A stretch of 64,000 nucleotides of DNA, taken from the NCBI GenBank assembly GCA_019779905.1, contig JABAKE010000002.1, positions 248,001 to 312,000 on the forward strand. Reading direction: 5' to 3'. This document shows, in pieces, positions 1 through 64,000 of this stretch. The notes beneath the pieces are model-generated. The model was not told the DNA's origin. It ran no database searches and saw only the letters and a program-made list of their open reading frames with translations. The stretch's first letter is position 1, and each line of letters opens with the position of its first letter. The stretch is from Modestobacter lapidis (lineage in GTDB: Bacteria; Actinomycetota; Actinomycetes; Mycobacteriales; Geodermatophilaceae). The position numbers and the translations under genes were made by a program.

Positions 1-2
1 TC

Positions 3-863
3 TGCGACGAGACGGTGGCCCTGACCGGTGGCACCGGCGTCGCCGACACGTGGGGCGGCGACGGCGACCGCCCCGGCTCGTGGCGCGACACGGCCTACCT
101 CGTCCGGGGGCCGGCGGTGGCGGGCGTGCGTGCGGGATTCGCCCTGCCGTGGCTGCAGGCCCAGGCCCGTGGCGGTCGGGACGGTGTCCTCTCGGCGGAG
201 GACCGGTTCCCACCGCTGACCGCGCAGGGGTCCACGGCCGTGCAGGTGCTGCGCCCGGCGTCCGCGCCGGGATGGAACGAGGCGGCGCTGGCCATCGCGG
301 CACTGCTGCAGTCCGCCCGGCACCAGGTGCGGGTGACCACCCCCTACCTGCGCCTGCCCCGCTGGCTGCGGGAGCTGATCGTCGCCACCGCCGACCGCGG
401 GGTCGCCGTCTCGCTGCTGGTGTCCGGCCCGCACAGGGAACGGCCGTCGGTCCACCTGCAGGGGCAGCGCGAGTACCAGCGCCTGCTCGATGCGGGCGTC
501 GAGATCTGGCGGTACCAGCCCACCCTGCTGCACACCAAGGTCGTCACCGTGGACGGGGAACTGGCGATGGTCGGCACGGCCAACCTCGACGTGCGCTCCC
601 TGGCCCTCAACGAGCAGCTGTGCCTCGTCGTCGCGGACCGGGCCGTCGTGGGAACCCTCGACGACCACTTCGACGACGACCTCACCGTGAGCACCCGGGT
701 CGACGCCGAACGCTGGCGTGCCCGACCGGTGACGCACCGGGTGCTGGAGGCGGCCGCCGACGTCGTGGGCCGCCCGCTGCGCGGCCTGGGCTCGCTGGGC
801 CTGGTGGGCCGGCGTCCGGGACGCGGGTTCTGGACGGGGCCGTCCCATCCGGAGGGGGAGTGA
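3..863 (+). CDS. Phospholipase D / cardiolipin synthase-like protein, 5' end outside window
   Basis: The frame is open from the window edge, so the N-terminus and the first HKD motif lie upstream. The visible 286 residues begin with the stretch VALTGGTGVAD followed by WRDTAYLVRGPAV, which matches the segment after the first HKD motif of cardiolipin synthases. The second catalytic motif is present: H-T-K, an aspartate five residues after the lysine, then GTANLD. Members of this family transfer phosphatidyl groups at the membrane or hydrolyse phospholipids. The stop overlaps the next start as TGATG, so it is probably translated together with the tandem-PAP2 gene, which fits a lipid-head-group operon. 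An internal GTG at 15 is in frame but sits inside the conserved domain and is not a credible start. Confidence 0.85.
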   Translation, partial: CDETVALTGGTGVADTWGGDGDRPGSWRDTAYLVRGPAVAGVRAGFALPWLQAQARGGRDGVLSAEDRFPPLTAQGSTAVQVLRPASAPGWNEAALAIAALLQSARHQVRVTTPYLRLPRWLRELIVATADRGVAVSLLVSGPHRERPSVHLQGQREYQRLLDAGVEIWRYQPTLLHTKVVTVDGELAMVGTANLDVRSLALNEQLCLVVADRAVVGTLDDHFDDDLTVSTRVDAERWRARPVTHRVLEAAADVVGRPLRGLGSLGLVGRRPGRGFWTGPSHPEGE

Positions 864-2341
864 TGGGTCCGGCCCGGGCCACCTCGGAGGACACCCGGGG
901 GGTCGGTCGTTTCGAGCTCCGCGCCGTGCTGGGCTGGGCGGCGCTGGTCATCGGCGCGGTGCCGTTCCTGCTGCTGTGGCTGCTGGTGCAGCGTTCCTGG
1001 TCGCCGCTGGCGTCGCTGGACGGTGAGGTGGCCGCCGACCTCAACGAGGCCGTCAGCGGATCCCCGCTGCAGGTGAGGGTGCTGCGAGCGGTCACCGACC
1101 TCGGCGGCACGTGGGTCGCCGTACTGGTCATGACGCTGGCCACGGTGTTCCTGCTCATCCGGCACCAGCGTCGGCTGGCGGCCTTCGTCGCCACGGCCGG
1201 CCTCGGGCTCGCCGTCCTCGGCCCGGTGACCAAGGCGATCGTCGACCGGGCCCGGCCCGTCGTCGACTCCCCCGTCGTCCAGACACCCTCGAACGCCAGC
1301 TTCCCCAGCGGTCACGCGATGACCGCGATGGTGGTCTGGGGCACGCTGCTGCTGATCACCCTGCCGTCGGTACGCCGCCGGGTCCGGCCGTGGCTGATCG
1401 CTGCCACGGTGGTGCTGGTGGTGCTGGTCGGCTTCACCCGGCTGGCCCTGGGTGTGCACTTCGTGTCCGACGTCCTCGCCGGCTGGGCGCTGGGGGCCGG
1501 CTGGCTGGCGATCACGGCCGCGACCTTCCGCGGATGGCAGCACGACCGGCCCCGCACCGTCGATGCACCACTCGACCCGCTCGACGTGCCGGCGGGCGAG
1601 GCGGTGCACCTCGCCGCGTCCCCCGACCCGGCGGCACCCTCGAGCCGCCGGGCCGCACTGCGCCTGCTCGGGGTGGCCGCGGCCCTGTTCGCCGTCCTCA
1701 GCGGACTGGGCCTGCTGGTCACCGCCGTGCTCACCGACACCTGGCTGGGCCGGTGGGACCGCAGCGTCGTCCAGTGGTTCGCCGACCTGCGCACTCCCGA
1801 CCTCACTCCGGTCATGGAGGTGGTCGGCCGCCTGGCCGGCACCCCCGTCGTGATCGCCCTCGGCCTGACCCTGGCGGTGCTGGCCCTGGCCGTGACGGCG
1901 AGCTGGCGGCCGGTCGTGTTCGTCGTCGTGACCCTGGTCGGCGAGGTGGCGCTCTACTTCGCCACCGCCGAGGTGGTGAGCCGGCTGCGCCCGAGCGTGG
2001 CCGACCTGACGTCCGGGCTGCCCAGCGGGGCGAGCTGGCCGTCCGGGCACGCGGCCGCGGCGGCGGCGGTCTACGGCGCGGTGGCAGCGCTGGTGATCGC
2101 CTACAGCCGGGGTCGGTGGCGCTGGGCGGCCCTCGCGCTGCCCGTGTTGCTCGCACCGGTGATCGCGATCACCCGCATCTACGTGGCCGCCCACTACCCC
2201 ACCGATGTGATCGCCGGTCTGCTGCTGGGCGGGCTGTGGGTCGTCGCCTGTGCCCGGGTGCTGCTGCCCGGCCCCGGCACCGGGGTGCGGGCGGGGACGG
2301 CCGGCCGGGCGGGCGCCGCCGGCGGCCACGTGCGGCGATGA
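863..2341 (+). CDS. Tandem PAP2 phosphatase (two PAP2 domains in one polypeptide)
   Basis: This 492-residue integral membrane protein carries two complete PAP2-superfamily domains in series. Domain 1 has the signatures KAIVDRARP, FPSGHAM and a later TRLALGVHFVSDV. Domain 2 has RLRPS, WPSGHA and TRIYVAAHYPTDV. The conserved histidines of both phosphatase centres can be seen. Such enzymes dephosphorylate lipid phosphates such as phosphatidate or undecaprenyl pyrophosphate. Most family members have a single domain near 200-250 residues, so the duplication is notable. The ATG overlaps the upstream stop and its own stop overlaps the next ATG (ATGA at 2338), giving a three-gene translationally coupled operon. 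The substrate is not deducible. Confidence 0.88.
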   Translation: MGPARATSEDTRGVGRFELRAVLGWAALVIGAVPFLLLWLLVQRSWSPLASLDGEVAADLNEAVSGSPLQVRVLRAVTDLGGTWVAVLVMTLATVFLLIRHQRRLAAFVATAGLGLAVLGPVTKAIVDRARPVVDSPVVQTPSNASFPSGHAMTAMVVWGTLLLITLPSVRRRVRPWLIAATVVLVVLVGFTRLALGVHFVSDVLAGWALGAGWLAITAATFRGWQHDRPRTVDAPLDPLDVPAGEAVHLAASPDPAAPSSRRAALRLLGVAAALFAVLSGLGLLVTAVLTDTWLGRWDRSVVQWFADLRTPDLTPVMEVVGRLAGTPVVIALGLTLAVLALAVTASWRPVVFVVVTLVGEVALYFATAEVVSRLRPSVADLTSGLPSGASWPSGHAAAAAAVYGAVAALVIAYSRGRWRWAALALPVLLAPVIAITRIYVAAHYPTDVIAGLLLGGLWVVACARVLLPGPGTGVRAGTAGRAGAAGGHVRR

Positions 2342-3357
2342 GGGCGCTGCGCGTCGTCGCCGTCGCGCTGGCTGCGGCCACCGGCGTGCTGGGCCTGCGG
2401 ATCCGCCGGGCCCACCGGACGGCCCGGACCCTCTCCGGCGCCGCGCCGTGCATCACGACCGACGACGGGGTGCGGCTGCACGTCGAGGTGGCGGGGCCGG
2501 CCGACGCGCCGGCCACCGTGGTCCTCGTGCACGGGTTCGGCGCCCGCGCGGCGATGTTCGACCCCCAGTGGGCGGCGCTGCGTGGGAACGTCCGGGTGGC
2601 CCGCTACGACCAGCGGGGACACGGCGCCAGCGGCTGGGCCGGCTTCCGGTCGACCACCCCGGACCGGCTGGGCCGCGATCTCGGCCAGGTGCTCGACGAG
2701 CTGGGCGGGCCCGGGCCGGTCGTGGTGGTGGGCCACTCGATGGGCGGGATGGCGGTCCTGGCACTCGCCGGTCAGCGGCCGGAGCTGTTCGGCGACCGGA
2801 TCGCCGGGGTGGCGCTGCTGTCCTCGCTCGCCGCACCGCTCGCCGTCGGTGGGCGGGATCTCGGCGGCCTGGCCGCGCTTCTCCGCAGGTCGCTGGCCTC
2901 CGCCGGCGCCTGGGCGCTGTGGCTGGCCGCTCCCGCGGTGGATGCCGTGCACCCGTTCCGGTCCGGCCCGGGCCGGCGCGTGCTGCGCCGCGGGCTCTTC
3001 GCCGCCGACCCGCCCGACGATGCCGCCCGGGAGATGACCGACATGTGGGCCCGGACGCCGACGGCGGTGCTGACGGCCTACCTGACCGGCCTGGCCGGCT
3101 ACGACCAGCGGAGGGCGGTCGATGTGCTGCGGGGCCTGCCCGTGCTGGTCCTCGCCGGTACCGACGACACGACGATCCCCCCGGCGTCCGGGGAGCGGCT
3201 GGCCGAGCGGATCGGCGGAACCGCGCGCCTGCTGCTCGTGCCGGGCGCGGGGCACATGGTCACCCTGACCCACGCCGATGCGGTGGACGCCGCGCTGCTG
3301 GACCTGCTGGGCCGGGCCGGGACCGATGTCCGGCAGGCCTCGGACGGCGCCGGGTGA
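2338..3357 (+). CDS. Alpha/beta hydrolase
   Basis: A 339-residue alpha/beta hydrolase fold protein with a hydrophobic N-terminal segment (about residues 1-22), possibly a membrane anchor. The oxyanion-hole region is LVHGFGARA, the nucleophile elbow is GHSMGG, an aspartate candidate is in AGTDDTTIP and the catalytic histidine is in GAGHMVTLTH. Its ATG overlaps the preceding stop by four bases. The context with PLD-like and PAP2 enzymes hints at lipid or ester turnover, but the substrate cannot be named from sequence. Confidence 0.85.
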   Translation: MRALRVVAVALAAATGVLGLRIRRAHRTARTLSGAAPCITTDDGVRLHVEVAGPADAPATVVLVHGFGARAAMFDPQWAALRGNVRVARYDQRGHGASGWAGFRSTTPDRLGRDLGQVLDELGGPGPVVVVGHSMGGMAVLALAGQRPELFGDRIAGVALLSSLAAPLAVGGRDLGGLAALLRRSLASAGAWALWLAAPAVDAVHPFRSGPGRRVLRRGLFAADPPDDAAREMTDMWARTPTAVLTAYLTGLAGYDQRRAVDVLRGLPVLVLAGTDDTTIPPASGERLAERIGGTARLLLVPGAGHMVTLTHADAVDAALLDLLGRAGTDVRQASDGAG

Positions 3358-3403
3358 CCCCTGCGTCGGCCGTCCGGATCTCCGTCCATCGGGCTGCGGG
3401 CGA

Positions 3404-4114
3404 TCAGGCCGGGCGGGTGCCCACCAGCGTCGCGAACGCGATCACGTTGTCCTCGTAGCTGCGGACGGCGGAGTCGAAGTCGCCCCCACAGGTGATCAGG
3501 CGCAGCTGGGCGTCGTCGGTGTTGCCGTAGACGTCGATGGTCGGGAACTCCTCCTTCGGGTGCCGCTCCACCCGGTCGACGGCGAAGACGGCCACGGTGC
3601 CGTCCGCGCGGGTCACGGACACCTCGTCGCCGGGCTGCAGCGCACCGAGGTCGAAGAAGATGCCGGGCCCGTGCTCGGCGGAGTCGACGTGGCCCAGGAT
3701 CACGGCGGGGCCCACGGCACCCGGCGCGGGGCCGGGCTCGTACCAGCCGGCCCGGTCGTCTGGTTCCAGCGGCGGCACCTCGACGGTGCCGTCGTCGTTC
3801 AGGCCGAGGCGCAGCAGGTCGCTGGTGACGCCGATCGACGGCACGGACACCGACACCGGCGCTGCCACCGGCTCGGCGGCCTGCCCGGTGACCGGGTCCT
3901 CCACCCCCGGGCCGGGCGCGGAGCTCCGGCCCGGGGGCGACGGGTCCGCAGGCGTGCTCGGCTCCGGCCGTTCCGCGGTCGCCGCGGCCGGCTGCGGAGC
4001 GCGCTGCTGCCCGGTCACCGCGACCAGCACCGCGACCAGGCCCAGCAACGCCAGCACGCCGGCGAGCACCGCCCAGACGCGCGGGCTCGGGCGGGTGCGG
4101 GATCGGTCGGTCAC
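3404..4114 (-). CDS. Class F (class E/F-like) sortase
   Basis: A 236-residue sortase with an N-terminal transmembrane anchor (about residues 15-32), a Pro/Ala-rich linker, and the catalytic domain beginning near SVPSIGV. The catalytic histidine is in ILGHVDS, the cysteine in LITCGGDFD, and an arginine follows in AVRSYEDN. The short domain and the TCGG cysteine motif match actinobacterial class F sortases, which join surface proteins to the cell wall. It lies just downstream of a CHRD protein on the same strand whose C-terminus resembles a wall or membrane anchor, making that protein a candidate substrate. Housekeeping sortases usually have larger domains. Confidence 0.85.
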   Translation of the reverse strand: MTDRSRTRPSPRVWAVLAGVLALLGLVAVLVAVTGQQRAPQPAAATAERPEPSTPADPSPPGRSSAPGPGVEDPVTGQAAEPVAAPVSVSVPSIGVTSDLLRLGLNDDGTVEVPPLEPDDRAGWYEPGPAPGAVGPAVILGHVDSAEHGPGIFFDLGALQPGDEVSVTRADGTVAVFAVDRVERHPKEEFPTIDVYGNTDDAQLRLITCGGDFDSAVRSYEDNVIAFATLVGTRPA

Positions 4115-4204
4115 GTGTCCTCCTGGGGGTGGTGCGGGCAGCGGTGCGCACCCGGGCGCGCACCGCGCGAGGGTTTCCGTCCCCCGCGCGGTGCGAGCGG
4201 CCGG

Positions 4205-4975
4205 TCAGGCCTGGTCGGCGGCCTGGCGACGGCGGTAGGCCACGGCCCCCGCGGCGGCGGCACCGGTCAGCGCCAGCGCGCCCATCCCGATCGCGGCCTG
4301 CTGCTCGATGCCCGACGTGCTGCCGGCACCGGTCTCGGCGCCCCCGCTCGGGGCGGTGCCCATCTGGGCCGTCGTCAGCGGACCGCACGCGGCCGGAGCG
4401 GTGGCCTCCATGGGCAGCGACGGGTCGAGGTCGCTCATGATGTCGCCGTCGTAGGCACCGCTGCCGTTCTTGTCGACACCGTGCAGGACGAGGACGGCGG
4501 TGCCTGCGTCGAAGGCGGCGTGGACGTCGTCGCTGACCTCGAAGGTGCGCTCGTAGGCGATGGTCCCGTCGTCGGCGGTCGGGAACCGGTCGATGGCCAG
4601 CCCGCTGTCGGGGCTGGTGTCGCCCGTGGTGGTCAGCGACGTGCCGATGGCCCCGTAGTACGGGGCACCCTCGGTGACGCTGACGAAGCCGTCGCCGTTC
4701 TCGTCGTCGGCGTCGGTCGGGCAGGTGCCCTCGGCACCGATGTGGAAGTGCTGGGCGTGCGGCGAGCCCGCCAGCAGGCCCGACGCTTCGATCATCACGG
4801 TGGCCTGGTTGCCGTCGAGCGTGACCATGCCGGTGCCGGACACGCCGGACTGGTTCAGGGCGCCGAGATCGGCCTGGAAGCTGCCGCCCTCGGCGGCCGA
4901 GGCGGCCGTCATGGTCAGCAGCGGGAACGCGGCTGCCGCGATCGCGACGGTGGGGAGTGCGAATGCCTTGCGCAA
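4205..4975 (-). CDS. CHRD-domain surface protein with C-terminal membrane anchor
   Basis: A 256-residue secreted protein. The start chosen is TTG at 4975, because a GAGGAG sequence lies six bases upstream and the signal peptide begins immediately (RKAFALPTVAIAAAAFPL, cleavage after ASA). The mature part has the CHRD-like core with the HFHIG stretch. The C-terminus has a hydrophobic segment (GMGALALTGAAAAGAVAY) followed by RRRQ, like a sortase substrate. No LPxTG is present; the nearest motif is GAETG, which keeps A-x-T-G of the class E pentapeptide. It is the gene immediately upstream of the sortase. CHRD domains have no firmly established bacterial function. Confidence 0.75.
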   Translation of the reverse strand: MRKAFALPTVAIAAAAFPLLTMTAASAAEGGSFQADLGALNQSGVSGTGMVTLDGNQATVMIEASGLLAGSPHAQHFHIGAEGTCPTDADDENGDGFVSVTEGAPYYGAIGTSLTTTGDTSPDSGLAIDRFPTADDGTIAYERTFEVSDDVHAAFDAGTAVLVLHGVDKNGSGAYDGDIMSDLDPSLPMEATAPAACGPLTTAQMGTAPSGGAETGAGSTSGIEQQAAIGMGALALTGAAAAGAVAYRRRQAADQA

Positions 4976-5314
4976 GGTGTGCTCCTCGGGTTCGTGAGGT
5001 TCTGCCGGCGCCCGGGTGGACGACGACACCGGCGACGGTTGGGAACCGCTGCCGGGCAACAGGCGGCCACGCCGGGGGGCCGTGTCGCCCGGGTCGGGGA
5101 AGGACCCGGTGGAGCCGGTGAGGGCCGGCCGTCGTTGCACGCCGGCCCCGCGCTCTCCGACAGGGGTTCGGGCCAGGTACCGGGATCGGTTCACTGCGCA
5201 GCCGGGCGACTCGGTCGTGCGCGTCGCGGGTGCCAGGATCTCGTCGCCGGAAGCGGTGGTCACGCGCCGGTGACCGCACCGAACCGGGACCGGGGCAGCT
5301 TCCGAACACCTCGC
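4976..5314 (+). other. Divergent intergenic region between CHRD protein and CopC
   Basis: About 340 bases separate the leftward CHRD gene from the rightward copC-like gene, so promoters for both should be here. I recognise no regulator box, RNA gene or convincing small ORF. A GTG at 5270 could extend the CopC reading frame by 15 codons but lacks a signal-peptide rationale. Confidence 0.4.
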
Positions 5315-5911
5315 ATGCCTGGTCCTCCGTCCGCCGTGCGCCGCACGGCTCTCCCGGTCGTCGTCCTCCGGTTGCTCACCGGCGCGCTGGCCACGGCCGC
5401 CGTCCTGCTGGGCTCCGGGGCGCATACCGCCTCGGCGCACGACCGGCTCGCGGAAACCACCCCCGCCGACGGCGGCACGGTGGGCACCCCACCCGCGCAG
5501 GTGATCCTTCAGTTCAGCCGGCCCCCGCTGCCGCTGGGCGCCCAGGTGCTGGTCAGCGGCCCGGGCGGCACCCAGGTCTCCGCGGGTGCTGCCGAGCTGC
5601 GGGGCACGAGCGTCGTCCAGCCGCTGCTGGACGGTCTTCCGGCCGGGAGCTACACCGTGGGGTGGCGGGTGACGTCCGCCGACGGACATCCCCTCTCGGG
5701 CACGGCCGGGTTCATCGTGGACGGGGCCGGGACGCCGGCCACGGGCCCGGTCGCCGGCGATGCCGGAGCGCCGACCCGCGCGGCCGCGGACGCCGGGCCG
5801 GCCGCACCGGATGCGGGCGGCCGGCCCGCCCCGGTGGCCTGGACCGCCGTCGGTGCGCTCCTCCTCGGGGCCGCGGTGACCGTCGGCCGGCAGCTGCGCC
5901 GGCGACCGTGA
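5315..5911 (+). CDS. CopC-domain copper-binding secreted protein
   Basis: A 198-residue protein with an Arg-containing signal peptide ending in ASA, so the mature chain begins with His (HDRLAETTPADGG). An N-terminal histidine is the copper ligand in CopC proteins. The domain continues through VILQFSRPP and ends with TSADGHPLSG, the usual CopC C-terminal signature. A short Ala/Pro linker leads to a C-terminal transmembrane helix and RRRP tail, so the protein is membrane-tethered. ATG 5315 is chosen because it gives a proper signal peptide. Its stop overlaps the next GTG, coupling it to the CopD gene for copper delivery or uptake. Confidence 0.85.
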   Translation: MPGPPSAVRRTALPVVVLRLLTGALATAAVLLGSGAHTASAHDRLAETTPADGGTVGTPPAQVILQFSRPPLPLGAQVLVSGPGGTQVSAGAAELRGTSVVQPLLDGLPAGSYTVGWRVTSADGHPLSGTAGFIVDGAGTPATGPVAGDAGAPTRAAADAGPAAPDAGGRPAPVAWTAVGALLLGAAVTVGRQLRRRP

Positions 5912-7347
5912 CGGCGACCGACCCGGACCCCCCGGCGCCGACCCGCGCCCGGCTTGCCGGCGAAACCGCTCCCGATGGGTCCGCGCCCGCGCCCCTGCGC
6001 ACGGCGGGCACGGTGGCGGCGGTCACCGTGGGGCTCGTCGTCCTCCTCGCGCTGGCCCTCGCCGTGGGCGGTGGCGGTCCGGGCGCCCTCGCACCAGGGC
6101 TCGACCAGGCCGGTCCGCTCGTGGACCGGGGTCTGCCGATCGCCCGGCTGGCCGCTCGGGTGGCGGCGCTCGGCACCGTGGGCGCCCTGCTGTTCGCCGC
6201 CTTCCTCCGTCCGTCGGGCCGGTCGCTTCCCGCCGCCTCCCGGCGGGCGGTCCGGGCCGCCTCCCGGTGGGCGCTGGCCTGGGCCGGGACGACGGCGGTC
6301 GGTGCGGCGCTCACCCTGAGCCGGCTGGTCGGCGTCCCGCCCACCGCCCTGACCTCGTCGTCGGTACAGGTGTTCGTCACCGACCTGGCGTCGGGCCGTG
6401 CCGCCGTCCTCGCAACCGCGGTGGCCGCCTTCCTCGCCGTGGCCGCAGGGCGGTGCAGGAGCTCGGTGGCGGCGGCCGGGCTGCTCGCTGTGGCGCTGGC
6501 GGGTCTGGTGGTCCCTGCCGTCCTCACCGGTCACTCCGCCACGGCCGACCACCACCTGCTGGCGGTCGTGAACCTGAGCGTGCACGTCGTCAGCGCGACC
6601 GTGTGGGTCGGTGGCCTGCTCGCCCTGCTGCTGTACGGGCGGAGCCGCGAGGACCTTGCCCCCGCGGCCGCCCGCGTCAGCGTGCTGGCCCTGGGCTGCT
6701 TCCTCGCCACCGGGGCGTCCGGCCTGCTGGCCGCGTGGCTCGTGCTGGGCGGTGGCACCGCCGGGCCGGCCGGGGTCGTCGGCACCGGCTACGGGTGGCT
6801 GCTGATCGGCAAGACGGCCGGGCTCGCCGCGCTCGGCGCGTTCGGCTGGCACCACCGTCGGCGCACGTTGCCCGCCCTGTCCGCCGGCCGGCACGGTGCC
6901 TTCGGCCGGTTCGCGGCCGGCGAGACCGTCGTGATGCTGGCGACGATCGCCGTGGCCGTGGCGCTGTCCGCGTCTCCCCCGCCCGTGGCGGCTCCTCCGG
7001 CGGCGGCGCAGAACGGCGCGCAGCCGGCAGACCCGGGACTGGGCGCCGCGGTGCCGTCCGGACCGGGCATCGAGGACATGGCCGGCCACGACCACGGCGA
7101 CCTGTCGGTCACCGTGCTGGTCGACGAGTTCCGCTTCCACGTCTCGGCCCCGGTCGACGCCGGCGCCCGGGTCACCGTCCACAACGGGACGTCGACGGAT
7201 GTGACCATCACCGCGTCCGACGGCAGCTTCGACGTCGTCGTCCCCGGCGGGAGCCTGATGACCTTCCCTGCTCCGGACGAGCCCGGCGCCCATCCGTTCG
7301 CCAGCCGCCACTCGCCGTCCTTCACCGGCGTCCTCGTCGTCCGCTGA
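5908..7347 (+). CDS. CopD-family copper transport protein with C-terminal cupredoxin-like domain
   Basis: A 479-residue protein starting at GTG 5908, overlapping the CopC stop by four bases. It has multiple transmembrane helices of the CopD family, including the TGHSATADHHLLAVVN and HVVSATVWVGGL segments with conserved histidines. After the last helix a Pro/Ala-rich linker with GHDHGD precedes about 85 residues beginning VTVLVDEFRFHVS. This tail has a beta-rich cupredoxin-like pattern and a late His pair (HPFASRHSPSFTG). CopD proteins move copper across the membrane; a fused periplasmic cupredoxin-like tail is unusual and could hand copper to CopC. The cupredoxin assignment is pattern-based. 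Confidence 0.82.
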   Translation: MTATDPDPPAPTRARLAGETAPDGSAPAPLRTAGTVAAVTVGLVVLLALALAVGGGGPGALAPGLDQAGPLVDRGLPIARLAARVAALGTVGALLFAAFLRPSGRSLPAASRRAVRAASRWALAWAGTTAVGAALTLSRLVGVPPTALTSSSVQVFVTDLASGRAAVLATAVAAFLAVAAGRCRSSVAAAGLLAVALAGLVVPAVLTGHSATADHHLLAVVNLSVHVVSATVWVGGLLALLLYGRSREDLAPAAARVSVLALGCFLATGASGLLAAWLVLGGGTAGPAGVVGTGYGWLLIGKTAGLAALGAFGWHHRRRTLPALSAGRHGAFGRFAAGETVVMLATIAVAVALSASPPPVAAPPAAAQNGAQPADPGLGAAVPSGPGIEDMAGHDHGDLSVTVLVDEFRFHVSAPVDAGARVTVHNGTSTDVTITASDGSFDVVVPGGSLMTFPAPDEPGAHPFASRHSPSFTGVLVVR

Positions 7348-7426
7348 CCCGGCCGCCTGCTCCGGAACCGCGGACGGCGGAACTGCCCGGCCGCTCTCAG
7401 GACGGGTCGCCGGGGTGTCGACGGGG

Positions 7427-7768
7427 TCAGCGGCGCCAGGTCGGCGTCAGCAGCTGTCGGAGGTCGGCCCGCGACGACCTTCCCGGCCCAGGCGCGGACG
7501 GCGCCCGTGCCCACGATCGCCCGCCCACCCGCAGTCCTGCTCCGATGACCCGCCGGAGCCCGACGAGGGCGGCGGCGACGGCGATGGCCTGCCAGCCCGG
7601 ATCGCTCCCCAGGCGCAGCAGTCCGGCGGCCAGGAGCAGGTCCAGCAGGACCGCCAGCGCGAGGGACGGCCGCCGGGTGACGAGCAGGGTGAGCGCACCG
7701 GCCCCGAGCGCCGCCGCACTGATCGCCACGGCCAGCAGGCGCGGCACGTCGGCGAGCGATGCGGTCAC
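7427..7768 (-). CDS. Small membrane protein, function unknown
   Basis: A 113-residue protein beginning at GTG 7768, overlapping the stop of the upstream DUF1622 gene as GTGA, so it is the second gene of a two-gene leftward operon. It has two or three hydrophobic segments (about residues 10-30, 35-52 and 60-72) and a basic, polar C-terminus. I do not recognise a family. Confidence 0.6.
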   Translation of the reverse strand: MTASLADVPRLLAVAISAAALGAGALTLLVTRRPSLALAVLLDLLLAAGLLRLGSDPGWQAIAVAAALVGLRRVIGAGLRVGGRSWARAPSAPGPGRSSRADLRQLLTPTWRR

Positions 7769-8172
7769 GACGTCCGACCGCGGCCCGCCGTCCCCGACGG
7801 CGGGCCCGCCTCCCGCCTATCGTCCTCCCCCTCCTCCGCGACCTGGCGCCGTTCCTCGGCGATCTCCTTGGAGAGGAAGTAGTTCAGCGCCGTCCGGATC
7901 GCCGCGACGGCGGCGAGCTGGCCGAGTTCGCGGAAACTCGGCGCAACCGCGGTCCGGAGGACGTCGCTGGCCAGCTGGAACTCCAGCCCCAGGACGAGGA
8001 AGCGGCCCAGCATGAGCCGGACCGGAACGAAGGCGCCGGCGTCCCGACGGCGGATTCCGACCCAGACGAACAGGGCGAAGGCCCAGACGGCGCCGATGAT
8101 GATCACGGCGGCAGCGCAGGCCTCGACGAGAACGACCAGGACGTTGACCACGTCGACCAGGAGCTCTTCCAC
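7765..8172 (-). CDS. DUF1622 family membrane protein
   Basis: A 135-residue protein with two N-terminal transmembrane helices and the DUF1622 signature RLMLGRFLVLGLEFQLASD, followed by IRTALNYFLSKEI. The family is widespread and uncharacterised. The start is GTG 8172. The C-terminus is acidic then basic and low in complexity. It is translationally coupled to the downstream small membrane protein. Confidence 0.8.
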   Translation of the reverse strand: MEELLVDVVNVLVVLVEACAAAVIIIGAVWAFALFVWVGIRRRDAGAFVPVRLMLGRFLVLGLEFQLASDVLRTAVAPSFRELGQLAAVAAIRTALNYFLSKEIAEERRQVAEEGEDDRREAGPPSGTAGRGRTS

Positions 8173-8243
8173 CGGGCCGCCCTACCCGCCGGGGCCGCCG
8201 GGACGCGCGGGTCCGGGAAGAGACCCTTGCTAGCTTGCCGGCC

Positions 8244-8606
8244 ATGGCAGTGGACCCGCGCGGCACGGACCTGAAGCGGTACCTCCAGGACGACCCCGGC
8301 GGGCCGGTGGTCATGCTCAACCTGCTGCGCTACGCCGAGGGCGGCCGCGAGCTGTACGCGCAGTACGCCGAGGCGCTCAGCACCACCTTCCTCCCCCGGT
8401 ACGGCGGCGAGGTGCTGTACGCCGGCGACGGCTCGACGGCCCTGGTGGCCGAGCCCGGGCAGGAGTGGGACGCGGTCCTCGTCGTCCGCTACCCGTCGCG
8501 GGCGGCCTTCAGCCGGATGGTCGCCGACCCCGAGTACCAGGAGGTCACCGCGCTCCGGACGCGCGCCCTGACGGAGGCCGTGCTCCAGGCGACCGTCCCC
8601 TGGTAG
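8244..8606 (+). CDS. DUF1330 / dimeric alpha-beta barrel protein
   Basis: A 120-residue soluble protein. Its pattern (GGPVVMLNLLRY near the start, then WDAVLVVRYPSRAAF and MVADPEYQ) matches the DUF1330 dimeric ferredoxin-like fold, the same general shape as small heme- or polyketide-acting barrels. No specific substrate can be assigned. ATG 8244 is preferred over TTG 8235 because the usual motif spacing starts there. It is monocistronic. Confidence 0.78.
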   Translation: MAVDPRGTDLKRYLQDDPGGPVVMLNLLRYAEGGRELYAQYAEALSTTFLPRYGGEVLYAGDGSTALVAEPGQEWDAVLVVRYPSRAAFSRMVADPEYQEVTALRTRALTEAVLQATVPW

Positions 8607-8724
8607 GTCCGCGGGTTTCCGGCCCGGGTGCCGGTGGCCCGTCCACCTGGCCGCACCGAACCGGATCCGCTAGGTTCCTCTGGTCGTGGTCGTGGTCGAT
8701 GGAGCTCACGAGCCGGAGCAGACC

Positions 8725-10152
8725 GTGCAGACCGACGCGCCCACCGTCGCACCGGCTGCGCGGCGCAGGCGTGGGGCGCAGCCGGCACACACCCTCCGGG
8801 GGCGGGCGACCCTGGCGTTCAGCGCCGTCACCGTGGTGCTGTCCGGCGTGCTCGCGGTCGCGGTGTGGGTCGCGGTCTCCCAGTACCTGCTCGCGCAGCG
8901 GGAGCGGGCGACGCTGGCCCAGGCCACCGACAACGCCGCGCAGGTGCAGCGGGCCCTCGGCTCGGAGGGCCTGACGGTTCCCCAGCTGCTCGCCCAGCTC
9001 CCGCACGAGACCGGCTCCGTCTCGTTGTACGTCGACGACGGCGAGTGGGTGACGACGTCGTTGCTCCTCGGCCGGGACGACCTCCCCGCCCCGCTCGCGG
9101 CAACCGTCCTGGACGGCACGCCCGCCCGGCAACGGATCGAGGTCCAGGGCCGGACGGCGATGGCGGTGGGCATCCCCCTCGACGGCCTGGACGAGGCGTA
9201 CTTCGAGGTCTTCCCCCTCGACGAGCTGGACAAGACCTACCGGGTCCTCGGCGCGGTGCTGACCATGGCGGTCGTCGGCCTGGTCCCGCTGTCCCTCGCG
9301 CTGGGCTGGTGGGTCACCGGGCCGACGTTGCGCCCGCTGCACCGCATCGCGGCCGCGGCCGAGGCGATCGCCGAAGGTGATCTCTCCGCTCGCATCGACC
9401 CGCGGGGCGATCCCTCCCTGGCCCCGATCGCCTCCTCGTTCAACCGCACCGCGGCCGCCCTGGAGGCACGGGTCCGGGCCGATGCGCGGTTCGCCGCCGA
9501 CGTCAGCCACGAGCTGCGCAGCCCGCTGACCGCGATGCTGGGCGCGCTGGACCTGGTCCACGGCGCCGGCCACCACCTGCCACCCGACGGGCAGGAGGGG
9601 CTGGCCCTGCTGCATGCGGAGATGTTGCGGTTCGAGCGCCTGGTCGCCGACCTGCTGGAGATCTCCCGCGCGGACGCCGGCAGCACCGATCTCGTCATCG
9701 AGGAGGTGCGGCTGGCTGCCCTGGTGCGGGAGGCGCTGAACAGGCGCACGCTGGGTGGGGCGACCGCACGGCTCGACGTCCACGAGGAGGCCGCCGAGGT
9801 CATCATCCACGCCGACAAGCGCCGGCTCGAACGAGTGCTGGGCAACCTTGTCGACAACGCCGACAAGCACGGTGGCGGGCTCACCGGGGTCACGGTCACC
9901 CGCGGGACGGACACCGTCTGCGTGCTGGTCGACGACGACGGCCCGGGTATCCCGGCACACGACCGGGCCCGGGTCTTCGAACGGTTCGCCCGGGGCGGCG
10001 GCAGCATCCGTACCCGCACCGAGGGGGCGGGCCTGGGCCTGGCCCTCGTTTCCCGGCACGTGCACGCCATGGGAGGAACCGTGACGGTGGGTGACAGCCC
10101 GACCGGAGGCGCCCGGTTCGTCGTCGAGCTGCCTGTGCACCCGGCGTCATGA
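8725..10152 (+). CDS. Sensor histidine kinase (HAMP-HisKA-HATPase)
   Basis: A 475-residue membrane kinase. It has a basic N-terminus, TM1 (SAVTVVLSGVLAVAVWVAV), an extracellular sensor loop, TM2, and a HAMP domain (GPTLRPLHRIAAAAEAIAEG). The phosphoacceptor H-box is FAADVSHELRSPLTAM, the N-box VLGNLVDNADKHGG, the G1 box DDDGPGIP and the G2 box GAGLGLALV. GTG 8725 is chosen for its GGAG six bases upstream; GTG 8686 would add 13 residues. The stop overlaps the next ATG, coupling it to a GerMN lipoprotein. No response regulator is adjacent; the nearest is at 15148. The arrangement recalls MtrB-LpqB. Confidence 0.9.
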   Translation: MQTDAPTVAPAARRRRGAQPAHTLRGRATLAFSAVTVVLSGVLAVAVWVAVSQYLLAQRERATLAQATDNAAQVQRALGSEGLTVPQLLAQLPHETGSVSLYVDDGEWVTTSLLLGRDDLPAPLAATVLDGTPARQRIEVQGRTAMAVGIPLDGLDEAYFEVFPLDELDKTYRVLGAVLTMAVVGLVPLSLALGWWVTGPTLRPLHRIAAAAEAIAEGDLSARIDPRGDPSLAPIASSFNRTAAALEARVRADARFAADVSHELRSPLTAMLGALDLVHGAGHHLPPDGQEGLALLHAEMLRFERLVADLLEISRADAGSTDLVIEEVRLAALVREALNRRTLGGATARLDVHEEAAEVIIHADKRRLERVLGNLVDNADKHGGGLTGVTVTRGTDTVCVLVDDDGPGIPAHDRARVFERFARGGGSIRTRTEGAGLGLALVSRHVHAMGGTVTVGDSPTGGARFVVELPVHPAS

Positions 10153-10823
10153 GGCCCGTGACCGGTGCGCTGCTGCGGGCCCTGGTGCTGGTGGTCGTCG
10201 TGCTGCTGGCCACGGGCTGCGGCGTCCAGGCACAGGACCGGCCGGAGCCGGTGGTCACCGCGGCCCCACCGTCGACCGACGCGAGCGGCGACAGCCGCCG
10301 CGACGGCCCACGGTTGACGCTGTACCTGGTGCGCGGCGCCGATCTGGCTCCGGTCGAGCGGCCCACCAGCAGGGTGACGGCGCAATCGGCGCTCGAACTG
10401 CTGGTGGAGGGGCCCACCCGTGCGGAGGCGCGCGACGGGGTTCGGACCGCGCTCGCCCCGGAAGTGGTCGGGGTCGAGCAGCAGCTCGCCGACGGTCTGA
10501 CCACCGTCTCGGTGAGCCGGGGGTTCACCGGCCTGGCCGGCGGCAACCAGCTGCTCGCCGTGGCCCAGGTCGTGTGGACGCTGACCGAGCTGCCCACGGT
10601 CACCACGGTCCGCTTCACCGTCGGCGGCACCCTGATCGAGGTGCCCACCGACGAGGGCCTGACCGACCGGGCGGTTGCCCGCGACGACTACCGGTCGGTG
10701 GCGCCGATCGAGGAGGCCCCGACCGGGCCGACCGCGACCGATCCGGCCCCGGCCGGGCCGACCGCGACGCCCGCCCCGGGGGGAGCCACCCCGACCGGCA
10801 GGTCCCCGGTGCCCGACCGCTGA
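10149..10823 (+). CDS. GerMN-domain lipoprotein
   Basis: A 224-residue lipoprotein with lipobox LLATGC, cysteine near residue 20. The central region (LTLYLVRGADLAPVERPT through TAQSALELLVEGPT and later TTVSVSRGFTGLAGG) fits a single GerMN/sporulation-type domain as in LpqB. The C-terminus is a Pro/Thr/Ala repeat-like tail. It overlaps the kinase stop as ATGA. In actinobacteria LpqB modulates the MtrB kinase from the outer membrane face, so by analogy this may be an accessory to the adjacent kinase; that role is inference. Confidence 0.82.
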   Translation: MRPVTGALLRALVLVVVVLLATGCGVQAQDRPEPVVTAAPPSTDASGDSRRDGPRLTLYLVRGADLAPVERPTSRVTAQSALELLVEGPTRAEARDGVRTALAPEVVGVEQQLADGLTTVSVSRGFTGLAGGNQLLAVAQVVWTLTELPTVTTVRFTVGGTLIEVPTDEGLTDRAVARDDYRSVAPIEEAPTGPTATDPAPAGPTATPAPGGATPTGRSPVPDR

Positions 10824-10851
10824 CCCGGAACGGCCTGCCCGCCCCTCCGGA

Positions 10852-12438
10852 TCACTCCTGGACGAGTACCTCGATGACCGGGTAGCCGGCGGCGCCGTCG
10901 GGGGCGACCGGGGTGCGCACGTCGGTCTGCACCTCCCCGGTCCCGTCGGTGGCCCGGGCGGCGATGGTGTGGCGGCCGGGGGTCGCCTCCCACGGCAGGT
11001 ACCACTGCCGCCAGCAGTCGACGTCCAGCGGCAGCGCCAGCTCGGCCACCGTCCACGGCCCGCCGTCGATGCTGACCTCCACCTGGTCGATCCCCCGCGT
11101 GGGGGCCCAGGCCACCCCGGCGATCGGCCGCCGGCCGGGGGCGACCACCCCACCGGGGCCGGGGACGTCGATGCGCGACTGCGTCTTGACCGGCCCCGCC
11201 TTGGCCCAGCCGCGGGGGATCCAGTAGCCGTCGACGTCCCATCCGGAGAGCTCGATGGCCGACAGCCACTTGGTCGCCGAGACGTAGCCGTAGAGGCCGG
11301 GGACGACCAGCCGCGCGGGGAAGCCGTGTTCGAGCGGAAGCGGCTCGCCGTTCATCGCGACCGCCACCAGCGCCTCCTCGAGGTCGAGCGCGGTCCGCGT
11401 CGGGAAGCCGGCGGTGAAGCCGTCGACGGAGCGCCCGACGAGCTGGGTGGCGCCCGGCTGGAGGCCGGCCCGGGCCAGCAGGTCCCGCAGCGGCACCCCC
11501 TGCCAGCGGGCGTTGCCCACGAGGTCACCGCCGACCTCGTTCGACACGCAGGCGAGGGTGATGTCCGCTTCGACCTGCGGCATCGCCATCAGTTCCGGGT
11601 AGGTCAGCGTGAACGGGCGGTCGACCAGACCGCGGATGCTCAGCTGCCACTCGTCGACGTCCACGGTCGGCACCCGTAGCGCGGTGTCGATCCGGTAGAA
11701 CTCCTCGTTCGGAATGAAGAGCGGGGTGAGGCCGGCGATCTCGAGATCGGCTCCGGCCGGGACCGGGCCGGCCGGTCGTACCGGCGCCGGCAGCCGGATC
11801 GCCGCCCGGAGGGCGCCGATCCGCTCGCGACCGGAGAGCAGGAAGCCGCCGATGCCGGCGAGCACGGCCAGTGCGGTGGTGCCCCCGGTGACGGCCAGGA
11901 AGCGCCGACGGTCGACGGGGGGCTCCGGCGGCGCGTCGGCCACCGACGCACCCGGAGCCCCGGGCGTGGCCAGGGCCAGCAGCCGGTGCAGGCAGGCAAT
12001 GCCCACGCCCGCCCCGACGAGGCCGACCGCGACCGTGACCGGCAGGGCGTTGCGGCCATCGGCCATCGCCGCGGCGACCCCGAGCGCGGCGAAGGCCGCG
12101 AACCCCACCGCGGCGAGCGCGAACCGGTGCCGGCCCAGGACGCCGAGGACCGCACCCAGCGCCGCCGCGACCACCAGGATCCCGGCGATGAGGACCGGTT
12201 TGTCGGCCTGGCCGAGAACCGCGATGGCGGCCCGTTCCAGCCAGCCGGGCACGCTGTCGACCACCAGGTCGCCGACGGCGATGACCAGGGACGGCGCCCG
12301 GTCGAGGAGCCCGGCCAGCAGTTCTGCCGCGCCCAGGGCGGCCGCCACCGCCGCGAGCCCGGCGAGCGCTGCTCGACCGCGGCCGGCCGATCCGGTCATC
12401 CCGGACCGGTCGGTCGTGCTCTGTTCCGCGTCAGTCAC
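10852..12438 (-). CDS. Molybdopterin-dependent oxidoreductase, sulfite oxidase family, membrane-anchored
   Basis: A 528-residue protein. The first about 170 residues hold several hydrophobic helices; a further hydrophobic segment follows RRRFLAVTGG, like a twin-arginine-type anchor. The rest is a sulfite oxidase-type Moco domain: FYRIDTALRVPTVDVDEW, then TLACVSNEVGGDLVGNARW containing the Moco-ligating cysteine, VPGLYGYVSATKWL, and a C-terminal Mo-Co dimerisation domain (VEVSIDGGPW). Actinobacteria commonly carry these fused membrane/Moco proteins with unknown oxyanion or sulfoxide substrates. No heme motif is seen. It converges on the GerMN lipoprotein gene. Confidence 0.88.
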   Translation of the reverse strand: MTDAEQSTTDRSGMTGSAGRGRAALAGLAAVAAALGAAELLAGLLDRAPSLVIAVGDLVVDSVPGWLERAAIAVLGQADKPVLIAGILVVAAALGAVLGVLGRHRFALAAVGFAAFAALGVAAAMADGRNALPVTVAVGLVGAGVGIACLHRLLALATPGAPGASVADAPPEPPVDRRRFLAVTGGTTALAVLAGIGGFLLSGRERIGALRAAIRLPAPVRPAGPVPAGADLEIAGLTPLFIPNEEFYRIDTALRVPTVDVDEWQLSIRGLVDRPFTLTYPELMAMPQVEADITLACVSNEVGGDLVGNARWQGVPLRDLLARAGLQPGATQLVGRSVDGFTAGFPTRTALDLEEALVAVAMNGEPLPLEHGFPARLVVPGLYGYVSATKWLSAIELSGWDVDGYWIPRGWAKAGPVKTQSRIDVPGPGGVVAPGRRPIAGVAWAPTRGIDQVEVSIDGGPWTVAELALPLDVDCWRQWYLPWEATPGRHTIAARATDGTGEVQTDVRTPVAPDGAAGYPVIEVLVQE

Positions 12439-12526
12439 AGGACCAGTGATCCCCGGGTGCCGGCGCGGAACACCCCTCGGTCACGACTCGACACGCGATC
12501 GTCATGGGTGGCCGCCCGGCTGCCGA

Positions 12527-13057
12527 TCACTCCTCGTCGAGCAGGTTGACGTCGGTCGCGGCGATGTAGGGGCCGTCCTGGAAGACGCCGAACTTCTCGT
12601 CGTAGAGGTCCACGCCGAGGTCCTCCTCCACCTCGAGGAGGATGAACGTCCCGACCTCACCGGTCACCTGGGCGGTGTACCCCGGGAGCAGGGTCACCCC
12701 GGCAGGCGTCGGCCGGGTCACCAGCGTGGCCTTGTCCCCTTCACCGATGACGAACGCCTGAGGGCTGAGCACCTCCACGATCGTGCCCCGGACGGTCACC
12801 GGCTCCCCCGTCACCGGGTCGTCGAAGAACGCGGCGGCGTCGTCGGAGTTGGGGGCGTTGGCGATGTCCTCCTCGCTGACGTCGTCCTCCCGCGGGTCGA
12901 CGTCGCCCTGGTCCTCGAGCCCCTCCTCGTTGACGTCGGCCAGCGTCGTGCCCTGGTTCGCGGAGTCGTCCCCGCAGGCGGCGAGCCCCAGGCTCAGCGA
13001 GACGGCGATGGTCGTTGCGCCCAGCACCCGGGTGGTGCGGGATCGGATGGCGCTCAT
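12527..13057 (-). CDS. Acidic lipoprotein, function unknown
   Basis: A 176-residue protein with signal peptide and lipobox (SLGLAACG). A long Asp/Glu-rich linker follows, then a small beta-rich domain beginning EPVTVRGTIVEVLSPQAFVI with the pattern of an OB-fold-like module, and the end YIAATDVNLLDEE. Its C-terminal half resembles the broken gene at 14547-14833 across the antiporter. The family is common beside transporters in actinobacteria but I cannot name it. Confidence 0.7.
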   Translation of the reverse strand: MSAIRSRTTRVLGATTIAVSLSLGLAACGDDSANQGTTLADVNEEGLEDQGDVDPREDDVSEEDIANAPNSDDAAAFFDDPVTGEPVTVRGTIVEVLSPQAFVIGEGDKATLVTRPTPAGVTLLPGYTAQVTGEVGTFILLEVEEDLGVDLYDEKFGVFQDGPYIAATDVNLLDEE

Positions 13058-13244
13058 GTGAACTCCTCAGGTCGAGGTGGATCGCGGGCCGCGGAGCGGC
13101 CGGCGGCAGGTCGCTGCGCTCCTGGGTTGCCCTGCCGACGGTCGCGGGTGGCCGCGGCGCGCCTGCTGTCACGCGACCGTCATCGGCGGCGGCGACAGCT
13201 GCGCGCTGCTTGTCGACTCCGTGACGAACCCGTGCGGCGCGGGA

Positions 13245-14483
13245 TCAGTGCCGCTGACCGTCCGGTGGCACCTCGTCCGCCGGCACGCCGGTCGGTTGCT
13301 GATCGGGTCCCGCCGGCGACCGCCGTGCCTCGGCACGGGCGAACGCGTGGGCGATCGGCACGTCGGTGGACGAATGGGCCAGGATCGAGGCGACGATCGC
13401 CAGGGCCACCAGGTGGAACATCTCGTCCGCGAGGGGGATCCCGGCCTCCAGGACCAGCAATCCGTAGACCACCGACGCGAAGCCCTTCGGCCCGAACCAT
13501 GCCGCGGCGGCGCGCTCCGGCCCGGGTAGGCCACTGCGCAGCAGGGCCAGACCGATCGCGACCGGGCGTGCCAGCAGCAGCGCCAGCAGGGCGAAGACGT
13601 ATCCGCTGAGCGGGATCTCCCCCAGGAAGGCCGGGGAGATCAACGCCCCGAACACCAGGATGGCCGCCAGCTTGAGCAGCTCGGTGACGAGCTCTCCGAA
13701 CTCGCTGAACGAGTGCTCGACCTTCGGGGCGAAGGTGGCGATCGTGATGCCGGCGGTGAACGCCGCGAGGAAGAGGTTGGCGTGCGTCAGCTCCGCGGCA
13801 GCGAGGACCATGAGCCCGATCGACAGGCCCCCCAGCGAGGCGTACAGCGGCGTGGAGGATGTGAGGCGACTGCGGATCAGCAGCACCGCGACCGCCGGGA
13901 CGACGAAGCCCAGGGCGACGCCCAGCGCGAGCTCGGTGGCGAGCTGGGTGTAGGCGATCTCGTCCCGGGCGAGGACCGACAGCAGCACCAGCACGACGGG
14001 CAACGCCAGCCCGTCGTTCAGGCCGCTTTCGACGTTGAGCAGCGAGCGGAGCCGGCCGGGCACCTCGGGGCGGCCCACGATCGCCGAGGCGAAAACGGGG
14101 TCGGTGGGCGCGAGAACCGCTCCGACCAACATCGATTCCGTCCACGGCAGTCCGGCGACGAAGTGCGCCAGGAGCGCGGTGATCCCGAAGGTCAGCGGCA
14201 TGCCGAGGATCAGGGCCCGGCCGGGCAGCCGCCAGGCAGCCCGGAGGTCGGCGGCGCCCAGCCGCATGCCGTCGGTGTAGAGGACCGAGAACAGCGCGAA
14301 CTCGGCCAGCCCGACGACGATCTGGTCGTCGGGCTGGAAGTCGAGCACCCCGGTGACGCCGTCGCCCAGCAGGAAGCCGGCGAGCAGGAACAGCACGGCG
14401 GTCGACAGGATCGTCCGGTGCGCCAGCCCGGACAGCAGCACCCCGCCGAACAGCAGGATGGCGAACGTCAGGAGGAGTTCCAC
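13245..14483 (-). CDS. CPA1-type sodium(potassium)/proton antiporter
   Basis: A 412-residue polytopic membrane protein with about 12 hydrophobic segments. It shows CPA1 signatures: GAVLAPTDPVFASAI and NVESGLNDGLALP, which contain the ion-binding acidic residues. A later FGPKGFASVVYGLLVLEAG is typical of NhaP-like antiporters. Such carriers exchange cytoplasmic Na+ or K+ for protons. The C-terminus is short and polar with no TrkA-C domain. It is flanked by related lipoprotein genes, one intact and one broken. Confidence 0.88.
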   Translation of the reverse strand: MELLLTFAILLFGGVLLSGLAHRTILSTAVLFLLAGFLLGDGVTGVLDFQPDDQIVVGLAEFALFSVLYTDGMRLGAADLRAAWRLPGRALILGMPLTFGITALLAHFVAGLPWTESMLVGAVLAPTDPVFASAIVGRPEVPGRLRSLLNVESGLNDGLALPVVLVLLSVLARDEIAYTQLATELALGVALGFVVPAVAVLLIRSRLTSSTPLYASLGGLSIGLMVLAAAELTHANLFLAAFTAGITIATFAPKVEHSFSEFGELVTELLKLAAILVFGALISPAFLGEIPLSGYVFALLALLLARPVAIGLALLRSGLPGPERAAAAWFGPKGFASVVYGLLVLEAGIPLADEMFHLVALAIVASILAHSSTDVPIAHAFARAEARRSPAGPDQQPTGVPADEVPPDGQRH

Positions 14484-14546
14484 GGCCGCCCCCTACCCAT
14501 CCGTTCGCGGTCATCCCCGCTCCGGGCGGCTGCCGGACGTCCCGGG

Positions 14547-14833
14547 CTACGGGGTCGTGACCGACGTGGCCGCGATCGCCGGGTCACCGTCGAAGTCCTC
14601 GAACTCGTTGTCGATGAGGTCCAGGTCCAGATCCTCCTGGAACCCGGCCACCTGGAACTCGGCGACCGTGCCGGCCACCGTCACCTCGTCGCCCTCCGCG
14701 AGGGCCGGGACGTCGGCGGCCACGACCAGGATCGGGTTCTCACCGATCTCCTCGCCCCCCACGGTGAACGCCGTGCCAGCGCGCCGGCGATGGCCAGCCC
14801 CGCCGAGCGACGCCGTGTGGTGGGCATCGGCAT
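14547..14833 (-). pseudogene. Frameshifted, internally deleted paralogue of the 12527 lipoprotein
   Basis: An ATG at 14833 opens a signal-peptide-like start (MPMPTTRRRSAGLAIAGALA), but this frame then continues as nonsense. From about 14780 a different frame encodes TAFTVGGEEIGENPILVV through FQEDLDLDLIDNEF and ends IAATSVTTP at a TAG. That second part aligns with the C-terminal domain of the lipoprotein at 12527-13057 (AFVIGEGDK, then LEVEEDLGVDLYDEKF and YIAATDVN). The lipobox and acidic linker are missing. The simplest reading is an internal deletion that also shifted the frame; a sequencing error alone would not remove the linker. Confidence 0.65.
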
Positions 14834-15147
14834 GTCGGATCCTCTCGTCCGGGCGGTCTCGGTGCAGCCGCTCGGTCCGGGGATGCCCTGCTCGGCCGCG
14901 TGGATCCGTGGTGGCGTGCTTCGACACGAGCTCGTCACGAGCGCGACGACCGGTCGGTCCGACATCGGAGGCCGAGCCGGCGTCCGCGGTCCCGGATTTC
15001 CGGGGAACCGGCCTGGTCGGGGACGCTCCGGAAGGACGCACCGCCACCGTGACGGCTCGGAGCAACCTGTCACGGGACCGTAAGCCGGCCGTGCGCACGG
15101 GGGCGGTGCGGAGGTTGAGGATGCCGGCGGCGGGGCACCATCCCGAC
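14834..15147 (+). other. Intergenic region upstream of response regulator
   Basis: About 310 bases between the broken lipoprotein gene and the rightward response regulator. No convincing gene, RNA or inverted repeat was recognised. An in-frame ATG at 15121 could extend the regulator by nine residues. Confidence 0.35.
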
Positions 15148-15825
15148 GTGGCCCGTTCCGTCTTGATCATCGAAGACGACGACGGCATCCGGCGGATCGT
15201 GTCGATGACCCTGCAGCGCGAAGGGCTGGAGGTCATCGAGGCCGCCTCGGGCGAGGAGGGGCTGCAGCGACTGGCCGAGCACCCCATCGACATCGTGCTG
15301 CTCGACCTCATGCTGCCCGGCCTCGACGGATTCGAGGTCTGCCGGGAGATCCGCCGCGTCTCCAGCACCCCGGTGATCATGGTCACCGCCCGGGCCGACA
15401 GCCACGACGTCGTCGCGGGCCTGGAAGCCGGCGCCGACGACTACATCACCAAGCCGTTCGTGGCCAAGGAGCTCTCCGCCCGCATCCGGGCCCTCGCCCG
15501 CCGCGCGGGGAACGCCGACCTCCGCACGCAGGTCGTCATCGGTGATCTCGAGATCGCCCCCGAGGACGGCATCGTCACCCGCAACGGCGAGATGGTGCCG
15601 CTCACCCGCACGGAGTTCAAGCTGCTCAGCGAACTGGCCGCCGGCCGCGGGCGGGTCTTCAGCCGGGAGGAACTGCTGGAGACCGTGTGGGGCTACGACT
15701 ACTTCGGTGATTCCCGCCTCGTCGACGTCCACGTCCGGCGGCTGCGCACGAAGGTGGAGGCCGACCCGTCCAATCCGACGATCATCATGACGGTGCGGGG
15801 CATGGGCTACCGGGTACCCGAGTGA
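15148..15825 (+). CDS. OmpR/PhoB-family response regulator
   Basis: A 225-residue two-domain regulator. The receiver has the acidic pocket IIEDDDG, phosphoacceptor aspartate in VLLDLMLPG, threonine in MVTARAD and lysine in YITKPF. The C-terminal winged helix ends with RRLRTKVEADP and TVRGMGYRV, typical of OmpR/PhoB DNA binding. GTG 15148 is chosen because ARSVLIIEDD then follows directly; ATG 15121 is an alternative. It stands alone without a kinase; the closest kinase is at 8725. Pairing of the two is possible but unproven. Confidence 0.9.
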   Translation: MARSVLIIEDDDGIRRIVSMTLQREGLEVIEAASGEEGLQRLAEHPIDIVLLDLMLPGLDGFEVCREIRRVSSTPVIMVTARADSHDVVAGLEAGADDYITKPFVAKELSARIRALARRAGNADLRTQVVIGDLEIAPEDGIVTRNGEMVPLTRTEFKLLSELAAGRGRVFSREELLETVWGYDYFGDSRLVDVHVRRLRTKVEADPSNPTIIMTVRGMGYRVPE

Positions 15826-15864
15826 GCCCACCGGCCCGGCGGCATCCCCGCGGGCCGGGCCGAG

Positions 15865-16296
15865 TCAGTCCTTCGGCCGCGACCAGTACTCGTTCATGAC
15901 CACCAGCGCCCGTTCCAGGGACATCTGGGACACCTCGGCCTCGGGGACGCCCGCCGTGTGAAGCAGCTGATTGACCAGGCCAGCCGGCAGCGCCGCGGCT
16001 GGTGCCTCGTTGACGCCGGTCTCGCGCACGGGGACCTGCTTGTTGGAGACGCACGCCCAGAACTCGGCCTCGGAGACTTCCAGCTGGTCGGTCAGAATGC
16101 GCTTCCAGAGCCCGGGCCCGTAGGTCTCGGTGTTCGGCGGCCGCGAGATGCGGGTCCGCAGGGTGCGCCCGCCTGGCAGCCCCAGCTCGTAGGTGACGTG
16201 GTGGGCGACGACTCCGCCGCGTGCGTTGCGGACCACAGCCCATCCCTCGACCTGGCAGAAGCGGTCATGGTCGCGGCGACTGCCGGCGCCGCTCAC
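15865..16296 (-). CDS. Putative toxin of a type II toxin-antitoxin pair
   Basis: A 143-residue protein starting at GTG 16296, overlapping the upstream gene's stop as GTGA. It contains HDRFCQVEGWAVVRNARGG, HHVTYELGLPGGRTLRTRIS and VSEAEFWACVSNKQVP. This matches my recollection of an actinobacterial family annotated as cytotoxic translational repressor of toxin-antitoxin systems; no catalytic residues can be assigned. Position downstream of and coupled to a likely antitoxin supports the role. The pair lies just outside the left island boundary. Confidence 0.65.
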   Translation of the reverse strand: MSGAGSRRDHDRFCQVEGWAVVRNARGGVVAHHVTYELGLPGGRTLRTRISRPPNTETYGPGLWKRILTDQLEVSEAEFWACVSNKQVPVRETGVNEAPAAALPAGLVNQLLHTAGVPEAEVSQMSLERALVVMNEYWSRPKD

Positions 16297-16745
16297 GCGT
16301 GGGCGGGTGCGCCGACCATGCCCGCCGGAGCATGATCGGTCAGCAGCCAATGACGCAGCTGCCCGTCGTCGGAAAGTTCGACCAGTTCCACCAGGCTGCG
16401 GTGCTGAGCGTGGTTGGGCGCGGCATGCAACCGCTCGTTCCAGTCGTCGGCGTACTCCCGGAGGGCCGCGATCAGATCGTCGACAGCGCGGTCGAAGGTG
16501 TCCGCGTCCCCGTGCGCCGGCAGGCCCGGGATGAATGCTGCCCATCCGCCGCCCTCAGCGACCACAACAGCCATCGAGGGAACCAGCCGGCGCAGCTGCG
16601 CCCCCAAGGCCTCGGCCGTCATGACCACGAACCGTTCCTTGTCGCGGGTGACCGTGGTGACCAGGCCCGCGCGCGCAGCGTCCAACACCAGGCGCAGATT
16701 GGTGCGTGCCGAGGTGAAGCTGTCGAAGTGTCGGACGGTCGTCAC
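16293..16745 (-). CDS. Putative antitoxin (Phd/YefM-like N-terminus)
   Basis: A 150-residue protein. GTG 16745 is chosen for an AGGAG seven bases upstream and the start TTVRHFDSFTSARTNLRLVL, which resembles the DNA-binding N-terminus of Phd/YefM-type antitoxins. The middle (AVVVAEGGGWAAFIPGLPAHG, then FDRAVDDLIAALREYADDW) is like HicB/antitoxin folds. It precedes and overlaps the toxin gene. A repeat operator lies about 100 bases upstream. An in-frame ATG 32 codons earlier is possible but has no good ribosome site. Confidence 0.62.
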   Translation of the reverse strand: MTTVRHFDSFTSARTNLRLVLDAARAGLVTTVTRDKERFVVMTAEALGAQLRRLVPSMAVVVAEGGGWAAFIPGLPAHGDADTFDRAVDDLIAALREYADDWNERLHAAPNHAQHRSLVELVELSDDGQLRHWLLTDHAPAGMVGAPAHA

Positions 16746-16845
16746 TGCAGGCTCCTGCCGAATCGTGTTCGTGATGCCCAATTCGTGGACGGGCGTTACT
16801 CGCTCACGCTGGTGTGCATGACGTTCGCGGATGCCCATCATGCAT

Positions 16846-16878
16846 AAGTACGTGAAGTACGTCAAGTACATCACGTAC
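16846..16878 (-). promoter_or_regulatory. Repeat operator over the toxin-antitoxin promoter
   Basis: Three 9-bp tandem repeats (AAGTACGTG, AAGTACGTC, AAGTACATC) run from 16846 to 16872. An outer perfect inverted repeat GTACGTGA/TCACGTAC spans 16848-16878. Read leftward, a TTGACG -35 lies inside the repeats with a CATGAT-like -10 seventeen bases on. This is the layout expected for autoregulation by the antitoxin complex. Confidence 0.6.
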
Positions 16879-17118
16879 GCGCTTGCTCGAGGCGGCACGC
16901 GCGCCGCGATGTCCATCGCCCGCAGGGCACCGTCTGGTGATGCCTACCGGATGCCGCTCTGCCCCCGCAGCGCCGCGATGGCACCCGTCCGAGGCGTCCT
17001 TGAGCGGGCCGCTCAGGCACAGAGACGGCTTGCGCGGCTGAGCGGCACCAGTGGCCACCACCGTGGCGCCAGAGACGACTCAGGCCGCCCTCCCGATGGA
17101 AGAACGGCCCGGTCGCGA
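16879..17118. other. Intergenic: tRNA-downstream sequence left of the island
   Basis: No gene is seen. Positions about 17071-17118 are a diverged copy of 38103-38149, the hairpin region following the intact tRNA-Ala at the other island end; here the stem is GGCCG/CGGCC at 17083-17109. It is the original chromosomal sequence 3' of the tRNA before integration. Confidence 0.55.
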
Positions 17119-17163
17119 GGGTGGAGCTGAGGGGACTCGAACCCCTGACCCCCACACTGCCAG
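17119..17163. repeat. Left attachment site (attL) of the tRNA-Ala island
   Basis: A 45-bp perfect direct repeat of 38150-38194, consisting of the 3' part of tRNA-Ala(GGC) on the minus strand: T-arm, acceptor 3' strand and part of the anticodon arm. The anticodon 5' side and D-arm are absent, so it is not a functional tRNA. The sequence diverges immediately after position 17163. Confidence 0.92.
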
Positions 17164-17740
17164 GCCGTCATGATCGCGTTCAGGGCGGTTCGCCACAGTT
17201 CCATAAGCCATGTGACCAGCGAAGAAATACGGCCGCGCACGACTACGAATTAGGGCGAACGTGGCCAACTGCAACCAGGACTGCAACCCAGCCGACTGGT
17301 CCAGCCTGGAGGGCCACCGCGGATGCGACATCGGGCAGACCCCCCGGCTGACCAAGGGCAAAGCGTTCCAAGCTGGCCATGCCAGTTGGATCCCGGTCAC
17401 CCGCTCCACGCAAAAGCGCAGTTCAGGTGCTGTTAGGGAACTGGAGAAGGTCTGAAGAACCCTTCGAAGGGCCCGTTTTAGTCCCCTGGAGACCCTTGTT
17501 CTCCGCTCCATTGGTCATGTTCTGGTCACGTCGGGCGGCTCATCCGGCGAGGTCCTAGCCCCGTGCCAGCTCTCTTGGGGCCGCGTGACCACACTCAGGT
17601 CACGCAGTGAGCTCGAGGCCGTGCCGAGCGGCGATCCGTCAGGCTCTGGTGCGACGGTGCGTGCAGCTCGGCACCATGGATTGACATGGGGTACCGAAGC
17701 GACAGCCGGGTCGCTCTCGACCTTCGATGCCGAGGGGCTA
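17164..17740. other. Island left-end non-coding region
   Basis: No convincing gene. It holds the integrase stop codon used in the circular form (TGA 17171-17173), arm-type repeats at 17267-17288, and a CCCTTCGAAGGG palindrome near 17461 followed by CCCGTTTT, a possible terminator. The frame of the next gene is open back to GTG 17585, but codon third positions there look non-coding. Confidence 0.5.
17267..17288. repeat. Integrase arm-type sites, left
   Basis: AACTGCAACCA at 17267-17277 is followed by ACTGCAACC at 17280-17288. The same tandem motif occurs at 38081-38103 beside the other att site, so in the excised circle the two pairs flank the core as expected for tyrosine-recombinase arm sites. 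Confidence 0.65.
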
Positions 17741-19471
17741 ATGATGCTGCCGGCTGACGTCGCCGTCCGACCGCAGTGGACGGAAAAGCTGTACCCGCCG
17801 AGCCAGGGCCAGGACCACCTCGGTCTGGCCAGCGTGTCGTCGGACCAGATCCTGCCGAAGCTGTCCCCTGGGATCGTCGTGCAGACCGTCCACCCCCGCT
17901 ACTGGAGCTTCTACACATTTCTGCTCGACGAGTTCTGGCGGCGCGATCTACCCCGCACCCGCCGCGACTTCTCGCGCTTCTACCGGCCCCGTGAGGCAAT
18001 CTTCGCGGCGGGCTGCCATCTTTGCGATCGACCGGAGCACGACGAGTTCGGCCCGCTCCAAGCCATCGTCGGCTCGAACAAGGCGAGCGCGCTGGTCCAG
18101 ACCCAACCAACCGTCTACAACGCCCAGTTCAACTACATCAAGGACCCCCTCGGCGGTTATGGCCTTTACTACAGCGCTGCTATCTCCGGGATGGGCCTCA
18201 CACTGCCGGCGACGCCCGCCGCCGGGCTTCCCTACGATGCGCCAACGCCGGAAGGACGCACTATCGCGGCCGCGTTCCGGACAGCGATCGGCGGCACTCG
18301 TTACTACCGCGAGTACTTTGACGACGACCAGGCTCTGGTACCAGCCGACGTGGTCGCCGAGTACATCCGGGCGGCCTGCCTCTGCCAACTGCGCACACCG
18401 ACCGCACCGGACCGACCGCTGCTCCAAGATGTGTTCCTCCACGCCGGTGGTCCGCGCGATGCCGAGCAGCGCCGCGCCACCATGCGCATGTTTCTCGACC
18501 TCGCGGAGCAGACCGCCGGCTACGAACTGTCTGAGGATCGCTTTCGACGCCTCATCTACTTCCACTCAACGGGTGCCGGCGGAGCCGCATGGACGCCCGC
18601 AGCGCCCAACGTGCGTACCGCCCGCCGGTGGCGGCTATACCAAGCCCGCGAGTACTACGCCTACGCGCTAAACCGCATGTGGCGGTACCTTGCCGAATGG
18701 GGCATCGGCGAGGTGCGGATGAGCGGCGACGTCGTTCCGCTCTCGACGTGGTGGGAGTTCATCGACGACGCCATCGACTCCGCGGCCCTCGCCTCGGCGC
18801 TTGGGGTCGACGACCCCCATCTCAACGCCTCCTCAACCGTCGCCGACCTTGCGTACTGGGCAACCGGAGCCGGCAACGTCGGGGGCGACCTCGATGACTC
18901 GTGGGACATCGCCGCACCTGTCACGGAGCACCGCCTCTACCGATGGGCGAACGCGGCAGGTGGCGAGCCGGCTGTCATCCCGGTGGCGCTCACGCTGCTG
19001 GCCCTGGTCGCTACTCGCGTCGGATCGCGTCGTAACGAGTTGGCGTTCTCCGAGGACTGGGACATCTGTCGGGACGGCGGCGTGTCGCGCCTCGCTCTCA
19101 GTCGGTTCTTCAACCAGTGGCGCGACCGACAGCGATTCAGCCTCGGCGAGGCGGCCCGCTGGTTGTTTGGCGACTACGTCATCCGCCAGCACGAGCGTGT
19201 TGCCGTCGCCAAGCTCGCGCAGACGGGTGACACGTTCCATTTCCGTCGACAAGGCGAGTATCTGCACTTCTACGACGCTTACGCGCGGGCAGAAATGAGC
19301 AATTCGCGGTTCCAGGCACTCGCAACGACCGTGAACGAGCTCGGCTTCGTCGATAGCCTCTTCGGAGCGACGCATGCGCTCACTGACCCGGGCCGACGTC
19401 TCCTCGCCGACGGCGACCTGCCGGAACCGCACCTTGAAGCCGCGATGAACGAGCCCGGCGATGATAGCTGA
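17741..19471 (+). CDS. Unrecognised 576-aa protein paired with a PLD-motif protein
   Basis: A soluble protein I cannot place in a named family. ATG 17741 (or ATG 17744) is chosen because GAGGGG lies just upstream; GTG 17585 would add 52 residues of weakly coding sequence. The N-terminal stretch SSDQILPKLSPGIVVQT then RYWSFYTFLLDEFWRR is reminiscent of the start of DUF6361-type proteins. A cysteine/histidine cluster (AAGCHLCDRPEHDEF) might bind metal. The C-terminal half is helical and Arg/Phe-rich. It overlaps the next gene by 11 bases, so the two are co-translated. Island location and the nuclease-like partner suggest a defence role; that is inference. Confidence 0.6.
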   Translation: MMLPADVAVRPQWTEKLYPPSQGQDHLGLASVSSDQILPKLSPGIVVQTVHPRYWSFYTFLLDEFWRRDLPRTRRDFSRFYRPREAIFAAGCHLCDRPEHDEFGPLQAIVGSNKASALVQTQPTVYNAQFNYIKDPLGGYGLYYSAAISGMGLTLPATPAAGLPYDAPTPEGRTIAAAFRTAIGGTRYYREYFDDDQALVPADVVAEYIRAACLCQLRTPTAPDRPLLQDVFLHAGGPRDAEQRRATMRMFLDLAEQTAGYELSEDRFRRLIYFHSTGAGGAAWTPAAPNVRTARRWRLYQAREYYAYALNRMWRYLAEWGIGEVRMSGDVVPLSTWWEFIDDAIDSAALASALGVDDPHLNASSTVADLAYWATGAGNVGGDLDDSWDIAAPVTEHRLYRWANAAGGEPAVIPVALTLLALVATRVGSRRNELAFSEDWDICRDGGVSRLALSRFFNQWRDRQRFSLGEAARWLFGDYVIRQHERVAVAKLAQTGDTFHFRRQGEYLHFYDAYARAEMSNSRFQALATTVNELGFVDSLFGATHALTDPGRRLLADGDLPEPHLEAAMNEPGDDS

Positions 19472-22265
19472 GCGCCTCAGCGTGCCTGATGTGCTGGCCA
19501 AGCCCCGCGACCACGCCGTCATTTGCACCTTCGGCGCCCAGCTGGACTTCTTCGAAGGCCCGCTGTGGCGCCACGTCAGCCGGGCCCACAACCGGATCGT
19601 TCTCGCCGACGACGTCGTCCTCGCCGGGCAGCTCGCCGACTTAGCCTCCGGTGGCTCTCGCCTCCGTCACATCAACCGCCACTACCTGGCGACACCCATC
19701 ACCAACGTTGGCAGCGCCCACGCCAAACTTCTCCTCCTGGTCGACGCAGCAGGCGGCACACTGCTGGTCGGCAGCGGCAACCTCGGGATAGACGGATACG
19801 CGTCGCGAGGAGAGGTGTTTTACCGCTACGACACCACCGACACCAACGCCACCTACCTGCCCGAGTTCCAGGCAGCAAAAGACCTCCTCGACCTAATGGC
19901 CCTGCGCGGATATCTCGACAGCCAGGCGCGCAAGCATCTCGACGCGGTGTGGGCCGACACACCGTGGATTTGGGCACCCGCCGCCCGGCCAGCCGGTGTA
20001 CGCCACAACCTCGTCGAACCCCTCGGCGACCAGCTGATCGCCGCCGTCGCCAACGAGCGTGTCTTAGAGCTCCTCGTGCACGCCCCGTTCCACGACCAGC
20101 GCTGTGAAGCCCTCCGCCGCCTCATCGATGCGCTCCAACCCGACCACGTCAGCGTCCTCGCCCAAGCGGGCAGAACCTCCGTCGACCCGGCTGCGCTCGC
20201 CAACGTCCTCGCAGCAGCGCCAGGACTGACCGACGTGCAGCTGGCCTCCGCTCCCGAGTTCCCCGATACCTATCTGCACGCCAAGTTCATCCTCATTCGC
20301 ACCTCGACCCGATCCATCACCTTCACTGGGTCGGCGAACCTGTCCCTTGCCGCGCTGTGGCGCACTGACCGGGCCGTCGGCGAGCGGCCCGCCGGCAACA
20401 TTGAGCTCGTCACCCTCGCCCAAGGACCGCCCCAGCACTTCGAGGATCTGCTCAACGGCCTTGACCTCCGGGAAGCACCGGAGGAAGTCGCGAACCTCGA
20501 CGTCACCTACCTCGGCGACCACGAGACCGCGCCCACCGACACCCGCCCCCGGCTACTGCGTGGCACGTGGGCCGACGCGAAGCTCACCCTCGTCGCTGCC
20601 GGTGAACTGCCCGGTGGTGAACTCTCGCTCATCGTCGCCGGGACCGTCACGCCCGGTGCCGTCATTCGAGTCGGGACCACCTACACCGTCGCGCCGTCTG
20701 GCGACGCCGCGACTGCCCTCGACTTCCGCGCCGTGCCCGTATGGCTGCGCGTCGCAGCCGAGGACGGCGACGTCGATACCACGCCCGTCTACCCGTACCA
20801 CCCTGCGTCGCTTGCGACCCTCCTCACGGGGCGGCGCGATCCCGACCTGCTTCGCAAGGCCGGCAGCCTTGACCTGGAGGCATACGACAACGACCTCGCC
20901 GGCCTCCTCGACGAGCTCGACGCGACCCTCGTCATCGACCGCCACAGCCTCTGGCGTCTCGCCCGGCGCTCCCCCCCACCCGACACCGCCGGCGACGGCA
21001 AAGGTGGCCCCCACCAGGCGTGGGAGGACCTCAACTTCGACGCACTGCGCCGCCATCCCCGCCTGGCCCAGTACGAGACCGTGACCCGTCACGCCGACCG
21101 CCTCGAGGCCACGGACCTCCAGATCGTCCTCAGCGCCATCACCGACTACTTTCGCGGGTTCGGCGACCACGACAGAGCCGAGCCGGCAGCAGTCGGCCCG
21201 ACAGCCGACCAGGTCGAGGGGGCGTACGACGTCGACCTCGACGACACGACCGCCATTCTTCCCGGCGAGAACGACGACATGCCCACCGACGAAACCATTG
21301 AAGAATACGAGGCCGAAGGGGAAGAAGACGAGGAGCGAGAACGCCGCCGCCTCAAGATCGAGACCCGCAACCGGCTGGCGTGGCAGCGCTTCGCGGAGCG
21401 GTTCACGAAGGCACTTCGCGACCGGGACTTTCTCGAGGTTGTCGGCCCTAGGGTCGCGCTCACGAACGCCGTGATTCTCAATCACCTCCTCGCACTCCTC
21501 GTCGCCAAGGGCGTCGTCGGCCCCGACAAGGGCATCGGCTACCAGATCGAACTGTGGGCGTTCCTTTTCGGCGACGCCACCTCGGACGGCTACATCCAAA
21601 CACTGTCCGACGAGGACCAGTGGGCCGCCATGGAGGCGTTCGACGAGCGCGACGCCGCAGTGACAATCATCTCCGCCGTCGATCTGGCCGTGCAGCTCAC
21701 CAAACAGCATGATCTCGACGCCCTGCGCACGCGGCTCCGTAACGCCTGGCGCCGCATCCTCACGGCGCCGACCCTCGACTTCACGCCCGATGCAATGCGG
21801 CGGGCATCCCAGCCCGGCGTCCGCCCCGCCTTCAAGCTCGCGGCGTCCCTCGCCGGGTTCGCAAAGGAGTCGACAAGGCGAGAGGTCGACGGCGCCCTCG
21901 CCGCCTCCCTGGGTGTTGACCGCTCTCAGCTCATCGTCCGCAAGGAAACAGTGAAGCGTGGCCGTCAGGTTGCGACCGTCGAAGTTGTCGGCATCACCGA
22001 CCCAGCCGTTGAGCTGGCGCCCGGAGAGTTAACGGCTGCGTTCCGAGCCGCGGTCGTCGCCGACCCGGCTATCGACTACGTGCGCGTCAAGCACCTTGGG
22101 AGCGGTGTCGTTGCTACCTGGGACCGGCGGCTCCACGACTGCTGGCGCTACGACCCGGCCGGCGACGATCCTGTCGACCTGGGAGAACCAACTGACGTCG
22201 ACCCCCGCTGGCTAGCCGCCGCCGACGCCCTCGCAGGCCGAGCCGCCGAGGCGTCAGCAGCATGA
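19461..22265 (+). CDS. Large PLD-like (HKD) protein, putative defence nuclease
   Basis: A 934-residue protein with two PLD-type motifs near the N-terminus. Motif 1 is HAKLLLL with an aspartate six residues after Lys and GSGNLGIDG (about residues 87-112). Motif 2 is HAKFILI followed by GSANLSLAALW (about 273-300); the position of the usual aspartate is Arg. The two halves probably form one active site. After about residue 330 come beta-rich segments, then an acidic stretch (residues about 610-630: IEEYEAEGEEDEERERR), then a helical C-terminus. PLD nucleases such as BfiI cut DNA without metal; lipase activity is the alternative. It is the second gene of an overlapping pair. Confidence 0.68.
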   Translation: MIAERLSVPDVLAKPRDHAVICTFGAQLDFFEGPLWRHVSRAHNRIVLADDVVLAGQLADLASGGSRLRHINRHYLATPITNVGSAHAKLLLLVDAAGGTLLVGSGNLGIDGYASRGEVFYRYDTTDTNATYLPEFQAAKDLLDLMALRGYLDSQARKHLDAVWADTPWIWAPAARPAGVRHNLVEPLGDQLIAAVANERVLELLVHAPFHDQRCEALRRLIDALQPDHVSVLAQAGRTSVDPAALANVLAAAPGLTDVQLASAPEFPDTYLHAKFILIRTSTRSITFTGSANLSLAALWRTDRAVGERPAGNIELVTLAQGPPQHFEDLLNGLDLREAPEEVANLDVTYLGDHETAPTDTRPRLLRGTWADAKLTLVAAGELPGGELSLIVAGTVTPGAVIRVGTTYTVAPSGDAATALDFRAVPVWLRVAAEDGDVDTTPVYPYHPASLATLLTGRRDPDLLRKAGSLDLEAYDNDLAGLLDELDATLVIDRHSLWRLARRSPPPDTAGDGKGGPHQAWEDLNFDALRRHPRLAQYETVTRHADRLEATDLQIVLSAITDYFRGFGDHDRAEPAAVGPTADQVEGAYDVDLDDTTAILPGENDDMPTDETIEEYEAEGEEDEERERRRLKIETRNRLAWQRFAERFTKALRDRDFLEVVGPRVALTNAVILNHLLALLVAKGVVGPDKGIGYQIELWAFLFGDATSDGYIQTLSDEDQWAAMEAFDERDAAVTIISAVDLAVQLTKQHDLDALRTRLRNAWRRILTAPTLDFTPDAMRRASQPGVRPAFKLAASLAGFAKESTRREVDGALAASLGVDRSQLIVRKETVKRGRQVATVEVVGITDPAVELAPGELTAAFRAAVVADPAIDYVRVKHLGSGVVATWDRRLHDCWRYDPAGDDPVDLGEPTDVDPRWLAAADALAGRAAEASAA

Positions 22266-22655
22266 GGCGCTGCACCGAGAGCACGGGAACCCGAGACGAT
22301 GCCGTTACCACAGTGGCGGCATGCTGCGACAGCGGCGACTGGTGTCAGCCGGCGTCGCGGCCCACTCAAACTGCAGACCACCGCACATACCGAAGGCAAA
22401 GCCGCCACAATCCGAGTGGACCGTGCTGGCCAGCGGGCAGCGTTGGCAATCTAATTGCGTTGTGCCACCACGGCAAGGGCGGCTTTGACTCGCTCGTCGA
22501 GGGCAATGCCGGGCGGACCGCCCTCCTAGACGTCCTTTATGTCGCGAAGGGCAGAACCTTCCCTCGGGGCACGACGCCATAATCCCGGTCGGACACGCCA
22601 ATTTTGGTGCGGTCGCGGGGAGCTTGTGGCCGAAGCGGTCGGAGGCGACCTGACA
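22266..22655. other. Convergent intergenic region, nothing recognised
   Basis: About 390 bases between the rightward PLD gene and the leftward PLD-like gene. Short ORFs occur on both strands but none has a plausible start site or recognisable domain. Confidence 0.4.
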
Positions 22656-23786
22656 CTAGCTGTAAACGCCCCACCTGCGCCCACTCCTCATTTCGTACGA
22701 CGTCCCTTGATCCATTGATTTCTGTCGCCACTCTTCTGAGAGTTGCGCGTTTCGCGAGACCAGGATGAAGTGTCGGGAGGAATGGCGATTAACCTTGGAG
22801 AACATGAGCGTTTGGTCATCATAGCTGGCGGGCCACGGGGCGTCTGGCACAGGCAGGCTGATAACGTCCATGGAGTTGTCGCTGAACCGGATGGGCGCCT
22901 CCACACGAACCGCACTTTGGATTGGGTGTTCGACGATTGGCCGTGCGACCAGGGTGTTCTGAGGCACCTCGGATGCCTCCGCGCCGAAGAATACGCGCAT
23001 GAGCGCCGACATCATCAGCTGGTTGCCGGGGCGGCCCGGTCCACGGTTGCGACTGAGGATCCCTGCCTCGATCCAGAAGTGAGTCCCAGTGGAAAGCGCG
23101 ACCAATTGCGCCGGAGTTAGGCCGTATCGACTCCCGACTCCCCCCGTGGCGTCAGAGACATCGTCGTTTCGAGCCAAACCCTGTGGCGTTTTGCTAAACT
23201 GGGCCGCATACGCGTCTAGCACCCTCCCCAATGGAGTTGCCGCGCGCCACTGCCGCTCGAACCATGACTCTCCGTCTCGGAGACTCGTGTCCACGGATCT
23301 CTCCGCAGCGCTCGTGGGACGTGTGACAATCTGCAGCACTCCGACCTCGTGGCCGGTCAGTAACCCATTGCGCGAAAGGTTACCGGACCCGCAAAGGCAG
23401 CCTCTGACTCCGCGACCACGGATGGCGAACCACTTCGGATGCCACGGAACGAAGGGCACGCAGCCTGGTCGAGCCACGACCCGATCACCATCGTGAACGC
23501 GCACCTCCGAGAAAGGCATCGACTGCAGCCGATTGAGCGCCGTCGGGTCCGACCGAAGCCAATCGCAGCTGACAAGCCATCGCTTCCTCATGGCTAACCA
23601 GGCAGGACCCACCCGACTGGATCCGATTTCGGCCACTAGGGCGTCGACTCCAGAGTCCGTGACGTAGGCGACTGCCGCGTCAAAAGCTGTTGGCGAGCCG
23701 CTGGCGAGGAGCTCCATGAGCGCGTCAATGTTCCGTGAGGCGACACGGTGAGTGCCGGGCTGCGTCACAACGCGATGTATCAGCAT
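22656..23786 (-). CDS. PLD-like protein with degenerate HKD motif
   Basis: A 376-residue protein. The start chosen is ATG 23786 (MLIHRVVTQPG). A single PLD-type motif is visible: HPKWFAIRG at about residue 116, then CGSGNLSRNGLLTGHEVGV. The aspartate of HxKxxxxD is missing. This arrangement resembles the N-terminal PLD domain of restriction-type nucleases and helicase-linked PLD proteins. The remainder is unrecognised. Base composition looks less GC-rich than the chromosomal genes. It faces away from the methylase operon and toward the large PLD gene. Confidence 0.6.
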   Translation of the reverse strand: MLIHRVVTQPGTHRVASRNIDALMELLASGSPTAFDAAVAYVTDSGVDALVAEIGSSRVGPAWLAMRKRWLVSCDWLRSDPTALNRLQSMPFSEVRVHDGDRVVARPGCVPFVPWHPKWFAIRGRGVRGCLCGSGNLSRNGLLTGHEVGVLQIVTRPTSAAERSVDTSLRDGESWFERQWRAATPLGRVLDAYAAQFSKTPQGLARNDDVSDATGGVGSRYGLTPAQLVALSTGTHFWIEAGILSRNRGPGRPGNQLMMSALMRVFFGAEASEVPQNTLVARPIVEHPIQSAVRVEAPIRFSDNSMDVISLPVPDAPWPASYDDQTLMFSKVNRHSSRHFILVSRNAQLSEEWRQKSMDQGTSYEMRSGRRWGVYS

Positions 23787-24426
23787 CTTGAGCTTCCTTC
23801 CATCGCGCCAACTATGTCCGTGCGACAGTGGAGGACGGGACTCGGCACGCCGTACGACGGCACGTGGCCTACGACCGATCGCGGGAAGATCACCTCCCTG
23901 CCACCGCGTGCGTCCGCGCCTCCGTCTCGAGAGCTTTCGGCGCGGCGGCTGGCCACAGGGCTCGTGGCTTGCAGCGAGGCCGTAGCGTCTCGCGAGGAAG
24001 TCATCCGAAGCGAAGCAGCCCCTTCGCACGGCGGGATCCAGGAGCAGGCACTGCGCCCACCACCATCGATCTCGACCCCGTCCGCCGAACGCCATCCGTC
24101 AGTTGCGGGGCGTACGGGCTCGCTCCCACTACCGTGGGCTGCCGATGCAACATGGACCGCCACCATCCGCAGGGCGATTCGTAGCCGGCCCCTGACTGTT
24201 TGCGGACGGTCCCATCCCGGCGTCACCAAGGACACCGCTCACCCGAGAGATGGCTACGGATGGGCATGCCGGCTCGCAAGCTCGGGCCGCTCGGGGGCTG
24301 CTATATCAGCCAGCCAGTTGGGTCCGTCCGCCGCAGTGGTGCGGCGCCGCCGGCGAGGATCCGCCGTCATGACCGCAGTGTCGGTGGGCAATGTTGAGAT
24401 GAGCGCATGGCACAAGGAGTAGCTCG
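23787..24426. other. Divergent intergenic region, probable promoters
   Basis: About 640 bases separate the leftward PLD-like gene from the methylase operon. The open frames on both strands show no family pattern. An AAGGAG lies eight bases before the methylase GTG. No operator was recognised. Confidence 0.4.
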
Positions 24427-27144
24427 GTGAAGCTCAACCTCAAGGCGATCGAGGAACGCGTCGCACCACTGGGCGGACGCACGTCCTACGACCGCAACTT
24501 CATCTTCGAACTGCTTCTCGCGTACGGACGCTCCCCGAGCAACGTCACCCGGCTCCGCAACGGCTCGCTGAACGTAGCCGACGACAAGATCCACGAGGTC
24601 GCGCAGAAAAACGTTGTCTACTTTCGCGAGACCGTCGGCGACCCACTAGCCGCGATCGAGAAGCTCAGGACGTCACCGACGGTTGTTCGCTATAACACCC
24701 GCTTCGTCATCGTCACCAACTACAATGAGCTTCTCGCGGTCGACACCAAGACCAGCGAAACCTTGCTTATCCCGATCCATGACATCGACAAACACTTCAC
24801 ATTCTTTCTACCTTGGGCTGGAATGGAGAAAGCCCAGTACGTCGCGGAGACCCATGCTGACGTCCGAGCTGCCGAGCGGATGGGCAGACTCTTCGACGAA
24901 CTGGTCGGCGCGAACCCTGAGTTGCTCAATGCTCCGAATGGGCGCCACGTCCTCAACATCTTCTTCACGAGGCTGCTGTTTTGCTTCTTCGCCGAAGATA
25001 CTGGCATCTTTTCCCAAAGTCAGTTCACCAACGCCGTCGGCTCCTACACCCAAGCCGACGGAGCCGACGTCGCAGGCTTCCTTACCGACCTCTTTGCCGC
25101 GCTCGACACCGAATACGCTGCCGACAAGCCCGTGCACCTCGCAGGGTTCCCCTATGTCAACGGCAGGCTCTTCACCTCCGCGCCCGACCAGGTCGTCCCG
25201 GCGTTCACGAGGAAGGCCAGGGACCTGTTGATCGAGTCTGGGACGCTGATCTGGCGAGAGATCAACCCCGACATTTTCGGGTCGATGTTCCAAGCGATCG
25301 TCACCCCCAGTCTGCGCTCAGACCTCGGCCAACACTACACCTCCGTTCCGAACATCCTAAAAGCCATTGAGCCCCTCTTCCTAAATGGACTGAGAGAGGA
25401 CTTCGACCGGGCCTACGACTCGACCAGGAGGCTTGAAGGTCTCCTAAGACGCATCAGTACGATTAAGGTCTTCGACCCAGCCTGCGGGTCCGGGAACTTC
25501 CTCGTTATTGCATACAAGGAACTGCGGCGCCTGGAACACGCGATTCTCGAACGCCTCGCCGAACTGCACCCTAAGCATCAGGTCCTGTTCGCCTCGTCTC
25601 AGATCAACGTTGAGAACTTTTTCGGTCTCGAGATCGACGACTTCGCGGTTGAGGTCGCCATCCTTTCCCTATGGATAGCCAAGCACCAGATGAACCGCGA
25701 GTTCCTGGAGAAGTTCCGCGTCGACCTACCTTTGATTCCCCTGAGGGAGACCGGACGGGTTCGCCAAGGCAACGCTACCCGCGTTGACTGGCAGAAGATA
25801 TGTCCCAACGATGGCGACGAAGAGATCTACCTGATCGGCAACCCGCCGTACGCAGGCGCCAAGACGCAGACTAAGGAGCAGAAGGCCGACTACGATTTCG
25901 TCTTCGAAGGTCGCCCGTACTCGAAGAACCTCGACTACATCGCGCTTTGGTTCGTCAAAGGGGCCGACTACATCGAAGGCACTCGCGCGGAGCTGGCGTT
26001 CGTCACCACCAACTCGGTCGCGCAGGGCGAGCATGTCGGATTGATGTTTCCGATGATCTTCGCCAAAGGCGTCGAAATCGGCTTCGCTTACACATCGTTC
26101 AAGTGGGAGAATAACGCCAAGCGCAACGCAGGTGTGACCGTCGCCGTGATCGGGTTGCGGAACGCCAATGCTAGTCCGAAGTACTTATACACGGACGATC
26201 TCCAGATCACGGCAACCAACATCAATGGGTATCTTGCCGACGGTGCGGACGTCGTGATCGGGCGGCGCAGGAAGCCACTTGGGGCTCCCCGTCCTGACAT
26301 GGTGTTCGGCTCCATGCCGCGCGACGGCGGCGGCCTCATCCTCTCGCCTGAGGATCGAGCTCAGATGATCGCCGAGGACCCGCGAAGCGAGCAGTTCATC
26401 AAGCGGTACATGGGATCATCCGAAGCGATCAACGACGGTGAACGCTATTGCCTGTGGATAAGCGACAGCTCCGTTTCGACTGCAGCGTCGATCACCGCGA
26501 TCGCGTCCCGACTAGTACGCGTTGCAAGGGAGCGAAGCGAAAGCAGAGCCGGTAGCACGGCTTCCTTCGCCGCTCAACCTCACAGATTCGTGCAGATCAG
26601 CTACAAGCCAACGAATTCGATAATTGTCCCGAGAGTCTCGTCGGCGCGGCGTGACTACATACCAATCGGATACCTCGACTCGAGCACGGTGATATCGGAC
26701 GCCGCGTTCGGCGTTTATGACGCTGAACCATGGCTGTTCTCTCTGTTGACCTCGCGCATGCATATGGTCTGGACACGAGCGGTGGGGGGTCAACTGAAGA
26801 CCGACTATCGCTACTCGAACACAATCGTCTACAACAACTTCCCGGTGCCTCCACTAAGTGATTCAGTGCTGGAGCAACTCACGATGGCTGCTTTGCGGGT
26901 GCTTGATGTACGTGAGTATCACGGCGAGAAGACGCTGGCTGAGTTGTATGATCCGAGTCTAATGCCCGCTGACCTGCGCGCCTCTCACGCTGAGATCGAT
27001 GCCTTGGTCGATTCACTCTACTCTGGGGGTGGGTATGAGGCGGATGAGCAGCGTTTGTCCGACCTGTTCGCTATGTATGAGGTGATGACTGCCGATGAGG
27101 CCGCGAAGGACCCGACGGAGAGGGCGAGGGCAGCCCGCAAGTGA
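24427..27144 (+). CDS. N6-adenine DNA methyltransferase, MmeI-like, without visible nuclease motif
   Basis: A 905-residue class I methyltransferase. Residues 90-110 (TRFVIVTNYNELLAVDTKT) and 180-195 (TRLLFCFFAEDTGIF) match the N-terminal and helical linker regions of MmeI-type enzymes. LGQHYTSVPNI at about 300 leads to the SAM-binding motif FDPACGSGNFL (349-359) and catalytic GNPPYAG (471-477), indicating adenine methylation. A target-recognition region should follow at about 600-800. No PD-(D/E)xK nuclease is evident at the N-terminus, unlike single-chain type IIL enzymes. GTG 24427 has AAGGAG upstream. The stop overlaps the helicase start, so methylation and the downstream activities are probably parts of one system. 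Confidence 0.85.
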   Translation: MKLNLKAIEERVAPLGGRTSYDRNFIFELLLAYGRSPSNVTRLRNGSLNVADDKIHEVAQKNVVYFRETVGDPLAAIEKLRTSPTVVRYNTRFVIVTNYNELLAVDTKTSETLLIPIHDIDKHFTFFLPWAGMEKAQYVAETHADVRAAERMGRLFDELVGANPELLNAPNGRHVLNIFFTRLLFCFFAEDTGIFSQSQFTNAVGSYTQADGADVAGFLTDLFAALDTEYAADKPVHLAGFPYVNGRLFTSAPDQVVPAFTRKARDLLIESGTLIWREINPDIFGSMFQAIVTPSLRSDLGQHYTSVPNILKAIEPLFLNGLREDFDRAYDSTRRLEGLLRRISTIKVFDPACGSGNFLVIAYKELRRLEHAILERLAELHPKHQVLFASSQINVENFFGLEIDDFAVEVAILSLWIAKHQMNREFLEKFRVDLPLIPLRETGRVRQGNATRVDWQKICPNDGDEEIYLIGNPPYAGAKTQTKEQKADYDFVFEGRPYSKNLDYIALWFVKGADYIEGTRAELAFVTTNSVAQGEHVGLMFPMIFAKGVEIGFAYTSFKWENNAKRNAGVTVAVIGLRNANASPKYLYTDDLQITATNINGYLADGADVVIGRRRKPLGAPRPDMVFGSMPRDGGGLILSPEDRAQMIAEDPRSEQFIKRYMGSSEAINDGERYCLWISDSSVSTAASITAIASRLVRVARERSESRAGSTASFAAQPHRFVQISYKPTNSIIVPRVSSARRDYIPIGYLDSSTVISDAAFGVYDAEPWLFSLLTSRMHMVWTRAVGGQLKTDYRYSNTIVYNNFPVPPLSDSVLEQLTMAALRVLDVREYHGEKTLAELYDPSLMPADLRASHAEIDALVDSLYSGGGYEADEQRLSDLFAMYEVMTADEAAKDPTERARAARK

Positions 27145-29126
27145 ATGCGACCAAGAAGCCGATCAACGTTGTCGACGTGACGTACGCACGCACGGGCGAG
27201 TCCGTGAACACCGACGCGATGGGTATGCGCGAGATGCAGCAGCGTGTCTTCGCCAAGCGCGAAGCGCAGCATCTGTTGGTCAAGGCCCCGCCGGCCTCGG
27301 GCAAGTCGCGGGCGCTGATGTTTGTGGCGCTCGACAAGCTCTACAACCAGGGTCGTAAGAAGGTAGTTGTGGCTGTGCCGGAGCGGTCGATCGGCGGGTC
27401 GTTTGCCTCAACGAGCCTCACCCAGTCCGGGTTCTTCGCGGACTGGAAGGTCAAGCCTGAGCTCAACCTGTGCGACCCCGGCTCCTCGCAGGGCAAGGTC
27501 GGCGCCTTCATCGAGTTCCTGAACGGCCCCGAGGGGGTCCTGATCTGCACGCACGCCACGCTGCGTTTCGCCGTCGAGAAGCTGACCCCAGACGCGTTCA
27601 ACGGCACCGTGCTCGCGATCGACGAGTTTCACCATGTTTCTGCCGACATCGAAGCCAGCCGCCTCGGCGCGCTCCTGCGTGATGTCATGAACGGCTCGGA
27701 CGTGCACATCATCGCGATGACGGGCTCATACTTCCGCGGCGACTCGGTTCCTGTGCTGTCGGCCGAGGACGAGGCGCGGTTCACGCCGGTCACCTTCAAC
27801 TACTACGACCAGCTCAATGGTTACGAGTACCTGAACTCGCTCGGCATCGGCCACCACTTCTACCAAGGCCGCTACACCGAGGCGATCGGCGAGGTCTTCG
27901 ACCTGGACAAGAAGACGATCCTCCACATCCCGAACGTGAACTCGGGAGAGTCCACGAAGGACAAGATTGAGGAGGTCGGGTTCATCATCGACTCGATCGG
28001 CCACGTCGAGTCCACCGACCCTGACACTGGGATCATCAGCATCCGCAGGGCCGACACCGGCGAGCTCCTGCGCCTGGCCGACCTCGTAGATGACACGGAC
28101 CAGAAGAAGCGCGCCGACACCCTGCACCACCTCTCCACTGTCGCATCGAAGGACCGGGACGCCGTAGACGTGATTCTGGCTCTCGGGATGGCCAAGGAGG
28201 GTTTCGACTGGCCTTTTGCCGAGCACGCCCTCACTGTCGGCTATCGGGCATCGCTGACTGAGGTCATCCAGATCATTGGTCGCGTCACCCGTGACTCGCC
28301 CGGCAAGGAGCACGCTCAGTTCACCAACCTAATTGCCGAGCCGGACGCATCGCAGAGCGAGGTGAAGGTGTCGGTGAACAACATGCTGAAGGCCATCACG
28401 GCGTCGCTGCTGATGGAACAGGTGCTGGCCCAGAACTTCGAGTTCAAGACTAAGCGCAGCGGTGACGACGCTCCGACCCCGCCGAGCGTCATCAAAATTA
28501 GAGGTTTCAAGGAGCCTAGCTCCGAGCGGGTCAAGCAGATCGTCGAGACGGACCTCAATGACCTGAAGGCGACCATCCTGCAGGACGACACGTTCGCAAA
28601 GGCCGCTGCTGGCTCAGTGGACCCCGAGACGACCAACAAGATTTTGATCCCGAAGATCATCCGGGAGCGCTATCCCGACTTGGACGATTCGCAGGTCGAG
28701 GAACTGCGCCAGCAGGTGGTCGTGGACTCTGTCATCAAGAACGGCGAAGTCCGTGAAGTAGGCGACAAGCGGTTTATCAAGATGTCGGAAAAGTTCGTCA
28801 ACATCGACGACATCAACATCAACCTAATCGACTCCGTCAACCCATTCCAGCGCGCCTTCGAGGTTATCTCCAAGTCCGTCACGCCTTCCGTGCTGCGGAT
28901 CATCTCGGATGCGATTACTTCGACAAGGGTTGTGATAACCGAGGAAGAGGCGCTGACTACCTGGCCGAAGCTTCAGCAGTGGGCCAAGGTCAACGGGCGC
29001 AAACCGAACTTGCGCTCCGACGATCCGACCGAGAAGCGGTACGCCGAGGTAGTGCTCTTCCTGCAGAAGAAAAAGCAGGAGCGCGATGCCGCGCAGCGCA
29101 ACGCCGAGGCTCGGGACGACGTATGA
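27141..29126 (+). CDS. DExH-box superfamily 2 helicase
   Basis: A 661-residue helicase starting at GTG 27141, overlapping the methylase stop as GTGA. Motif I is APPASGKS (residues 49-56), motif II DEFHH (161-165), motif III MTGS (193-196), a motif V-like AKEGFDWP (351-358) and motif VI QIIGRVTRD (377-385). The C-terminal part ends in a helicase-associated module (WPKLQQWAKVNGRKPNLRS, then EKRYAEVVLFLQ). A similar module is at the N-terminus of the next protein. No nuclease domain is seen. It probably translocates on DNA for the methylase/GIY-YIG system. Confidence 0.85.
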   Translation: MNATKKPINVVDVTYARTGESVNTDAMGMREMQQRVFAKREAQHLLVKAPPASGKSRALMFVALDKLYNQGRKKVVVAVPERSIGGSFASTSLTQSGFFADWKVKPELNLCDPGSSQGKVGAFIEFLNGPEGVLICTHATLRFAVEKLTPDAFNGTVLAIDEFHHVSADIEASRLGALLRDVMNGSDVHIIAMTGSYFRGDSVPVLSAEDEARFTPVTFNYYDQLNGYEYLNSLGIGHHFYQGRYTEAIGEVFDLDKKTILHIPNVNSGESTKDKIEEVGFIIDSIGHVESTDPDTGIISIRRADTGELLRLADLVDDTDQKKRADTLHHLSTVASKDRDAVDVILALGMAKEGFDWPFAEHALTVGYRASLTEVIQIIGRVTRDSPGKEHAQFTNLIAEPDASQSEVKVSVNNMLKAITASLLMEQVLAQNFEFKTKRSGDDAPTPPSVIKIRGFKEPSSERVKQIVETDLNDLKATILQDDTFAKAAAGSVDPETTNKILIPKIIRERYPDLDDSQVEELRQQVVVDSVIKNGEVREVGDKRFIKMSEKFVNIDDININLIDSVNPFQRAFEVISKSVTPSVLRIISDAITSTRVVITEEEALTTWPKLQQWAKVNGRKPNLRSDDPTEKRYAEVVLFLQKKKQERDAAQRNAEARDDV

Positions 29127-30316
29127 GCGCCAGCGACGAAGCGGGGTCGGCAGACGCCGTCGTCCCAGCCAGCATCGATGACATCCTCGACTCTGACTTC
29201 AATGGCCTGCTCGACGGACCTGATCGGGCCATGAAGGTCACCTCAGCCGATCGCCTGAAGCGGGGATTCCTGGAGATTGTTGAATTCCGACGCGTACACG
29301 AGCGGCTCCCAAGCTCTACAACGCGTGAAATCGCCGAACGCAAGCTCGGCGCCCGGCTCGACGGCATCCTCGCCAGCGAGGAGAAGATCGCTGCGCTGAA
29401 GCCACTCGACGAGTTTGGTCTCCTGGAGACGCCCGAGGCGCCAGCGTCGCTTGACGACCTGCTCGGTGGCAACGACCTCGACCTGCTCGATGACGAGTCC
29501 GGACTCTTGGACGTCTCAGACCTGCCGGTGCGCCGTCAGACTTACGACAGCGGGAACGCGGCGCGCCGCGAGAAGGCACAGGACTTCGAGCGGTTCGAGC
29601 CGCTCTTCAAGCAGAAGCACGCCGAGCTGCGTGACGGTGTGAGCAAGCTGCTGTCCTACCCAGGCATGACCCACATCCTCCCTGGGGCCTTCTTCGTCCT
29701 CAACGGAGTCATGCTGTTCATCGCCGAGGTTGGTGAGACCGAATACAAGAAGACGACCGTGAGACAAAACAAGCGTGAACGGCTCCGCTGCATCTTCGAG
29801 AACGGCACCGAGTCTTCGATGTATCGGCAGTCCCTAGGCATCAGGCTGAGCGACGAGGACGGCCAGATCGTCGTCAAGTCCGAACCGCCCGAGATCCTCA
29901 GCGATGACCAGGTGAGCGGCTACATCTACGTGCTTCGGTCCCTCAGCGCGGACCCGCAGGTTGCCGGCATCAAGGACCTCTACAAGATCGGCTTCACACG
30001 CGGGTCGGTCGAACTCCGAATCAAGGACGCGGAGAAATCGCCGACGTATCTGATGGCGCGAGTGGAGGTGGTGGCCAGCTACCGCACCTACAACCTCAAG
30101 GCGTCTGCCCTGGAGAACTTGCTGCACCGAGTCTTCGCAGAAGTCCGCCTCGACATAAGCCAGGTGGATCGCTGGGGCCGGGACTACGACGCGTCGGAGT
30201 GGTTTGTGGTTCCGAGGGCCGTTATCGACCAGGCCATCGAACTGATCCAGTCAGGAGCGATCGTCCGCTACGTCTATGACGCAACCGCGCAGGGGCTCGT
30301 CGAGCGCGGCCAGTAG
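29123..30316 (+). CDS. GIY-YIG nuclease-family protein (Mug113/T5orf172 type)
   Basis: A 397-residue protein, ATG overlapping the helicase stop as ATGA. The acidic N-terminus (IDDILDSDFNGLLDG) is followed at about 48-85 by a module like the helicase C-terminus (FRRVHERLPSS, then ERKLGARLDGI). The GIY-YIG core is GYIYVLRS (266-273), YKIGFTR (287-293), an Arg at about 299 and the E-x-x-x-H pair in ALENLLHRVF (331-335). This is the Mug113-like branch, often attached to mobile or defence genes. As the only visible nuclease in the operon it is the candidate effector. Confidence 0.83.
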   Translation: MSASDEAGSADAVVPASIDDILDSDFNGLLDGPDRAMKVTSADRLKRGFLEIVEFRRVHERLPSSTTREIAERKLGARLDGILASEEKIAALKPLDEFGLLETPEAPASLDDLLGGNDLDLLDDESGLLDVSDLPVRRQTYDSGNAARREKAQDFERFEPLFKQKHAELRDGVSKLLSYPGMTHILPGAFFVLNGVMLFIAEVGETEYKKTTVRQNKRERLRCIFENGTESSMYRQSLGIRLSDEDGQIVVKSEPPEILSDDQVSGYIYVLRSLSADPQVAGIKDLYKIGFTRGSVELRIKDAEKSPTYLMARVEVVASYRTYNLKASALENLLHRVFAEVRLDISQVDRWGRDYDASEWFVVPRAVIDQAIELIQSGAIVRYVYDATAQGLVERGQ

Positions 30317-30353
30317 CCATGCCTGCAGCCAGCACCGACCTGTAGACGTAGCA

Positions 30354-30380
30354 GGCCCGGCCACCGTGAGGCGCCGGGCC
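30354..30380 (+). terminator. Hairpin terminator after the methylase-helicase-GIY-YIG operon
   Basis: GGCCCGGC at 30354-30361 pairs with GCCGGGCC at 30373-30380 across an 11-base loop, followed by GTGTTTA. It lies 37 bases past the GIY-YIG stop in the convergent space before the XRE gene. Confidence 0.6.
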
Positions 30381-30521
30381 GTGTTTATGGTGGGGTGGAC
30401 TAGCGGTTGTCGAGTGGGTGGCCAGTCAGCAAATCCTTCAGAGTGCCCTATGACAACTCCCACTCTGCACGGCAAGTCCGACCGACAGGAGAGAGCGGCA
30501 GAGCCCGAGCGTCCCAGCGCA

Positions 30522-31757
30522 TCACGCCCGGCTATGAACCAGGTCCTCGCTCTTGTCGAGGATTTGGTCCATGAGGCCGATCTCCTGGTCGAGCTCCTCA
30601 CCTCGGAGTACCAGCAGCCGCTCCACGTCGAGCGTCGCCACGGCGAGCTGTGCCGCACAGAGCTGGACGAAGTCGTCGTACTGCTCCTGCTGCGCGGGCG
30701 ACAGCTCGTCCCACTCGGTCGGTGCCTGCAGTCGTCGGGACCACCGCTCGCGGGCGTGTGCACCGTGGACGGCGACGTACTCGAGGATCCGTGCGGCGCG
30801 ACCCACGAGGTCGATGAACGCCTCGACGCCTCGCGCCTGCGCATCGAGCTGCGCTTCGGCCTCGTCGAGCTTCACTGCGAGCTCCTGCCGCTGCTGCCGG
30901 TTCCGGCGAGCGACCCACACGAGACCGCTCACAGCTAGGACGACTGCGGGACCGGCGACGAGCCCCGTGAGAAGCGCGGCGCCACCGGCCATGCCCGCTC
31001 CGCCGGCCGCGAGGGTGCCGCCTCCCAGCAGGGCGAGCGCGGCATTGGACGCGGCGACGCCGGACAGCCCGGAGATGGCGACACCCGTCGAGGCCGTGCC
31101 CCAGGTGACGGCGGCGGTGAAGGCCGCATAGGCAGTAGCCGCGCCCGCCGCGCTCCCCACCGCTACGCCTGCTGCCGCCCCGGACAGCGTCTGGGCGACC
31201 CCGTAGCTCGCGAAACGCAGCCGGAACGCGGCTGTGGCAGCGGCGTCGGCGCCTTCTTCCGGAACGCCCTCTTCCAGGCTCTCCGTCGGCGGTGGAGGGG
31301 CGCCTGAGATGGCATCGGCGGCGCGCACGAATGGGAGGAAGAACTCGTCCCGAGCCAGGTCGTGCGCCTCGTTGAAGGCATCCACCGTGCTCGACAGGCG
31401 GTCGGTCCGTTCTTCGACGATGCGCTGCACGCGCACCAGTCGGTTCCGCAGGGACTCGTCCGTCGCGCCCGCCGATCCTCCGCCAGCCGCGGCGAGGTTC
31501 TCGGTGCGCCGCGCGGCGAGCGTCACGAGCTCGCCGGGCAAGAGATCGAGCGCCTGGTTGAGGCCAACGAGTCGGTCGGCGCTGGGGCTCGAGAGGCCGC
31601 TCTCGATGCGAGAGATCGCGACTCCGGCGCCGGCTTCTCCGTATCCCGCACGGACGCCCAGTTCGCGCTGAGTCAACCTCGGGGACTGCGCCTCGCGCAG
31701 CTCACGGACCACCAGGCCGAGCGCCTCGGGCGAGTAGTTCACTCGGAGCGAGCCCAT
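30522..31757 (-). CDS. XRE-family HTH protein with glycine-rich membrane segment and coiled-coil tail
   Basis: A 411-residue protein. Residues about 12-70 form an XRE/Cro helix-turn-helix (LTQRELGVRAGYGEAG, ISRIESGLSSPSADRL). An acidic linker leads to about 100 residues of Ala/Gly-rich hydrophobic sequence (for example GAAAGVAVGSAAGAATAYAA and GGGTLAAGGAGMAGGAALL) with glycine-zipper spacing. A basic boundary (VARRNRQQRQ) and a long helical tail follow. A DNA-binding head on a membrane-inserting body is unusual. It could be a membrane-tethered regulator or an effector whose expression is self-controlled. Its start lies inside the end of the upstream 62-aa gene, so the two are co-transcribed. 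Confidence 0.7.
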   Translation of the reverse strand: MGSLRVNYSPEALGLVVRELREAQSPRLTQRELGVRAGYGEAGAGVAISRIESGLSSPSADRLVGLNQALDLLPGELVTLAARRTENLAAAGGGSAGATDESLRNRLVRVQRIVEERTDRLSSTVDAFNEAHDLARDEFFLPFVRAADAISGAPPPPTESLEEGVPEEGADAAATAAFRLRFASYGVAQTLSGAAAGVAVGSAAGAATAYAAFTAAVTWGTASTGVAISGLSGVAASNAALALLGGGTLAAGGAGMAGGAALLTGLVAGPAVVLAVSGLVWVARRNRQQRQELAVKLDEAEAQLDAQARGVEAFIDLVGRAARILEYVAVHGAHARERWSRRLQAPTEWDELSPAQQEQYDDFVQLCAAQLAVATLDVERLLVLRGEELDQEIGLMDQILDKSEDLVHSRA

Positions 31758-31927
31758 GACGCCTTGATTTCACCGCCGAGCTCCGTGCAGGAGCGGGCAG
31801 CCTGGGCGACGTCCCGGCCTGCCTGCTTCGCGGCCTTGATCACAGCCGGGTCTTCGACCACGAAGTGGACGCGCCGCGCCGCCCGGGTCGCCTCGGTGAC
31901 CACCACTGCCTTGTTGATCCGTGCCAT
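31739..31927 (-). CDS. Small 62-aa protein co-transcribed with the XRE/membrane protein
   Basis: ATG 31927 is preceded by GGAGG at good spacing. The protein (starting MARINKAVVVTEATRAARRV) is basic at the N-terminus and ends about 19 bases inside the downstream gene. No family was recognised. The strong ribosome site and overlap support a real gene, perhaps a partner or antidote of the XRE/membrane protein. Confidence 0.6.
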   Translation of the reverse strand: MARINKAVVVTEATRAARRVHFVVEDPAVIKAAKQAGRDVAQAARSCTELGGEIKASWARSE

Positions 31928-32131
31928 GTCTGCCTCCGGTAACGATGTAGGGAGGTGAAGACTCGCACTTAGCCCCTAAGTCGTCCAGCACTATCGCAAC
32001 GTGTCATCCGACCGGACTAAGCGGTCGCTCGCGCCATAGCCTGCAGCGCCGGGCATGAGATGACGCGGTCGGCCGTCCGAGCCGCGCAGGCCCGCCGACC
32101 TACCCCTAGCGTCGGACCATCGCCACGGGGT

Positions 32132-32176
32132 CGCGCCGAGGGACTCGAACCTCGTACCGCCACTGCCAGGCCGTCA
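32132..32176. repeat. Decayed internal att-like site (tRNA 3' remnant)
   Basis: GAGGGACTCGAACCTCG followed by CACTGCCAGGCCGTCA resembles the left att site including its island-side flank: the final 16 bases are identical to 17155-17170. The T-arm half carries substitutions and small deletions that break base pairing, so it is not a tRNA. It suggests an old junction inside the island. Confidence 0.6.
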
Positions 32177-32320
32177 CTGGCGGCAGCCACCTGACGATTC
32201 GCCCTCCGTCACCGCTCGGCCCCGCGCAGCACCGCCCGGAGTCGCTCGACCAGGGCCTTGGCGTCGATCCTCGTGCCCCTTCCCCGGGCCGTCCTGCTCC
32301 TGGGCGCTACTGGCGATCGA

Positions 32321-32341
32321 CCAAGATCATGTGCCACACAC
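32321..32341 (+). repeat. 21-bp near-perfect direct repeat, copy 1
   Basis: CCAAGATCATGTGCCACACA plus C here and CCAAGATCAAGTGCCACACA plus C at 34086-34106 differ at one base. They bracket the DUF6308 fragment, the SNase-like lipoprotein and 700 bases of non-coding DNA. Origin unknown. Confidence 0.5.
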
Positions 32342-32344
32342 CTC

Positions 32345-32776
32345 ATGCGCATCCCGACCGACGTGAGCATCCGCGACGCGGCGGCCGCTGCCCTCCTGTC
32401 GGACGGCTCCCCCGCCGATCTGGCCTGGCAGCTGTTGCGGAAGCCGAAGGGGATGGGGTGGGTCATCGTGAACAAGCTGCTCGCCCGGAAACGGCCCCAG
32501 CTGATCGCGGTCTACGACGGCGTGGTCAGCTGCGCGTTCGGGTGCCCGCCGGGGTTGTGGAGCTGGCTGCAGCCCCTGTTCGCGGCGCGGGACGGCGCGC
32601 TTCCCGACCTGTTGGCCTGGCAGCGGGACGCCGCCGGGGTGCCCGAGGCGGTGTCCCCGTTGCGGGTCCTCGACGTCATCATCTGGATGCGCCACGAGGG
32701 CGAACACCGGCAGGACGGCTGCCGCGGGATGGCCTGGGGGCTAGCCGCGGGCGGCGACGCCCGTCAGTCCTCGTAG
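32345..32776 (+). pseudogene. N-terminally truncated DUF6308-family gene
   Basis: From an ATG at 32345 the frame encodes MRIPTDVSIRDAAAAALL, VNKLLARKRPQLIAVYDGVV and LRVLDVIIWMRHEG, which match the core and C-terminus of DUF6308 proteins. By recollection complete members are longer and have an additional N-terminal part, which is not found upstream; instead the 21-bp repeat and att remnant are there. It may be a fragment left by recombination. Function of the family is unknown. Confidence 0.5.
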
Positions 32777-33537
32777 CAGATGCCGTCCCCGTCGCCGTCG
32801 CGGCAGTACCCACCACCACCACCACCGCCGCTGTTCCGGTAGCGCCGATTCCACTCCTCGAACTCCCGTCTGGACTCCTCCTCCCGAACGAGACGCTCTG
32901 CCTCGGCCTGCTCGAACTCGGCCAGGCAGGTGCCGTAGCCGGTGGTGCGCGCGGCCTTCGTGGCGTTGCCGGCGGCGACGATGAGGGGCGCGTACTGCAC
33001 CTGCACGGGGGAGAGCACGTCTGCGTAGCGGATCGCGAACGTCGTGGTGGCGGGTTCGCTGTCGTCGTCGTCGAGCTCGAACCCGTCCGGCTCCCAGAAG
33101 CCGCCGGCGACCAGCTGCTCGTTCACCGACGCCGCGGGCGCGGGCGGCTCAGGAGTGTCCGAGCCTGCCGGAAGCAGATGCACGAACGCCCAGTCGCCGC
33201 TGTCGTCGGCCATGGCCACGAGCACGCGGGTTCCGACGGGGAGCATGGACTCCTTGGCCGCCATCGCCTGCTCGCGCAGCGACTGCTCAGCGTTGAAGCA
33301 TCCGCCGTCGACGGGCCCGATCAGGTTCAGCTTGACGTCGGCGCTGTCGACCTCGAGCTGGTTCGGGTTGTACGGGTCGTGGCTGGTGACGGTGCCGATG
33401 AAGGTCATCTCGCCGAAGTGGAAGGGGTCGACCTCGGGCTCGTCCGTGCCTCCGCAGCCCGTGGCCATTAGCAGGGCGGCGATGGCCAGCGCCCTGCCGG
33501 CTCGGTAGCGCGGTCGTGTCTTCGCCGTCCCGTACAT
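32764..33537 (-). CDS. SNase-like lipoprotein with Excalibur calcium-binding C-terminus
   Basis: A 257-residue protein. ATG 33537 gives a signal peptide with lipobox (LLMATGCGG). The middle has the order of a staphylococcal nuclease domain (LNLIGPVDGGCFNAEQ, then VGTRVLVAMADDSGDWAF and VNEQLVAGGFW) but the catalytic Arg/Glu set is not clear, so it may be inactive. After a charged helix and a Gly run, the C-terminus is CRDGDGDGICYED, an Excalibur motif that binds calcium. It lies in the second part of the island and overlaps the 3' end of the DUF6308 fragment by 13 bases. Confidence 0.65.
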   Translation of the reverse strand: MYGTAKTRPRYRAGRALAIAALLMATGCGGTDEPEVDPFHFGEMTFIGTVTSHDPYNPNQLEVDSADVKLNLIGPVDGGCFNAEQSLREQAMAAKESMLPVGTRVLVAMADDSGDWAFVHLLPAGSDTPEPPAPAASVNEQLVAGGFWEPDGFELDDDDSEPATTTFAIRYADVLSPVQVQYAPLIVAAGNATKAARTTGYGTCLAEFEQAEAERLVREEESRREFEEWNRRYRNSGGGGGGGYCRDGDGDGICYED

Positions 33538-34252
33538 GATTCCCGTCCCATGCTGAGCGGCCCATCCCGGTGGGCGGTGACTTGGTATGGCGACGCTAGC
33601 CCGGGATGCGGAACCTGATCGTCGACGAGTGACCCGGCCACGCCGGTGCGATTCGCAACCGAGCACAGCTGTCACGCGCGTCCCTCGATCAGAGGGCCTG
33701 CAGACGCGCTCGGCGGGTTCCAACGCGGCAGCTATCTGCGACCGGCCCTGTGCGACTGCATGCGGCGTTCGAGCGATACGGGAGGTTGACGAAGCCGAGG
33801 TGCTGCCGCAAACAAGCTGCTCCAGACCTGGGCGCAGCACCGCAACGACAACGGCGGCACCACCTCACCGGCCTCGCCGGTGCTCAACCAGACCCTGTTG
33901 CTGACGTTCCCCGACCGATCGCGACCACCAAGGTCGACGCCGGCAGCGCCTCCTGCAGCAACCTCCCGTCCACCGCGATGGCGTCATCAGGACGTTCCCG
34001 CAGGGACGAGGTCAACGGCTATCAGCTGTATGGCCCGGCCCCCTACACCCGGGCTTCGTCGCGGCCGTCGAGCACTGAAGAAGGTCCAAGATCAAGTGCC
34101 ACACACGTCTTGCATTTCGGTCGTCGGACGCGGTGCCGGTTACCAGCGCGCCTGGCAGTAGCGAACGGATCAGTCCGACAAGGTCAGCCGGCCACCGTGA
34201 GGGTTCTCCGGCGACCTCGCCGCCACATGCGCACGCCGCCTAGGATCCCGTC
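33538..34252. other. Non-coding or degraded region
   Basis: About 715 bases with only short overlapping frames and no recognisable protein; probably decayed sequence. It contains the second copy of the 21-bp repeat at 34086-34106. Confidence 0.4.
34086..34106 (+). repeat. 21-bp near-perfect direct repeat, copy 2
   Basis: Same orientation as 32321-32341 with a single A/T difference. No inverted partner is seen, so it is not an obvious IS terminus. Confidence 0.5.
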
Positions 34253-35410
34253 GTGGAGGACTCGGTGCACCACTGGCTGCCCGATCACCAGCTCGGTGTG
34301 GCCGGGACCCTGTCACATGCGGATGAGCTGATCGGCCAGGTCGCCGACGTGCTCTTCGCCTACCAGACGCGGCCCGATGGAACCTTCGAGCTCGAGGAGC
34401 AGCCCGCCTTCCCCAACACGCGCACCGTCGTGACACACGTGGTCCCGATACCGCGGAAGGTCCCGTTGCTCGTCGCCGATGCGCTGGTCGCGCTCCGAGC
34501 CGCGCTCGAGCACGCGCTGTTCGCCGAGGTCGAGTTCCGCGACGGGGCGCTGGACGAGAAGGCCGCGCGCCTGGTCGAAATCCCGGCGTCCCGCAAGACC
34601 GAGGACTTCGAGTCCTGGGCGAAGGGTCGCGTGAAGAACGGCCCTGCCTCGCTGCTTCCCGGCACCGAGCTGGTGAAGCGGATCGAGGGGCTGCAGCCGT
34701 TCAACCGGAAGGACGCCGAGAACCACCCGCTGGCCCGCCTCGTGCTCCACACGAACCACGCGAAGCACCGGACTCCGGCGGTCACGGCGGTCCGTATCGC
34801 CGCCATGTACAAGGAGGACCAGATGCCTCGCTCGGTCCGCAGCCTTCCGGCTCGCCCGGAGGTGCCGCTGCGGGTGGGGGACGTCATCGCCGAGACTCCG
34901 TTCGGCACTCGGGTGCCGGTCGCGCTCTTCCCGACGATCGGCATCAACCGGCCCGAGACGAACCGGTGGCCGGTGCTGATGCAGGAGTTGGAGGAAATCT
35001 CCCACTGGGTCCGGACCCAGGCGGTGCCGCGCCTCGTCACTGGCACCGAGCCGCCCAGGCCCGAGCTGCCGACGCGCTACGACATCGCTGTGGGGCACGG
35101 TGACGAGCGCCGCGCGATCTCAGCGGGCTCGACCACGCCCGCCGCCGACCGACACAAGCAGCGCTTGGGCGCGGCAGCGGTCCGCATCGACATGGTCGAC
35201 ATGCTCCGTCAGATGGACGGCTCCCCGAACGTCGAGCAGATCTCGGCCTGGCTGGATCACCTGACCGACGAGGAGGTGCTCGAGCGGATGTCCCGGCTGC
35301 AGATGACCCACACCTACGACCCCGACATCGTGCTGCGCAACTTCGAGGTTCTGAAGGCCATGCAAGACGACGCCGTGGCGTTCGGAGCGGAGGCGGCAGC
35401 GAGCGACTGA
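34253..35410 (+). CDS. Hypothetical protein, 385 aa
   Basis: A soluble protein starting at GTG 34253. I do not recognise the family. It has a helical N-terminal half (VADALVALRAALEHALFAEV) and conserved-looking segments NHPLARLVLHTNHAKHR and LPARPEVPLRVGDVIAETP. The C-terminus is helical. Clean coding bias and length argue that it is a real gene. It converges with the YfbU-like gene. Confidence 0.6.
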   Translation: MEDSVHHWLPDHQLGVAGTLSHADELIGQVADVLFAYQTRPDGTFELEEQPAFPNTRTVVTHVVPIPRKVPLLVADALVALRAALEHALFAEVEFRDGALDEKAARLVEIPASRKTEDFESWAKGRVKNGPASLLPGTELVKRIEGLQPFNRKDAENHPLARLVLHTNHAKHRTPAVTAVRIAAMYKEDQMPRSVRSLPARPEVPLRVGDVIAETPFGTRVPVALFPTIGINRPETNRWPVLMQELEEISHWVRTQAVPRLVTGTEPPRPELPTRYDIAVGHGDERRAISAGSTTPAADRHKQRLGAAAVRIDMVDMLRQMDGSPNVEQISAWLDHLTDEEVLERMSRLQMTHTYDPDIVLRNFEVLKAMQDDAVAFGAEAAASD

Positions 35411-35459
35411 GCCGCAGAGCCGGCTGAGGCCTCCTGGTCCCAGGCACCCCTCCTGTCGG

Positions 35460-36230
35460 TCAGCTCTTCGGGGTTCGGTGGGAGGGGTGGACGCCCGCGT
35501 CCGCGATCCGCTCCAGCTCCTCGAGCGACAGGAGGTAGGCGAGGCGGCGGACTCCCCGCTTGCGACTGTCCATGATGCGGCGGAACTCCGAGAGCATCCG
35601 CAGGTAGGTGTCGAGCATGGGCATGTGCGAGTTCCCGCTGTCGTTTCGCTCGAGTTGGGGCTGCAGCTCCGTCCAGCGCTCGCCACCGCGCATGAGGAAC
35701 TCGACGTAGCTCGCCATGTGCCCCTCGAGCGCGTCGTTGTGGTCGAAGCCCCGGAACGCGAGCTGGTGGGCTAGCTCCTGGGGGACGGGCGCCCCCTCCT
35801 TCTCGAGGTCGCTGATGCTGTACGTGAGGATGCGGTACATCTGCAGGATGTCCGACACGCGGCTGCAGTCGCGCTTCGAGAGCTCCGTCCTGAAGCCGGC
35901 GGTCTCGTACCAGTACTCGCCCGTGTAGCCCTCCTCAAGGATCTTCGCCCGCATCAACTGGTACTCCAGGTCGCCGTCGACGTCGTTGGCGTCCTCCGGC
36001 AGCACTCGACCCAGGATCCGGTGCAGCAGGGAGAGCACCTGTCGGTCGACGATCCGCATGCTCTCGGCCGGTGGCTCCTCGCCATGCTTCACCTCGCGCT
36101 CGAAGACGGGTACGAGTGCCTCCATCAGCAAATCGCGGACGTACTCGCTGGTGGTGACGCCATGGCCGTCTGCCAGCTCCTTCAGCTGGTCGCGAACCCG
36201 GTCGTCGACTCGGATGTTCAGAACTGCCAT
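35460..36230 (-). CDS. Ribbon-helix-helix / YfbU-domain protein
   Basis: A 256-residue protein beginning at ATG 36230 with GGAAGGA upstream. Residues 1-42 (MAVLNIRVDDRVRDQLKELA and TTSEYVRDLLMEAL) form a ribbon-helix-helix DNA-binding domain. The rest matches YfbU: LMRAKILEEGYTGEYWYET, VSDILQMYRILTYSI, and FRGFDHNDALEGHMASYVEF. YfbU alone has been linked to cell-death phenotypes in Escherichia coli; the RHH fusion suggests a self-regulated protein. Tandem octamers upstream look like its operator. Confidence 0.75.
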   Translation of the reverse strand: MAVLNIRVDDRVRDQLKELADGHGVTTSEYVRDLLMEALVPVFEREVKHGEEPPAESMRIVDRQVLSLLHRILGRVLPEDANDVDGDLEYQLMRAKILEEGYTGEYWYETAGFRTELSKRDCSRVSDILQMYRILTYSISDLEKEGAPVPQELAHQLAFRGFDHNDALEGHMASYVEFLMRGGERWTELQPQLERNDSGNSHMPMLDTYLRMLSEFRRIMDSRKRGVRRLAYLLSLEELERIADAGVHPSHRTPKS

Positions 36231-36262
36231 GGCGCATCCTTCCGTAGCTGTGTGTGACGTTT

Positions 36263-36278
36263 CTGTCATACTGTCATA
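36263..36278. promoter_or_regulatory. Tandem octamer operator for the RHH-YfbU gene
   Basis: CTGTCATA occurs twice head to tail without spacer, 33 bases upstream of the start codon. Ribbon-helix-helix proteins typically bind such tandem repeats cooperatively, so autoregulation is likely. Confidence 0.5.
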
Positions 36279-36280
36279 CA

Positions 36281-36609
36281 ACAGCCCCGACTTCTAGTCC
36301 CCACGCGCCAACCAGCTGAACGACGGGCGCGTCTACCACCGCTACCTGCCCCCCTGGCCCGGGCACTCCAGCCGGTACTGGAGGTCTACCGGAGACGCGC
36401 CCGCCTCACCGGCGCCCTCGACGTGTGCTGAACCTGAGGCTCCAGGACGTCTCTAGTTGGCGGCAGGCGCCCGTCGCTCGCGTGTCCAGGGGTTCCGGTG
36501 ACGACCTCTCCGTCGGCTGGCAAGGGACTGGAGATGTTCGGCAGGCCCCTCCCCCACCGTCGAACGGCAGCGTTCGCATCAACGCGCGACTGATTCGGGA
36601 GAGGTCGAC
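36281..36609. other. Intergenic region before excisionase, nothing recognised
   Basis: About 330 bases. The first 140 bases read as an open frame on the plus strand ending in TGA near 36430, possibly the tail of a lost gene, but no family pattern is visible. Confidence 0.35.
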
Positions 36610-36852
36610 ATGGATGGTCTGCAGCCGTTTCGAGACGCCATGGCCGCCGATTGGCTCCTCCTCACGCCGGGGGAGGCGGCGGAGGTCCTCCGCATCGGCC
36701 GCACGACGGTGTACGCGCTCATGAAGAGCGGGGCGCTGCGTCCCGTACACATCGGCCGCAGCTGCCGGATCTCTCAGGCAGAGCTGGACCGCTACGTCCG
36801 CCAGCTAGAGGCTTCTCCGTCCCGTCCACAGCCTTCGCCGGACGCCACATGA
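36610..36852 (+). CDS. xis: Excisionase-like small HTH protein
   Basis: An 80-residue protein with a MerR-type/HTH_17 helix-turn-helix (LLTPGEAAEVLRIGRTTVYA, then SGALRPVHIGRSCRISQAEL). Proteins of this type next to tyrosine integrases act as recombination directionality factors. It is 74 bases before the integrase on the same strand, near the right att site. The start codon follows GGGAGAGG. Confidence 0.8.
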   Translation: MDGLQPFRDAMAADWLLLTPGEAAEVLRIGRTTVYALMKSGALRPVHIGRSCRISQAELDRYVRQLEASPSRPQPSPDAT

Positions 36853-36926
36853 ATCCACAGCGCGTCTGCCCATCACCCGAGTGCTCGGCGAAACTGAGCC
36901 CTCGAAGCAGCGGCGAGGGGTAGCGG

Positions 36927-38501
36927 ATGGCGGGACGGGCGTCGAACGGCGAGTCGACGATCTACAAGGGCGCCGACGGGCGCTGGCACGGCTACGTCTC
37001 CGTCGGGTTCACGCTCGCCGGCAAGCTCGACCGCCGGCACGTCAGCAGCAAGAGCCGGGGCGTGGTGGTCACGAAGGTCCGCGAGCTCGAGCGCAGGCGC
37101 GACTCCGGGATGATCACAGAGACGTCTACTCCCACCGTCGCCGAGTGGCTCGAGCACTGGCTGACCACCATCGCGCCCCGCCGGGTGCGCCAGCGGACGC
37201 TGGAGAGCTACGAATCCGCCGTCCGCAAGCACCTGATCCCTGGCATCGGCCGGCACCGCCTCGACCGGCTGCGCCCCGAGCACCTCGACCAGCTCTACAC
37301 CGCGCTCCTCGACGCCGGCTACTCCCCCGCCACCGCGCTGCGCCATCACCGCATCCTGTCCCGGGCCCTCACCGTCGCCGTCCAGCGCGGGCACGTCCCC
37401 CGCAACGTGGCCGGCCTGGTCGATCCGCCCGCCCAGAAACAGAGCGACATCGCCACCGCCCTCGACCTCGGCGAGGCCCGCGCCGTCCTGGGAGCCGCCA
37501 CGACGGTCCGCAACTCAGCCCGCTGGACCGTCGCGCTAGCCCTCGGCCTGCGCCAGTCCGAGGCGCTTGCGCTGCAGTGGAAGGACATCGACCCGCTGGC
37601 CGGCACCCTCACCGTGCGGCGCAGCATCCACCGGGTCCGCGGCGGCGGGCTGGTCTACGAGGAGCCCAAGACCCGCCGCAGCCAGCGCACGTTGGCGCTG
37701 CCGCTGCCTCTGCTCGATGCACTCAGGGAGCACAAGGCCGCCCAGCTCGGCGAGCGGATCCTGGCCGGCTCCGAGTGGCACGACGAGGACCTGGTCTTCG
37801 CGCAGCCCAACGGCCGGCCGATCGACAAGAAGACCGACCACGACGACTGGACCCGGCTGCTGCAGAAAGCCGGCGTCCGGCACGTCCGGCTGCACGACGG
37901 CCGGCACACCGCCGCCACCCTGCTGCTCAGCGAGAGCGTGCACCCGCGGGTGGTCATGGAGCTGCTCGGCCACAGCCAGATGCGCACCACGATGGACATC
38001 TACAGCCACGTGATGCCGGCCCTCGCCAGAGAGGCCGCCGACCGGATGAGCGCCCTGCTGCTGCCAGGTAAGGGTGGGCAAACTGCAACCACAACTGCAA
38101 CCAGAGACGACTCAGGCCGCTCCCCGGAAGGGGAACGGCCTGGTCATCGGGGTGGAGCTGAGGGGACTCGAACCCCTGACCCCCACACTGCCAGTGTGGT
38201 GCGCTACCAGCTGCGCCACAGCCCCTTGCCGACCCGGTCTGGTGTGTCCGGGCCGTGCAGAACGATACATGGCCGGACGGCGACCGCTGCGGGGGCCTCC
38301 CTTCCGCGCGTCGCCGTCCGGCACCGGCCCCTGCGCTTCTCACCACCGCCGGCGGCCCCGTGCTCCCGGAGCTCCGCCCGGCCCGCTGACGGCGCAGCGG
38401 GCGGGCCGGGTGACCGGGCTCAGCTCGGGGGCGTCGGCGTCAGTTGGGCGACCCGCACGTGGTTGCCGAACGGGTCGCGGAAGCCGAAGTCGATGCCGTA
38501 G
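36927..38501 (+). CDS. int: Tyrosine site-specific integrase; C-terminus read through the att site
   Basis: A phage-type integrase: N-terminal AP2-like/SAM-like arm-binding region, core-binding domain (AEWLEHWLTTIAPRRVRQRT) and catalytic domain with Arg in LALGLRQSEAL, HDGRHTAAT (H-x-x-R type box) and the Tyr nucleophile in TTMDIYSHV. The true domain ends near residue 380. In the integrated state no stop occurs before 38501: the frame crosses arm sites, the tRNA hairpin and the whole tRNA-Ala gene. In the excised circle the frame would continue from the core into the left-end sequence and stop at TGA (17171-17173), giving 425 rather than 524 residues. It catalyses integration and excision of the island. 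Confidence 0.9.
   Translation: MAGRASNGESTIYKGADGRWHGYVSVGFTLAGKLDRRHVSSKSRGVVVTKVRELERRRDSGMITETSTPTVAEWLEHWLTTIAPRRVRQRTLESYESAVRKHLIPGIGRHRLDRLRPEHLDQLYTALLDAGYSPATALRHHRILSRALTVAVQRGHVPRNVAGLVDPPAQKQSDIATALDLGEARAVLGAATTVRNSARWTVALALGLRQSEALALQWKDIDPLAGTLTVRRSIHRVRGGGLVYEEPKTRRSQRTLALPLPLLDALREHKAAQLGERILAGSEWHDEDLVFAQPNGRPIDKKTDHDDWTRLLQKAGVRHVRLHDGRHTAATLLLSESVHPRVVMELLGHSQMRTTMDIYSHVMPALAREAADRMSALLLPGKGGQTATTTATRDDSGRSPEGERPGHRGGAEGTRTPDPHTASVVRYQLRHSPLPTRSGVSGPCRTIHGRTATAAGASLPRVAVRHRPLRFSPPPAAPCSRSSARPADGAAGGPGDRAQLGGVGVSWATRTWLPNGSRKPKSMP
38081..38103. repeat. Integrase arm-type sites, right
   Basis: AACTGCAACCA occurs at 38081-38091 and 38093-38103, inside the 3' end of the integrase frame. 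The motif matches the pair at 17267-17288 at the opposite island end. Confidence 0.68.
38113..38142 (-). terminator. Hairpin downstream of tRNA-Ala
   Basis: CAGGCCG at 38113-38119 pairs with CGGCCTG at 38136-38142, one mismatch, then TCCCC/GGGGA around a GGAA loop. It lies just 3' of the tRNA and is island-derived. A diverged chromosomal version is at 17081-17112. Confidence 0.6.
38150..38194. repeat. Right attachment site (attR), overlapping tRNA-Ala
   Basis: Perfect 45-bp copy of 17119-17163. The island supplies this tRNA 3' segment, restoring an intact tRNA at the right junction. Confidence 0.92.
38153..38225 (-). tRNA. tRNA-Ala (anticodon GGC)
   Basis: A 73-base cloverleaf. The acceptor GGGGCTG pairs with CAGCTCC and includes G3-U70, the alanine identity pair. 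The D-arm is GCGC/GCGC, the anticodon stem CCACA/TGTGG with loop CTGGCAG (anticodon GGC), and the T-arm has loop TTCGAGT. The discriminator is A; CCA is not encoded. It is the integration target of the island. Confidence 0.95.
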
Positions 38502-38842
38502 GGCTGCACGATCGGCTCCTCCGGCAGGTCCACGCCCTTGTCCTTGAGCGCGGCGTGGGTCTTGTACGCGTCGTCGGTGCTGAAGAAGAGGTGGCCGCCG
38601 GCGGCACCCTTGGTGACCAGGTCCCGCACCTGGCCGGCGATCTCGTCGCTCACCGAGGGCGGCGCCGGCCTCTCGAGCAGGACGGCGCGGGCCGGATCGC
38701 TGGGCAGCACCACGGTGAGGAAGCGCATCGGCCCGAACATCATGTCGGTCTGCACCTCGAAGCCGAGCTTGCCGACGTAGAAGTCCAGCGCCTGGTCCTG
38801 GTCGAGCACGTAGAGCTGGGAGATGGTGATCGAGTTCAACAT
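38420..38842 (-). CDS. VOC-family (glyoxalase/bleomycin-resistance-like) protein
   Basis: A 140-residue protein with the vicinal-oxygen-chelate pattern: ISQLYVLDQDQALDFYVGKL at the N-terminus, GGHLFFSTDD in the middle, and DFGFRDPFGNHVRVAQ at the end. The metal-ligand positions are only partly conserved (His in GGHLFF). Members act in detoxification or as antibiotic-binding proteins; the substrate is unknown. An AraC-type regulator lies ten bases upstream on the same strand, so the two form an operon. Confidence 0.85.
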   Translation of the reverse strand: MLNSITISQLYVLDQDQALDFYVGKLGFEVQTDMMFGPMRFLTVVLPSDPARAVLLERPAPPSVSDEIAGQVRDLVTKGAAGGHLFFSTDDAYKTHAALKDKGVDLPEEPIVQPYGIDFGFRDPFGNHVRVAQLTPTPPS

Positions 38843-38852
38843 GCCCGCGACG

Positions 38853-39287
38853 CTAGGGGCCCGGCGCCGGCCCGGGCTTCTCCGTAACTGCGCTGTTCGA
38901 GCCGGGACGCAACCACCGCATCCCGAAGCAGCTGGGCACCGGCGCCAGCGGCCCCCGCCGGCGGTAGACGCTCGGCGGCTCCCCGACGATATCGGCGAAC
39001 ACCCGGCTGAAGGTGCCGAGACTGGAGAAGCCCACCGCCATGCAGACGTCGGTCACGCTCCGGTCGGTGCTGCGCAGCAGCCACATCGCCCGCTCCACCC
39101 GGCGTCGCTGCAGGTAGCGGTGCGGCGTCTCGCCGAAGGTGTCGCGGAAGGTGCGGATGAAGTGCGCCTCCGACACGTGCGCCACCCGGGCGAGGGTCGG
39201 GACGTCGAGCGGCTGGGCGTAGTCGCGATCCATGACATCGCGGGCGCGCAGCATCCGCCGGTTCGAGTCCTCGCTGCTCCGGCTCAC
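38853..39287 (-). CDS. AraC-family transcriptional regulator
   Basis: A 144-residue protein consisting almost entirely of the AraC double helix-turn-helix: LDVPTLARVAHVSEAHFIRT and VTDVCMAVGFSSLGTFSRVF followed by the PSVYRRR end. No ligand-binding domain is present. GTG 39287 is the start. It is followed by the VOC gene, which it probably controls, and diverges from the XRE gene over a 54-base gap. Confidence 0.85.
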   Translation of the reverse strand: MSRSSEDSNRRMLRARDVMDRDYAQPLDVPTLARVAHVSEAHFIRTFRDTFGETPHRYLQRRRVERAMWLLRSTDRSVTDVCMAVGFSSLGTFSRVFADIVGEPPSVYRRRGPLAPVPSCFGMRWLRPGSNSAVTEKPGPAPGP

Positions 39288-39324
39288 CGGGCGATCCCAC
39301 CATGCTTGCGTATCTTCGTCGCCC

Positions 39325-39342
39325 TGTAGTAAAAATACTACA
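39325..39342. promoter_or_regulatory. Palindromic operator overlapping the XRE start codon
   Basis: TGTAGTA, AAAA, TACTACA is a perfect inverted repeat with a four-base spacer. Its last base is the A of the XRE ATG. It is AT-rich against the local background and also lies in the AraC divergent promoter region. Confidence 0.6.
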
Positions 39343-39614
39343 TGCCGCCGCGCAAACGCTCCGACGAAGCGGAGCTCTACAACAGGCTCGCACTGCTGCG
39401 AACCGAGCGCCGGATGTCACGTCAGGAGCTCGCCGACGCGGTCGGCGTGCATTACCAGACGATCGGCTACCTCGAGCGCGGCGAGTACAGCCCCAGCGCC
39501 ACCCTCGCCCTCCGGCTGGCCGCCGTCTTCGGCCTCCCGATGGAGGCGGTCTTCTCCCTCACCCCGTTCCGCGCCCTGTCCGAGCAGGTCTACGGCACCC
39601 AGGAGATCCGATGA
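39342..39614 (+). CDS. XRE-family repressor (90 aa)
   Basis: A short Cro/CI-type protein with RMSRQELADAVGVHYQTIGY and LERGEYSPSATLALRLAAVF. This YozG/Xre-like class often pairs with a small membrane protein; here the stop overlaps the next ATG (ATGA), giving exactly that pair. A perfect palindrome over the start codon suggests autorepression and a very short or absent leader. Confidence 0.85.
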   Translation: MPPRKRSDEAELYNRLALLRTERRMSRQELADAVGVHYQTIGYLERGEYSPSATLALRLAAVFGLPMEAVFSLTPFRALSEQVYGTQEIR

Positions 39615-40093
39615 CCAGCAGCACCCGCACCGAACGACGCGCCGCCCGCCTCGACGACCCCCGGTTCGAGAGCCTGCGTACGCTGCGCGCCCGCCGGTCA
39701 CTGGCCGCGGCGCTCGTCGCCCTGCTCGCCGCGGAGGCGGCCCTGTTCGCCCTCCTGGACCGGGCGCCGGTGGCGGGCCTGATCGGGCTGGGGGTCGTCA
39801 TCCTGGCGTTCGTGTTCTGCCTCGGAGCGCTGAAGGCGGCCACCCGGGGCATCGAGGAGCTGCCGGCCGAGGCCCTCGACGAGCGGCAGTGGCAGGTACG
39901 CGGCGAGTCCTACGCCCGCGCCTACCGGATCGGGTTCGGCCTGCTGACCGCCGAGCTGGCCGCCGTCGTCGGCTGGCTCGTCGCCGACCTGCCCGCACCC
40001 GGCCCGGGGTTGATCACCGCTGCCGTGGTGCTGCCCTTCCACGTCGGCCTCGTGCTGCCCACCCTGGTGACGGCGACCGCACGCACCGCCTGA
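39611..40093 (+). CDS. Membrane protein coupled to XRE repressor
   Basis: A 160-residue protein with four hydrophobic helices (about residues 30-48, 54-72, 106-125 and 132-150) and a basic N-terminus. It resembles the small DUF2178/DUF3169-like membrane proteins encoded after YozG-type repressors, but no firm family is assigned. It is translationally coupled to the repressor. Confidence 0.7.
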   Translation: MTSSTRTERRAARLDDPRFESLRTLRARRSLAAALVALLAAEAALFALLDRAPVAGLIGLGVVILAFVFCLGALKAATRGIEELPAEALDERQWQVRGESYARAYRIGFGLLTAELAAVVGWLVADLPAPGPGLITAAVVLPFHVGLVLPTLVTATARTA

Positions 40094-40094
40094 G

Positions 40095-40154
40095 GAAGGA
40101 CCCCTCTGCCCCCCACCGCTCGCAGGCTCGCAGCGGGATCCTGCAGAGGGGCCG
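40095..40154. terminator. Bidirectional hairpin, member of a dispersed repeat family
   Basis: CCCCTCTGC at 40101-40109 pairs with GCAGAGGGG at 40143-40151, in a convergent gap. The loop CCCCCACCGCTCGCAGGCTC is nearly the same as in the tandem repeats at 50.7-50.9 kb. There the stem is CCCCGCTGC/GCAGCGGGG, so one base pair has changed on both sides. Confidence 0.65.
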
Positions 40155-40916
40155 TCAGAGGTCCACGCCGCGGTCGGCGAGCCACGCCACCGGGTCGACG
40201 CGCTTGCCGTCCAGGCCGCCCTTGTACACCTCGAAGTGCAGGTGCGGGCCGGTGGACTGACCGCGGCTGCCCAGCAGTGCGATCGTGTCGCCGGCGCTCA
40301 CCACGTCACCGGCATCGACCAGGATCTTCTCCATGTGGCCGTAGACGGTGACGTCGCCGTTGTCGTGCAGGAGGTAGACCACGTTGCCGTAGCCGCTGGC
40401 CGACCCGGCGCGCAGCACCACGCCGTCGGCAGCCGCGTACTCCTCGGTCATCATCGGGGCGGCCAGGTCGATGCCCCAATGCATGGTGCCCCAGCGCGGG
40501 CAGAAGCAGGAGGTCAGCCGGGCGCCCTCGACCGGACTGGCCGCACGGGGACGCGCCGCCTCGGCCGCGGCGATCGCGGCGGCCTCCTCGGCGGCGGCCT
40601 GCTCGGCCCGGGCCTGGCGGGTGGCGGCGACCTCGGCCAGCCGGGCCTTGGCCTCCACCACGGTGATCGCGGCCATCGGGGCGAGCTGGGGGGCGATGAC
40701 GGCCTCGTCGTCCGAGCCGATCAGCTCGGCGACCGACGCCGGCTCGTCCGCCATCGCCAGCGGAACACCCTGGACACCGACCAGGCCGGCGAACACCCCG
40801 CCGACCACCAGGGCGACCAGCAGGGCGGCCGGGTGGGCGCGGAGCGCGATCCGTCGCGGCACCGGAGGAACGGCGGCCCTGGTGCTGCGCGTCGCCCCTG
40901 CGTGCCTCGAGCCCAT
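40155..40916 (-). CDS. M23-family peptidoglycan endopeptidase
   Basis: A 253-residue secreted or membrane-anchored protein. ATG 40916 opens a basic N-terminus and one hydrophobic segment (about residues 30-55). An Ala/Glu-rich coiled-coil linker follows, then an LytM/M23 domain with zinc ligands in MHWGIDLAAP (H-x3-D) and GPHLHFEV (H-x-H). Such enzymes cut peptidoglycan cross-links during growth or division. The upstream region has a GTCACA direct repeat like MtrA boxes that control cell-wall hydrolases in related bacteria. Confidence 0.88.
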   Translation of the reverse strand: MGSRHAGATRSTRAAVPPVPRRIALRAHPAALLVALVVGGVFAGLVGVQGVPLAMADEPASVAELIGSDDEAVIAPQLAPMAAITVVEAKARLAEVAATRQARAEQAAAEEAAAIAAAEAARPRAASPVEGARLTSCFCPRWGTMHWGIDLAAPMMTEEYAAADGVVLRAGSASGYGNVVYLLHDNGDVTVYGHMEKILVDAGDVVSAGDTIALLGSRGQSTGPHLHFEVYKGGLDGKRVDPVAWLADRGVDL

Positions 40917-40980
40917 GGACCTGCCCCTCGGGAGAACCCGGGCTTCCCTGCCCCGGTCGATTGCACCCACCCAAACATGG

Positions 40981-40997
40981 TGTGACCGCTCTGTGAC
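40981..40997 (-). promoter_or_regulatory. MtrA-like box upstream of M23 peptidase
   Basis: Read leftward it is GTCACA, GAGCG, GTCACA: two perfect hexamers with 11-base periodicity, 65 bases upstream of the M23 start. This matches the published mycobacterial MtrA motif of paired GTCACA repeats. A GCGTGT/ACACGC inverted repeat lies just beyond (41008-41027). Confidence 0.55.
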
Positions 40998-41086
40998 CCC
41001 CCGTACGGCGTGTTTTGAATGACACGCTTGTGATTCCTCGGTCACACACGGTGGCGCCACCCCCGACCGAGGGGCCGGTTCGCGGC

Positions 41087-42217
41087 TCAGCCGCGGACGG
41101 GCTCGGGCGCCGGGGACGACGGCGCGGGCGGGGCCGGCCGCGGATCCCGGAAGCGCCGCAGCGCGCCGGCTCCCCCCACGATCAGCCCCAGGCCACCGGC
41201 CAGGAGCACGGCCACGGCGACCCGGGCAAGCAGCTGCGGCCCGGTGGCCAGCACGTTCGCCGACCACAGGACGTCGACGTCCGGCAGGCCCTGCACGAGC
41301 ATCAGCCATCCGGCGATCAGCGCCATCAGCCCGGTCAGCCCACCGCGCCCGCGCCGGGCCGAGCGCACGCCGACCGCCACGACCAGCAGCAGCAGCAACG
41401 CCGGCAGCAGCGCGCTCAGCACGGCGCCCCCGTACGAGGAGACGGTGACCGGTGGCTCCGGCGTGGACACCGCGTGCCAGAGCGATGCGGCCGCGCCGAG
41501 CCCCAGCGCGCCGGCGAGCGGGCCCGGGGTGCGGGCCAGCCAGCCGGCCGCGGCGGTCGCGGCGAGCAGCAGCAGGTACACCGGCCAGACCAGCCAACCC
41601 GGCGGGGGCGGGCTCCAGGTCAGCTCACCGGCGACGACGACCGGCGTCCCGCCGTAGCTCATCGGCACGGTCCACTCGATGACCGTGTGGGGGCTGGCGG
41701 GGTCGGCGGCGACCACCGGCGGCAGCGCGCCCTGGGTCATCCAGTGCGTGCGGTGGTCGTGCCACAGGTACCGCGGTTCGGTGGAGACCTGCTGCCACTC
41801 CGGCTCCGCCTCGACGGCGGCCGTGGAGGGCAGACCGTTCGAGGCGTAACGGTCGAGGTTCAGGTAGGTGGCCGGGCTGCGGGTGTTGCGCCAGACGCCG
41901 TCCGGGCCGATCCGCAGGTAGGGCTCACCGGAGTACCCGGGCACCGCCAGCTCGGTGGTGGTCTCGTTGACCACCTCGAGCTCGTCGCCGAACTGCAGCA
42001 CCCGCACCGCGACACCGGCGAGCTCGGGGGTGACCGACCGGACCCGGCCGTCGAAGTCGCCGCCGGCCTGCCCGCCGCCCACGTGCGCCGCCGCCGGGCC
42101 GGCGACCGCCAGGGTGGCCAGCACCCCCAGCAGGACCACCAGCAGCCGGCGCGCCTGCACGGCCACGTCCCGGCGGGCTCCGCGTCCCATCCCGCGGCGA
42201 CCCACCCCGCGACTCAC
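41087..42217 (-). CDS. Membrane protein of the copper/Sco cluster
   Basis: A 376-residue protein with a signal peptide ending AAA before HVGGGQ, so the mature chain starts with His. An extracytoplasmic beta-rich domain (VLQFGDELEVVNETTTELAV, YLWHDHRTHWM) precedes about five transmembrane helices. Genes of this kind follow ycnJ-ycnI-sco genes in actinobacteria. The HDH cluster might bind copper. It overlaps the Sco stop by four bases. No enzyme activity can be stated. Confidence 0.7.
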   Translation of the reverse strand: MSRGVGRRGMGRGARRDVAVQARRLLVVLLGVLATLAVAGPAAAHVGGGQAGGDFDGRVRSVTPELAGVAVRVLQFGDELEVVNETTTELAVPGYSGEPYLRIGPDGVWRNTRSPATYLNLDRYASNGLPSTAAVEAEPEWQQVSTEPRYLWHDHRTHWMTQGALPPVVAADPASPHTVIEWTVPMSYGGTPVVVAGELTWSPPPPGWLVWPVYLLLLAATAAAGWLARTPGPLAGALGLGAAASLWHAVSTPEPPVTVSSYGGAVLSALLPALLLLLVVAVGVRSARRGRGGLTGLMALIAGWLMLVQGLPDVDVLWSANVLATGPQLLARVAVAVLLAGGLGLIVGGAGALRRFRDPRPAPPAPSSPAPEPVRG

Positions 42218-42897
42218 TCCGCCGCGACGACGGCCAGGTCGGCAGCGATGTCGCGGACGGTGTTCTCCGCGTCGAACGCCACGTCGGCCTCGCCGTCGGT
42301 GCCGTACAGCAGCATCAGCGCCGAGTGCACCTGCCCGTCGTCCTGGGCCAGCGGCACCCCGGCGGCCAGCTGCGCCTGCTCGATCTGCTCCTGGTCGCCG
42401 GTGAGCCCGACGAAAGGCGTGGGCAGGTCGGCCGAGAAGAGTCCGAGGTACTCCCCCAGCACCTCCGGGGTGTCCCGGGCCGGGTCGGTGGTCACGAAGA
42501 CCAGCGTCGTCCGCTCGGCGACCGCCGGGTCGACGCTCCGCAGCGCCAGCGCCACGTCGGCCATCGTGGTCGGGCAGACGTCCGGGCAGTTGGTGAACCC
42601 GAAGAACAGCAGCGTCGGCCCGTCGGCGGTGCGGGCGGCGAAGTCGTACGGCGCCCCCGTCGTGTCGGTGAGGGTGAACGCCGGCTTCTGGTACGGGTCC
42701 TCGAGGTGCAGGCCCTCATAGGGGCTGGCGTTCTCCTCCACGGTCGCCGGCGCCTCGACGCCGCCGTGGTGGTCGTGCCCCTCGGCCTCGCCGTCGCCGC
42801 CGCACGCGGTCAGCAGCAGCCCGGCGGCGACGGCCAACGCGGTCAGCCCGCGGCGTCCTCGGGTCGACCGGCCAGGTACGCGGTTGGCAGAGCTCAC
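42214..42897 (-). CDS. SCO1/SenC/PrrC-family copper chaperone lipoprotein
   Basis: A 227-residue lipoprotein with lipobox LLLTACGG and a His-rich linker (GHDHHGG). The thioredoxin-like domain contains the copper-binding TNCPDVCPTTM (C-x3-C) and a distal His in GQVHSALMLLYG. Sco proteins deliver copper to the CuA site of cytochrome c oxidase. GTG 42897 overlaps the YcnI stop, and its own stop overlaps the next start. Confidence 0.92.
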   Translation of the reverse strand: MSSANRVPGRSTRGRRGLTALAVAAGLLLTACGGDGEAEGHDHHGGVEAPATVEENASPYEGLHLEDPYQKPAFTLTDTTGAPYDFAARTADGPTLLFFGFTNCPDVCPTTMADVALALRSVDPAVAERTTLVFVTTDPARDTPEVLGEYLGLFSADLPTPFVGLTGDQEQIEQAQLAAGVPLAQDDGQVHSALMLLYGTDGEADVAFDAENTVRDIAADLAVVAAE

Positions 42898-43655
42898 TCG
42901 GACACGGTACGTCGGCGGGCGGACAGGCCGAGGCCGAGACCGGCGAGCCCCGCGATCAGCCCGAGGACCGCGACGACCAGCGCGGCCACCGCCGTGCCGT
43001 TCCCGCCGTCCTCCCCGCCGGCCGCCGTCGCCGTACCGGCCGGGTCGTCGCCGGCAGTTCCGCCGTGCGCGTCGGTGGTCGCGCCGCCCGGGCCGGTGAG
43101 CGACAGCACGGGCGCCGGGCGCTGCGGTGCCGGCTGGCCCTCCACCGTGGGCTCGATCCAGGCCGACTCCGAGCCGTCGCTGTAGACCTGGACGGCGTTG
43201 AAGGTGAGCGACTCGGTCTCGGGGAACGGCCCACCGGACAGCGCGAACTCCTGGAACTGCCCCGGTGCGATGCCGCCGCCCGGCTCGGCCCGGTACTCCA
43301 CCACCGACACCGCCTCGGTGACCAGCTCGTCGCCGACCTCGACCGGCGGGTCGAGCTGGACGTCGGTGCGGCTCACCGTCCACCCCGGCACCGGCTGCGC
43401 CCGCAGCGAGGTCAGCGGGGTGTCGGTGGGCACCTGGATGCGCAGCGCCACGGTGCTGGCCGCGTCGCTCTCGTTGGGCACCCGGAAGGTGATCTTGCCG
43501 TAGCCGCCCGGTGCCGCGTCGGCGGAGGAGACGGTCACGTGCGCGGCGGCGACGCCTCCGGAGAGGGCGACCAGGCCGGCGGTGAGCGCCAGGACGACGG
43601 CGGTGCGGATGCGGCGGCCTCGCCGGCGGGACGGCCAGGGCAGGTGCGGGGACAC
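42894..43655 (-). CDS. ycnI: YcnI-like DUF1775 copper-binding membrane protein
   Basis: A 253-residue protein with a signal peptide ending AAA, so the mature N-terminus is His (HVTVSSADAAPGGYGKITFR). The DUF1775 domain then shows FRVPNESDAASTVALRIQVP and the Trp in VPGWTV. A Gly/Asp-rich linker and a C-terminal transmembrane helix with RRR follow. YcnI domains bind copper through the N-terminal His and a Trp-containing brace. It lies between YcnJ and Sco genes, consistent with copper acquisition for oxidases. Confidence 0.9.
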   Translation of the reverse strand: MSPHLPWPSRRRGRRIRTAVVLALTAGLVALSGGVAAAHVTVSSADAAPGGYGKITFRVPNESDAASTVALRIQVPTDTPLTSLRAQPVPGWTVSRTDVQLDPPVEVGDELVTEAVSVVEYRAEPGGGIAPGQFQEFALSGGPFPETESLTFNAVQVYSDGSESAWIEPTVEGQPAPQRPAPVLSLTGPGGATTDAHGGTAGDDPAGTATAAGGEDGGNGTAVAALVVAVLGLIAGLAGLGLGLSARRRTVSE

Positions 43656-43690
43656 GGTTCTCCTGTTCGGGTGGGGCTCGGGGGGAAGGC

Positions 43691-45463
43691 TCAGCGGACC
43701 GCGAAGACGGTGCTGGCCGTGGCTGCGGTGAACTCGTCGAGCCGGACGCTGACGGTCAGCGTCCAGCTGCCGGCGGTGGGCAGCGTGACGCCGTCGCCGA
43801 CGTAGTGACCCGGGCCGGCGGCGGCCAGGTCGACCTCCAGCGGGCCGATCTCCTGCTGGCGCTCGGTCAGCGTCACGCGCACCTCGCGCGGCTGGGTGAG
43901 CTGCCCGGCGTCGTCGTAGAGGTAGACGTGCAGCGTGGTGGGGCCGGGGCTGGCCGGGGCCAGCGACACCTGGACGTCGCCGCCCGCGTCGGCACCGCCG
44001 GCCACCTGCAGCGGCAGCGTGGCCTCCACCGGTGCGGCCACGGACGCCCGCGCGGGTGGGGTGCCCACCAGCACGGCGGACAGGCCCAGCACGACCAGCG
44101 CGCCGGCCACCTCCAGGAGCACCGACCGGCGGAGCGTCCGCACCGCGACCGGCCCCGGGCCGGCCGCTCCGGACCCGGCGACGGGGTCGCCCGACGGGCC
44201 GGCGGACGCGGCGAAGGCCTGCACGACCACCCGCCGTCCGGACGGCGGCCGGCGCGGCCCTCCGCCGAGCCGCTGCTGCACCCAGTCACGGCTGACCGCG
44301 GCGACGGCGAGGACGACGAGCACCACCCCCACCTTCGCCAGCAGCAGCCAGCCGTAGGTGGTGCTGACCAGCGCGGACGGCGAGCCGACCTCGCGGACCG
44401 ACTGCAGCACCCCGCTGAGCACCAGCGCGGTGACCAGGCCCGCGGCCAGCGGGGACCAGCGCAGCAGCACGGGGCGCAGTTCGCCGGCCGGGATACCGGG
44501 CAGCAGCGCCCCGACGGCCAGCGCGGCCAGCCCACCCAGCCAGCAGGCCATCGCGGCGACGTGCACGGCGGTGACGGCCACCGCGAGCCCGGGCAGCGAC
44601 CCGGCGACCGGGTGCCCGACCGCGGCCGTGCTCACCACCAGCCCGAGCCCGAGGACGGCGGCGGCGGCGAGCAGCCCCGCGCCCGGGGACCGGCCGCGCC
44701 GCCAGCCCGGGAGCAGCACCGCCGCCAGGCCCAGCGCGAGCAGCGCCCGCACCAGCACGGTGACCCCGAAGGCCGAACCGGCGGTGGCCGACAGCAGCTG
44801 CGGATCGGCCACCGACCCGATCCCGGCACCGGCCGTGTAGGGGCCCTGCAGCACCAGACTGAGCAGCGCCCCGGCCGCGATCGCACCGAGCCCGGCGACG
44901 GCGAGGCGGCGCAGCAGCGGCACGGCCCAGCCAAGCGGCCAGCAGGTGGCCAGGATCACCGGCACGCCCAGGCCCAGCGCCAGGCCCAGGTACCCGAGCC
45001 AGCGGGCGGCCGGCAGGGCGGCGGCCACCGCCGGGCTCGCCGACGCGCCCGCGTCGGCGACCGACGCGGCGGGCAGCGCGCCGTCCCCGACGACGAAGGA
45101 CCACGCCCCGGTGATCGGGTGGGAGTCGGCGGAGACCACCCGGTAGGTGACCACGTAGCCGGCATCGGGCAGGTCGTTGCGCAGGCCCAGGGTCAGGACG
45201 CCGTCCTGCACCGTCGGGGTGCCGGTGTCCACCCGCTGCCCGTCGGGACCGAGGACGCGGGCGTAGCCGGCGCCCAGCGAGACCCCCTCGCTGAACTCGA
45301 CGACCACCTCGGTCGGCGCGGTGTCCAGCCGGGCGCCGTCCGCGGGGGTGGTGGCGACGACCGTGGCGTGCGCCAGGGCCGGCCGCGCGGTCAGCACGTC
45401 GAGCACCAGCGCTGCGCCGAGCACGGCGACGAGCAGGACGAGGGCGGGCAGCAGCCTCCTCAC
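43691..45463 (-). CDS. ycnJ: YcnJ-like CopC-CopD fusion copper importer
   Basis: A 590-residue protein. The signal peptide ends ALA before HATVVATTPADGARL, the CopC-type N-terminal His. The CopC domain runs to SADSHPITGAWSF at about residue 125. The following part has about eight transmembrane helices of the CopD type, including AVGHPVAGSLPGLAVAVTAV and HVAAMACWLGGLAAL. A C-terminal extracytoplasmic beta domain (VQVSLAPASPGPTTLHVYLY) resembles the YtkA-like module. It is the first gene of the copper cluster, 35 bases before ycnI. Confidence 0.9.
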   Translation of the reverse strand: MRRLLPALVLLVAVLGAALVLDVLTARPALAHATVVATTPADGARLDTAPTEVVVEFSEGVSLGAGYARVLGPDGQRVDTGTPTVQDGVLTLGLRNDLPDAGYVVTYRVVSADSHPITGAWSFVVGDGALPAASVADAGASASPAVAAALPAARWLGYLGLALGLGVPVILATCWPLGWAVPLLRRLAVAGLGAIAAGALLSLVLQGPYTAGAGIGSVADPQLLSATAGSAFGVTVLVRALLALGLAAVLLPGWRRGRSPGAGLLAAAAVLGLGLVVSTAAVGHPVAGSLPGLAVAVTAVHVAAMACWLGGLAALAVGALLPGIPAGELRPVLLRWSPLAAGLVTALVLSGVLQSVREVGSPSALVSTTYGWLLLAKVGVVLVVLAVAAVSRDWVQQRLGGGPRRPPSGRRVVVQAFAASAGPSGDPVAGSGAAGPGPVAVRTLRRSVLLEVAGALVVLGLSAVLVGTPPARASVAAPVEATLPLQVAGGADAGGDVQVSLAPASPGPTTLHVYLYDDAGQLTQPREVRVTLTERQQEIGPLEVDLAAAGPGHYVGDGVTLPTAGSWTLTVSVRLDEFTAATASTVFAVR

Positions 45464-45670
45464 GGACGCGCCGACCAGCTGCGGGAGTGCACGCAGGAGT
45501 AGTCGCCGCGGCGCGCCGGATGGTTCCCGGACGTGGGTGACCTCCCGATGGGGTGTCGTGTGGACACCCGGTGGGCGGCAGGTGGCCGCCCGGGGACCTA
45601 TGCTCCCCGACGGTCACCTCGCCGTTCGGCGGGGCCACCTCCCACCGTCCTCCCCCATCCGGAGCAGAGC

Positions 45671-46288
45671 GTGCGATTCAGGATCACGCCCAAGGACTCG
45701 AGCTTCTACGGCATGTTCGCCGTCTCGGCAGAGAACCTCGTGACGGCGACCGACGTCCTCAGCGACTTCGTGCACCAGCACGCCCGCCGGGAGGAGCTGG
45801 GCCGACGGCTGCGCGACCTCGAGCACACCGGCGACCAGGCCACCCATGCGATCTTCCGGCAGGTGAACTCCAGCTTCGTCACGCCGTTCGACCGGGAGGA
45901 CATCTACAACCTGGCCAGCGACCTCGACGACGTCATGGACTGCATGGAGGCCGCCGCCGACCTGGTCGTGCTCACCAAGCTGGGCACCCTCCCGGTGGAG
46001 ATGGGCCAGCAGGTGGCGCTGCTGCAGCGCTGCGCCCAGGTCACCGCGGAGGCGATGCCGCGGCTGCGCTCGATGAAGGACCTCTCCGACTACTGGATCG
46101 AGGTCAACAGGCTGGAGAACGAGGCGGACAAGCTCTACCGCCGGCTGCTGTCGCGGCTGTACTCCGGGGAGTTCGACGCGCTGGAGATCCTCAAGCTCAA
46201 GGAGGTGGCCGACCAGCTCGAGGAGGCCGCCGACGCGTTCGAGCACGTGGCCAACGTCGTCGAGACCATCGCCGTCAAGGAGTCCTGA
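45671..46288 (+). CDS. DUF47/PhoU-like phosphate-transport regulator
   Basis: A 205-residue all-helical protein with the DUF47 pattern (DSSFYGMFAVSAENLVTATD, FDREDIYNLASDLDDVMDCM, NRLENEADKLYRRLL). It sits seven bases before a Pit-type transporter, the standard arrangement in which the PhoU-like protein modulates low-affinity phosphate uptake. The E-x-x-D motifs bind metal clusters in PhoU proteins. GTG 45671 has GGAG upstream. Confidence 0.9.
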   Translation: MRFRITPKDSSFYGMFAVSAENLVTATDVLSDFVHQHARREELGRRLRDLEHTGDQATHAIFRQVNSSFVTPFDREDIYNLASDLDDVMDCMEAAADLVVLTKLGTLPVEMGQQVALLQRCAQVTAEAMPRLRSMKDLSDYWIEVNRLENEADKLYRRLLSRLYSGEFDALEILKLKEVADQLEEAADAFEHVANVVETIAVKES

Positions 46289-46295
46289 CCCCGAC

Positions 46296-47297
46296 ATGGA
46301 CGGGGCATTCCTGGCACTGGTCGTCATCGTCGTCGTCGCGCTGATCTTCGACTACACCAATGGCTTCCACGACGCGGCGAACTCGATCGCCGTCGCCGTC
46401 TCCACCAAGGCGCTGACGCCGCGGGTCGCACTGGCCCTGGCCGCGGTGATGAACCTGATCGGCGCCCTGCTCTCCACGGCGGTGGCCAAGACCGTCGGCG
46501 AGGGGATCATCGACCCACCCGAGGGTGGGAACGGTCTGGAGATCGTCTTCGCCGCGCTCGTCGGCGCCATCACCTGGAACCTGATCACCTGGTACTACGG
46601 GCTGCCCTCGTCCTCGTCGCACGCACTGATCGGTGGCCTGATCGGGGCGGCGCTGGCAGCCGCCCACTCGGTGAAGTGGATGGGCATCCTGGACAAGGTC
46701 ATCATCCCGATGATCGTGTCGCCGCTGGTCGGCTTCGGCCTGGGCTACCTGTTCATGCTGGCGCTGCTGTGGTCCTTCCGGCGGGCCAACGCGCACAAGG
46801 CCAACCGCGGCTTCCGGTACGCGCAGATCGTCAGCTCGGCCACGATGGCGCTGGGGCACGGCATGCAGGACGCGCAGAAGACGATGGGGATCATCACCCT
46901 GGCCCTGTACACCGCCGGGGAGATCGACACCTTCGAGGTCCCGCTGTGGGTGATCCTGGCCGCGGCCCTGGCGATTAGTGCGGGCACCTACGCCGGCGGC
47001 TTCCGGATCATCCGCACGATGGGACGGCGGATCATCCAGCTGACCCCCGCCGGCGGTTTCGCCGCCCAGACCGTGGCGTCGGGGGTCATGGTCACCACCG
47101 CGACCGTGTTCGCGGTGCCGGTGTCCACCACGCACATCACCACCACCTCGATCATGGGCGTCGGCTCGACCCGGCGGCTGTCGGCCGTCCGGTGGGGCGT
47201 GGCCGGCAACATCGTCGTCGCCTGGGTGGTCACCCTGCCCGCTGCGGCCGCCGTCGCGGCCCTGGCCTTCATCGTCACCGACTTCATCGTCGGCTGA
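46296..47297 (+). CDS. pit: PiT-family inorganic phosphate transporter
   Basis: A 333-residue polytopic protein with the duplicated PiT signature: DYTNGFHDAANSIAVAVSTK near the start and a later PVSTTHITTTSIMGVGSTRR. The GLPSSSSHALIGGLIGA segment is also typical. It imports metal-phosphate with protons. It is co-transcribed with the DUF47 gene. Confidence 0.93.
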   Translation: MDGAFLALVVIVVVALIFDYTNGFHDAANSIAVAVSTKALTPRVALALAAVMNLIGALLSTAVAKTVGEGIIDPPEGGNGLEIVFAALVGAITWNLITWYYGLPSSSSHALIGGLIGAALAAAHSVKWMGILDKVIIPMIVSPLVGFGLGYLFMLALLWSFRRANAHKANRGFRYAQIVSSATMALGHGMQDAQKTMGIITLALYTAGEIDTFEVPLWVILAAALAISAGTYAGGFRIIRTMGRRIIQLTPAGGFAAQTVASGVMVTTATVFAVPVSTTHITTTSIMGVGSTRRLSAVRWGVAGNIVVAWVVTLPAAAAVAALAFIVTDFIVG

Positions 47298-47302
47298 CGG
47301 CG

Positions 47303-48718
47303 ATGCCGGCTCGGGCGGCGCCCGAGCCGGTGACGCTGGGGTCGGCACCGGCCCGCTGGGTGCTGCTGGCCACCGTGCTGGCCTCGGCGATGGCGCTGCT
47401 CGACGCCACCGCGGTCACCGTGGCCCTGCCGGCCATCGGCGCGGACCTCGACGCCTCGCTGGCCGGGCTGCAGTGGAGCATCACCGGCTACACGCTGACG
47501 CTGGCCGCGCTCGTCCTGCTGGGCGGCGCACTGGGTGACCGGTACGGACGCCGGCGGGTGTTCGTCGTCGGCGTCGCCTGGTTCGCCGTCGCCTCGCTGC
47601 TGTGCGGCCTCTCCCAGAGCACCGGCCAGCTGGTGGCCGCCCGGGTCCTGCAGGGCGTCGGCGGGGCGCTGCTCACTCCGGGGAGCCTGGCGATCATCCA
47701 GTCCTCGTTCCGCGCCGCCGACCGGCCGCGGGCCATCGGGCTGTGGTCGGCGTTCGGTGGGATCGCCGGCCTGCTCGGCCCCACGGTCGGCGGTCTGCTG
47801 GTCGACACGGTCGGCTGGCGCTGGGTCTTCGGGGTCAACGCGCCCCTCGCCGTCCTCGCCCTGCTGGCCGCCCGGCACGTGCCGGAGAGCCGGGACCCCG
47901 CTGCCTCCGGCCGCTTCGACGTCACCGGGGCGGTGCTCGGCGCGCTGGCGCTGGCCGGCCTGACCTACGCGCTGATCGCAGCCGGGGGCGCCCCGAGCGC
48001 GGCTCCGGTCGTGGTGGCCACGGCGGTGGCGGCGCTGGCCGGGGCGGCCTTCGTCGTCCGGGAGCGGCAGGCTCGGCATCCGATGCTTCCGCTGTCGGTG
48101 TTCGCCGACCGCCAGTTCACCGGCGCCAACCTGAGCACGCTGGCCGTGTACGCGGCCCTGGGGGGCTCCTCGTTCTTCCTGGTGCTGCAGCTGCAGACGG
48201 TGCTCGGCTACGACGCCACGGCGGCCGGCGCCGCGATGCTGCCCTCGACCCTGGCCCTGGTGCTGCTGTCGGCCCGGTTCGGTGCGCTCGCCCAGCGGAT
48301 CGGCCCGCGCCTGCCGATGACCGCCGGGCCGCTGGTCGCTGCCAGCGGGATGCTGCTGCTCAGCCGGGTCCACGCGGGCAGCTCCTACTGGGCCGACGTC
48401 GCGCCCGGATCGCTGCTGCTGGGCCTGGGGATGTCGGCGGTGGTGGCCCCGTTGACCGCGACCGTGCTCAGCGCCGCCCCCGACGCGCTCGCCGGCGTGG
48501 CGAGCGGGGTCAACAACGCCGTGGCCCGCGCGGCCCAGCTGCTGGCCGTCGCCGCCCTGCCGGTGGCCGTCGGGCTGGCCGGCGACGACTACGCCCGGCC
48601 GGCGATCTTCGGCGCCGGCTACCCGACGGCGATGGCGGCCTGCGCGGCCCTCATGGGGGCGGGTGCGGCGGTGGCGTGGCTCACCATCCGCCAGGACGTC
48701 CTGCACCGTCGCAGCTGA
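47303..48718 (+). CDS. MFS drug exporter, DHA2 (EmrB/QacA-type) family
   Basis: A 471-residue transporter with about 14 helices. The N-terminal LDATAVTVALPAIG and WSITGYTLTLAALVLLGGAL match the DHA2 motif D1, and GALGDRYGRRRVFVVG is motif A. Motif C is GGIAGLLGPTVGGLLVD. These export drugs or metabolites by proton antiport. ATG 47303 lies six bases after the Pit stop, so co-transcription is possible though functionally unrelated. Confidence 0.9.
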   Translation: MPARAAPEPVTLGSAPARWVLLATVLASAMALLDATAVTVALPAIGADLDASLAGLQWSITGYTLTLAALVLLGGALGDRYGRRRVFVVGVAWFAVASLLCGLSQSTGQLVAARVLQGVGGALLTPGSLAIIQSSFRAADRPRAIGLWSAFGGIAGLLGPTVGGLLVDTVGWRWVFGVNAPLAVLALLAARHVPESRDPAASGRFDVTGAVLGALALAGLTYALIAAGGAPSAAPVVVATAVAALAGAAFVVRERQARHPMLPLSVFADRQFTGANLSTLAVYAALGGSSFFLVLQLQTVLGYDATAAGAAMLPSTLALVLLSARFGALAQRIGPRLPMTAGPLVAASGMLLLSRVHAGSSYWADVAPGSLLLGLGMSAVVAPLTATVLSAAPDALAGVASGVNNAVARAAQLLAVAALPVAVGLAGDDYARPAIFGAGYPTAMAACAALMGAGAAVAWLTIRQDVLHRRS

Positions 48719-48765
48719 CGCGGGGCCCCTGCGCCCAAGTTCACCAACATGGTAGACATAGCCCC

Positions 48766-48858
48766 ATGCGGACGACGGCGATGCCCGGCGAGCTCCTCGT
48801 GAGCCGCCTGCACATCGATCTGCTCCGCGTCTGCACCGCCCGCTGTCCGGGTCGCTGA
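48766..48858 (+). CDS. Putative Cys-containing leader peptide upstream of TauE/SafE permease
   Basis: A 30-residue ORF encoding MRTTAMPGELL followed by VSRLHIDLLRVCTARCPGR. The ending R-x-H-I-D-L-L-R-V-C-x-x-x-C fits the actinobacterial family annotated as putative leader peptide, found before sulfur-assimilation and cysteine genes. Ribosome movement through the Cys codons is thought to sense cysteine supply. A TAGACA -10-like sequence lies a few bases before the ATG, so the mRNA may be almost leaderless. The permease start is 90 bases downstream. Confidence 0.7.
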   Translation: MRTTAMPGELLVSRLHIDLLRVCTARCPGR

Positions 48859-48948
48859 CCCCCGCGCCTCGCGGCGCCTTCCCCGTCAGCACTGCGTGCA
48901 CCGCGCCGTCCGAGCGCGCACGCCCTCGAAGACCCGGAGCACTCCCCC

Positions 48949-49938
48949 GTGAAGACGCTCGTCCTGCTCGCCCTCGTCGGTCTGGGTGCCCAACTGGTCG
49001 ACGGCAGCCTGGGCATGGCCTACGGGGTCACCTCGACCACCCTGCTGCTGGCCCTGGGTACCAACCCGGCCACCGCCTCGGCCTCGATCCACCTCGCCGA
49101 GATCGGCACCACGCTGATCTCCGGCGCCGCGCACTGGAAGTTCGGCAACGTCGACTGGAAGGTCGTCGCCAAGATCGGTCTTCCCGGTGCCCTCGGCGCC
49201 TTCGCCGGGGCGACGGTGCTGTCGAACCTCTCCACCGCGGTCGCCGCCCCGGTCATGTCGCTGATCCTGCTGTCGCTGGGCATCTACCTGCTCGTCCGGT
49301 TCACCCTGCGCGGGGTCGACCGCCGCAACCTCGGCAAGCCGATGCGCAAGCGCTTCCTGGGCCCGCTCGGTCTGGTCGCCGGCTTCGTCGACGCCACCGG
49401 CGGCGGCGGCTGGGGGCCGGTGGGCACGCCGGCGATCCTGGCCAGCGGCCGGATGGAGCCGCGCAAGGTGATCGGCTCGATCGACACCGCGGAGTTCCTC
49501 GTCGCGCTGGCCGCCAGCCTGGGCTTCCTGATGGCCCTGGGCTCGCAGGGCATCGACTTCATGTGGGTCGCCGGGCTGCTGGTGGGCGGCATGATCGCCG
49601 CTCCGCTCGCGGCCTGGCTGGTGCGGCACGTCCCGCCGCGGATGCTGGGCTCGCTGGTCGGCGGGGCGATCATCCTGACCAACACCCGCACCCTGCTGCG
49701 CAGCGACTGGATCGACGCGAGCGACCCGGTCAGCTACGCCGCCTACGTGGTGCTCGCCGGCGTCTGGGTCGCCGCGGTCGTGCACTCTTTCCGCGAGTAC
49801 CGCAAGGACCGCGCCCAGGAGTCGGCGGACGCCCTGGCGGCCGAGGCCCAGGAGCACGCCCCGGGCAACGAGGTGGCCCTGCTCGCCGAGGAGGCCGACA
49901 CCGTCCGCGCCGGCCGCCCGCAGGATCCGCGCGACTGA
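48949..49938 (+). CDS. TauE/SafE-family sulfite/organosulfonate permease
   Basis: A 329-residue membrane protein with about eight helices in two similar halves: QLVDGSLGMAYGVTSTTLLL in the first, and VAGFVDATGGGGWGPVGTPA in the second, both TauE/SafE signatures. The C-terminus is a cytoplasmic acidic tail. The Cys leader peptide upstream supports a sulfur role, probably export of sulfite or import of sulfonates. GTG 48949 is used. Confidence 0.88.
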   Translation: MKTLVLLALVGLGAQLVDGSLGMAYGVTSTTLLLALGTNPATASASIHLAEIGTTLISGAAHWKFGNVDWKVVAKIGLPGALGAFAGATVLSNLSTAVAAPVMSLILLSLGIYLLVRFTLRGVDRRNLGKPMRKRFLGPLGLVAGFVDATGGGGWGPVGTPAILASGRMEPRKVIGSIDTAEFLVALAASLGFLMALGSQGIDFMWVAGLLVGGMIAAPLAAWLVRHVPPRMLGSLVGGAIILTNTRTLLRSDWIDASDPVSYAAYVVLAGVWVAAVVHSFREYRKDRAQESADALAAEAQEHAPGNEVALLAEEADTVRAGRPQDPRD

Positions 49939-49951
49939 CCGAAGGAGAGGG

Positions 49952-50437
49952 TCAGACGGCCCGGCGACCGGCCAGCTGGGCGACCTCGGGCACGGGGCGG
50001 GAGCCGGCGGCGGCCAGGACGTACTGGGGCGTGCTGCGCTCGTCCCGCTGACCGCTCATCCGCAGCGCCCGAACACCGGTGAGGGCGTCGGCCTCCGGCG
50101 GCACCACCAGCAGGTCGATCCGCCGGCCCCCCTCGGCGGTGAGCGAGACGAGCTGCGGGTGCATGGTGCCGAAGGCCCCGGTCCGGACCACGCGGCCGTT
50201 GACGGCGACCTTGCGCGCCGGCACCGTCTCCCACGGCTGCAGCGGGTGGGTGAACCGCTCGACCCGCACGTCCAGGAGGTCGAGGGCGGCGATCAGCTCC
50301 GGCAGCTCGACGGCGAGGTCGCGGCTGCGCGGCCACCAGGCCCCGTCGAACGCCGCCTCCGCCGTCGTCCCGTCGCGGCGCAACCGCACCCGCACGTCGA
50401 TGCCGTTCCGGAACCCTGCTGATCGCCCGCTGGTCAT
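49952..50437 (-). CDS. DUF5994 family protein
   Basis: A 161-residue soluble protein with the DUF5994 pattern: AAFDGAWWPRSRDLAVELPE, then PWETVPARKVAVNGRVV and IDLLVVPPEADA. The family is actinobacterial and uncharacterised. ATG 50437 (MTSGRSAGFRNGIDV) is chosen; the long upstream extension of the frame runs through the repeat region's antisense and is not coding. Confidence 0.78.
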   Translation of the reverse strand: MTSGRSAGFRNGIDVRVRLRRDGTTAEAAFDGAWWPRSRDLAVELPELIAALDLLDVRVERFTHPLQPWETVPARKVAVNGRVVRTGAFGTMHPQLVSLTAEGGRRIDLLVVPPEADALTGVRALRMSGQRDERSTPQYVLAAAGSRPVPEVAQLAGRRAV

Positions 50438-50654
50438 GGGTGCCGACCGCCTCTCGTCCTGTTCCCCCCGGGGCGTGCGGCTCGCCGCCGCCACCCCTCC
50501 AGTGCGGAAGTTACGACGGCGGCCACCACACCCCGGGGCGGTACCGGGAGCACCGCCGGACGTGTCGGCGCCACACGGCAGGTCTGTACGCAGCGTGACG
50601 CGCCGACAACAGTTGCCTTCCCGGCCCCTGCCGCCCCAGCACCACCTGCCGACG

Positions 50655-50692
50655 ACGACGCCCCCGTTCCCAGCAGGGAACGGGGGCGTCGT
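50655..50692. terminator. 17-bp perfect hairpin
   Basis: ACGCCCCCGTTCCC-type arm at 50655-50671 pairs perfectly with 50676-50692 around an AGCA loop. It lies between the DUF5994 start region and the tandem repeats downstream of typA, and would act in either direction. Confidence 0.7.
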
Positions 50693-50693
50693 G

Positions 50694-50909
50694 GTCAGGC
50701 CCCGCTGCAGGGTCCCGCCGCGAGCGTGCGAGCGGTGGGGGGCAGCGGTCAGGCCCCGCTGCAGGGTCCCGCCGCGAGCGTGCGAGCGGTGGGGGGCAGC
50801 GGTCAGGCCCCGCTGCAGGGTCCCGCCGCGAGCGTGCGAGCGGTGGGGGGCAGCGGTCAGGCCCCGCTGCAGGGTCCCGCCGCGAGCGTGCGAGCGGTGG
50901 GGGGCAGCG
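50694..50909. repeat. Four perfect 54-bp tandem repeats carrying a hairpin
   Basis: Units at 50694, 50748, 50802 and 50856, each 54 bp. Each can form a CCGCTGC/GCAGCGG stem; the junction next to typA extends it to CCCCGCTGC/GCAGCGGGG. The first base past each unit restarts GTCAGGCC. A diverged single copy is at 40.1 kb. The array is just downstream of typA and probably derives from its terminator. There is no spacer, so it is not CRISPR. Confidence 0.9.
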
Positions 50910-50919
50910 GGGTCCTTCG

Positions 50920-52812
50920 TCAGGCCGGCTTGGGCTTCCGGTTCTTGGACTTGCCGCGCTCGGTCTGGTCGAGCACGACCTTGCGGACGCGGACCGTCGC
51001 AGGCGTCACCTCGACGCACTCGTCCTCGGCGCAGAACTCCAGCGCCTGCTCCAGGTTGAGCAGCCGCGGCGGGATGAGCCGCTCCAGCTCCTCGGAGGTG
51101 GACTTGCGCATGTTGGTGAGCTTCTTCTCCTTGGTGATGTTCACGTCCATGTCGTCCGGACGCGAGTTCTCACCGACCAGCATGCCCTCGTAGACCTCGG
51201 TGCCCGGGGAGACCATCATCTGGCCGCGCTCCTGCAGCGAGAACATCGAGTAGGTCGTCGCCACACCGGTGCGGTCGGCGACCAGCGAGCCGGTCGGACG
51301 GGCCCGCATGTCGCCCAGCCAGGGCTCGTAGCCCTCGAGGTTGTGGTTCAGCACGCCGGTGCCCCGGGTCTCGGTGAGGAACTCGGTGCGGAAACCGATG
51401 AGCCCGCGCGAGGGGACGATGTACTCCATCCGCGCCCAGCCGGTGTCGTGGTGCACCAGGTTCTCCAGCCGCCCGCGCCGCACGGCCAGCGCCTGGGTCA
51501 GCGTGCCGACGTACTCGCCCGGGGTGTCGATGGTGACCCGCTCGACCGGCTCGTGCAGCTTGCCGTCGATCTCCTTGGTGACCACGGTGGGGCGGCCGAC
51601 GGTGAGCTCGAAGTCCTCCCGGCGGAGCTGCTCGACGAGGATGGCCAGCGCCAGCTCGCCGCGGCCCTGCATCTCCCAGGTGTCGGGACGCTCGGTGGGC
51701 AGCATCCGCACCGACACGTTGCCGATCAGCTCCTGGTCGAGCCGGTTCTTGATCAGCCGAGCGGTGACCTTCTTGCCCGACCTGCCCGACAGCGGGCTGG
51801 TGTTGATCCCGATGGTGATCGAGATCGACGGCTCGTCGACGGTGATCGCCGGCAGCGGGCGCGGGTCGTTCGGGTCGGCCAGGGTGTCGCCGATGCCGAT
51901 GTCCGGGATGCCGGCGATGGCGATCAGGTCGCCGGGGCCGGCGCTGGCGGCCGACGTGCGGTCCAGCCCCTCGGTGACCAGTAGCTCGGTGATCTTGACC
52001 CGCTGAATCGTGCCGTCGGCCTTGCACCAGGCGACCTGCTGGCCGTTCTTCATCTCACCGGAGTAGATGCGCAGCAGGGCGAGCCGGCCGAGGTAGGGCG
52101 AGGCGTCGAGGTTGGTGACCTGGGCGCGCAGCGGCTCCTCGGCGTCGTAGACCGGCGCCGGGATGGTGTCCAGCAGGGTCTGCACGAGCGGGCCGAGGTC
52201 CGGGCTGTCCGGCATCTCGCCGTCGGCCGGCCGGATCAGCGAGGCGCGGCCGGTGCGGCCACTGCTGTAGACGATCGGGAACTCGAGCACATCGGCGTCC
52301 ATGCCGGCGTCCTCGAGGAGTTCGAGGAAGAGCTCGTAGGACTCGTCGACGACCTCGGCGATGCGGGCGTCCTGCCGGTCGGTCTTGTTCACCACCAGGA
52401 TGACCGGCATCCCCTTCGCGAGCGCCTTGCGCAGCACGAAGCGGGTCTGCGGCAGCGGGCCCTCGGAGGCGTCGACGAGCAGCACGACGCCGTCGACCAT
52501 GGACAGCGCCCGCTCGACCTCGCCGCCGAAGTCGGCGTGGCCCGGGGTGTCGACGATGTTGACGACGACGGGGTTGCCGTCGGCGTCGGCCAGCCGGATC
52601 GCGGTGTTCTTGGCGAGGATGGTGATCCCGCGCTCGCGCTCGAGGTCCATGGAGTCCATGACCCGGTCCTGCGTCGAGTCGTTGTCGGTGCCCTCCCCCT
52701 TCGCCCGGTGCAGTGCTCCGGACTGACGGAGCAGAGCGTCGACCAGGGTCGTCTTGCCGTGGTCGACGTGGGCGATGATCGCCACGTTGCGCAGGTCGTT
52801 GCGGGTGGGCAT
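50920..52812 (-). CDS. typA: TypA/BipA ribosome-binding GTPase
   Basis: A 630-residue translational GTPase. The G1 motif is [11 protein letters not shown]3 [12 protein letters not shown]4 [11 protein letters not shown]-like domains II, III and V follow, and the BipA-specific C-terminal domain contains [20 protein letters not shown] and GEMKNGQQV earlier. TypA acts on the 70S ribosome in stress and 50S assembly. ATG 52812 ([13 protein letters not shown]) is chosen; GTG 52824 would add four residues. Confidence 0.95.
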
Positions 52813-52985
52813 GCGGAGAGGCACCTCAGGGAGTCACTAGGGGGTCAGCGCGGCGGCGCTGGACACAGGTGTAACGGCCGCCGGACCGACGACCTTCCCA
52901 TGGTAAGTGACCCGAGCCCGTCGACCGGGCGGCTGTGATCGGTCTGGCATTCCGGAGAACCGGATGCCCTGCCCGCGGGGAGGGC

Positions 52986-53330
52986 TCAGCCGGTGACCGC
53001 GGGCCGGTCGGCGATCCAGGCGGACACCGCGGCGGCGACCGCGGTCACGCTGCCGACGGCCACCCAGGCCGGCCAGCCGACGCCGATCGCGAGCACGTGC
53101 GTCAGCACGAACGCGGCCACGTAGCCCACCCCCAGGGCGGCGGCCACCGCCAGGCCGCGACGCTGCCGCCAGAGCAGGCCGGCCGCCAGCCCACCGGCGA
53201 CGAAGACCGCCCCGCCCAGCGCCCGGATGCCGGTCCCCTGCGCGATGGCGAAGCCGGCGGCGAGGCCGACCGCGACGGGGACGGCGGACGGGAAGCGGGC
53301 CTGGACCCGGGTCGGGGTGGAAGTCGACAT
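52986..53330 (-). CDS. Small membrane protein
   Basis: A 114-residue protein with four hydrophobic segments and little else. ATG 53330 follows an AGGAGGAG region, a good ribosome site. No family recognised. Confidence 0.62.
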   Translation of the reverse strand: MSTSTPTRVQARFPSAVPVAVGLAAGFAIAQGTGIRALGGAVFVAGGLAAGLLWRQRRGLAVAAALGVGYVAAFVLTHVLAIGVGWPAWVAVGSVTAVAAAVSAWIADRPAVTG

Positions 53331-53476
53331 GTCGACCAGTCTCCTCCTCGCCCCGGCCGGGCCGGCGACGGCCGATCGGATCGGACGCGACGAGGGCCCC
53401 GGGGTGGTGGTCACCCGAGGCCCTCGTCAGCTCGTCGCGGCGCTCGGCAGCAGGGGTGCCGCGCCGGAGATGGTGC

Positions 53477-54037
53477 TCAGGCGGTGCGGAGCACGGCCTC
53501 GATCTCGAGCTCGATGCCCACCTTGTCGCTGACCACGACACCGCCGCCGTCCATCGGCATGTCGATGTCGACGCCGAACTCCTTGCGGGAGATCTCGGTC
53601 CGGCCGCTGAACCCGGCGCGCGTGCCGCCGTAGGCGTCGGGGCCGAAGCCGTTGAGCTCGAGGGCCAGGGTGACCGGCTTGGTGATGCCCTTGATGGTGA
53701 GGTCGCCCTCGACGACCCAGTCCTCACCGTGGTTGCGCACGCCGGTGGACCGGAAGGTCATGACGGTGTGGTTGCCGACGTCGAAGAAGTCCGCGGACTT
53801 GATGTGGGCGTCGCGCTGCTCCTGGCGGGTGTCGATCGAGTCCATGTCGATCGTGGCGTTGACGGCCGACTCGGCCGGGTTCGCGGCGGTGACGATCTCG
53901 CCGGAGAACTCGCGGAAGTAGCCGCGGACCTTGCTGACCATCATGTGCCGGACGGAGAAGCCGACGGTCGAGTGGCTGGCGTCGATGTCCCACGTGCCGA
54001 CGACGTAACCGGGGATCTGGATGGTGGCGCTGGTCAT
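53477..54037 (-). CDS. YceI-family lipocalin-like protein
   Basis: A 186-residue protein with YceI signatures: GTWDIDASHSTVGFSVRHMM, FREFSGEIVTAANPAESAVN, DFFDVGNHTVMTFRST and GDLTIKGITKPVTL. No signal peptide is present, as in many actinobacterial members. YceI proteins bind isoprenoid chains. It diverges from a MarR regulator 86 bases away, which may control it. Confidence 0.92.
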   Translation of the reverse strand: MTSATIQIPGYVVGTWDIDASHSTVGFSVRHMMVSKVRGYFREFSGEIVTAANPAESAVNATIDMDSIDTRQEQRDAHIKSADFFDVGNHTVMTFRSTGVRNHGEDWVVEGDLTIKGITKPVTLALELNGFGPDAYGGTRAGFSGRTEISRKEFGVDIDMPMDGGGVVVSDKVGIELEIEAVLRTA

Positions 54038-54123
54038 GTGACCCTCCAAGTGATTGAGCGTTTGACTGTCTGCCTGGGTGAGCGTAGTTGAGGACTTGAT
54101 TATTCCGCTAGTACTGTGACGAC

Positions 54124-54630
54124 ATGACCACGCACGTGTCGTCGAGCGCCTCGCCGGCCGACCCGACCCCCGACACGGCCACCCCCTGGCTCGACGCGGC
54201 AGAGCAGACCGCCTGGCGGGCGTGGATGTACAGCAGCCAACTGCTGCAGGCGCAGCTCGATCGCGAGCTGACCCGGGAGACCGGGATCTCGATGACCTAC
54301 TACGAGATCCTGGTCCAGCTGTCCGAGGCTCCCGAGCGGCGCATGCGGATGAGCCAGCTCGCCGACGAGTGCCTCTCCTCCCGGAGCCGGCTGTCGCACG
54401 CGGTCGCCCGGCTGGAGGAGCGCGGCTGGATCCAGCGGCAGACCTGCCCCGAGGACGGCCGCGGCCAGCTCGCCGTCCTCACCGACGACGGCTTCGCCGC
54501 CCTCGAGACCGCCGCCCCGGTGCACGTGGCGAGCGTGCGGGCCCACCTGTTCGACCAGCTCAGTCCGGCGCAGGTCGAGGCGATGCGCGACTTCGGCGAG
54601 ACGCTGCTGCGGCACCTCAACCAGCGCTGA
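54124..54630 (+). CDS. MarR-family regulator
   Basis: A 168-residue protein with a MarR winged helix: MTYYEILVQLSEAPERRMRM, SQLADECLSSRSRLSHAVAR and LEERGWIQRQTCPEDGRG. It is divergent from the yceI-like gene. The 86-base gap is AT-rich with repeated TTGA-type elements, a likely site for joint control. Confidence 0.9.
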   Translation: MTTHVSSSASPADPTPDTATPWLDAAEQTAWRAWMYSSQLLQAQLDRELTRETGISMTYYEILVQLSEAPERRMRMSQLADECLSSRSRLSHAVARLEERGWIQRQTCPEDGRGQLAVLTDDGFAALETAAPVHVASVRAHLFDQLSPAQVEAMRDFGETLLRHLNQR

Positions 54631-54652
54631 ACCACCCCGGGTGCGGCGCGGG

Positions 54653-55504
54653 TCAGCCCGCCCAGACCTCGGCGACCCGGGCGGCGACGTCCGCGGCCTG
54701 CCGGCGCCCGGCCCGGGCGGCGGCGGCGCGGGCGGCCGGGTCGAGCACGTTCTTCCCGATCGCGCTGCGCGCGGCGTCGTCCGGCGAGACGACGGCGACG
54801 CGGCTGACCATGCCGGTGACCTGGGCGTCCACGCTGGTCATCGGCCCGATCCCGCGGGGCAGCGGGGCCAGGACGACGACCCGGTCGTAGCCGCCGGCCA
54901 GGTCGGCGTTGGCGCCGGAGCGCATGCCGCCGTCGACGTACCGCCGTCCGTCGATGGTCACCGGCGGGTACACCCCGGGGACGGCGCAGCTGGCGCCCAC
55001 CGCGGCGACCAGCTCCACCCCCGACGTCCGGGTGAACGGGACGAACTCCCCGGTCTCGGCGTCCACGGCGGTGACCATCAGCCGCCGGTCGGGCCACTCG
55101 GTCACCGGCAGCCGGGAGGCGATCGCGGCGCGGCGCTCCTCCTCGGTGGGGGTGAGCCCGGCGTCGGCGGCCGCGCGGGCGAGGGCACCGATCCGGCGGC
55201 GGAAGGCCGCGTCGTCGCGCCGCGACCGCAGCATGGCCAGGGCATAGCGGGCCAGCACCCGGCGGCCGAGCCGGGCCACCCGCTCCTGCGACGGCGGCTC
55301 CAGCTGCCCGGCGAAGAGGTCCTCGACGGGTGTCCCGGTGGTGAGCTGGGCGCCGACGACCGACCCGGCCGACGTCCCGACGACCAGGTCCGCGGTGGTC
55401 AGGTCGACCCCGGCGTCGGCCAGCCCGGCCACCACCCCGGTCTCCCAGGCGATGCCGGTGATGCCCCCGCCGCCGAGGACGAGTGCGGTGCGCTGCGAGG
55501 TCAT
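54653..55504 (-). CDS. Patatin-like phospholipase
   Basis: A 283-residue protein with oxyanion GGGGITGIAWE, nucleophile GTSAGS and dyad aspartate in DGGMRSGANADL. Complete patatin catalytic elements suggest active acyl-hydrolase or esterase. It converges on the MarR gene and lies 25 bases after the MMPL gene stop, so may be in that operon. Confidence 0.9.
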   Translation of the reverse strand: MTSQRTALVLGGGGITGIAWETGVVAGLADAGVDLTTADLVVGTSAGSVVGAQLTTGTPVEDLFAGQLEPPSQERVARLGRRVLARYALAMLRSRRDDAAFRRRIGALARAAADAGLTPTEEERRAAIASRLPVTEWPDRRLMVTAVDAETGEFVPFTRTSGVELVAAVGASCAVPGVYPPVTIDGRRYVDGGMRSGANADLAGGYDRVVVLAPLPRGIGPMTSVDAQVTGMVSRVAVVSPDDAARSAIGKNVLDPAARAAAARAGRRQAADVAARVAEVWAG

Positions 55505-55529
55505 CGGGAGATCCTGGCCCAGCCGGTGC

Positions 55530-57659
55530 TCACGCGCTGACCGCTCGCTCCTCGTCGGCGCGGCGGCCGGGCACCTCGGCCCGGCGACCGAACGGCCACC
55601 ACCAGTTGAACTCGCCGAAGCCGGCCACCAGCGCCGGGGTGAGCACGCCCCGCACCACGGTGGCGTCGAGCAGGATGCCCAGCGCCAGGGTGGTGGCGAA
55701 GATTTTGACGTCGACCACCGGGACCGTGGACAGCGCGACGAAGGCCAGGAACAGGATCAGGGCGGCAGAGGTGACCAGCCGGCCTGTGTGGGAGACGCCG
55801 TGGACGGTTGCCTCGTCGGTGGTCATCCCCCGCTCGTGGCCCTCCCGGATGCGGCTCAGGATGAACACCTCGTAGTCCATCGACAGGCCGAACAGGAACG
55901 AGAAGGCCGCGATCGGCACCCAGAAGGTGAGCGTGCCGGTCGCCGTCGCACCGAAGAGCAGGTCGGTGAGGTGGCCCTCCTGCCAGATCCACACGGTCAT
56001 CCCGTAGGCGGCCGCCACCGAGACGACGTTGAGCACCAGCGCCTTGATCGGCAGCCAGATCGAGCGCAGCGCCCGGGCCAGCAGCACGAAGGTGATCACC
56101 ACGATGATCAGCAGAATCCACCAGGCGTTGCCGTAGATGCCCGCCACGGAGTCGACGTCACCGGCCGCGGTGCCCCCCACGATGGTGTCGGGCAGCTCGT
56201 CCGCCGCGGCGCGGACCGCGGCGAGCGCGTCCCGGCCGGCGTCGGTGGAGGGATCGGTGGCGAGGACGACGTCGACCATGCCGACGCCACCGCTCTCCCA
56301 GGCCGGGCCCTCGGGCGCGAGGACGCCGGCCACCCCGTCGATGCCGGAGAGCACGTCGACGGCCTCGGCGCGGTCGGCGGTGAGCACCTCGACCGGCTTG
56401 GCCACGCTCGGCGAGATGCCCGAGTCGGCGACGGCGCGGAAAGCGGTGGCCGCTGGGCCGGAGCCGTTCGCGGTGGCCACGACCTCCGGCGAGCCCAGCC
56501 GGATGCCGAGGACCGGCAGGGCGAGCACGGCGAGCAGCACGGTGGCCAGCAGCGCCGACGTCCACCGGTGCCGGACGACGGTGCTGCCCACCCGGTGCCA
56601 GGTGCGGCTCGCAGCGGCCGGCACCTGCCGGCCGGCCCGGGTGCGCGGCCACTCCAGCCGCCGGCCGGCCGAGGCGAGGATGACCGGCAGCAGGGTGAGC
56701 GCGACCAGCACACTGACCAGGGGGATGAACAGCCCGCCGAAGCCGACCGTGCGCAGGAACGGCAGCGGCAGCACGACCAGGGAGAGCAGCGAGATGGCGA
56801 CGGTGACGCCGCTGAACACCACGGCGCGCCCGGCGGTGGTCATGGCGATCCGGACGGCGTCGTCGTTGCCGGCGCCCGCGGCGCGTTCCTCCCGCCAGCG
56901 CATCACCACCAGCAGCGAGTAGTCGATCGCCACACCCAGCCCGATCAGCCCGACCAGGTACTGCACGATGAAGCTGACGTCGGTGATCGTGGTCAACCCG
57001 AGCACCAGCAGGAACGTGGTGGTGATCGCCACCCCGGCCATCAGCAGCGGCACCAGGGCCAGCAGGGAGCCGAAGACCAGCGCCAGCACCACCATCGCGC
57101 CGCCGGCGCCCAGCGCGATCTCGACGATGATCGGCCGCTCGCTGCCGCCGCTCTCGGCCAGCGGCTCGCTGCCGGTGACGACGAACTCGGCGCCGGCCAC
57201 CGTCACACCCGACAGCGCGCCCTCCAGCTGGGGCAGCGCGGCGGCATAGGGGGCGGGGCCCTCGACCTGTGGCGGCCACACGAGGGCGACCGCCGTCCGG
57301 CCGTCCTCGCCGACCAGCTCGGCCGCGCCGGCGGTGTCCTGCAGCGGGGTGGCGACGCGCCACCCCGGCTGGGCCAGCCGGCCGTAGGCGGCGGCGAGCT
57401 CCTCGGTCGACTCCTCGACCGTGGTGCCCTCGGGCAGGGTGACGGCGACGACGAGGGGGTCGACGTCCCCGCCGTTGCCGAACCGCTCGACGATGTCGAC
57501 GTTGGCCTCGTAGGCCTCCTGGCCCGGGCTGCTGAAGTCGAAGCCGAGCCGGTCGATCGTGGTGGGTGCGAGGTAGCCGCCGGTGACGGCGAGCACCAGC
57601 CAGACCAGCACCACCAGCAGCCGGTGGCGGAGCACCCAGTCGGTCAGTCGGCCCATCAT
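55530..57659 (-). CDS. MMPL/RND-family exporter
   Basis: A 709-residue transporter with the duplicated MMPL layout: TM1, an extracytoplasmic loop, five helices (with VGLIGLGVAIDYSLLVVMRW), a second loop, and five more (with SFLFGLSMDYEVFILSRIRE). The GLSMDYE/GVAIDYS aspartates are the proton-relay residues. Such exporters move lipids or toxic compounds. A MarR gene diverges with a palindrome between them. Confidence 0.92.
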   Translation of the reverse strand: MMGRLTDWVLRHRLLVVLVWLVLAVTGGYLAPTTIDRLGFDFSSPGQEAYEANVDIVERFGNGGDVDPLVVAVTLPEGTTVEESTEELAAAYGRLAQPGWRVATPLQDTAGAAELVGEDGRTAVALVWPPQVEGPAPYAAALPQLEGALSGVTVAGAEFVVTGSEPLAESGGSERPIIVEIALGAGGAMVVLALVFGSLLALVPLLMAGVAITTTFLLVLGLTTITDVSFIVQYLVGLIGLGVAIDYSLLVVMRWREERAAGAGNDDAVRIAMTTAGRAVVFSGVTVAISLLSLVVLPLPFLRTVGFGGLFIPLVSVLVALTLLPVILASAGRRLEWPRTRAGRQVPAAASRTWHRVGSTVVRHRWTSALLATVLLAVLALPVLGIRLGSPEVVATANGSGPAATAFRAVADSGISPSVAKPVEVLTADRAEAVDVLSGIDGVAGVLAPEGPAWESGGVGMVDVVLATDPSTDAGRDALAAVRAAADELPDTIVGGTAAGDVDSVAGIYGNAWWILLIIVVITFVLLARALRSIWLPIKALVLNVVSVAAAYGMTVWIWQEGHLTDLLFGATATGTLTFWVPIAAFSFLFGLSMDYEVFILSRIREGHERGMTTDEATVHGVSHTGRLVTSAALILFLAFVALSTVPVVDVKIFATTLALGILLDATVVRGVLTPALVAGFGEFNWWWPFGRRAEVPGRRADEERAVSA

Positions 57660-57677
57660 CTCTCCTCCAGGCAGAAA

Positions 57678-57695
57678 GCATCAGGAGACTGATGC
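57678..57695. promoter_or_regulatory. Palindromic MarR-type operator
   Basis: GCATCAG, GAGA, CTGATGC is a perfect 7-bp inverted repeat with a four-base spacer, 19 bases upstream of the MMPL start and 26 bases upstream of the MarR start. It fits control of both genes by the MarR protein. Confidence 0.68.
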
Positions 57696-57720
57696 CCGGG
57701 CTCAACCTACGCTGACCGGT

Positions 57721-58221
57721 GTGGAGCGGCACGAGGAACCCGCCGAGGGCGGCGGGACGGGGATGCCGGCGTGGGTGCGGAACGACCCCGCCGGCCTGCC
57801 CGGCTATGCCGTGGCCCGCGCCGGGGCGGCGATGACCGCGCTGTTCGCCCGGCAGCTGGCCACGGTCGGGCTGCGGCCGCACACGTTCTTCGTGCTCACC
57901 CACCTGGCCCGCGACCCGGTGCTCACCTCCGCCGAGCTGGCCCGCCGGCTCCAGCTGACCCCGCAGAGCATGAGCGAACTGCTGCGCGGGATGACCGACG
58001 CCGGCTGGGTGGAGCGCTCCGGTGGCGCGCGCCGCGGGCAGCGGATCGACCTGCGGCTCACCGACGAGGGCCGCGCGGCCCTGCTGCGGGCCGGGCCGGT
58101 GCTGGGCGCGCTCGCCGACCCCGCCGTCCTGGGGCTCACCGCCGCGGAGGCCGCGACGCTGCACGGGCTGCTGACCCGCGTGCTGGCGGCGGTCACCGAC
58201 CACGACCGCCCACCCGGTTGA
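57721..58221 (+). CDS. MarR-family regulator divergent from MMPL exporter
   Basis: A 166-residue protein with winged-helix segments LRPHTFFVLTHLARDPVLTS, AELARRLQLTPQSMSELLRG and MTDAGWVERSGGARRGQRID. GTG 57721 is used. The palindrome between it and the MMPL exporter suggests it represses the exporter until an inducer is bound. Confidence 0.9.
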   Translation: MERHEEPAEGGGTGMPAWVRNDPAGLPGYAVARAGAAMTALFARQLATVGLRPHTFFVLTHLARDPVLTSAELARRLQLTPQSMSELLRGMTDAGWVERSGGARRGQRIDLRLTDEGRAALLRAGPVLGALADPAVLGLTAAEAATLHGLLTRVLAAVTDHDRPPG

Positions 58222-58312
58222 GTGGCGTCGGCCTCGCGCATCCCGCACCCGGCCTCGCGGGTCACTACTCTGCGCCGGTGACCTGCGACCGACCGGACCG
58301 CGCAGCAACCGG

Positions 58313-59320
58313 ATGCTGAGCGACCACAGCGGGGTGCAGCTGCCCCACGTCGAGCAGACGCCCACCCGCCAGGTCGGCAGGCGGGTGATCATCGCCGCGC
58401 TGGTGCTCATCACGACGGTGGCGATCGTCTACCTGGACCGCGACGGCTACACCGACAACAACGGCGGCGAGATCAGCCTCCTGGACGCCACCTACTACGC
58501 CACCGTGAGCCTCTCCACCACCGGCTACGGCGACATCGTGCCGGTGACGTCCGGCGCCCGGCTGGTCAACATCCTGATCATCACGCCGCTCCGGGTGATG
58601 TTCCTGCTCATCCTGATCGGCACGACCCTCGAGGCGCTCACCGCGAGCTCCCGGGAAGAGTTCCGGATCCGACGCTGGAGGTCTCGCGTGCGCCAGCACG
58701 TCATCGTGTGCGGCTACGGCACCAAGGGCCGCAGCGCCATCCGCGCCCTGCTCGGCAACGGCACCGCCGCCGAGAACATCGTGGTGGTCGACGCCGACCC
58801 GGCAGCGGTCGAGGAGGCCAGCGCGGCCGGCCTGACCGCGGTGCTCGGCGACGCGGGCCGGGCCGAGGTGCTGCGCCGGACGTCGGTGGAGAAGGCCCGC
58901 GCGGTGATCGTCGCGGCCAACCGGGACGACGCCGCGGTGATGATCGCGCTCACCGTGCGGCAGCTCAACCCGACGGTGCCGATCACCGCCAGCGTGCGCG
59001 AGGAGGAGAACGCCAGTCTGCTGCGCCAGTCCGGCGCGGACTCGGTGATCACCTCCTCGGCGGCAGCCGGCCGGCTGCTGGGGCTGTCCACCGACAGCCC
59101 GCGGGTGGTGGCCGTCGTGGAGGACCTGCTGACCGCTGGGCGCGGCCTGGACCTGGTCCAGCGGACCGTGGCCCAGTCGGAGGTCGGGCTGGACGCCCGC
59201 TCGCTGCGTGACATCGTGCTCTCGGTCACCCGCGGTGGCCGGACGCTGCGCTTCGACGACCCGCTGATCGGCACGCTGCAGAACGAGGACGTACTCGTCG
59301 TCGTCAAGTCCAAGCGCTGA
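58313..59320 (+). CDS. Two-TM potassium channel with RCK (TrkA) domain
   Basis: A 335-residue protein. TM1 is about residues 25-42, then the pore with selectivity filter in STTGYGDIVPV, TM2, and the RCK/TrkA-N domain starting VRQHVIVCGYGTKGRSAI (Rossmann glycine motif). A TrkA-C-like end (DEDVLVVV type) follows. It resembles MthK/Kch channels gated by ligand binding to RCK. ATG 58313 is used. Confidence 0.92.
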   Translation: MLSDHSGVQLPHVEQTPTRQVGRRVIIAALVLITTVAIVYLDRDGYTDNNGGEISLLDATYYATVSLSTTGYGDIVPVTSGARLVNILIITPLRVMFLLILIGTTLEALTASSREEFRIRRWRSRVRQHVIVCGYGTKGRSAIRALLGNGTAAENIVVVDADPAAVEEASAAGLTAVLGDAGRAEVLRRTSVEKARAVIVAANRDDAAVMIALTVRQLNPTVPITASVREEENASLLRQSGADSVITSSAAAGRLLGLSTDSPRVVAVVEDLLTAGRGLDLVQRTVAQSEVGLDARSLRDIVLSVTRGGRTLRFDDPLIGTLQNEDVLVVVKSKR

Positions 59321-59381
59321 GCAGCGCCGCGGGGCCGCACGACGTGCGCCGGGTGTCGGTTCCCGGCGGGCGCACCGACAC

Positions 59382-60296
59382 TCAGCGCACTCCGTTCGGG
59401 CGAAAGAGCCGGCGACGAACCTCGTAGGCGGCCCGGATGTCCCGCCGGCAGTGCTCGGGGGCCCTCGTCAGCCGGGCGTGGCCGAAGCGCAGCGTCTGCC
59501 AGCCGACCGTCGCCACGAGCGCGTCCCGGCGGATGTCCCGCTCGCGCTGGGTCCGCGAGCCGTGCCACGCGGCGCCGTCCATCTCGACGGCGAGCAGCAC
59601 CTCCTCGCAGGCCGCGTCCAGCAGGAAGCGCTCTCCTCCCACGACCACCGGCCGTTGCTGCACGAAGGCCGGCATGCCCGGGCCGCGGAGCACGTGCAGG
59701 CACCCCCAGATCTCCAGCTCGCTGCGGCACCCCTCGGCCAGCAGCCGTACCAGCTCGGCCAGCTCCGCCCGGCACGGCAGCCGGGTCCGGCGCGCCACCT
59801 CGGCCGCGAGGTCACCTGCCGAGCAACGCCGTTCCCGCACCGCCGCGATGACGGCGCCCCGCAGCGCAGACCTGTCCAGACCGCCGGGGCTCCCCCACGC
59901 GTCGACCAGCGAGCGCTCGACCGACGTCACCGGCATCCCGGCCACCCGGCGGACGTGCCAGTCGACGTCACGCCCCCGGTGCAGCACCACACCGGACGAG
60001 CCGCGACCGCTGCGCCCGGGGGCCACGCTCAGGTGCACCGGCCCGTCCGGCGGGGGAACCAGGCCCCAGAGCGCGAGCGCGGTGCCGTGGCTGACCACCG
60101 CGTGCCGCTGCCGGGCGACGGCGGCGGCCCGCGTGCGCCAGTCCGCGAGCGGCGCGGCGTAGACGCCGGTGTCCAGGCGCACCAGGCGCCCGGCCGCGAC
60201 CCACGCCCGCACGGTCGCCGGGCTCACCTGCGCGACCAACCGGTCCCAGGTCGTCCAGCCGTCGGGGCCGACCACGGTCTCGACGACGCGCACCAT
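59382..60296 (-). CDS. DUF559/Vsr-like endonuclease-fold protein with AbiEi-like N-terminus
   Basis: A 304-residue protein starting at ATG 60296. The N-terminal half (VRAWVAAGRLVRLDTGVYAA, AVVSHGTALALWGL) is a winged-helix plus AbiEi-type domain. The C-terminal half (RFLLDAACEEVLLAVEMDGA, then RDIRRDALVATVGWQTLRFG) is DUF559, a PD-(D/E)xK-like fold related to Vsr. Many such single proteins occur in actinobacterial genomes; no partner gene is nearby. Activity is unknown. Confidence 0.8.
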   Translation of the reverse strand: MVRVVETVVGPDGWTTWDRLVAQVSPATVRAWVAAGRLVRLDTGVYAAPLADWRTRAAAVARQRHAVVSHGTALALWGLVPPPDGPVHLSVAPGRSGRGSSGVVLHRGRDVDWHVRRVAGMPVTSVERSLVDAWGSPGGLDRSALRGAVIAAVRERRCSAGDLAAEVARRTRLPCRAELAELVRLLAEGCRSELEIWGCLHVLRGPGMPAFVQQRPVVVGGERFLLDAACEEVLLAVEMDGAAWHGSRTQRERDIRRDALVATVGWQTLRFGHARLTRAPEHCRRDIRAAYEVRRRLFRPNGVR

Positions 60297-60488
60297 CCGG
60301 CGAGCCTGACGCGTCCGCGCTCCCGGTCGGAGGTGCGGCCGAGGACCTGTGGACAGTGGCCACGACGGAGTGCGCCGGGTGGCGGTCCCGATGACCAGAA
60401 GTGGCCCTGCGCGCACATCGTGGCGGCCGCCTGGCGCCGGGCGAGCGCTCCGGTTGCCGGGGAGGGTGGCCCCGCCAAGACTCCTCGG

Positions 60489-61874
60489 GTGACGCAGCGA
60501 CCGCAGGAGGAGGCGGACCGACCCGGTCCGGTGGGCAGCGTAGGCCGGGGCGACGGCGCGGGCACCGCGCTGCGGCGCGTGGTCAGCGGCAGGCTGCTGT
60601 TCCTGTTCATCCTGGGCGACGTCCTCGGGGCCGGGATCTACGCGCTGGTCGGCGAGATCGCCGGGGAGGCCGGCGGCGCGATCTGGGTGCCGATGCTGGT
60701 CGCGCTGCTGCTGGCGATGCTGACCGCCGCGTCCTACGCCGAACTGGTCACCAAGTACCCGCGCGCCGGCGGCTCGGCGGTGTTCGCCGAGCGGGCGTTC
60801 CGCCGTCCGGTCGTGTCGTTCCTGGTCGGTTACTGCATGCTCGCCGCCGGCGTGACCAGCGCCGCGGGCCTGTCGCTGGCCTTCGCCGGCGACTACCTGG
60901 CCGTCTTCCTCGACGTACCGGCCGTGCCGGCCGCGCTGGTGTTCCTGCTGCTCGTTGCGCTGCTGAACGCCCGCGGCATCCAGGAGTCGGTGCGGGCCAA
61001 CGTGGTGATGACCGTGATCGAGGTGAGCGGCCTGCTGCTCGTCGTCGTCCTGGGCGCGATCGTGCTCGGCCGCGGGGAGGGCGACGTCGGCCGGGTGGTG
61101 CAGTTCCCCGAGGGCGTCTCGGCGGGCTCGGCCGTGCTGGCCGCAGCGATCCTGGCCTACTACTCCTTCGTCGGCTTCGAGGTCTCGGCGAACGTGGCCG
61201 AGGAGGTCAAGGACGTCAGCCGGGTGTACCCGCGCGCCCTCTTCGGCGCGCTGCTGGTGGCCGGCGTCGTCTACGTCCTGGTCGGCCTGGCCGCTTCGAT
61301 CGTCCTGCCGGCCGAGGAGCTGTCCGCATCCTCGGGCCCGCTGCTGGCCGTCGTCCAGGCCAGCGGCGTCGGCGTCCCCGACTGGCTGTTCAGCTTCGTC
61401 GCGCTCGTCGCCGTGGCCAACGGTGCACTGCTGACGATGATCATGGCCAGCCGGATGGTGTTCGGCCTGGCCGAGCAGCGGCTGCTGCCGCCGGCGTTGG
61501 GCCGGGTGCTGCCGGGACGGCGCACACCCTGGGTGGCGATCGCGGTGACCACCGTGGTGGCCATGGCGCTCACCCTGGTCGGCGACCTGGGCGCGCTGGC
61601 GAACATCGTCGTCCTGCTGCTCCTGCTGGTCTTCCTCAGCACGAACGTGGCGGTGCTGGTGCTGCGCCGCGACCGGGTGGGGCACGACCACTTCACCGCG
61701 CCCGTCATCCTCCCGGTGCTGGCGATCGGATCGTGCCTGCTGCTGCTGTACCAGCAGGAGGGACGCACCTGGCTGTTCGCCGGGGTGATGCTGCTGGTGG
61801 GTGTCGGCCTGTACTTCCTGGCCCGGGCGCCCTGGTGGCGGGGCGGCCGGGAGCCGTCGACGCCGGGCGAGTGA
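60489..61874 (+). CDS. APC-superfamily amino acid permease
   Basis: A 461-residue transporter with 12 hydrophobic helices. The first helix has LFILGDVLGAGIYALVGEIA, the substrate-binding glycine motif of APC proteins, and a later segment reads YYSFVGFEVSANVAEEVKD. The substrate is probably an amino acid or polyamine. GTG 60489 is taken as start; the N-terminus is polar. Confidence 0.88.
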   Translation: MTQRPQEEADRPGPVGSVGRGDGAGTALRRVVSGRLLFLFILGDVLGAGIYALVGEIAGEAGGAIWVPMLVALLLAMLTAASYAELVTKYPRAGGSAVFAERAFRRPVVSFLVGYCMLAAGVTSAAGLSLAFAGDYLAVFLDVPAVPAALVFLLLVALLNARGIQESVRANVVMTVIEVSGLLLVVVLGAIVLGRGEGDVGRVVQFPEGVSAGSAVLAAAILAYYSFVGFEVSANVAEEVKDVSRVYPRALFGALLVAGVVYVLVGLAASIVLPAEELSASSGPLLAVVQASGVGVPDWLFSFVALVAVANGALLTMIMASRMVFGLAEQRLLPPALGRVLPGRRTPWVAIAVTTVVAMALTLVGDLGALANIVVLLLLLVFLSTNVAVLVLRRDRVGHDHFTAPVILPVLAIGSCLLLLYQQEGRTWLFAGVMLLVGVGLYFLARAPWWRGGREPSTPGE

Positions 61875-61958
61875 CGTCCGGTGAACTCCGCCGCCCACAT
61901 CGGTGCAAGGGTGGCGGCGGGTGAGGATCGGAGCCCGGCGAGAGGAGCGACCCCCGCG

Positions 61959-63494
61959 ATGACCGTGTCGCAGCCCAGTGCGGTGGAGATCGGGCTCATG
62001 GCCGGCCGGGCCGGCTACGTGCTCCGCGCGAACGACCGGGGCGCCTTCACCGTCGCCTCGCCGACCCTCTACCCGCACATGTGGAGCTGGGACGCCGGCT
62101 TCGTCGCCCTCGGCATCGCCACCGTGTCGGTGCCCCGGGCGCTGGCCGAGCTGCGCACGCTGCTGACCGGCCAGTGGGCCACCGGGATGATCCCGCACAT
62201 CCTGTTCCACCAGCCCAGCGACTACTTCCCCGGCCCCGCGCGGTGGCGCATCCAGGTGGCCGCGGCGCGCCCGGCGGGGGTGCCCACCTCGGGCATCTGC
62301 CAGCCGCCGATCCACGTGATCGCGCTATCGCGGATCCTGCACGACGCCCGCCGCCGGGGTGGGGAGGACCAGCGGCTGGCCGAGTCGTTCGTCGTCGAGA
62401 CCTTCGACGCGTGGCTGGCCTGGCACTCCTACCTGGCCACCGCCCGCGACCCGTACTCCTACGGGTTGGTGGAGATCCACCACGGCTGGGAGTCCGGCAT
62501 GGACGACTCCCCGCGCTGGGACTCCCCCTACGCCAACGTGCACCCCGGGCCGGACCTGCCGCCGTTCGTCCGGGCCGACCTGGCCCACGTGTCCGATCCC
62601 TCGCAGCGGCCCAGCGACGTCGAGTACGCCCGCTACCTGTGGCTGCTGGAACAGAAGGTCCGCACCCGGTACGACGACGCCGCCTACCGGGCCACCGGCG
62701 ATTTCGTCGTCGGGGACGTGCTGGTGTCCGCGCTGCTGGCCGCGGCCAGCGACCTGCTCGCCGACATGGGGGAGGAGCTGGGCATCGGCGGCGGCGCGGC
62801 CGGTGGGGTGGCGCAGTCCCGGGCGATCGCCCGCCGGTTCCGCACCGGGGTGCTGCGGTCGGTCGACCCGACCTCCGGGCTGGCCCGCGACCTGGACCTG
62901 CGCACCGGCAGGTGGCTGGAGGTGGAGAGCGCCGCGGGGTTCGCGCCGCTGCTGTGCGGCGGCGACGACGCGGTCACCCGCCGGCAGCGCGACCTGCTGC
63001 TCGGGCCGCGGTGGTGCGGGAACTCCCGGCTGCGCTGGCCGGTGGTGCCGTCGGTCTCCCCCGCCTCGCCGGCGTTCCGCGAACGCACCTACTGGCGCGG
63101 CCCGCAGTGGCCGGTGCTCAACTGGCTGATGGCGTGGGCGCTGAACCGGTCGGGAGAACCGGAGGCGGCCAACGCGCTGCGGCTGGCCGGGCTGTCGCAA
63201 CTGGTCGACTGCAACTTCGCCGAGTACTACGAGCCGCTCACCGGCGAGGTGCTGGGCAGCAGGGACCAGTCCTGGACGGCGGCCATCGCGCTGGACTTCC
63301 TGGCCGCCCGCCGCCCGGCGCAGCGCCGCCCGGTGCGCTGGCTGACCAGCGAGCTGCCGCGGATCACGCCGGCGCAGCGCCCGTCCGGGACGAGCACCGC
63401 GCACCCGGCGCGGGTCGCCGGGCACCGGCCGGGGCACGGCCCGGCCGCACCGCCACGCGGCTCCGACGGAACCGGGAGTGCGGCCGACCGGTGA
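61959..63494 (+). CDS. GH63/MGH1-like glycoside hydrolase, possibly glucosylglycerate hydrolase
   Basis: A 511-residue (alpha/alpha)6-barrel hydrolase. TLYPHMWSWDAGFVALGIAT, MIPHILFH, HHGWESGMDDSPRWDSPYAN and FRERTYWRGPQWPVLNWLM match GH63-type enzymes such as mycobacterial glucosylglycerate hydrolase; the catalytic Asp is in SGMDDSPRWD. Family members of this size recover glucose from glucosylglycerate. The C-terminal about 60 residues are low-complexity Pro/Arg. GAGAGGAG precedes ATG 61959. Trehalase-like specificity cannot be excluded. Confidence 0.82.
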   Translation: MTVSQPSAVEIGLMAGRAGYVLRANDRGAFTVASPTLYPHMWSWDAGFVALGIATVSVPRALAELRTLLTGQWATGMIPHILFHQPSDYFPGPARWRIQVAAARPAGVPTSGICQPPIHVIALSRILHDARRRGGEDQRLAESFVVETFDAWLAWHSYLATARDPYSYGLVEIHHGWESGMDDSPRWDSPYANVHPGPDLPPFVRADLAHVSDPSQRPSDVEYARYLWLLEQKVRTRYDDAAYRATGDFVVGDVLVSALLAAASDLLADMGEELGIGGGAAGGVAQSRAIARRFRTGVLRSVDPTSGLARDLDLRTGRWLEVESAAGFAPLLCGGDDAVTRRQRDLLLGPRWCGNSRLRWPVVPSVSPASPAFRERTYWRGPQWPVLNWLMAWALNRSGEPEAANALRLAGLSQLVDCNFAEYYEPLTGEVLGSRDQSWTAAIALDFLAARRPAQRRPVRWLTSELPRITPAQRPSGTSTAHPARVAGHRPGHGPAAPPRGSDGTGSAADR

Positions 63495-63590
63495 CGTGAC
63501 GGTTGCGTGACGACCGGGCCCTCCCGGGTGTCCCCGTCGCGACGACGGGCACGCAGCCGGTGACCCCGACAGCCGACTCGAGGAGCCCCC

Positions 63591-64000
63591 GTGAGATCCG
63601 CCGCCGTCGTCCCGGCCACCGCCGCCCTCCTCCTGCTCGCCGCATGCGGGGACAACCCGACCGGTGTCGGCGGGAGCTTCGCGACCCAGGAGGGCGACGT
63701 CGAGGAACCGATCGAGGTGCCCGTCGAGGTCAGCACCGAGCTGGTCGACCCCGAGGGCAGCGTGCTGGGCACCGCCACCTTCACCGACACCGACAGCGGG
63801 GTGGAGGTCGAGGTGGACGCCAGCGGCCTGAGCCCGGGCACGCATCCGGTGGGCCTGTACGAGGTCGGGATCTGCGAGCCGGACAGCGCCGCCCCCGGCG
63901 ACCCCCAGCTGCTGGGCGACTTCCTCTCCGCCGGCGAGCTCATCGTGTTCACCGAGGACCCCGGCGACCTGCCGCCGCTGATCGTCGGCGAGGCGGAGGT
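63591..64000 (+). CDS. SodC-like/CHRD-like lipoprotein, 3' end outside window
   Basis: GTG 63591 preceded by GAGGAG. The signal peptide has lipobox LLLLAACGD. The mature part (VLGTATFTDTDSGVEVEVDA, SGLSPGTHPVGLYEVGICEP) follows the Cu/Zn superoxide dismutase order, but the metal-binding H-x-H after SGLSPGTH is replaced by VGLYEVG, so metal binding is doubtful. The gene runs off the window at 136 residues. Confidence 0.68.
   Translation, partial: MRSAAVVPATAALLLLAACGDNPTGVGGSFATQEGDVEEPIEVPVEVSTELVDPEGSVLGTATFTDTDSGVEVEVDASGLSPGTHPVGLYEVGICEPDSAAPGDPQLLGDFLSAGELIVFTEDPGDLPPLIVGEAE

What the first reader, a model, noticed from the sequence alone, without database searches (positions are those of the whole stretch)
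24427..30316. Three-gene methylase / DExH helicase / GIY-YIG operon as a split restriction-modification-like system
The genes overlap by four bases at each junction. The methylase resembles MmeI but shows no nuclease motif; the only visible nuclease is a separate GIY-YIG protein. Helicase C-terminus and GIY-YIG N-terminus share a similar short helical module. This is not a standard type I, II or III layout, nor BREX or DISARM as I know them.
Basis: partly seen in the sequence, partly recalled or inferred. Interest (0 to 1): 0.8.

Follow-up and report, generated by a model that had tools for sequence, protein, structure and literature searches.

The report
Three-gene DNA-methylation defence operon
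This is one more copy of a known three-gene set (a DNA methylase, a helicase motor and a separate DNA-cutting enzyme) that most likely marks the cell's own DNA and destroys unmarked invading DNA; the motor and the cutter turn out to share a small matching module, which hints at how they are coupled.

Summary
Three genes at 24427-30316 overlap by 4 bp at each junction: an MmeI-like adenine methylase without the nuclease motif, a DExH helicase, and a GIY-YIG (T5orf172/MUG113) nuclease. In 80 relatives the nuclease is present in 79 and the methylase in 71; every absence lies within 2.5 kb of a contig end. What I add: (1) 0 of 64 triad methylases keep the aligned D-x9-ExK, against 7 of 7 MmeI relatives without the helicase; (2) helicase C-terminus and nuclease N-terminus share a homologous module, seen in no other ORF of a 5655-ORF set; (3) 25 of 70 loci have 0.5-4.9 kb between methylase and helicase, with co-oriented genes such as RhuM, Fic, PrrC/RloC-like and YhcG, companions known from restriction operons; (4) here the operon sits in a ~21 kb tRNA-Ala island. 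Most likely mechanism: ATP-dependent restriction resembling a 'type ISP' enzyme split into three proteins. No cutting or defence is shown for this copy, and the B. subtilis version showed none.

The parts
24427..27144 (+). MmeI-like N6-adenine DNA methyltransferase (DnmA/YeeA type), nuclease motif lost
24436..24906 (+). MmeI_N domain of the methylase (the nuclease domain in MmeI); D-x9-ExK absent
25405..26190 (+). MmeI_Mtase domain, with DPACGSGNF and NPPY motifs
   Evidence: motifs read from the translation
26242..26856 (+). Target recognition domain, the most diverged of the five regions compared
27141..29126 (+). DExH (DEFH) superfamily-2 helicase/ATPase, YeeB type
28935..29081 (+). Shared module at the helicase C-terminus (residues 599-647)
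29123..30316 (+). GIY-YIG (T5orf172/MUG113) nuclease, YeeC type
29243..29401 (+). Shared module at the nuclease N-terminus (residues 41-93)
29918..30247 (+). GIY-YIG domain; G266, Y269, K288, G290, R299, N324, E331, H335 identical in 78 of 78 sequences (77 distinct)
17069..17163 (+). Left attachment repeat of the island; last 45 bp identical to the tRNA-Ala 3' part
38101..38194 (+). Right attachment repeat, reaching into tRNA-Ala
38151..38225 (-). tRNA-Ala (GGC), integration target
36927..38501 (+). Tyrosine integrase of the island (the ORF as listed runs across the tRNA; the true end is uncertain)
36610..36852 (+). Small HTH_17 protein beside the integrase, excisionase-like by position only

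Best explanation
[quoted passage not shown] SHOWN (by sequence): the gene order, the domains, the lost nuclease motif in the methylase, intact helicase and GIY-YIG motifs, the shared helicase/nuclease module, and residence in a tRNA-Ala island. INFERRED: the methylase binds a short asymmetric site through its own recognition domain and methylates adenine on one strand. An unmethylated site makes it load the helicase, which moves along DNA using ATP. The GIY-YIG protein rides with or is recruited to the helicase, the shared module being a common docking part, and cuts when two complexes meet from head-to-head unmethylated sites. That two-site rule would spare newly replicated host DNA, as argued in PMC3874165 for MmeI and as described there for type ISP enzymes. 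In effect it is a type ISP machine split into three proteins, with a GIY-YIG blade in place of an Mrr-like one.
For: Strict synteny and the same order in 6 of 6 plasmid loci inspected, one of them a 7.7 kb Pediococcus plasmid whose only three listed genes are the triad (PLSDB gene tables are incomplete). Motif lost in 64 of 64 triad methylases, present in 7 of 7 MmeI relatives without the helicase. Eleven helicase motif residues identical in 81 of 81 sequences and eight GIY-YIG-domain residues in 78 of 78 (one duplicate in each set). Module cross-detection with no other ORF below E = 1. The recognition domain is the most diverged region, mean pair identity 0.55 against 0.72-0.80 elsewhere, as expected of changing target sites. 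Inserted genes are kinds reported in R-M operons (PMC3710099 passages). Published: B. subtilis DnmA methylates GACGAG, whose complement has no adenine, so one strand only; deleting the V. crassostreae dnmA or yeeB homologues raised sensitivity to some phages (as reported in PMC9973331).
Against: In B. subtilis, deleting yeeB or yeeC did not change growth or plating of the three phages tested, transformation was nearly the same without dnmA, and the DnmA site is not depleted in phage genomes; the authors call it a non-functional relic. In V. crassostreae other phage clades were unaffected. Nothing was measured for this copy. Translocation, the two-site rule and any complex of the three proteins are untested. 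The direct hhalign probability for the module is low (18%, P = 2.8e-4), though windows and cross-detection are much stronger; 42 of 93 nuclease and 59 of 92 helicase ORFs were not found by the other protein's module at E below 1.
Confidence: 0.62

Rival explanations
1. A restriction relic: only the methylase works, as an orphan epigenetic regulator; helicase and nuclease are passengers.
For: Concluded for B. subtilis in PMC9973331; PMC7261158 suggests an inactive, inefficient or noncanonical system.
Against: Here and in relatives the tested helicase and nuclease motif residues are invariant; the helicase is the best conserved of the three (60 sequences, mean column identity 73%, nuclease 45%; pairwise to the window, methylase 37-77% against helicase 59-90%); the genes travel together on plasmids and here on an island. 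B. subtilis YeeB and YeeC are reported to lack C-terminal stretches, so that copy may be unusual.
Confidence: 0.17
2. A BREX- or Pgl-like system: methylation marks self, but defence does not come from direct cutting at or between sites; the nuclease nicks or signals.
For: PglX-type methylases share the fold (weak PADLOC and NCBIfam matches). Phage genomes do not avoid the DnmA site (PMC9973331).
Against: No PglZ- or BrxC-like match among the 7 neighbouring proteins scanned (for the methylase PADLOC showed the best 25 of 49 families); a GIY-YIG protein was present in 79 of 80 loci.
Confidence: 0.12
3. A type IIG/IIL enzyme in the ordinary sense, with helicase and nuclease as unrelated neighbours (how PADLOC labels the methylase).
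For: Near-full-length PADLOC REase_MTase_IIG match, E 1.4e-282; MmeI structure 5hr4 is the only PDB match at E 0.001 or less.
Against: No aligned D-x9-ExK in any of 64 triad methylases; conserved synteny.
Confidence: 0.03

Closest known systems
DnmA-YeeB-YeeC (B. subtilis yeeABC; V. crassostreae homologues)
   Same: Same three protein types, same order, methylase without nuclease motif, third protein with T5orf172
   Different: This copy is in an actinobacterial tRNA-Ala island. A direct alignment to the B. subtilis proteins was not made. B. subtilis YeeB/YeeC are reported to miss C-terminal stretches
MmeI family (type IIL/IIG)
   Same: Methylase domains from end to end; 5hr4 E 3.5e-169 over residues 90-889
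   Different: MmeI carries its nuclease in the same chain; here the motif is gone and a helicase and nuclease gene follow
Type ISP (LlaGI, LlaBIII)
   Same: Same set of functions: nuclease, translocase, gamma-methylase, recognition domain; asymmetric site (PMC3874165 passages)
   Different: Type ISP is one polypeptide with an Mrr-like nuclease; here three proteins and GIY-YIG. Only weak helicase similarity to a long PADLOC IIG model (PDLC03597, E 1.5e-4)
CglI / NgoAVII
   Same: Separate methylase, nuclease and SF2 ATPase genes, ATP-dependent cutting (PMC4267653 passages)
Type I and type III R-M
   Same: ATP-dependent logic (inferred here); embedded companion genes of kinds reported in R-M operons
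   Different: No HsdS or Mod/Res; nuclease not fused to the helicase

Membership tests
DnmA-YeeB-YeeC cluster | MmeI-like methylase without PD-ExK motif | tested here: met
DnmA-YeeB-YeeC cluster | SF2 helicase then T5orf172/GIY-YIG gene directly downstream, same strand | tested here: met
   published positions +1 and +2
DnmA-YeeB-YeeC cluster | Sequence homology to the B. subtilis YeeB and YeeC proteins themselves | not tested
   B. subtilis proteins were not at hand as sequences; the set does hold a Bacillaceae relative (L117 Niallia)
DnmA-YeeB-YeeC cluster | m6A at a non-palindromic site | not testable with these tools
   needs methylome data
Type IIL (MmeI) | Nuclease and methylase in one chain | tested here: not met
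   motif absent
Type ISP | Single polypeptide with Mrr-like nuclease, translocase, methylase, TRD | tested here: not met
   three separate genes, GIY-YIG nuclease
Type ISP | Translocation and two head-to-head sites | not testable with these tools
   needs purified proteins
[not shown]
   none of these domains on the three proteins
Type I R-M | HsdS subunit and nuclease fused to helicase (HsdR) | tested here: not met
   on the triad and 4 neighbours
Type III R-M | Mod plus Res with nuclease fused to helicase | tested here: not met
   ResIII match below its cut-off
BREX / DISARM | PglZ and BrxC, or DrmA and DrmB, next to the methylase | tested here: not met
   7 proteins (triad and 4 neighbours) scanned, none matched these; weak DrmC-type PLD matches on two neighbours; the rest of the window was not scanned for them

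The most novel reading that the evidence does not exclude
The triad is a distinct class of ATP-dependent restriction machine: a split 'type ISP' with an MmeI-type sensor, a translocating helicase and a GIY-YIG cutter. Helicase and nuclease each carry one copy of an unnamed docking module, so they either pair with each other or compete for the same spot on the methylase, which would switch the complex between marking and cutting. The gap between methylase and helicase is an insertion hotspot for guard toxins that fire when restriction is blocked, as PrrC does for a type Ic system.
Probability: 0.35. Interest if true: 0.68.

Novelty: new member of a known kind. Interest (0 to 1): 0.4.

Why it matters
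The triad is spread over many bacterial phyla and at least one archaeal assembly, though patchily: a full-length helicase was found in 2 of 393 other genomes of the class. Its mechanism is unsettled and its best-studied copy is judged non-functional. Copies with intact motifs such as this one, a 7.7 kb plasmid with only the triad listed, and a specific shared module give direct handles for a test. It also shows that a defence-annotation library labels as a one-gene type IIG enzyme a methylase without the nuclease motif.

Tried and rejected
Hidden nuclease in the methylase: rejected; 15 of 64 triad methylases have some D-x(8-11)-[E/Q]xK string in their first 130 residues but none has D, E/Q and K at the columns of the MmeI-family motif. 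Pfam family for the shared module: none evident; apart from the GIY-YIG families the widest match among 60 nucleases was PMBR (11 of 60, best E 0.0082), and among 60 helicases, apart from helicase and P-loop AAA families, SWC7 (11 of 60, best E 0.003); where these lie was not shown, and only the first 25 of 44 and of 38 families were listed. Solved structure of helicase or nuclease: none by sequence. Nuclease relative in phage records: none; methylase relatives in 11 phage records, all under 60% identity. The nuclease was found only in the window's own genome among 59 genomes of relatives, so in 0 of 22 others of the genus.

A first count of loci with genes between methylase and helicase (26 loci, 46 ORFs) was corrected on recount: in L076 and L055 the methylase frame is broken and two of the 'inserted' ORFs are methylase pieces; the corrected count is 25 of 70 loci and 44 ORFs.

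Structure prediction of nuclease and helicase was planned and is off for all sessions, so the module's fold and any interface remain unknown. The module was searched for only in ORFs of fetched loci, not in whole genomes.

Papers: passages only of PMC9973331, PMC7261158, PMC4267653, PMC3874165, PMC3710099, PMC12458937, PMC12707154, PMC9258068, PMC12409345, PMC9519451; the main text of PMC12421847 was searched for four terms with no hit. Not held: Morgan et al. 2009 and Makarova et al. 2011, so what I say of them comes from papers citing them; the Vibrio study (Piel et al. 2021 as cited) was seen only as cited. That I found no description of the shared module or the insertion hotspot in print rests only on the searches and the passages.
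Full report
WHAT IS THERE. Three genes on the + strand, 24427-27144, 27141-29126 and 29123-30316, overlap by 4 bases twice. The first is an MmeI-type adenine methylase from end to end (Pfam MmeI_N, hel, Mtase, TRD, C), matched by the MmeI structure 5hr4 over residues 90-889. The second is a superfamily-2 ATPase with a DEFH box. The third ends in a GIY-YIG domain of the T5orf172/MUG113 type.

IS IT A UNIT? From the genome collection the 80 loci with the most similar helicases (59-90% identity, best segment) were kept out of 587 confirmed relatives, itself a capped list, so the sample is biased to close relatives. They come from Actinomycetota, Saccharibacteria, Planctomycetes, Bacteroidota, Pseudomonadota, Bacillota, Campylobacterota, an archaeal assembly and others. 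The nuclease gene lies by the helicase in 79 of 80; in the other one (L069) the contig ends 379 bases after the helicase. The methylase is in 71 of 80, upstream of the helicase in 70 and downstream in one (L079); in the nine without it at most 2406 bases lie upstream before the contig ends. The helicase-nuclease gap is within -50 to +30 bases in 77 of 79. The methylase-helicase gap is within 30 bases in 45 of 70 (44 by ORF ends, plus L076 after recount). In 21 actinobacterial loci the 4-base overlap recurs in 20 (first junction) and 18 (second). Six plasmid loci that I picked from 264 matching records, at 51.5-87% helicase identity, all keep the order; in one of them (L. salivarius, L119) the methylase is annotated in several pieces and was left as it is. 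In the window's own class the system is rare: full-length helicase in 2 of 393 other genomes.

LOST NUCLEASE. In 296 genomes of the phylum there were eight MmeI_N matches over the family's cut-off besides the window's; seven weaker matches were not pursued. All eight neighbourhoods were fetched. None gave a helicase or nuclease match, though in one (L108) the gene is cut by the contig end so that its downstream side cannot be seen, and in L105 only 1.4 kb follows the gene. The other seven gave a methylase match, and all seven carry D-x9-ExK (six intact genes, one broken in two frames, L112). In contrast 0 of 64 triad methylases (window included) have D, E/Q and K at the aligned positions (the alignment set against it six intact genes). 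So the nuclease function appears to have left the methylase where a separate GIY-YIG protein is present.

MOTIFS. Across 81 helicases (80 distinct) K55 of Walker A, DEFH, TGS, Q377, R381 and R384 are identical in all; across 78 nucleases (77 distinct) G266, Y269, K288, G290, R299, N324, E331 and H335 are identical in all. The helicase is remarkably conserved throughout (mean column identity 73% over 60 sequences; nuclease 45%).

SHARED MODULE. Profile comparison of helicase residues 585-661 with nuclease residues 20-110 gives P = 2.8e-4, with an hhalign probability of only 18%; four control pairings gave P 0.67-0.98. Against 59 sliding 90-residue windows from all three proteins, the helicase module's best matches outside its own protein are two windows of the nuclease N-terminus (P = 7.4e-7 and 1.1e-6), the next best being 0.004; the nuclease module's best matches outside its own protein are two helicase C-terminal windows (1.6e-6 and 9.5e-5), the next best being 0.04. 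A model from helicase modules alone finds 51 of 93 nuclease ORFs at E below 1 and no other ORF in a set of 5655; the reverse finds 33 of 92 helicase ORFs and no other, the first other ORF coming at E = 1.0. The ORF set is from 129 fetched loci, some held more than once, not from whole genomes. The core reads roughly I-x2-[FW]-x5-[GN]-R-x-P, then an E-[RK] about ten residues on. No Pfam family evidently covers it. A common docking part is my inference.

SPECIFICITY. Among 19 actinobacterial methylases (171 pairs) mean identity is 0.79 (N-terminal), 0.79 (spacer), 0.72 (methylase), 0.55 (target recognition), 0.80 (C-terminal), as expected if target sites diversify.

INSERTED GENES. In 25 of 70 loci 0.5-4.9 kb separate methylase and helicase (correcting 26). 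In 24 of these 25, 44 ORFs of 90 codons or more were picked, some perhaps spurious; all point the same way although both strands were searched. Ten chosen by me are SLFN AlbA_2, RhuM, Bro-N, Fic, an AbiJ-like protein, YhcG/DUF1016, a PrrC/RloC-like ATPase, an OLD/GajA-like ATPase, HTH-IrrE and a KAP NTPase. PMC3710099 (passages) reports PrrC/RloC proteins in R-M operons beside RhuM or Fic/Doc, and PrrC as held inactive by a type Ic system until that is blocked. The window's copy has no insert.

MOBILITY. GC in 1 kb bins is 58-66% over the operon (24-31 kb), 64-72% over the rest of the island and 68-76% outside (10-17 and 38-42 kb). The island is bounded by a 95-bp repeat at 17069-17163 and the 3' part of tRNA-Ala (38101-38194; 88% identical, 45 bp identical), with a tyrosine integrase at 36927. 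The 22 other genomes of the genus lack the nuclease, while the tRNA end has a long match (over 120 bp) in 19 of those 22 in the truncated list, with extra ~94-bp copies in several (for example G667, G668, G673), which points to a recurrent integration site.

WHAT IT IS. This is the DnmA-YeeB-YeeC cluster. PMC7261158 showed that B. subtilis YeeA/DnmA methylates GACGAG, notes that it lacks the endonuclease motif and has the neighbours yeeB and yeeC, and reports the earlier 'Type I-like' suggestion. PMC9973331 showed conserved synteny (helicase at +1, T5orf172 protein at +2), found no phage phenotype in B. subtilis, and cites a Vibrio crassostreae study where deleting dnmA or yeeB raised sensitivity to some phage subclades and not to others. 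So the kind is known; this is a new member.

HOW IT LIKELY WORKS. One-strand methylation of an asymmetric site leaves one daughter duplex unmarked after replication. PMC3874165 (passages) argues that MmeI-type enzymes therefore probably rely on pairs of head-to-head sites, and describes type ISP enzymes as ATP-driven translocases that need two such sites. The triad holds the same functions (sensor, methylase, motor, blade), split over three proteins. CglI (PMC4267653 passages) shows that a separate nuclease and SF2 ATPase can work as one ATP-dependent enzyme. I therefore take the triad to be an ATP-dependent R-M machine of type ISP-like logic. The loading, translocation, collision and docking steps are inferred, not shown.

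Noticed in passing
window 17069-38194: A roughly 21 kb integrative element in tRNA-Ala with a 45-bp identical attachment core, tyrosine integrase and HTH_17 protein; the tRNA end appears to be a recurrent integration site in the genus.
   Followed up: partly
window 17585-22265: Two overlapping + strand genes (628 and 934 aa) at the left end of the island: the second has a PLD-like match and a partial match to PADLOC ZacB, with matches in 5 of 295 other class genomes, all partial. Possibly another defence pair.
   Followed up: partly
window 22656-24095 (-): 479-aa protein with no Pfam family and only a marginal PADLOC DrmC match (E 0.047), upstream of the operon on the other strand.
   Followed up: no
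window 30522-31757 (-): 411-aa protein with a weak N-terminal HTH match and a match to the PADLOC candidate family PDC-M09A, convergent with the operon.
   Followed up: no
window 35460-36281 (-): YfbU-domain protein with an N-terminal ribbon-helix-helix-like region.
   Followed up: no
L118 (Pediococcus pP76, 7677 bp): A small plasmid whose only listed genes are the triad, a natural minimal test case (gene table incomplete).
   Followed up: no
L033, L048, L063, L064, L065, L072 and others, between methylase and helicase: Insertion hotspot for co-oriented accessory defence or toxin-like genes.
   Followed up: partly
L055, L076, L112, L119: Methylase genes of this superfamily that are broken or annotated in pieces; in L055, L076 and L119 beside a helicase and nuclease gene.
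   Followed up: no
literature, PMC9258068 (passages): Genes named yeeA, yeeB and yeeC are described beside blaOXA-23 in Acinetobacter transposons Tn2006/Tn2009; whether they derive from this triad was not examined.
   Followed up: no
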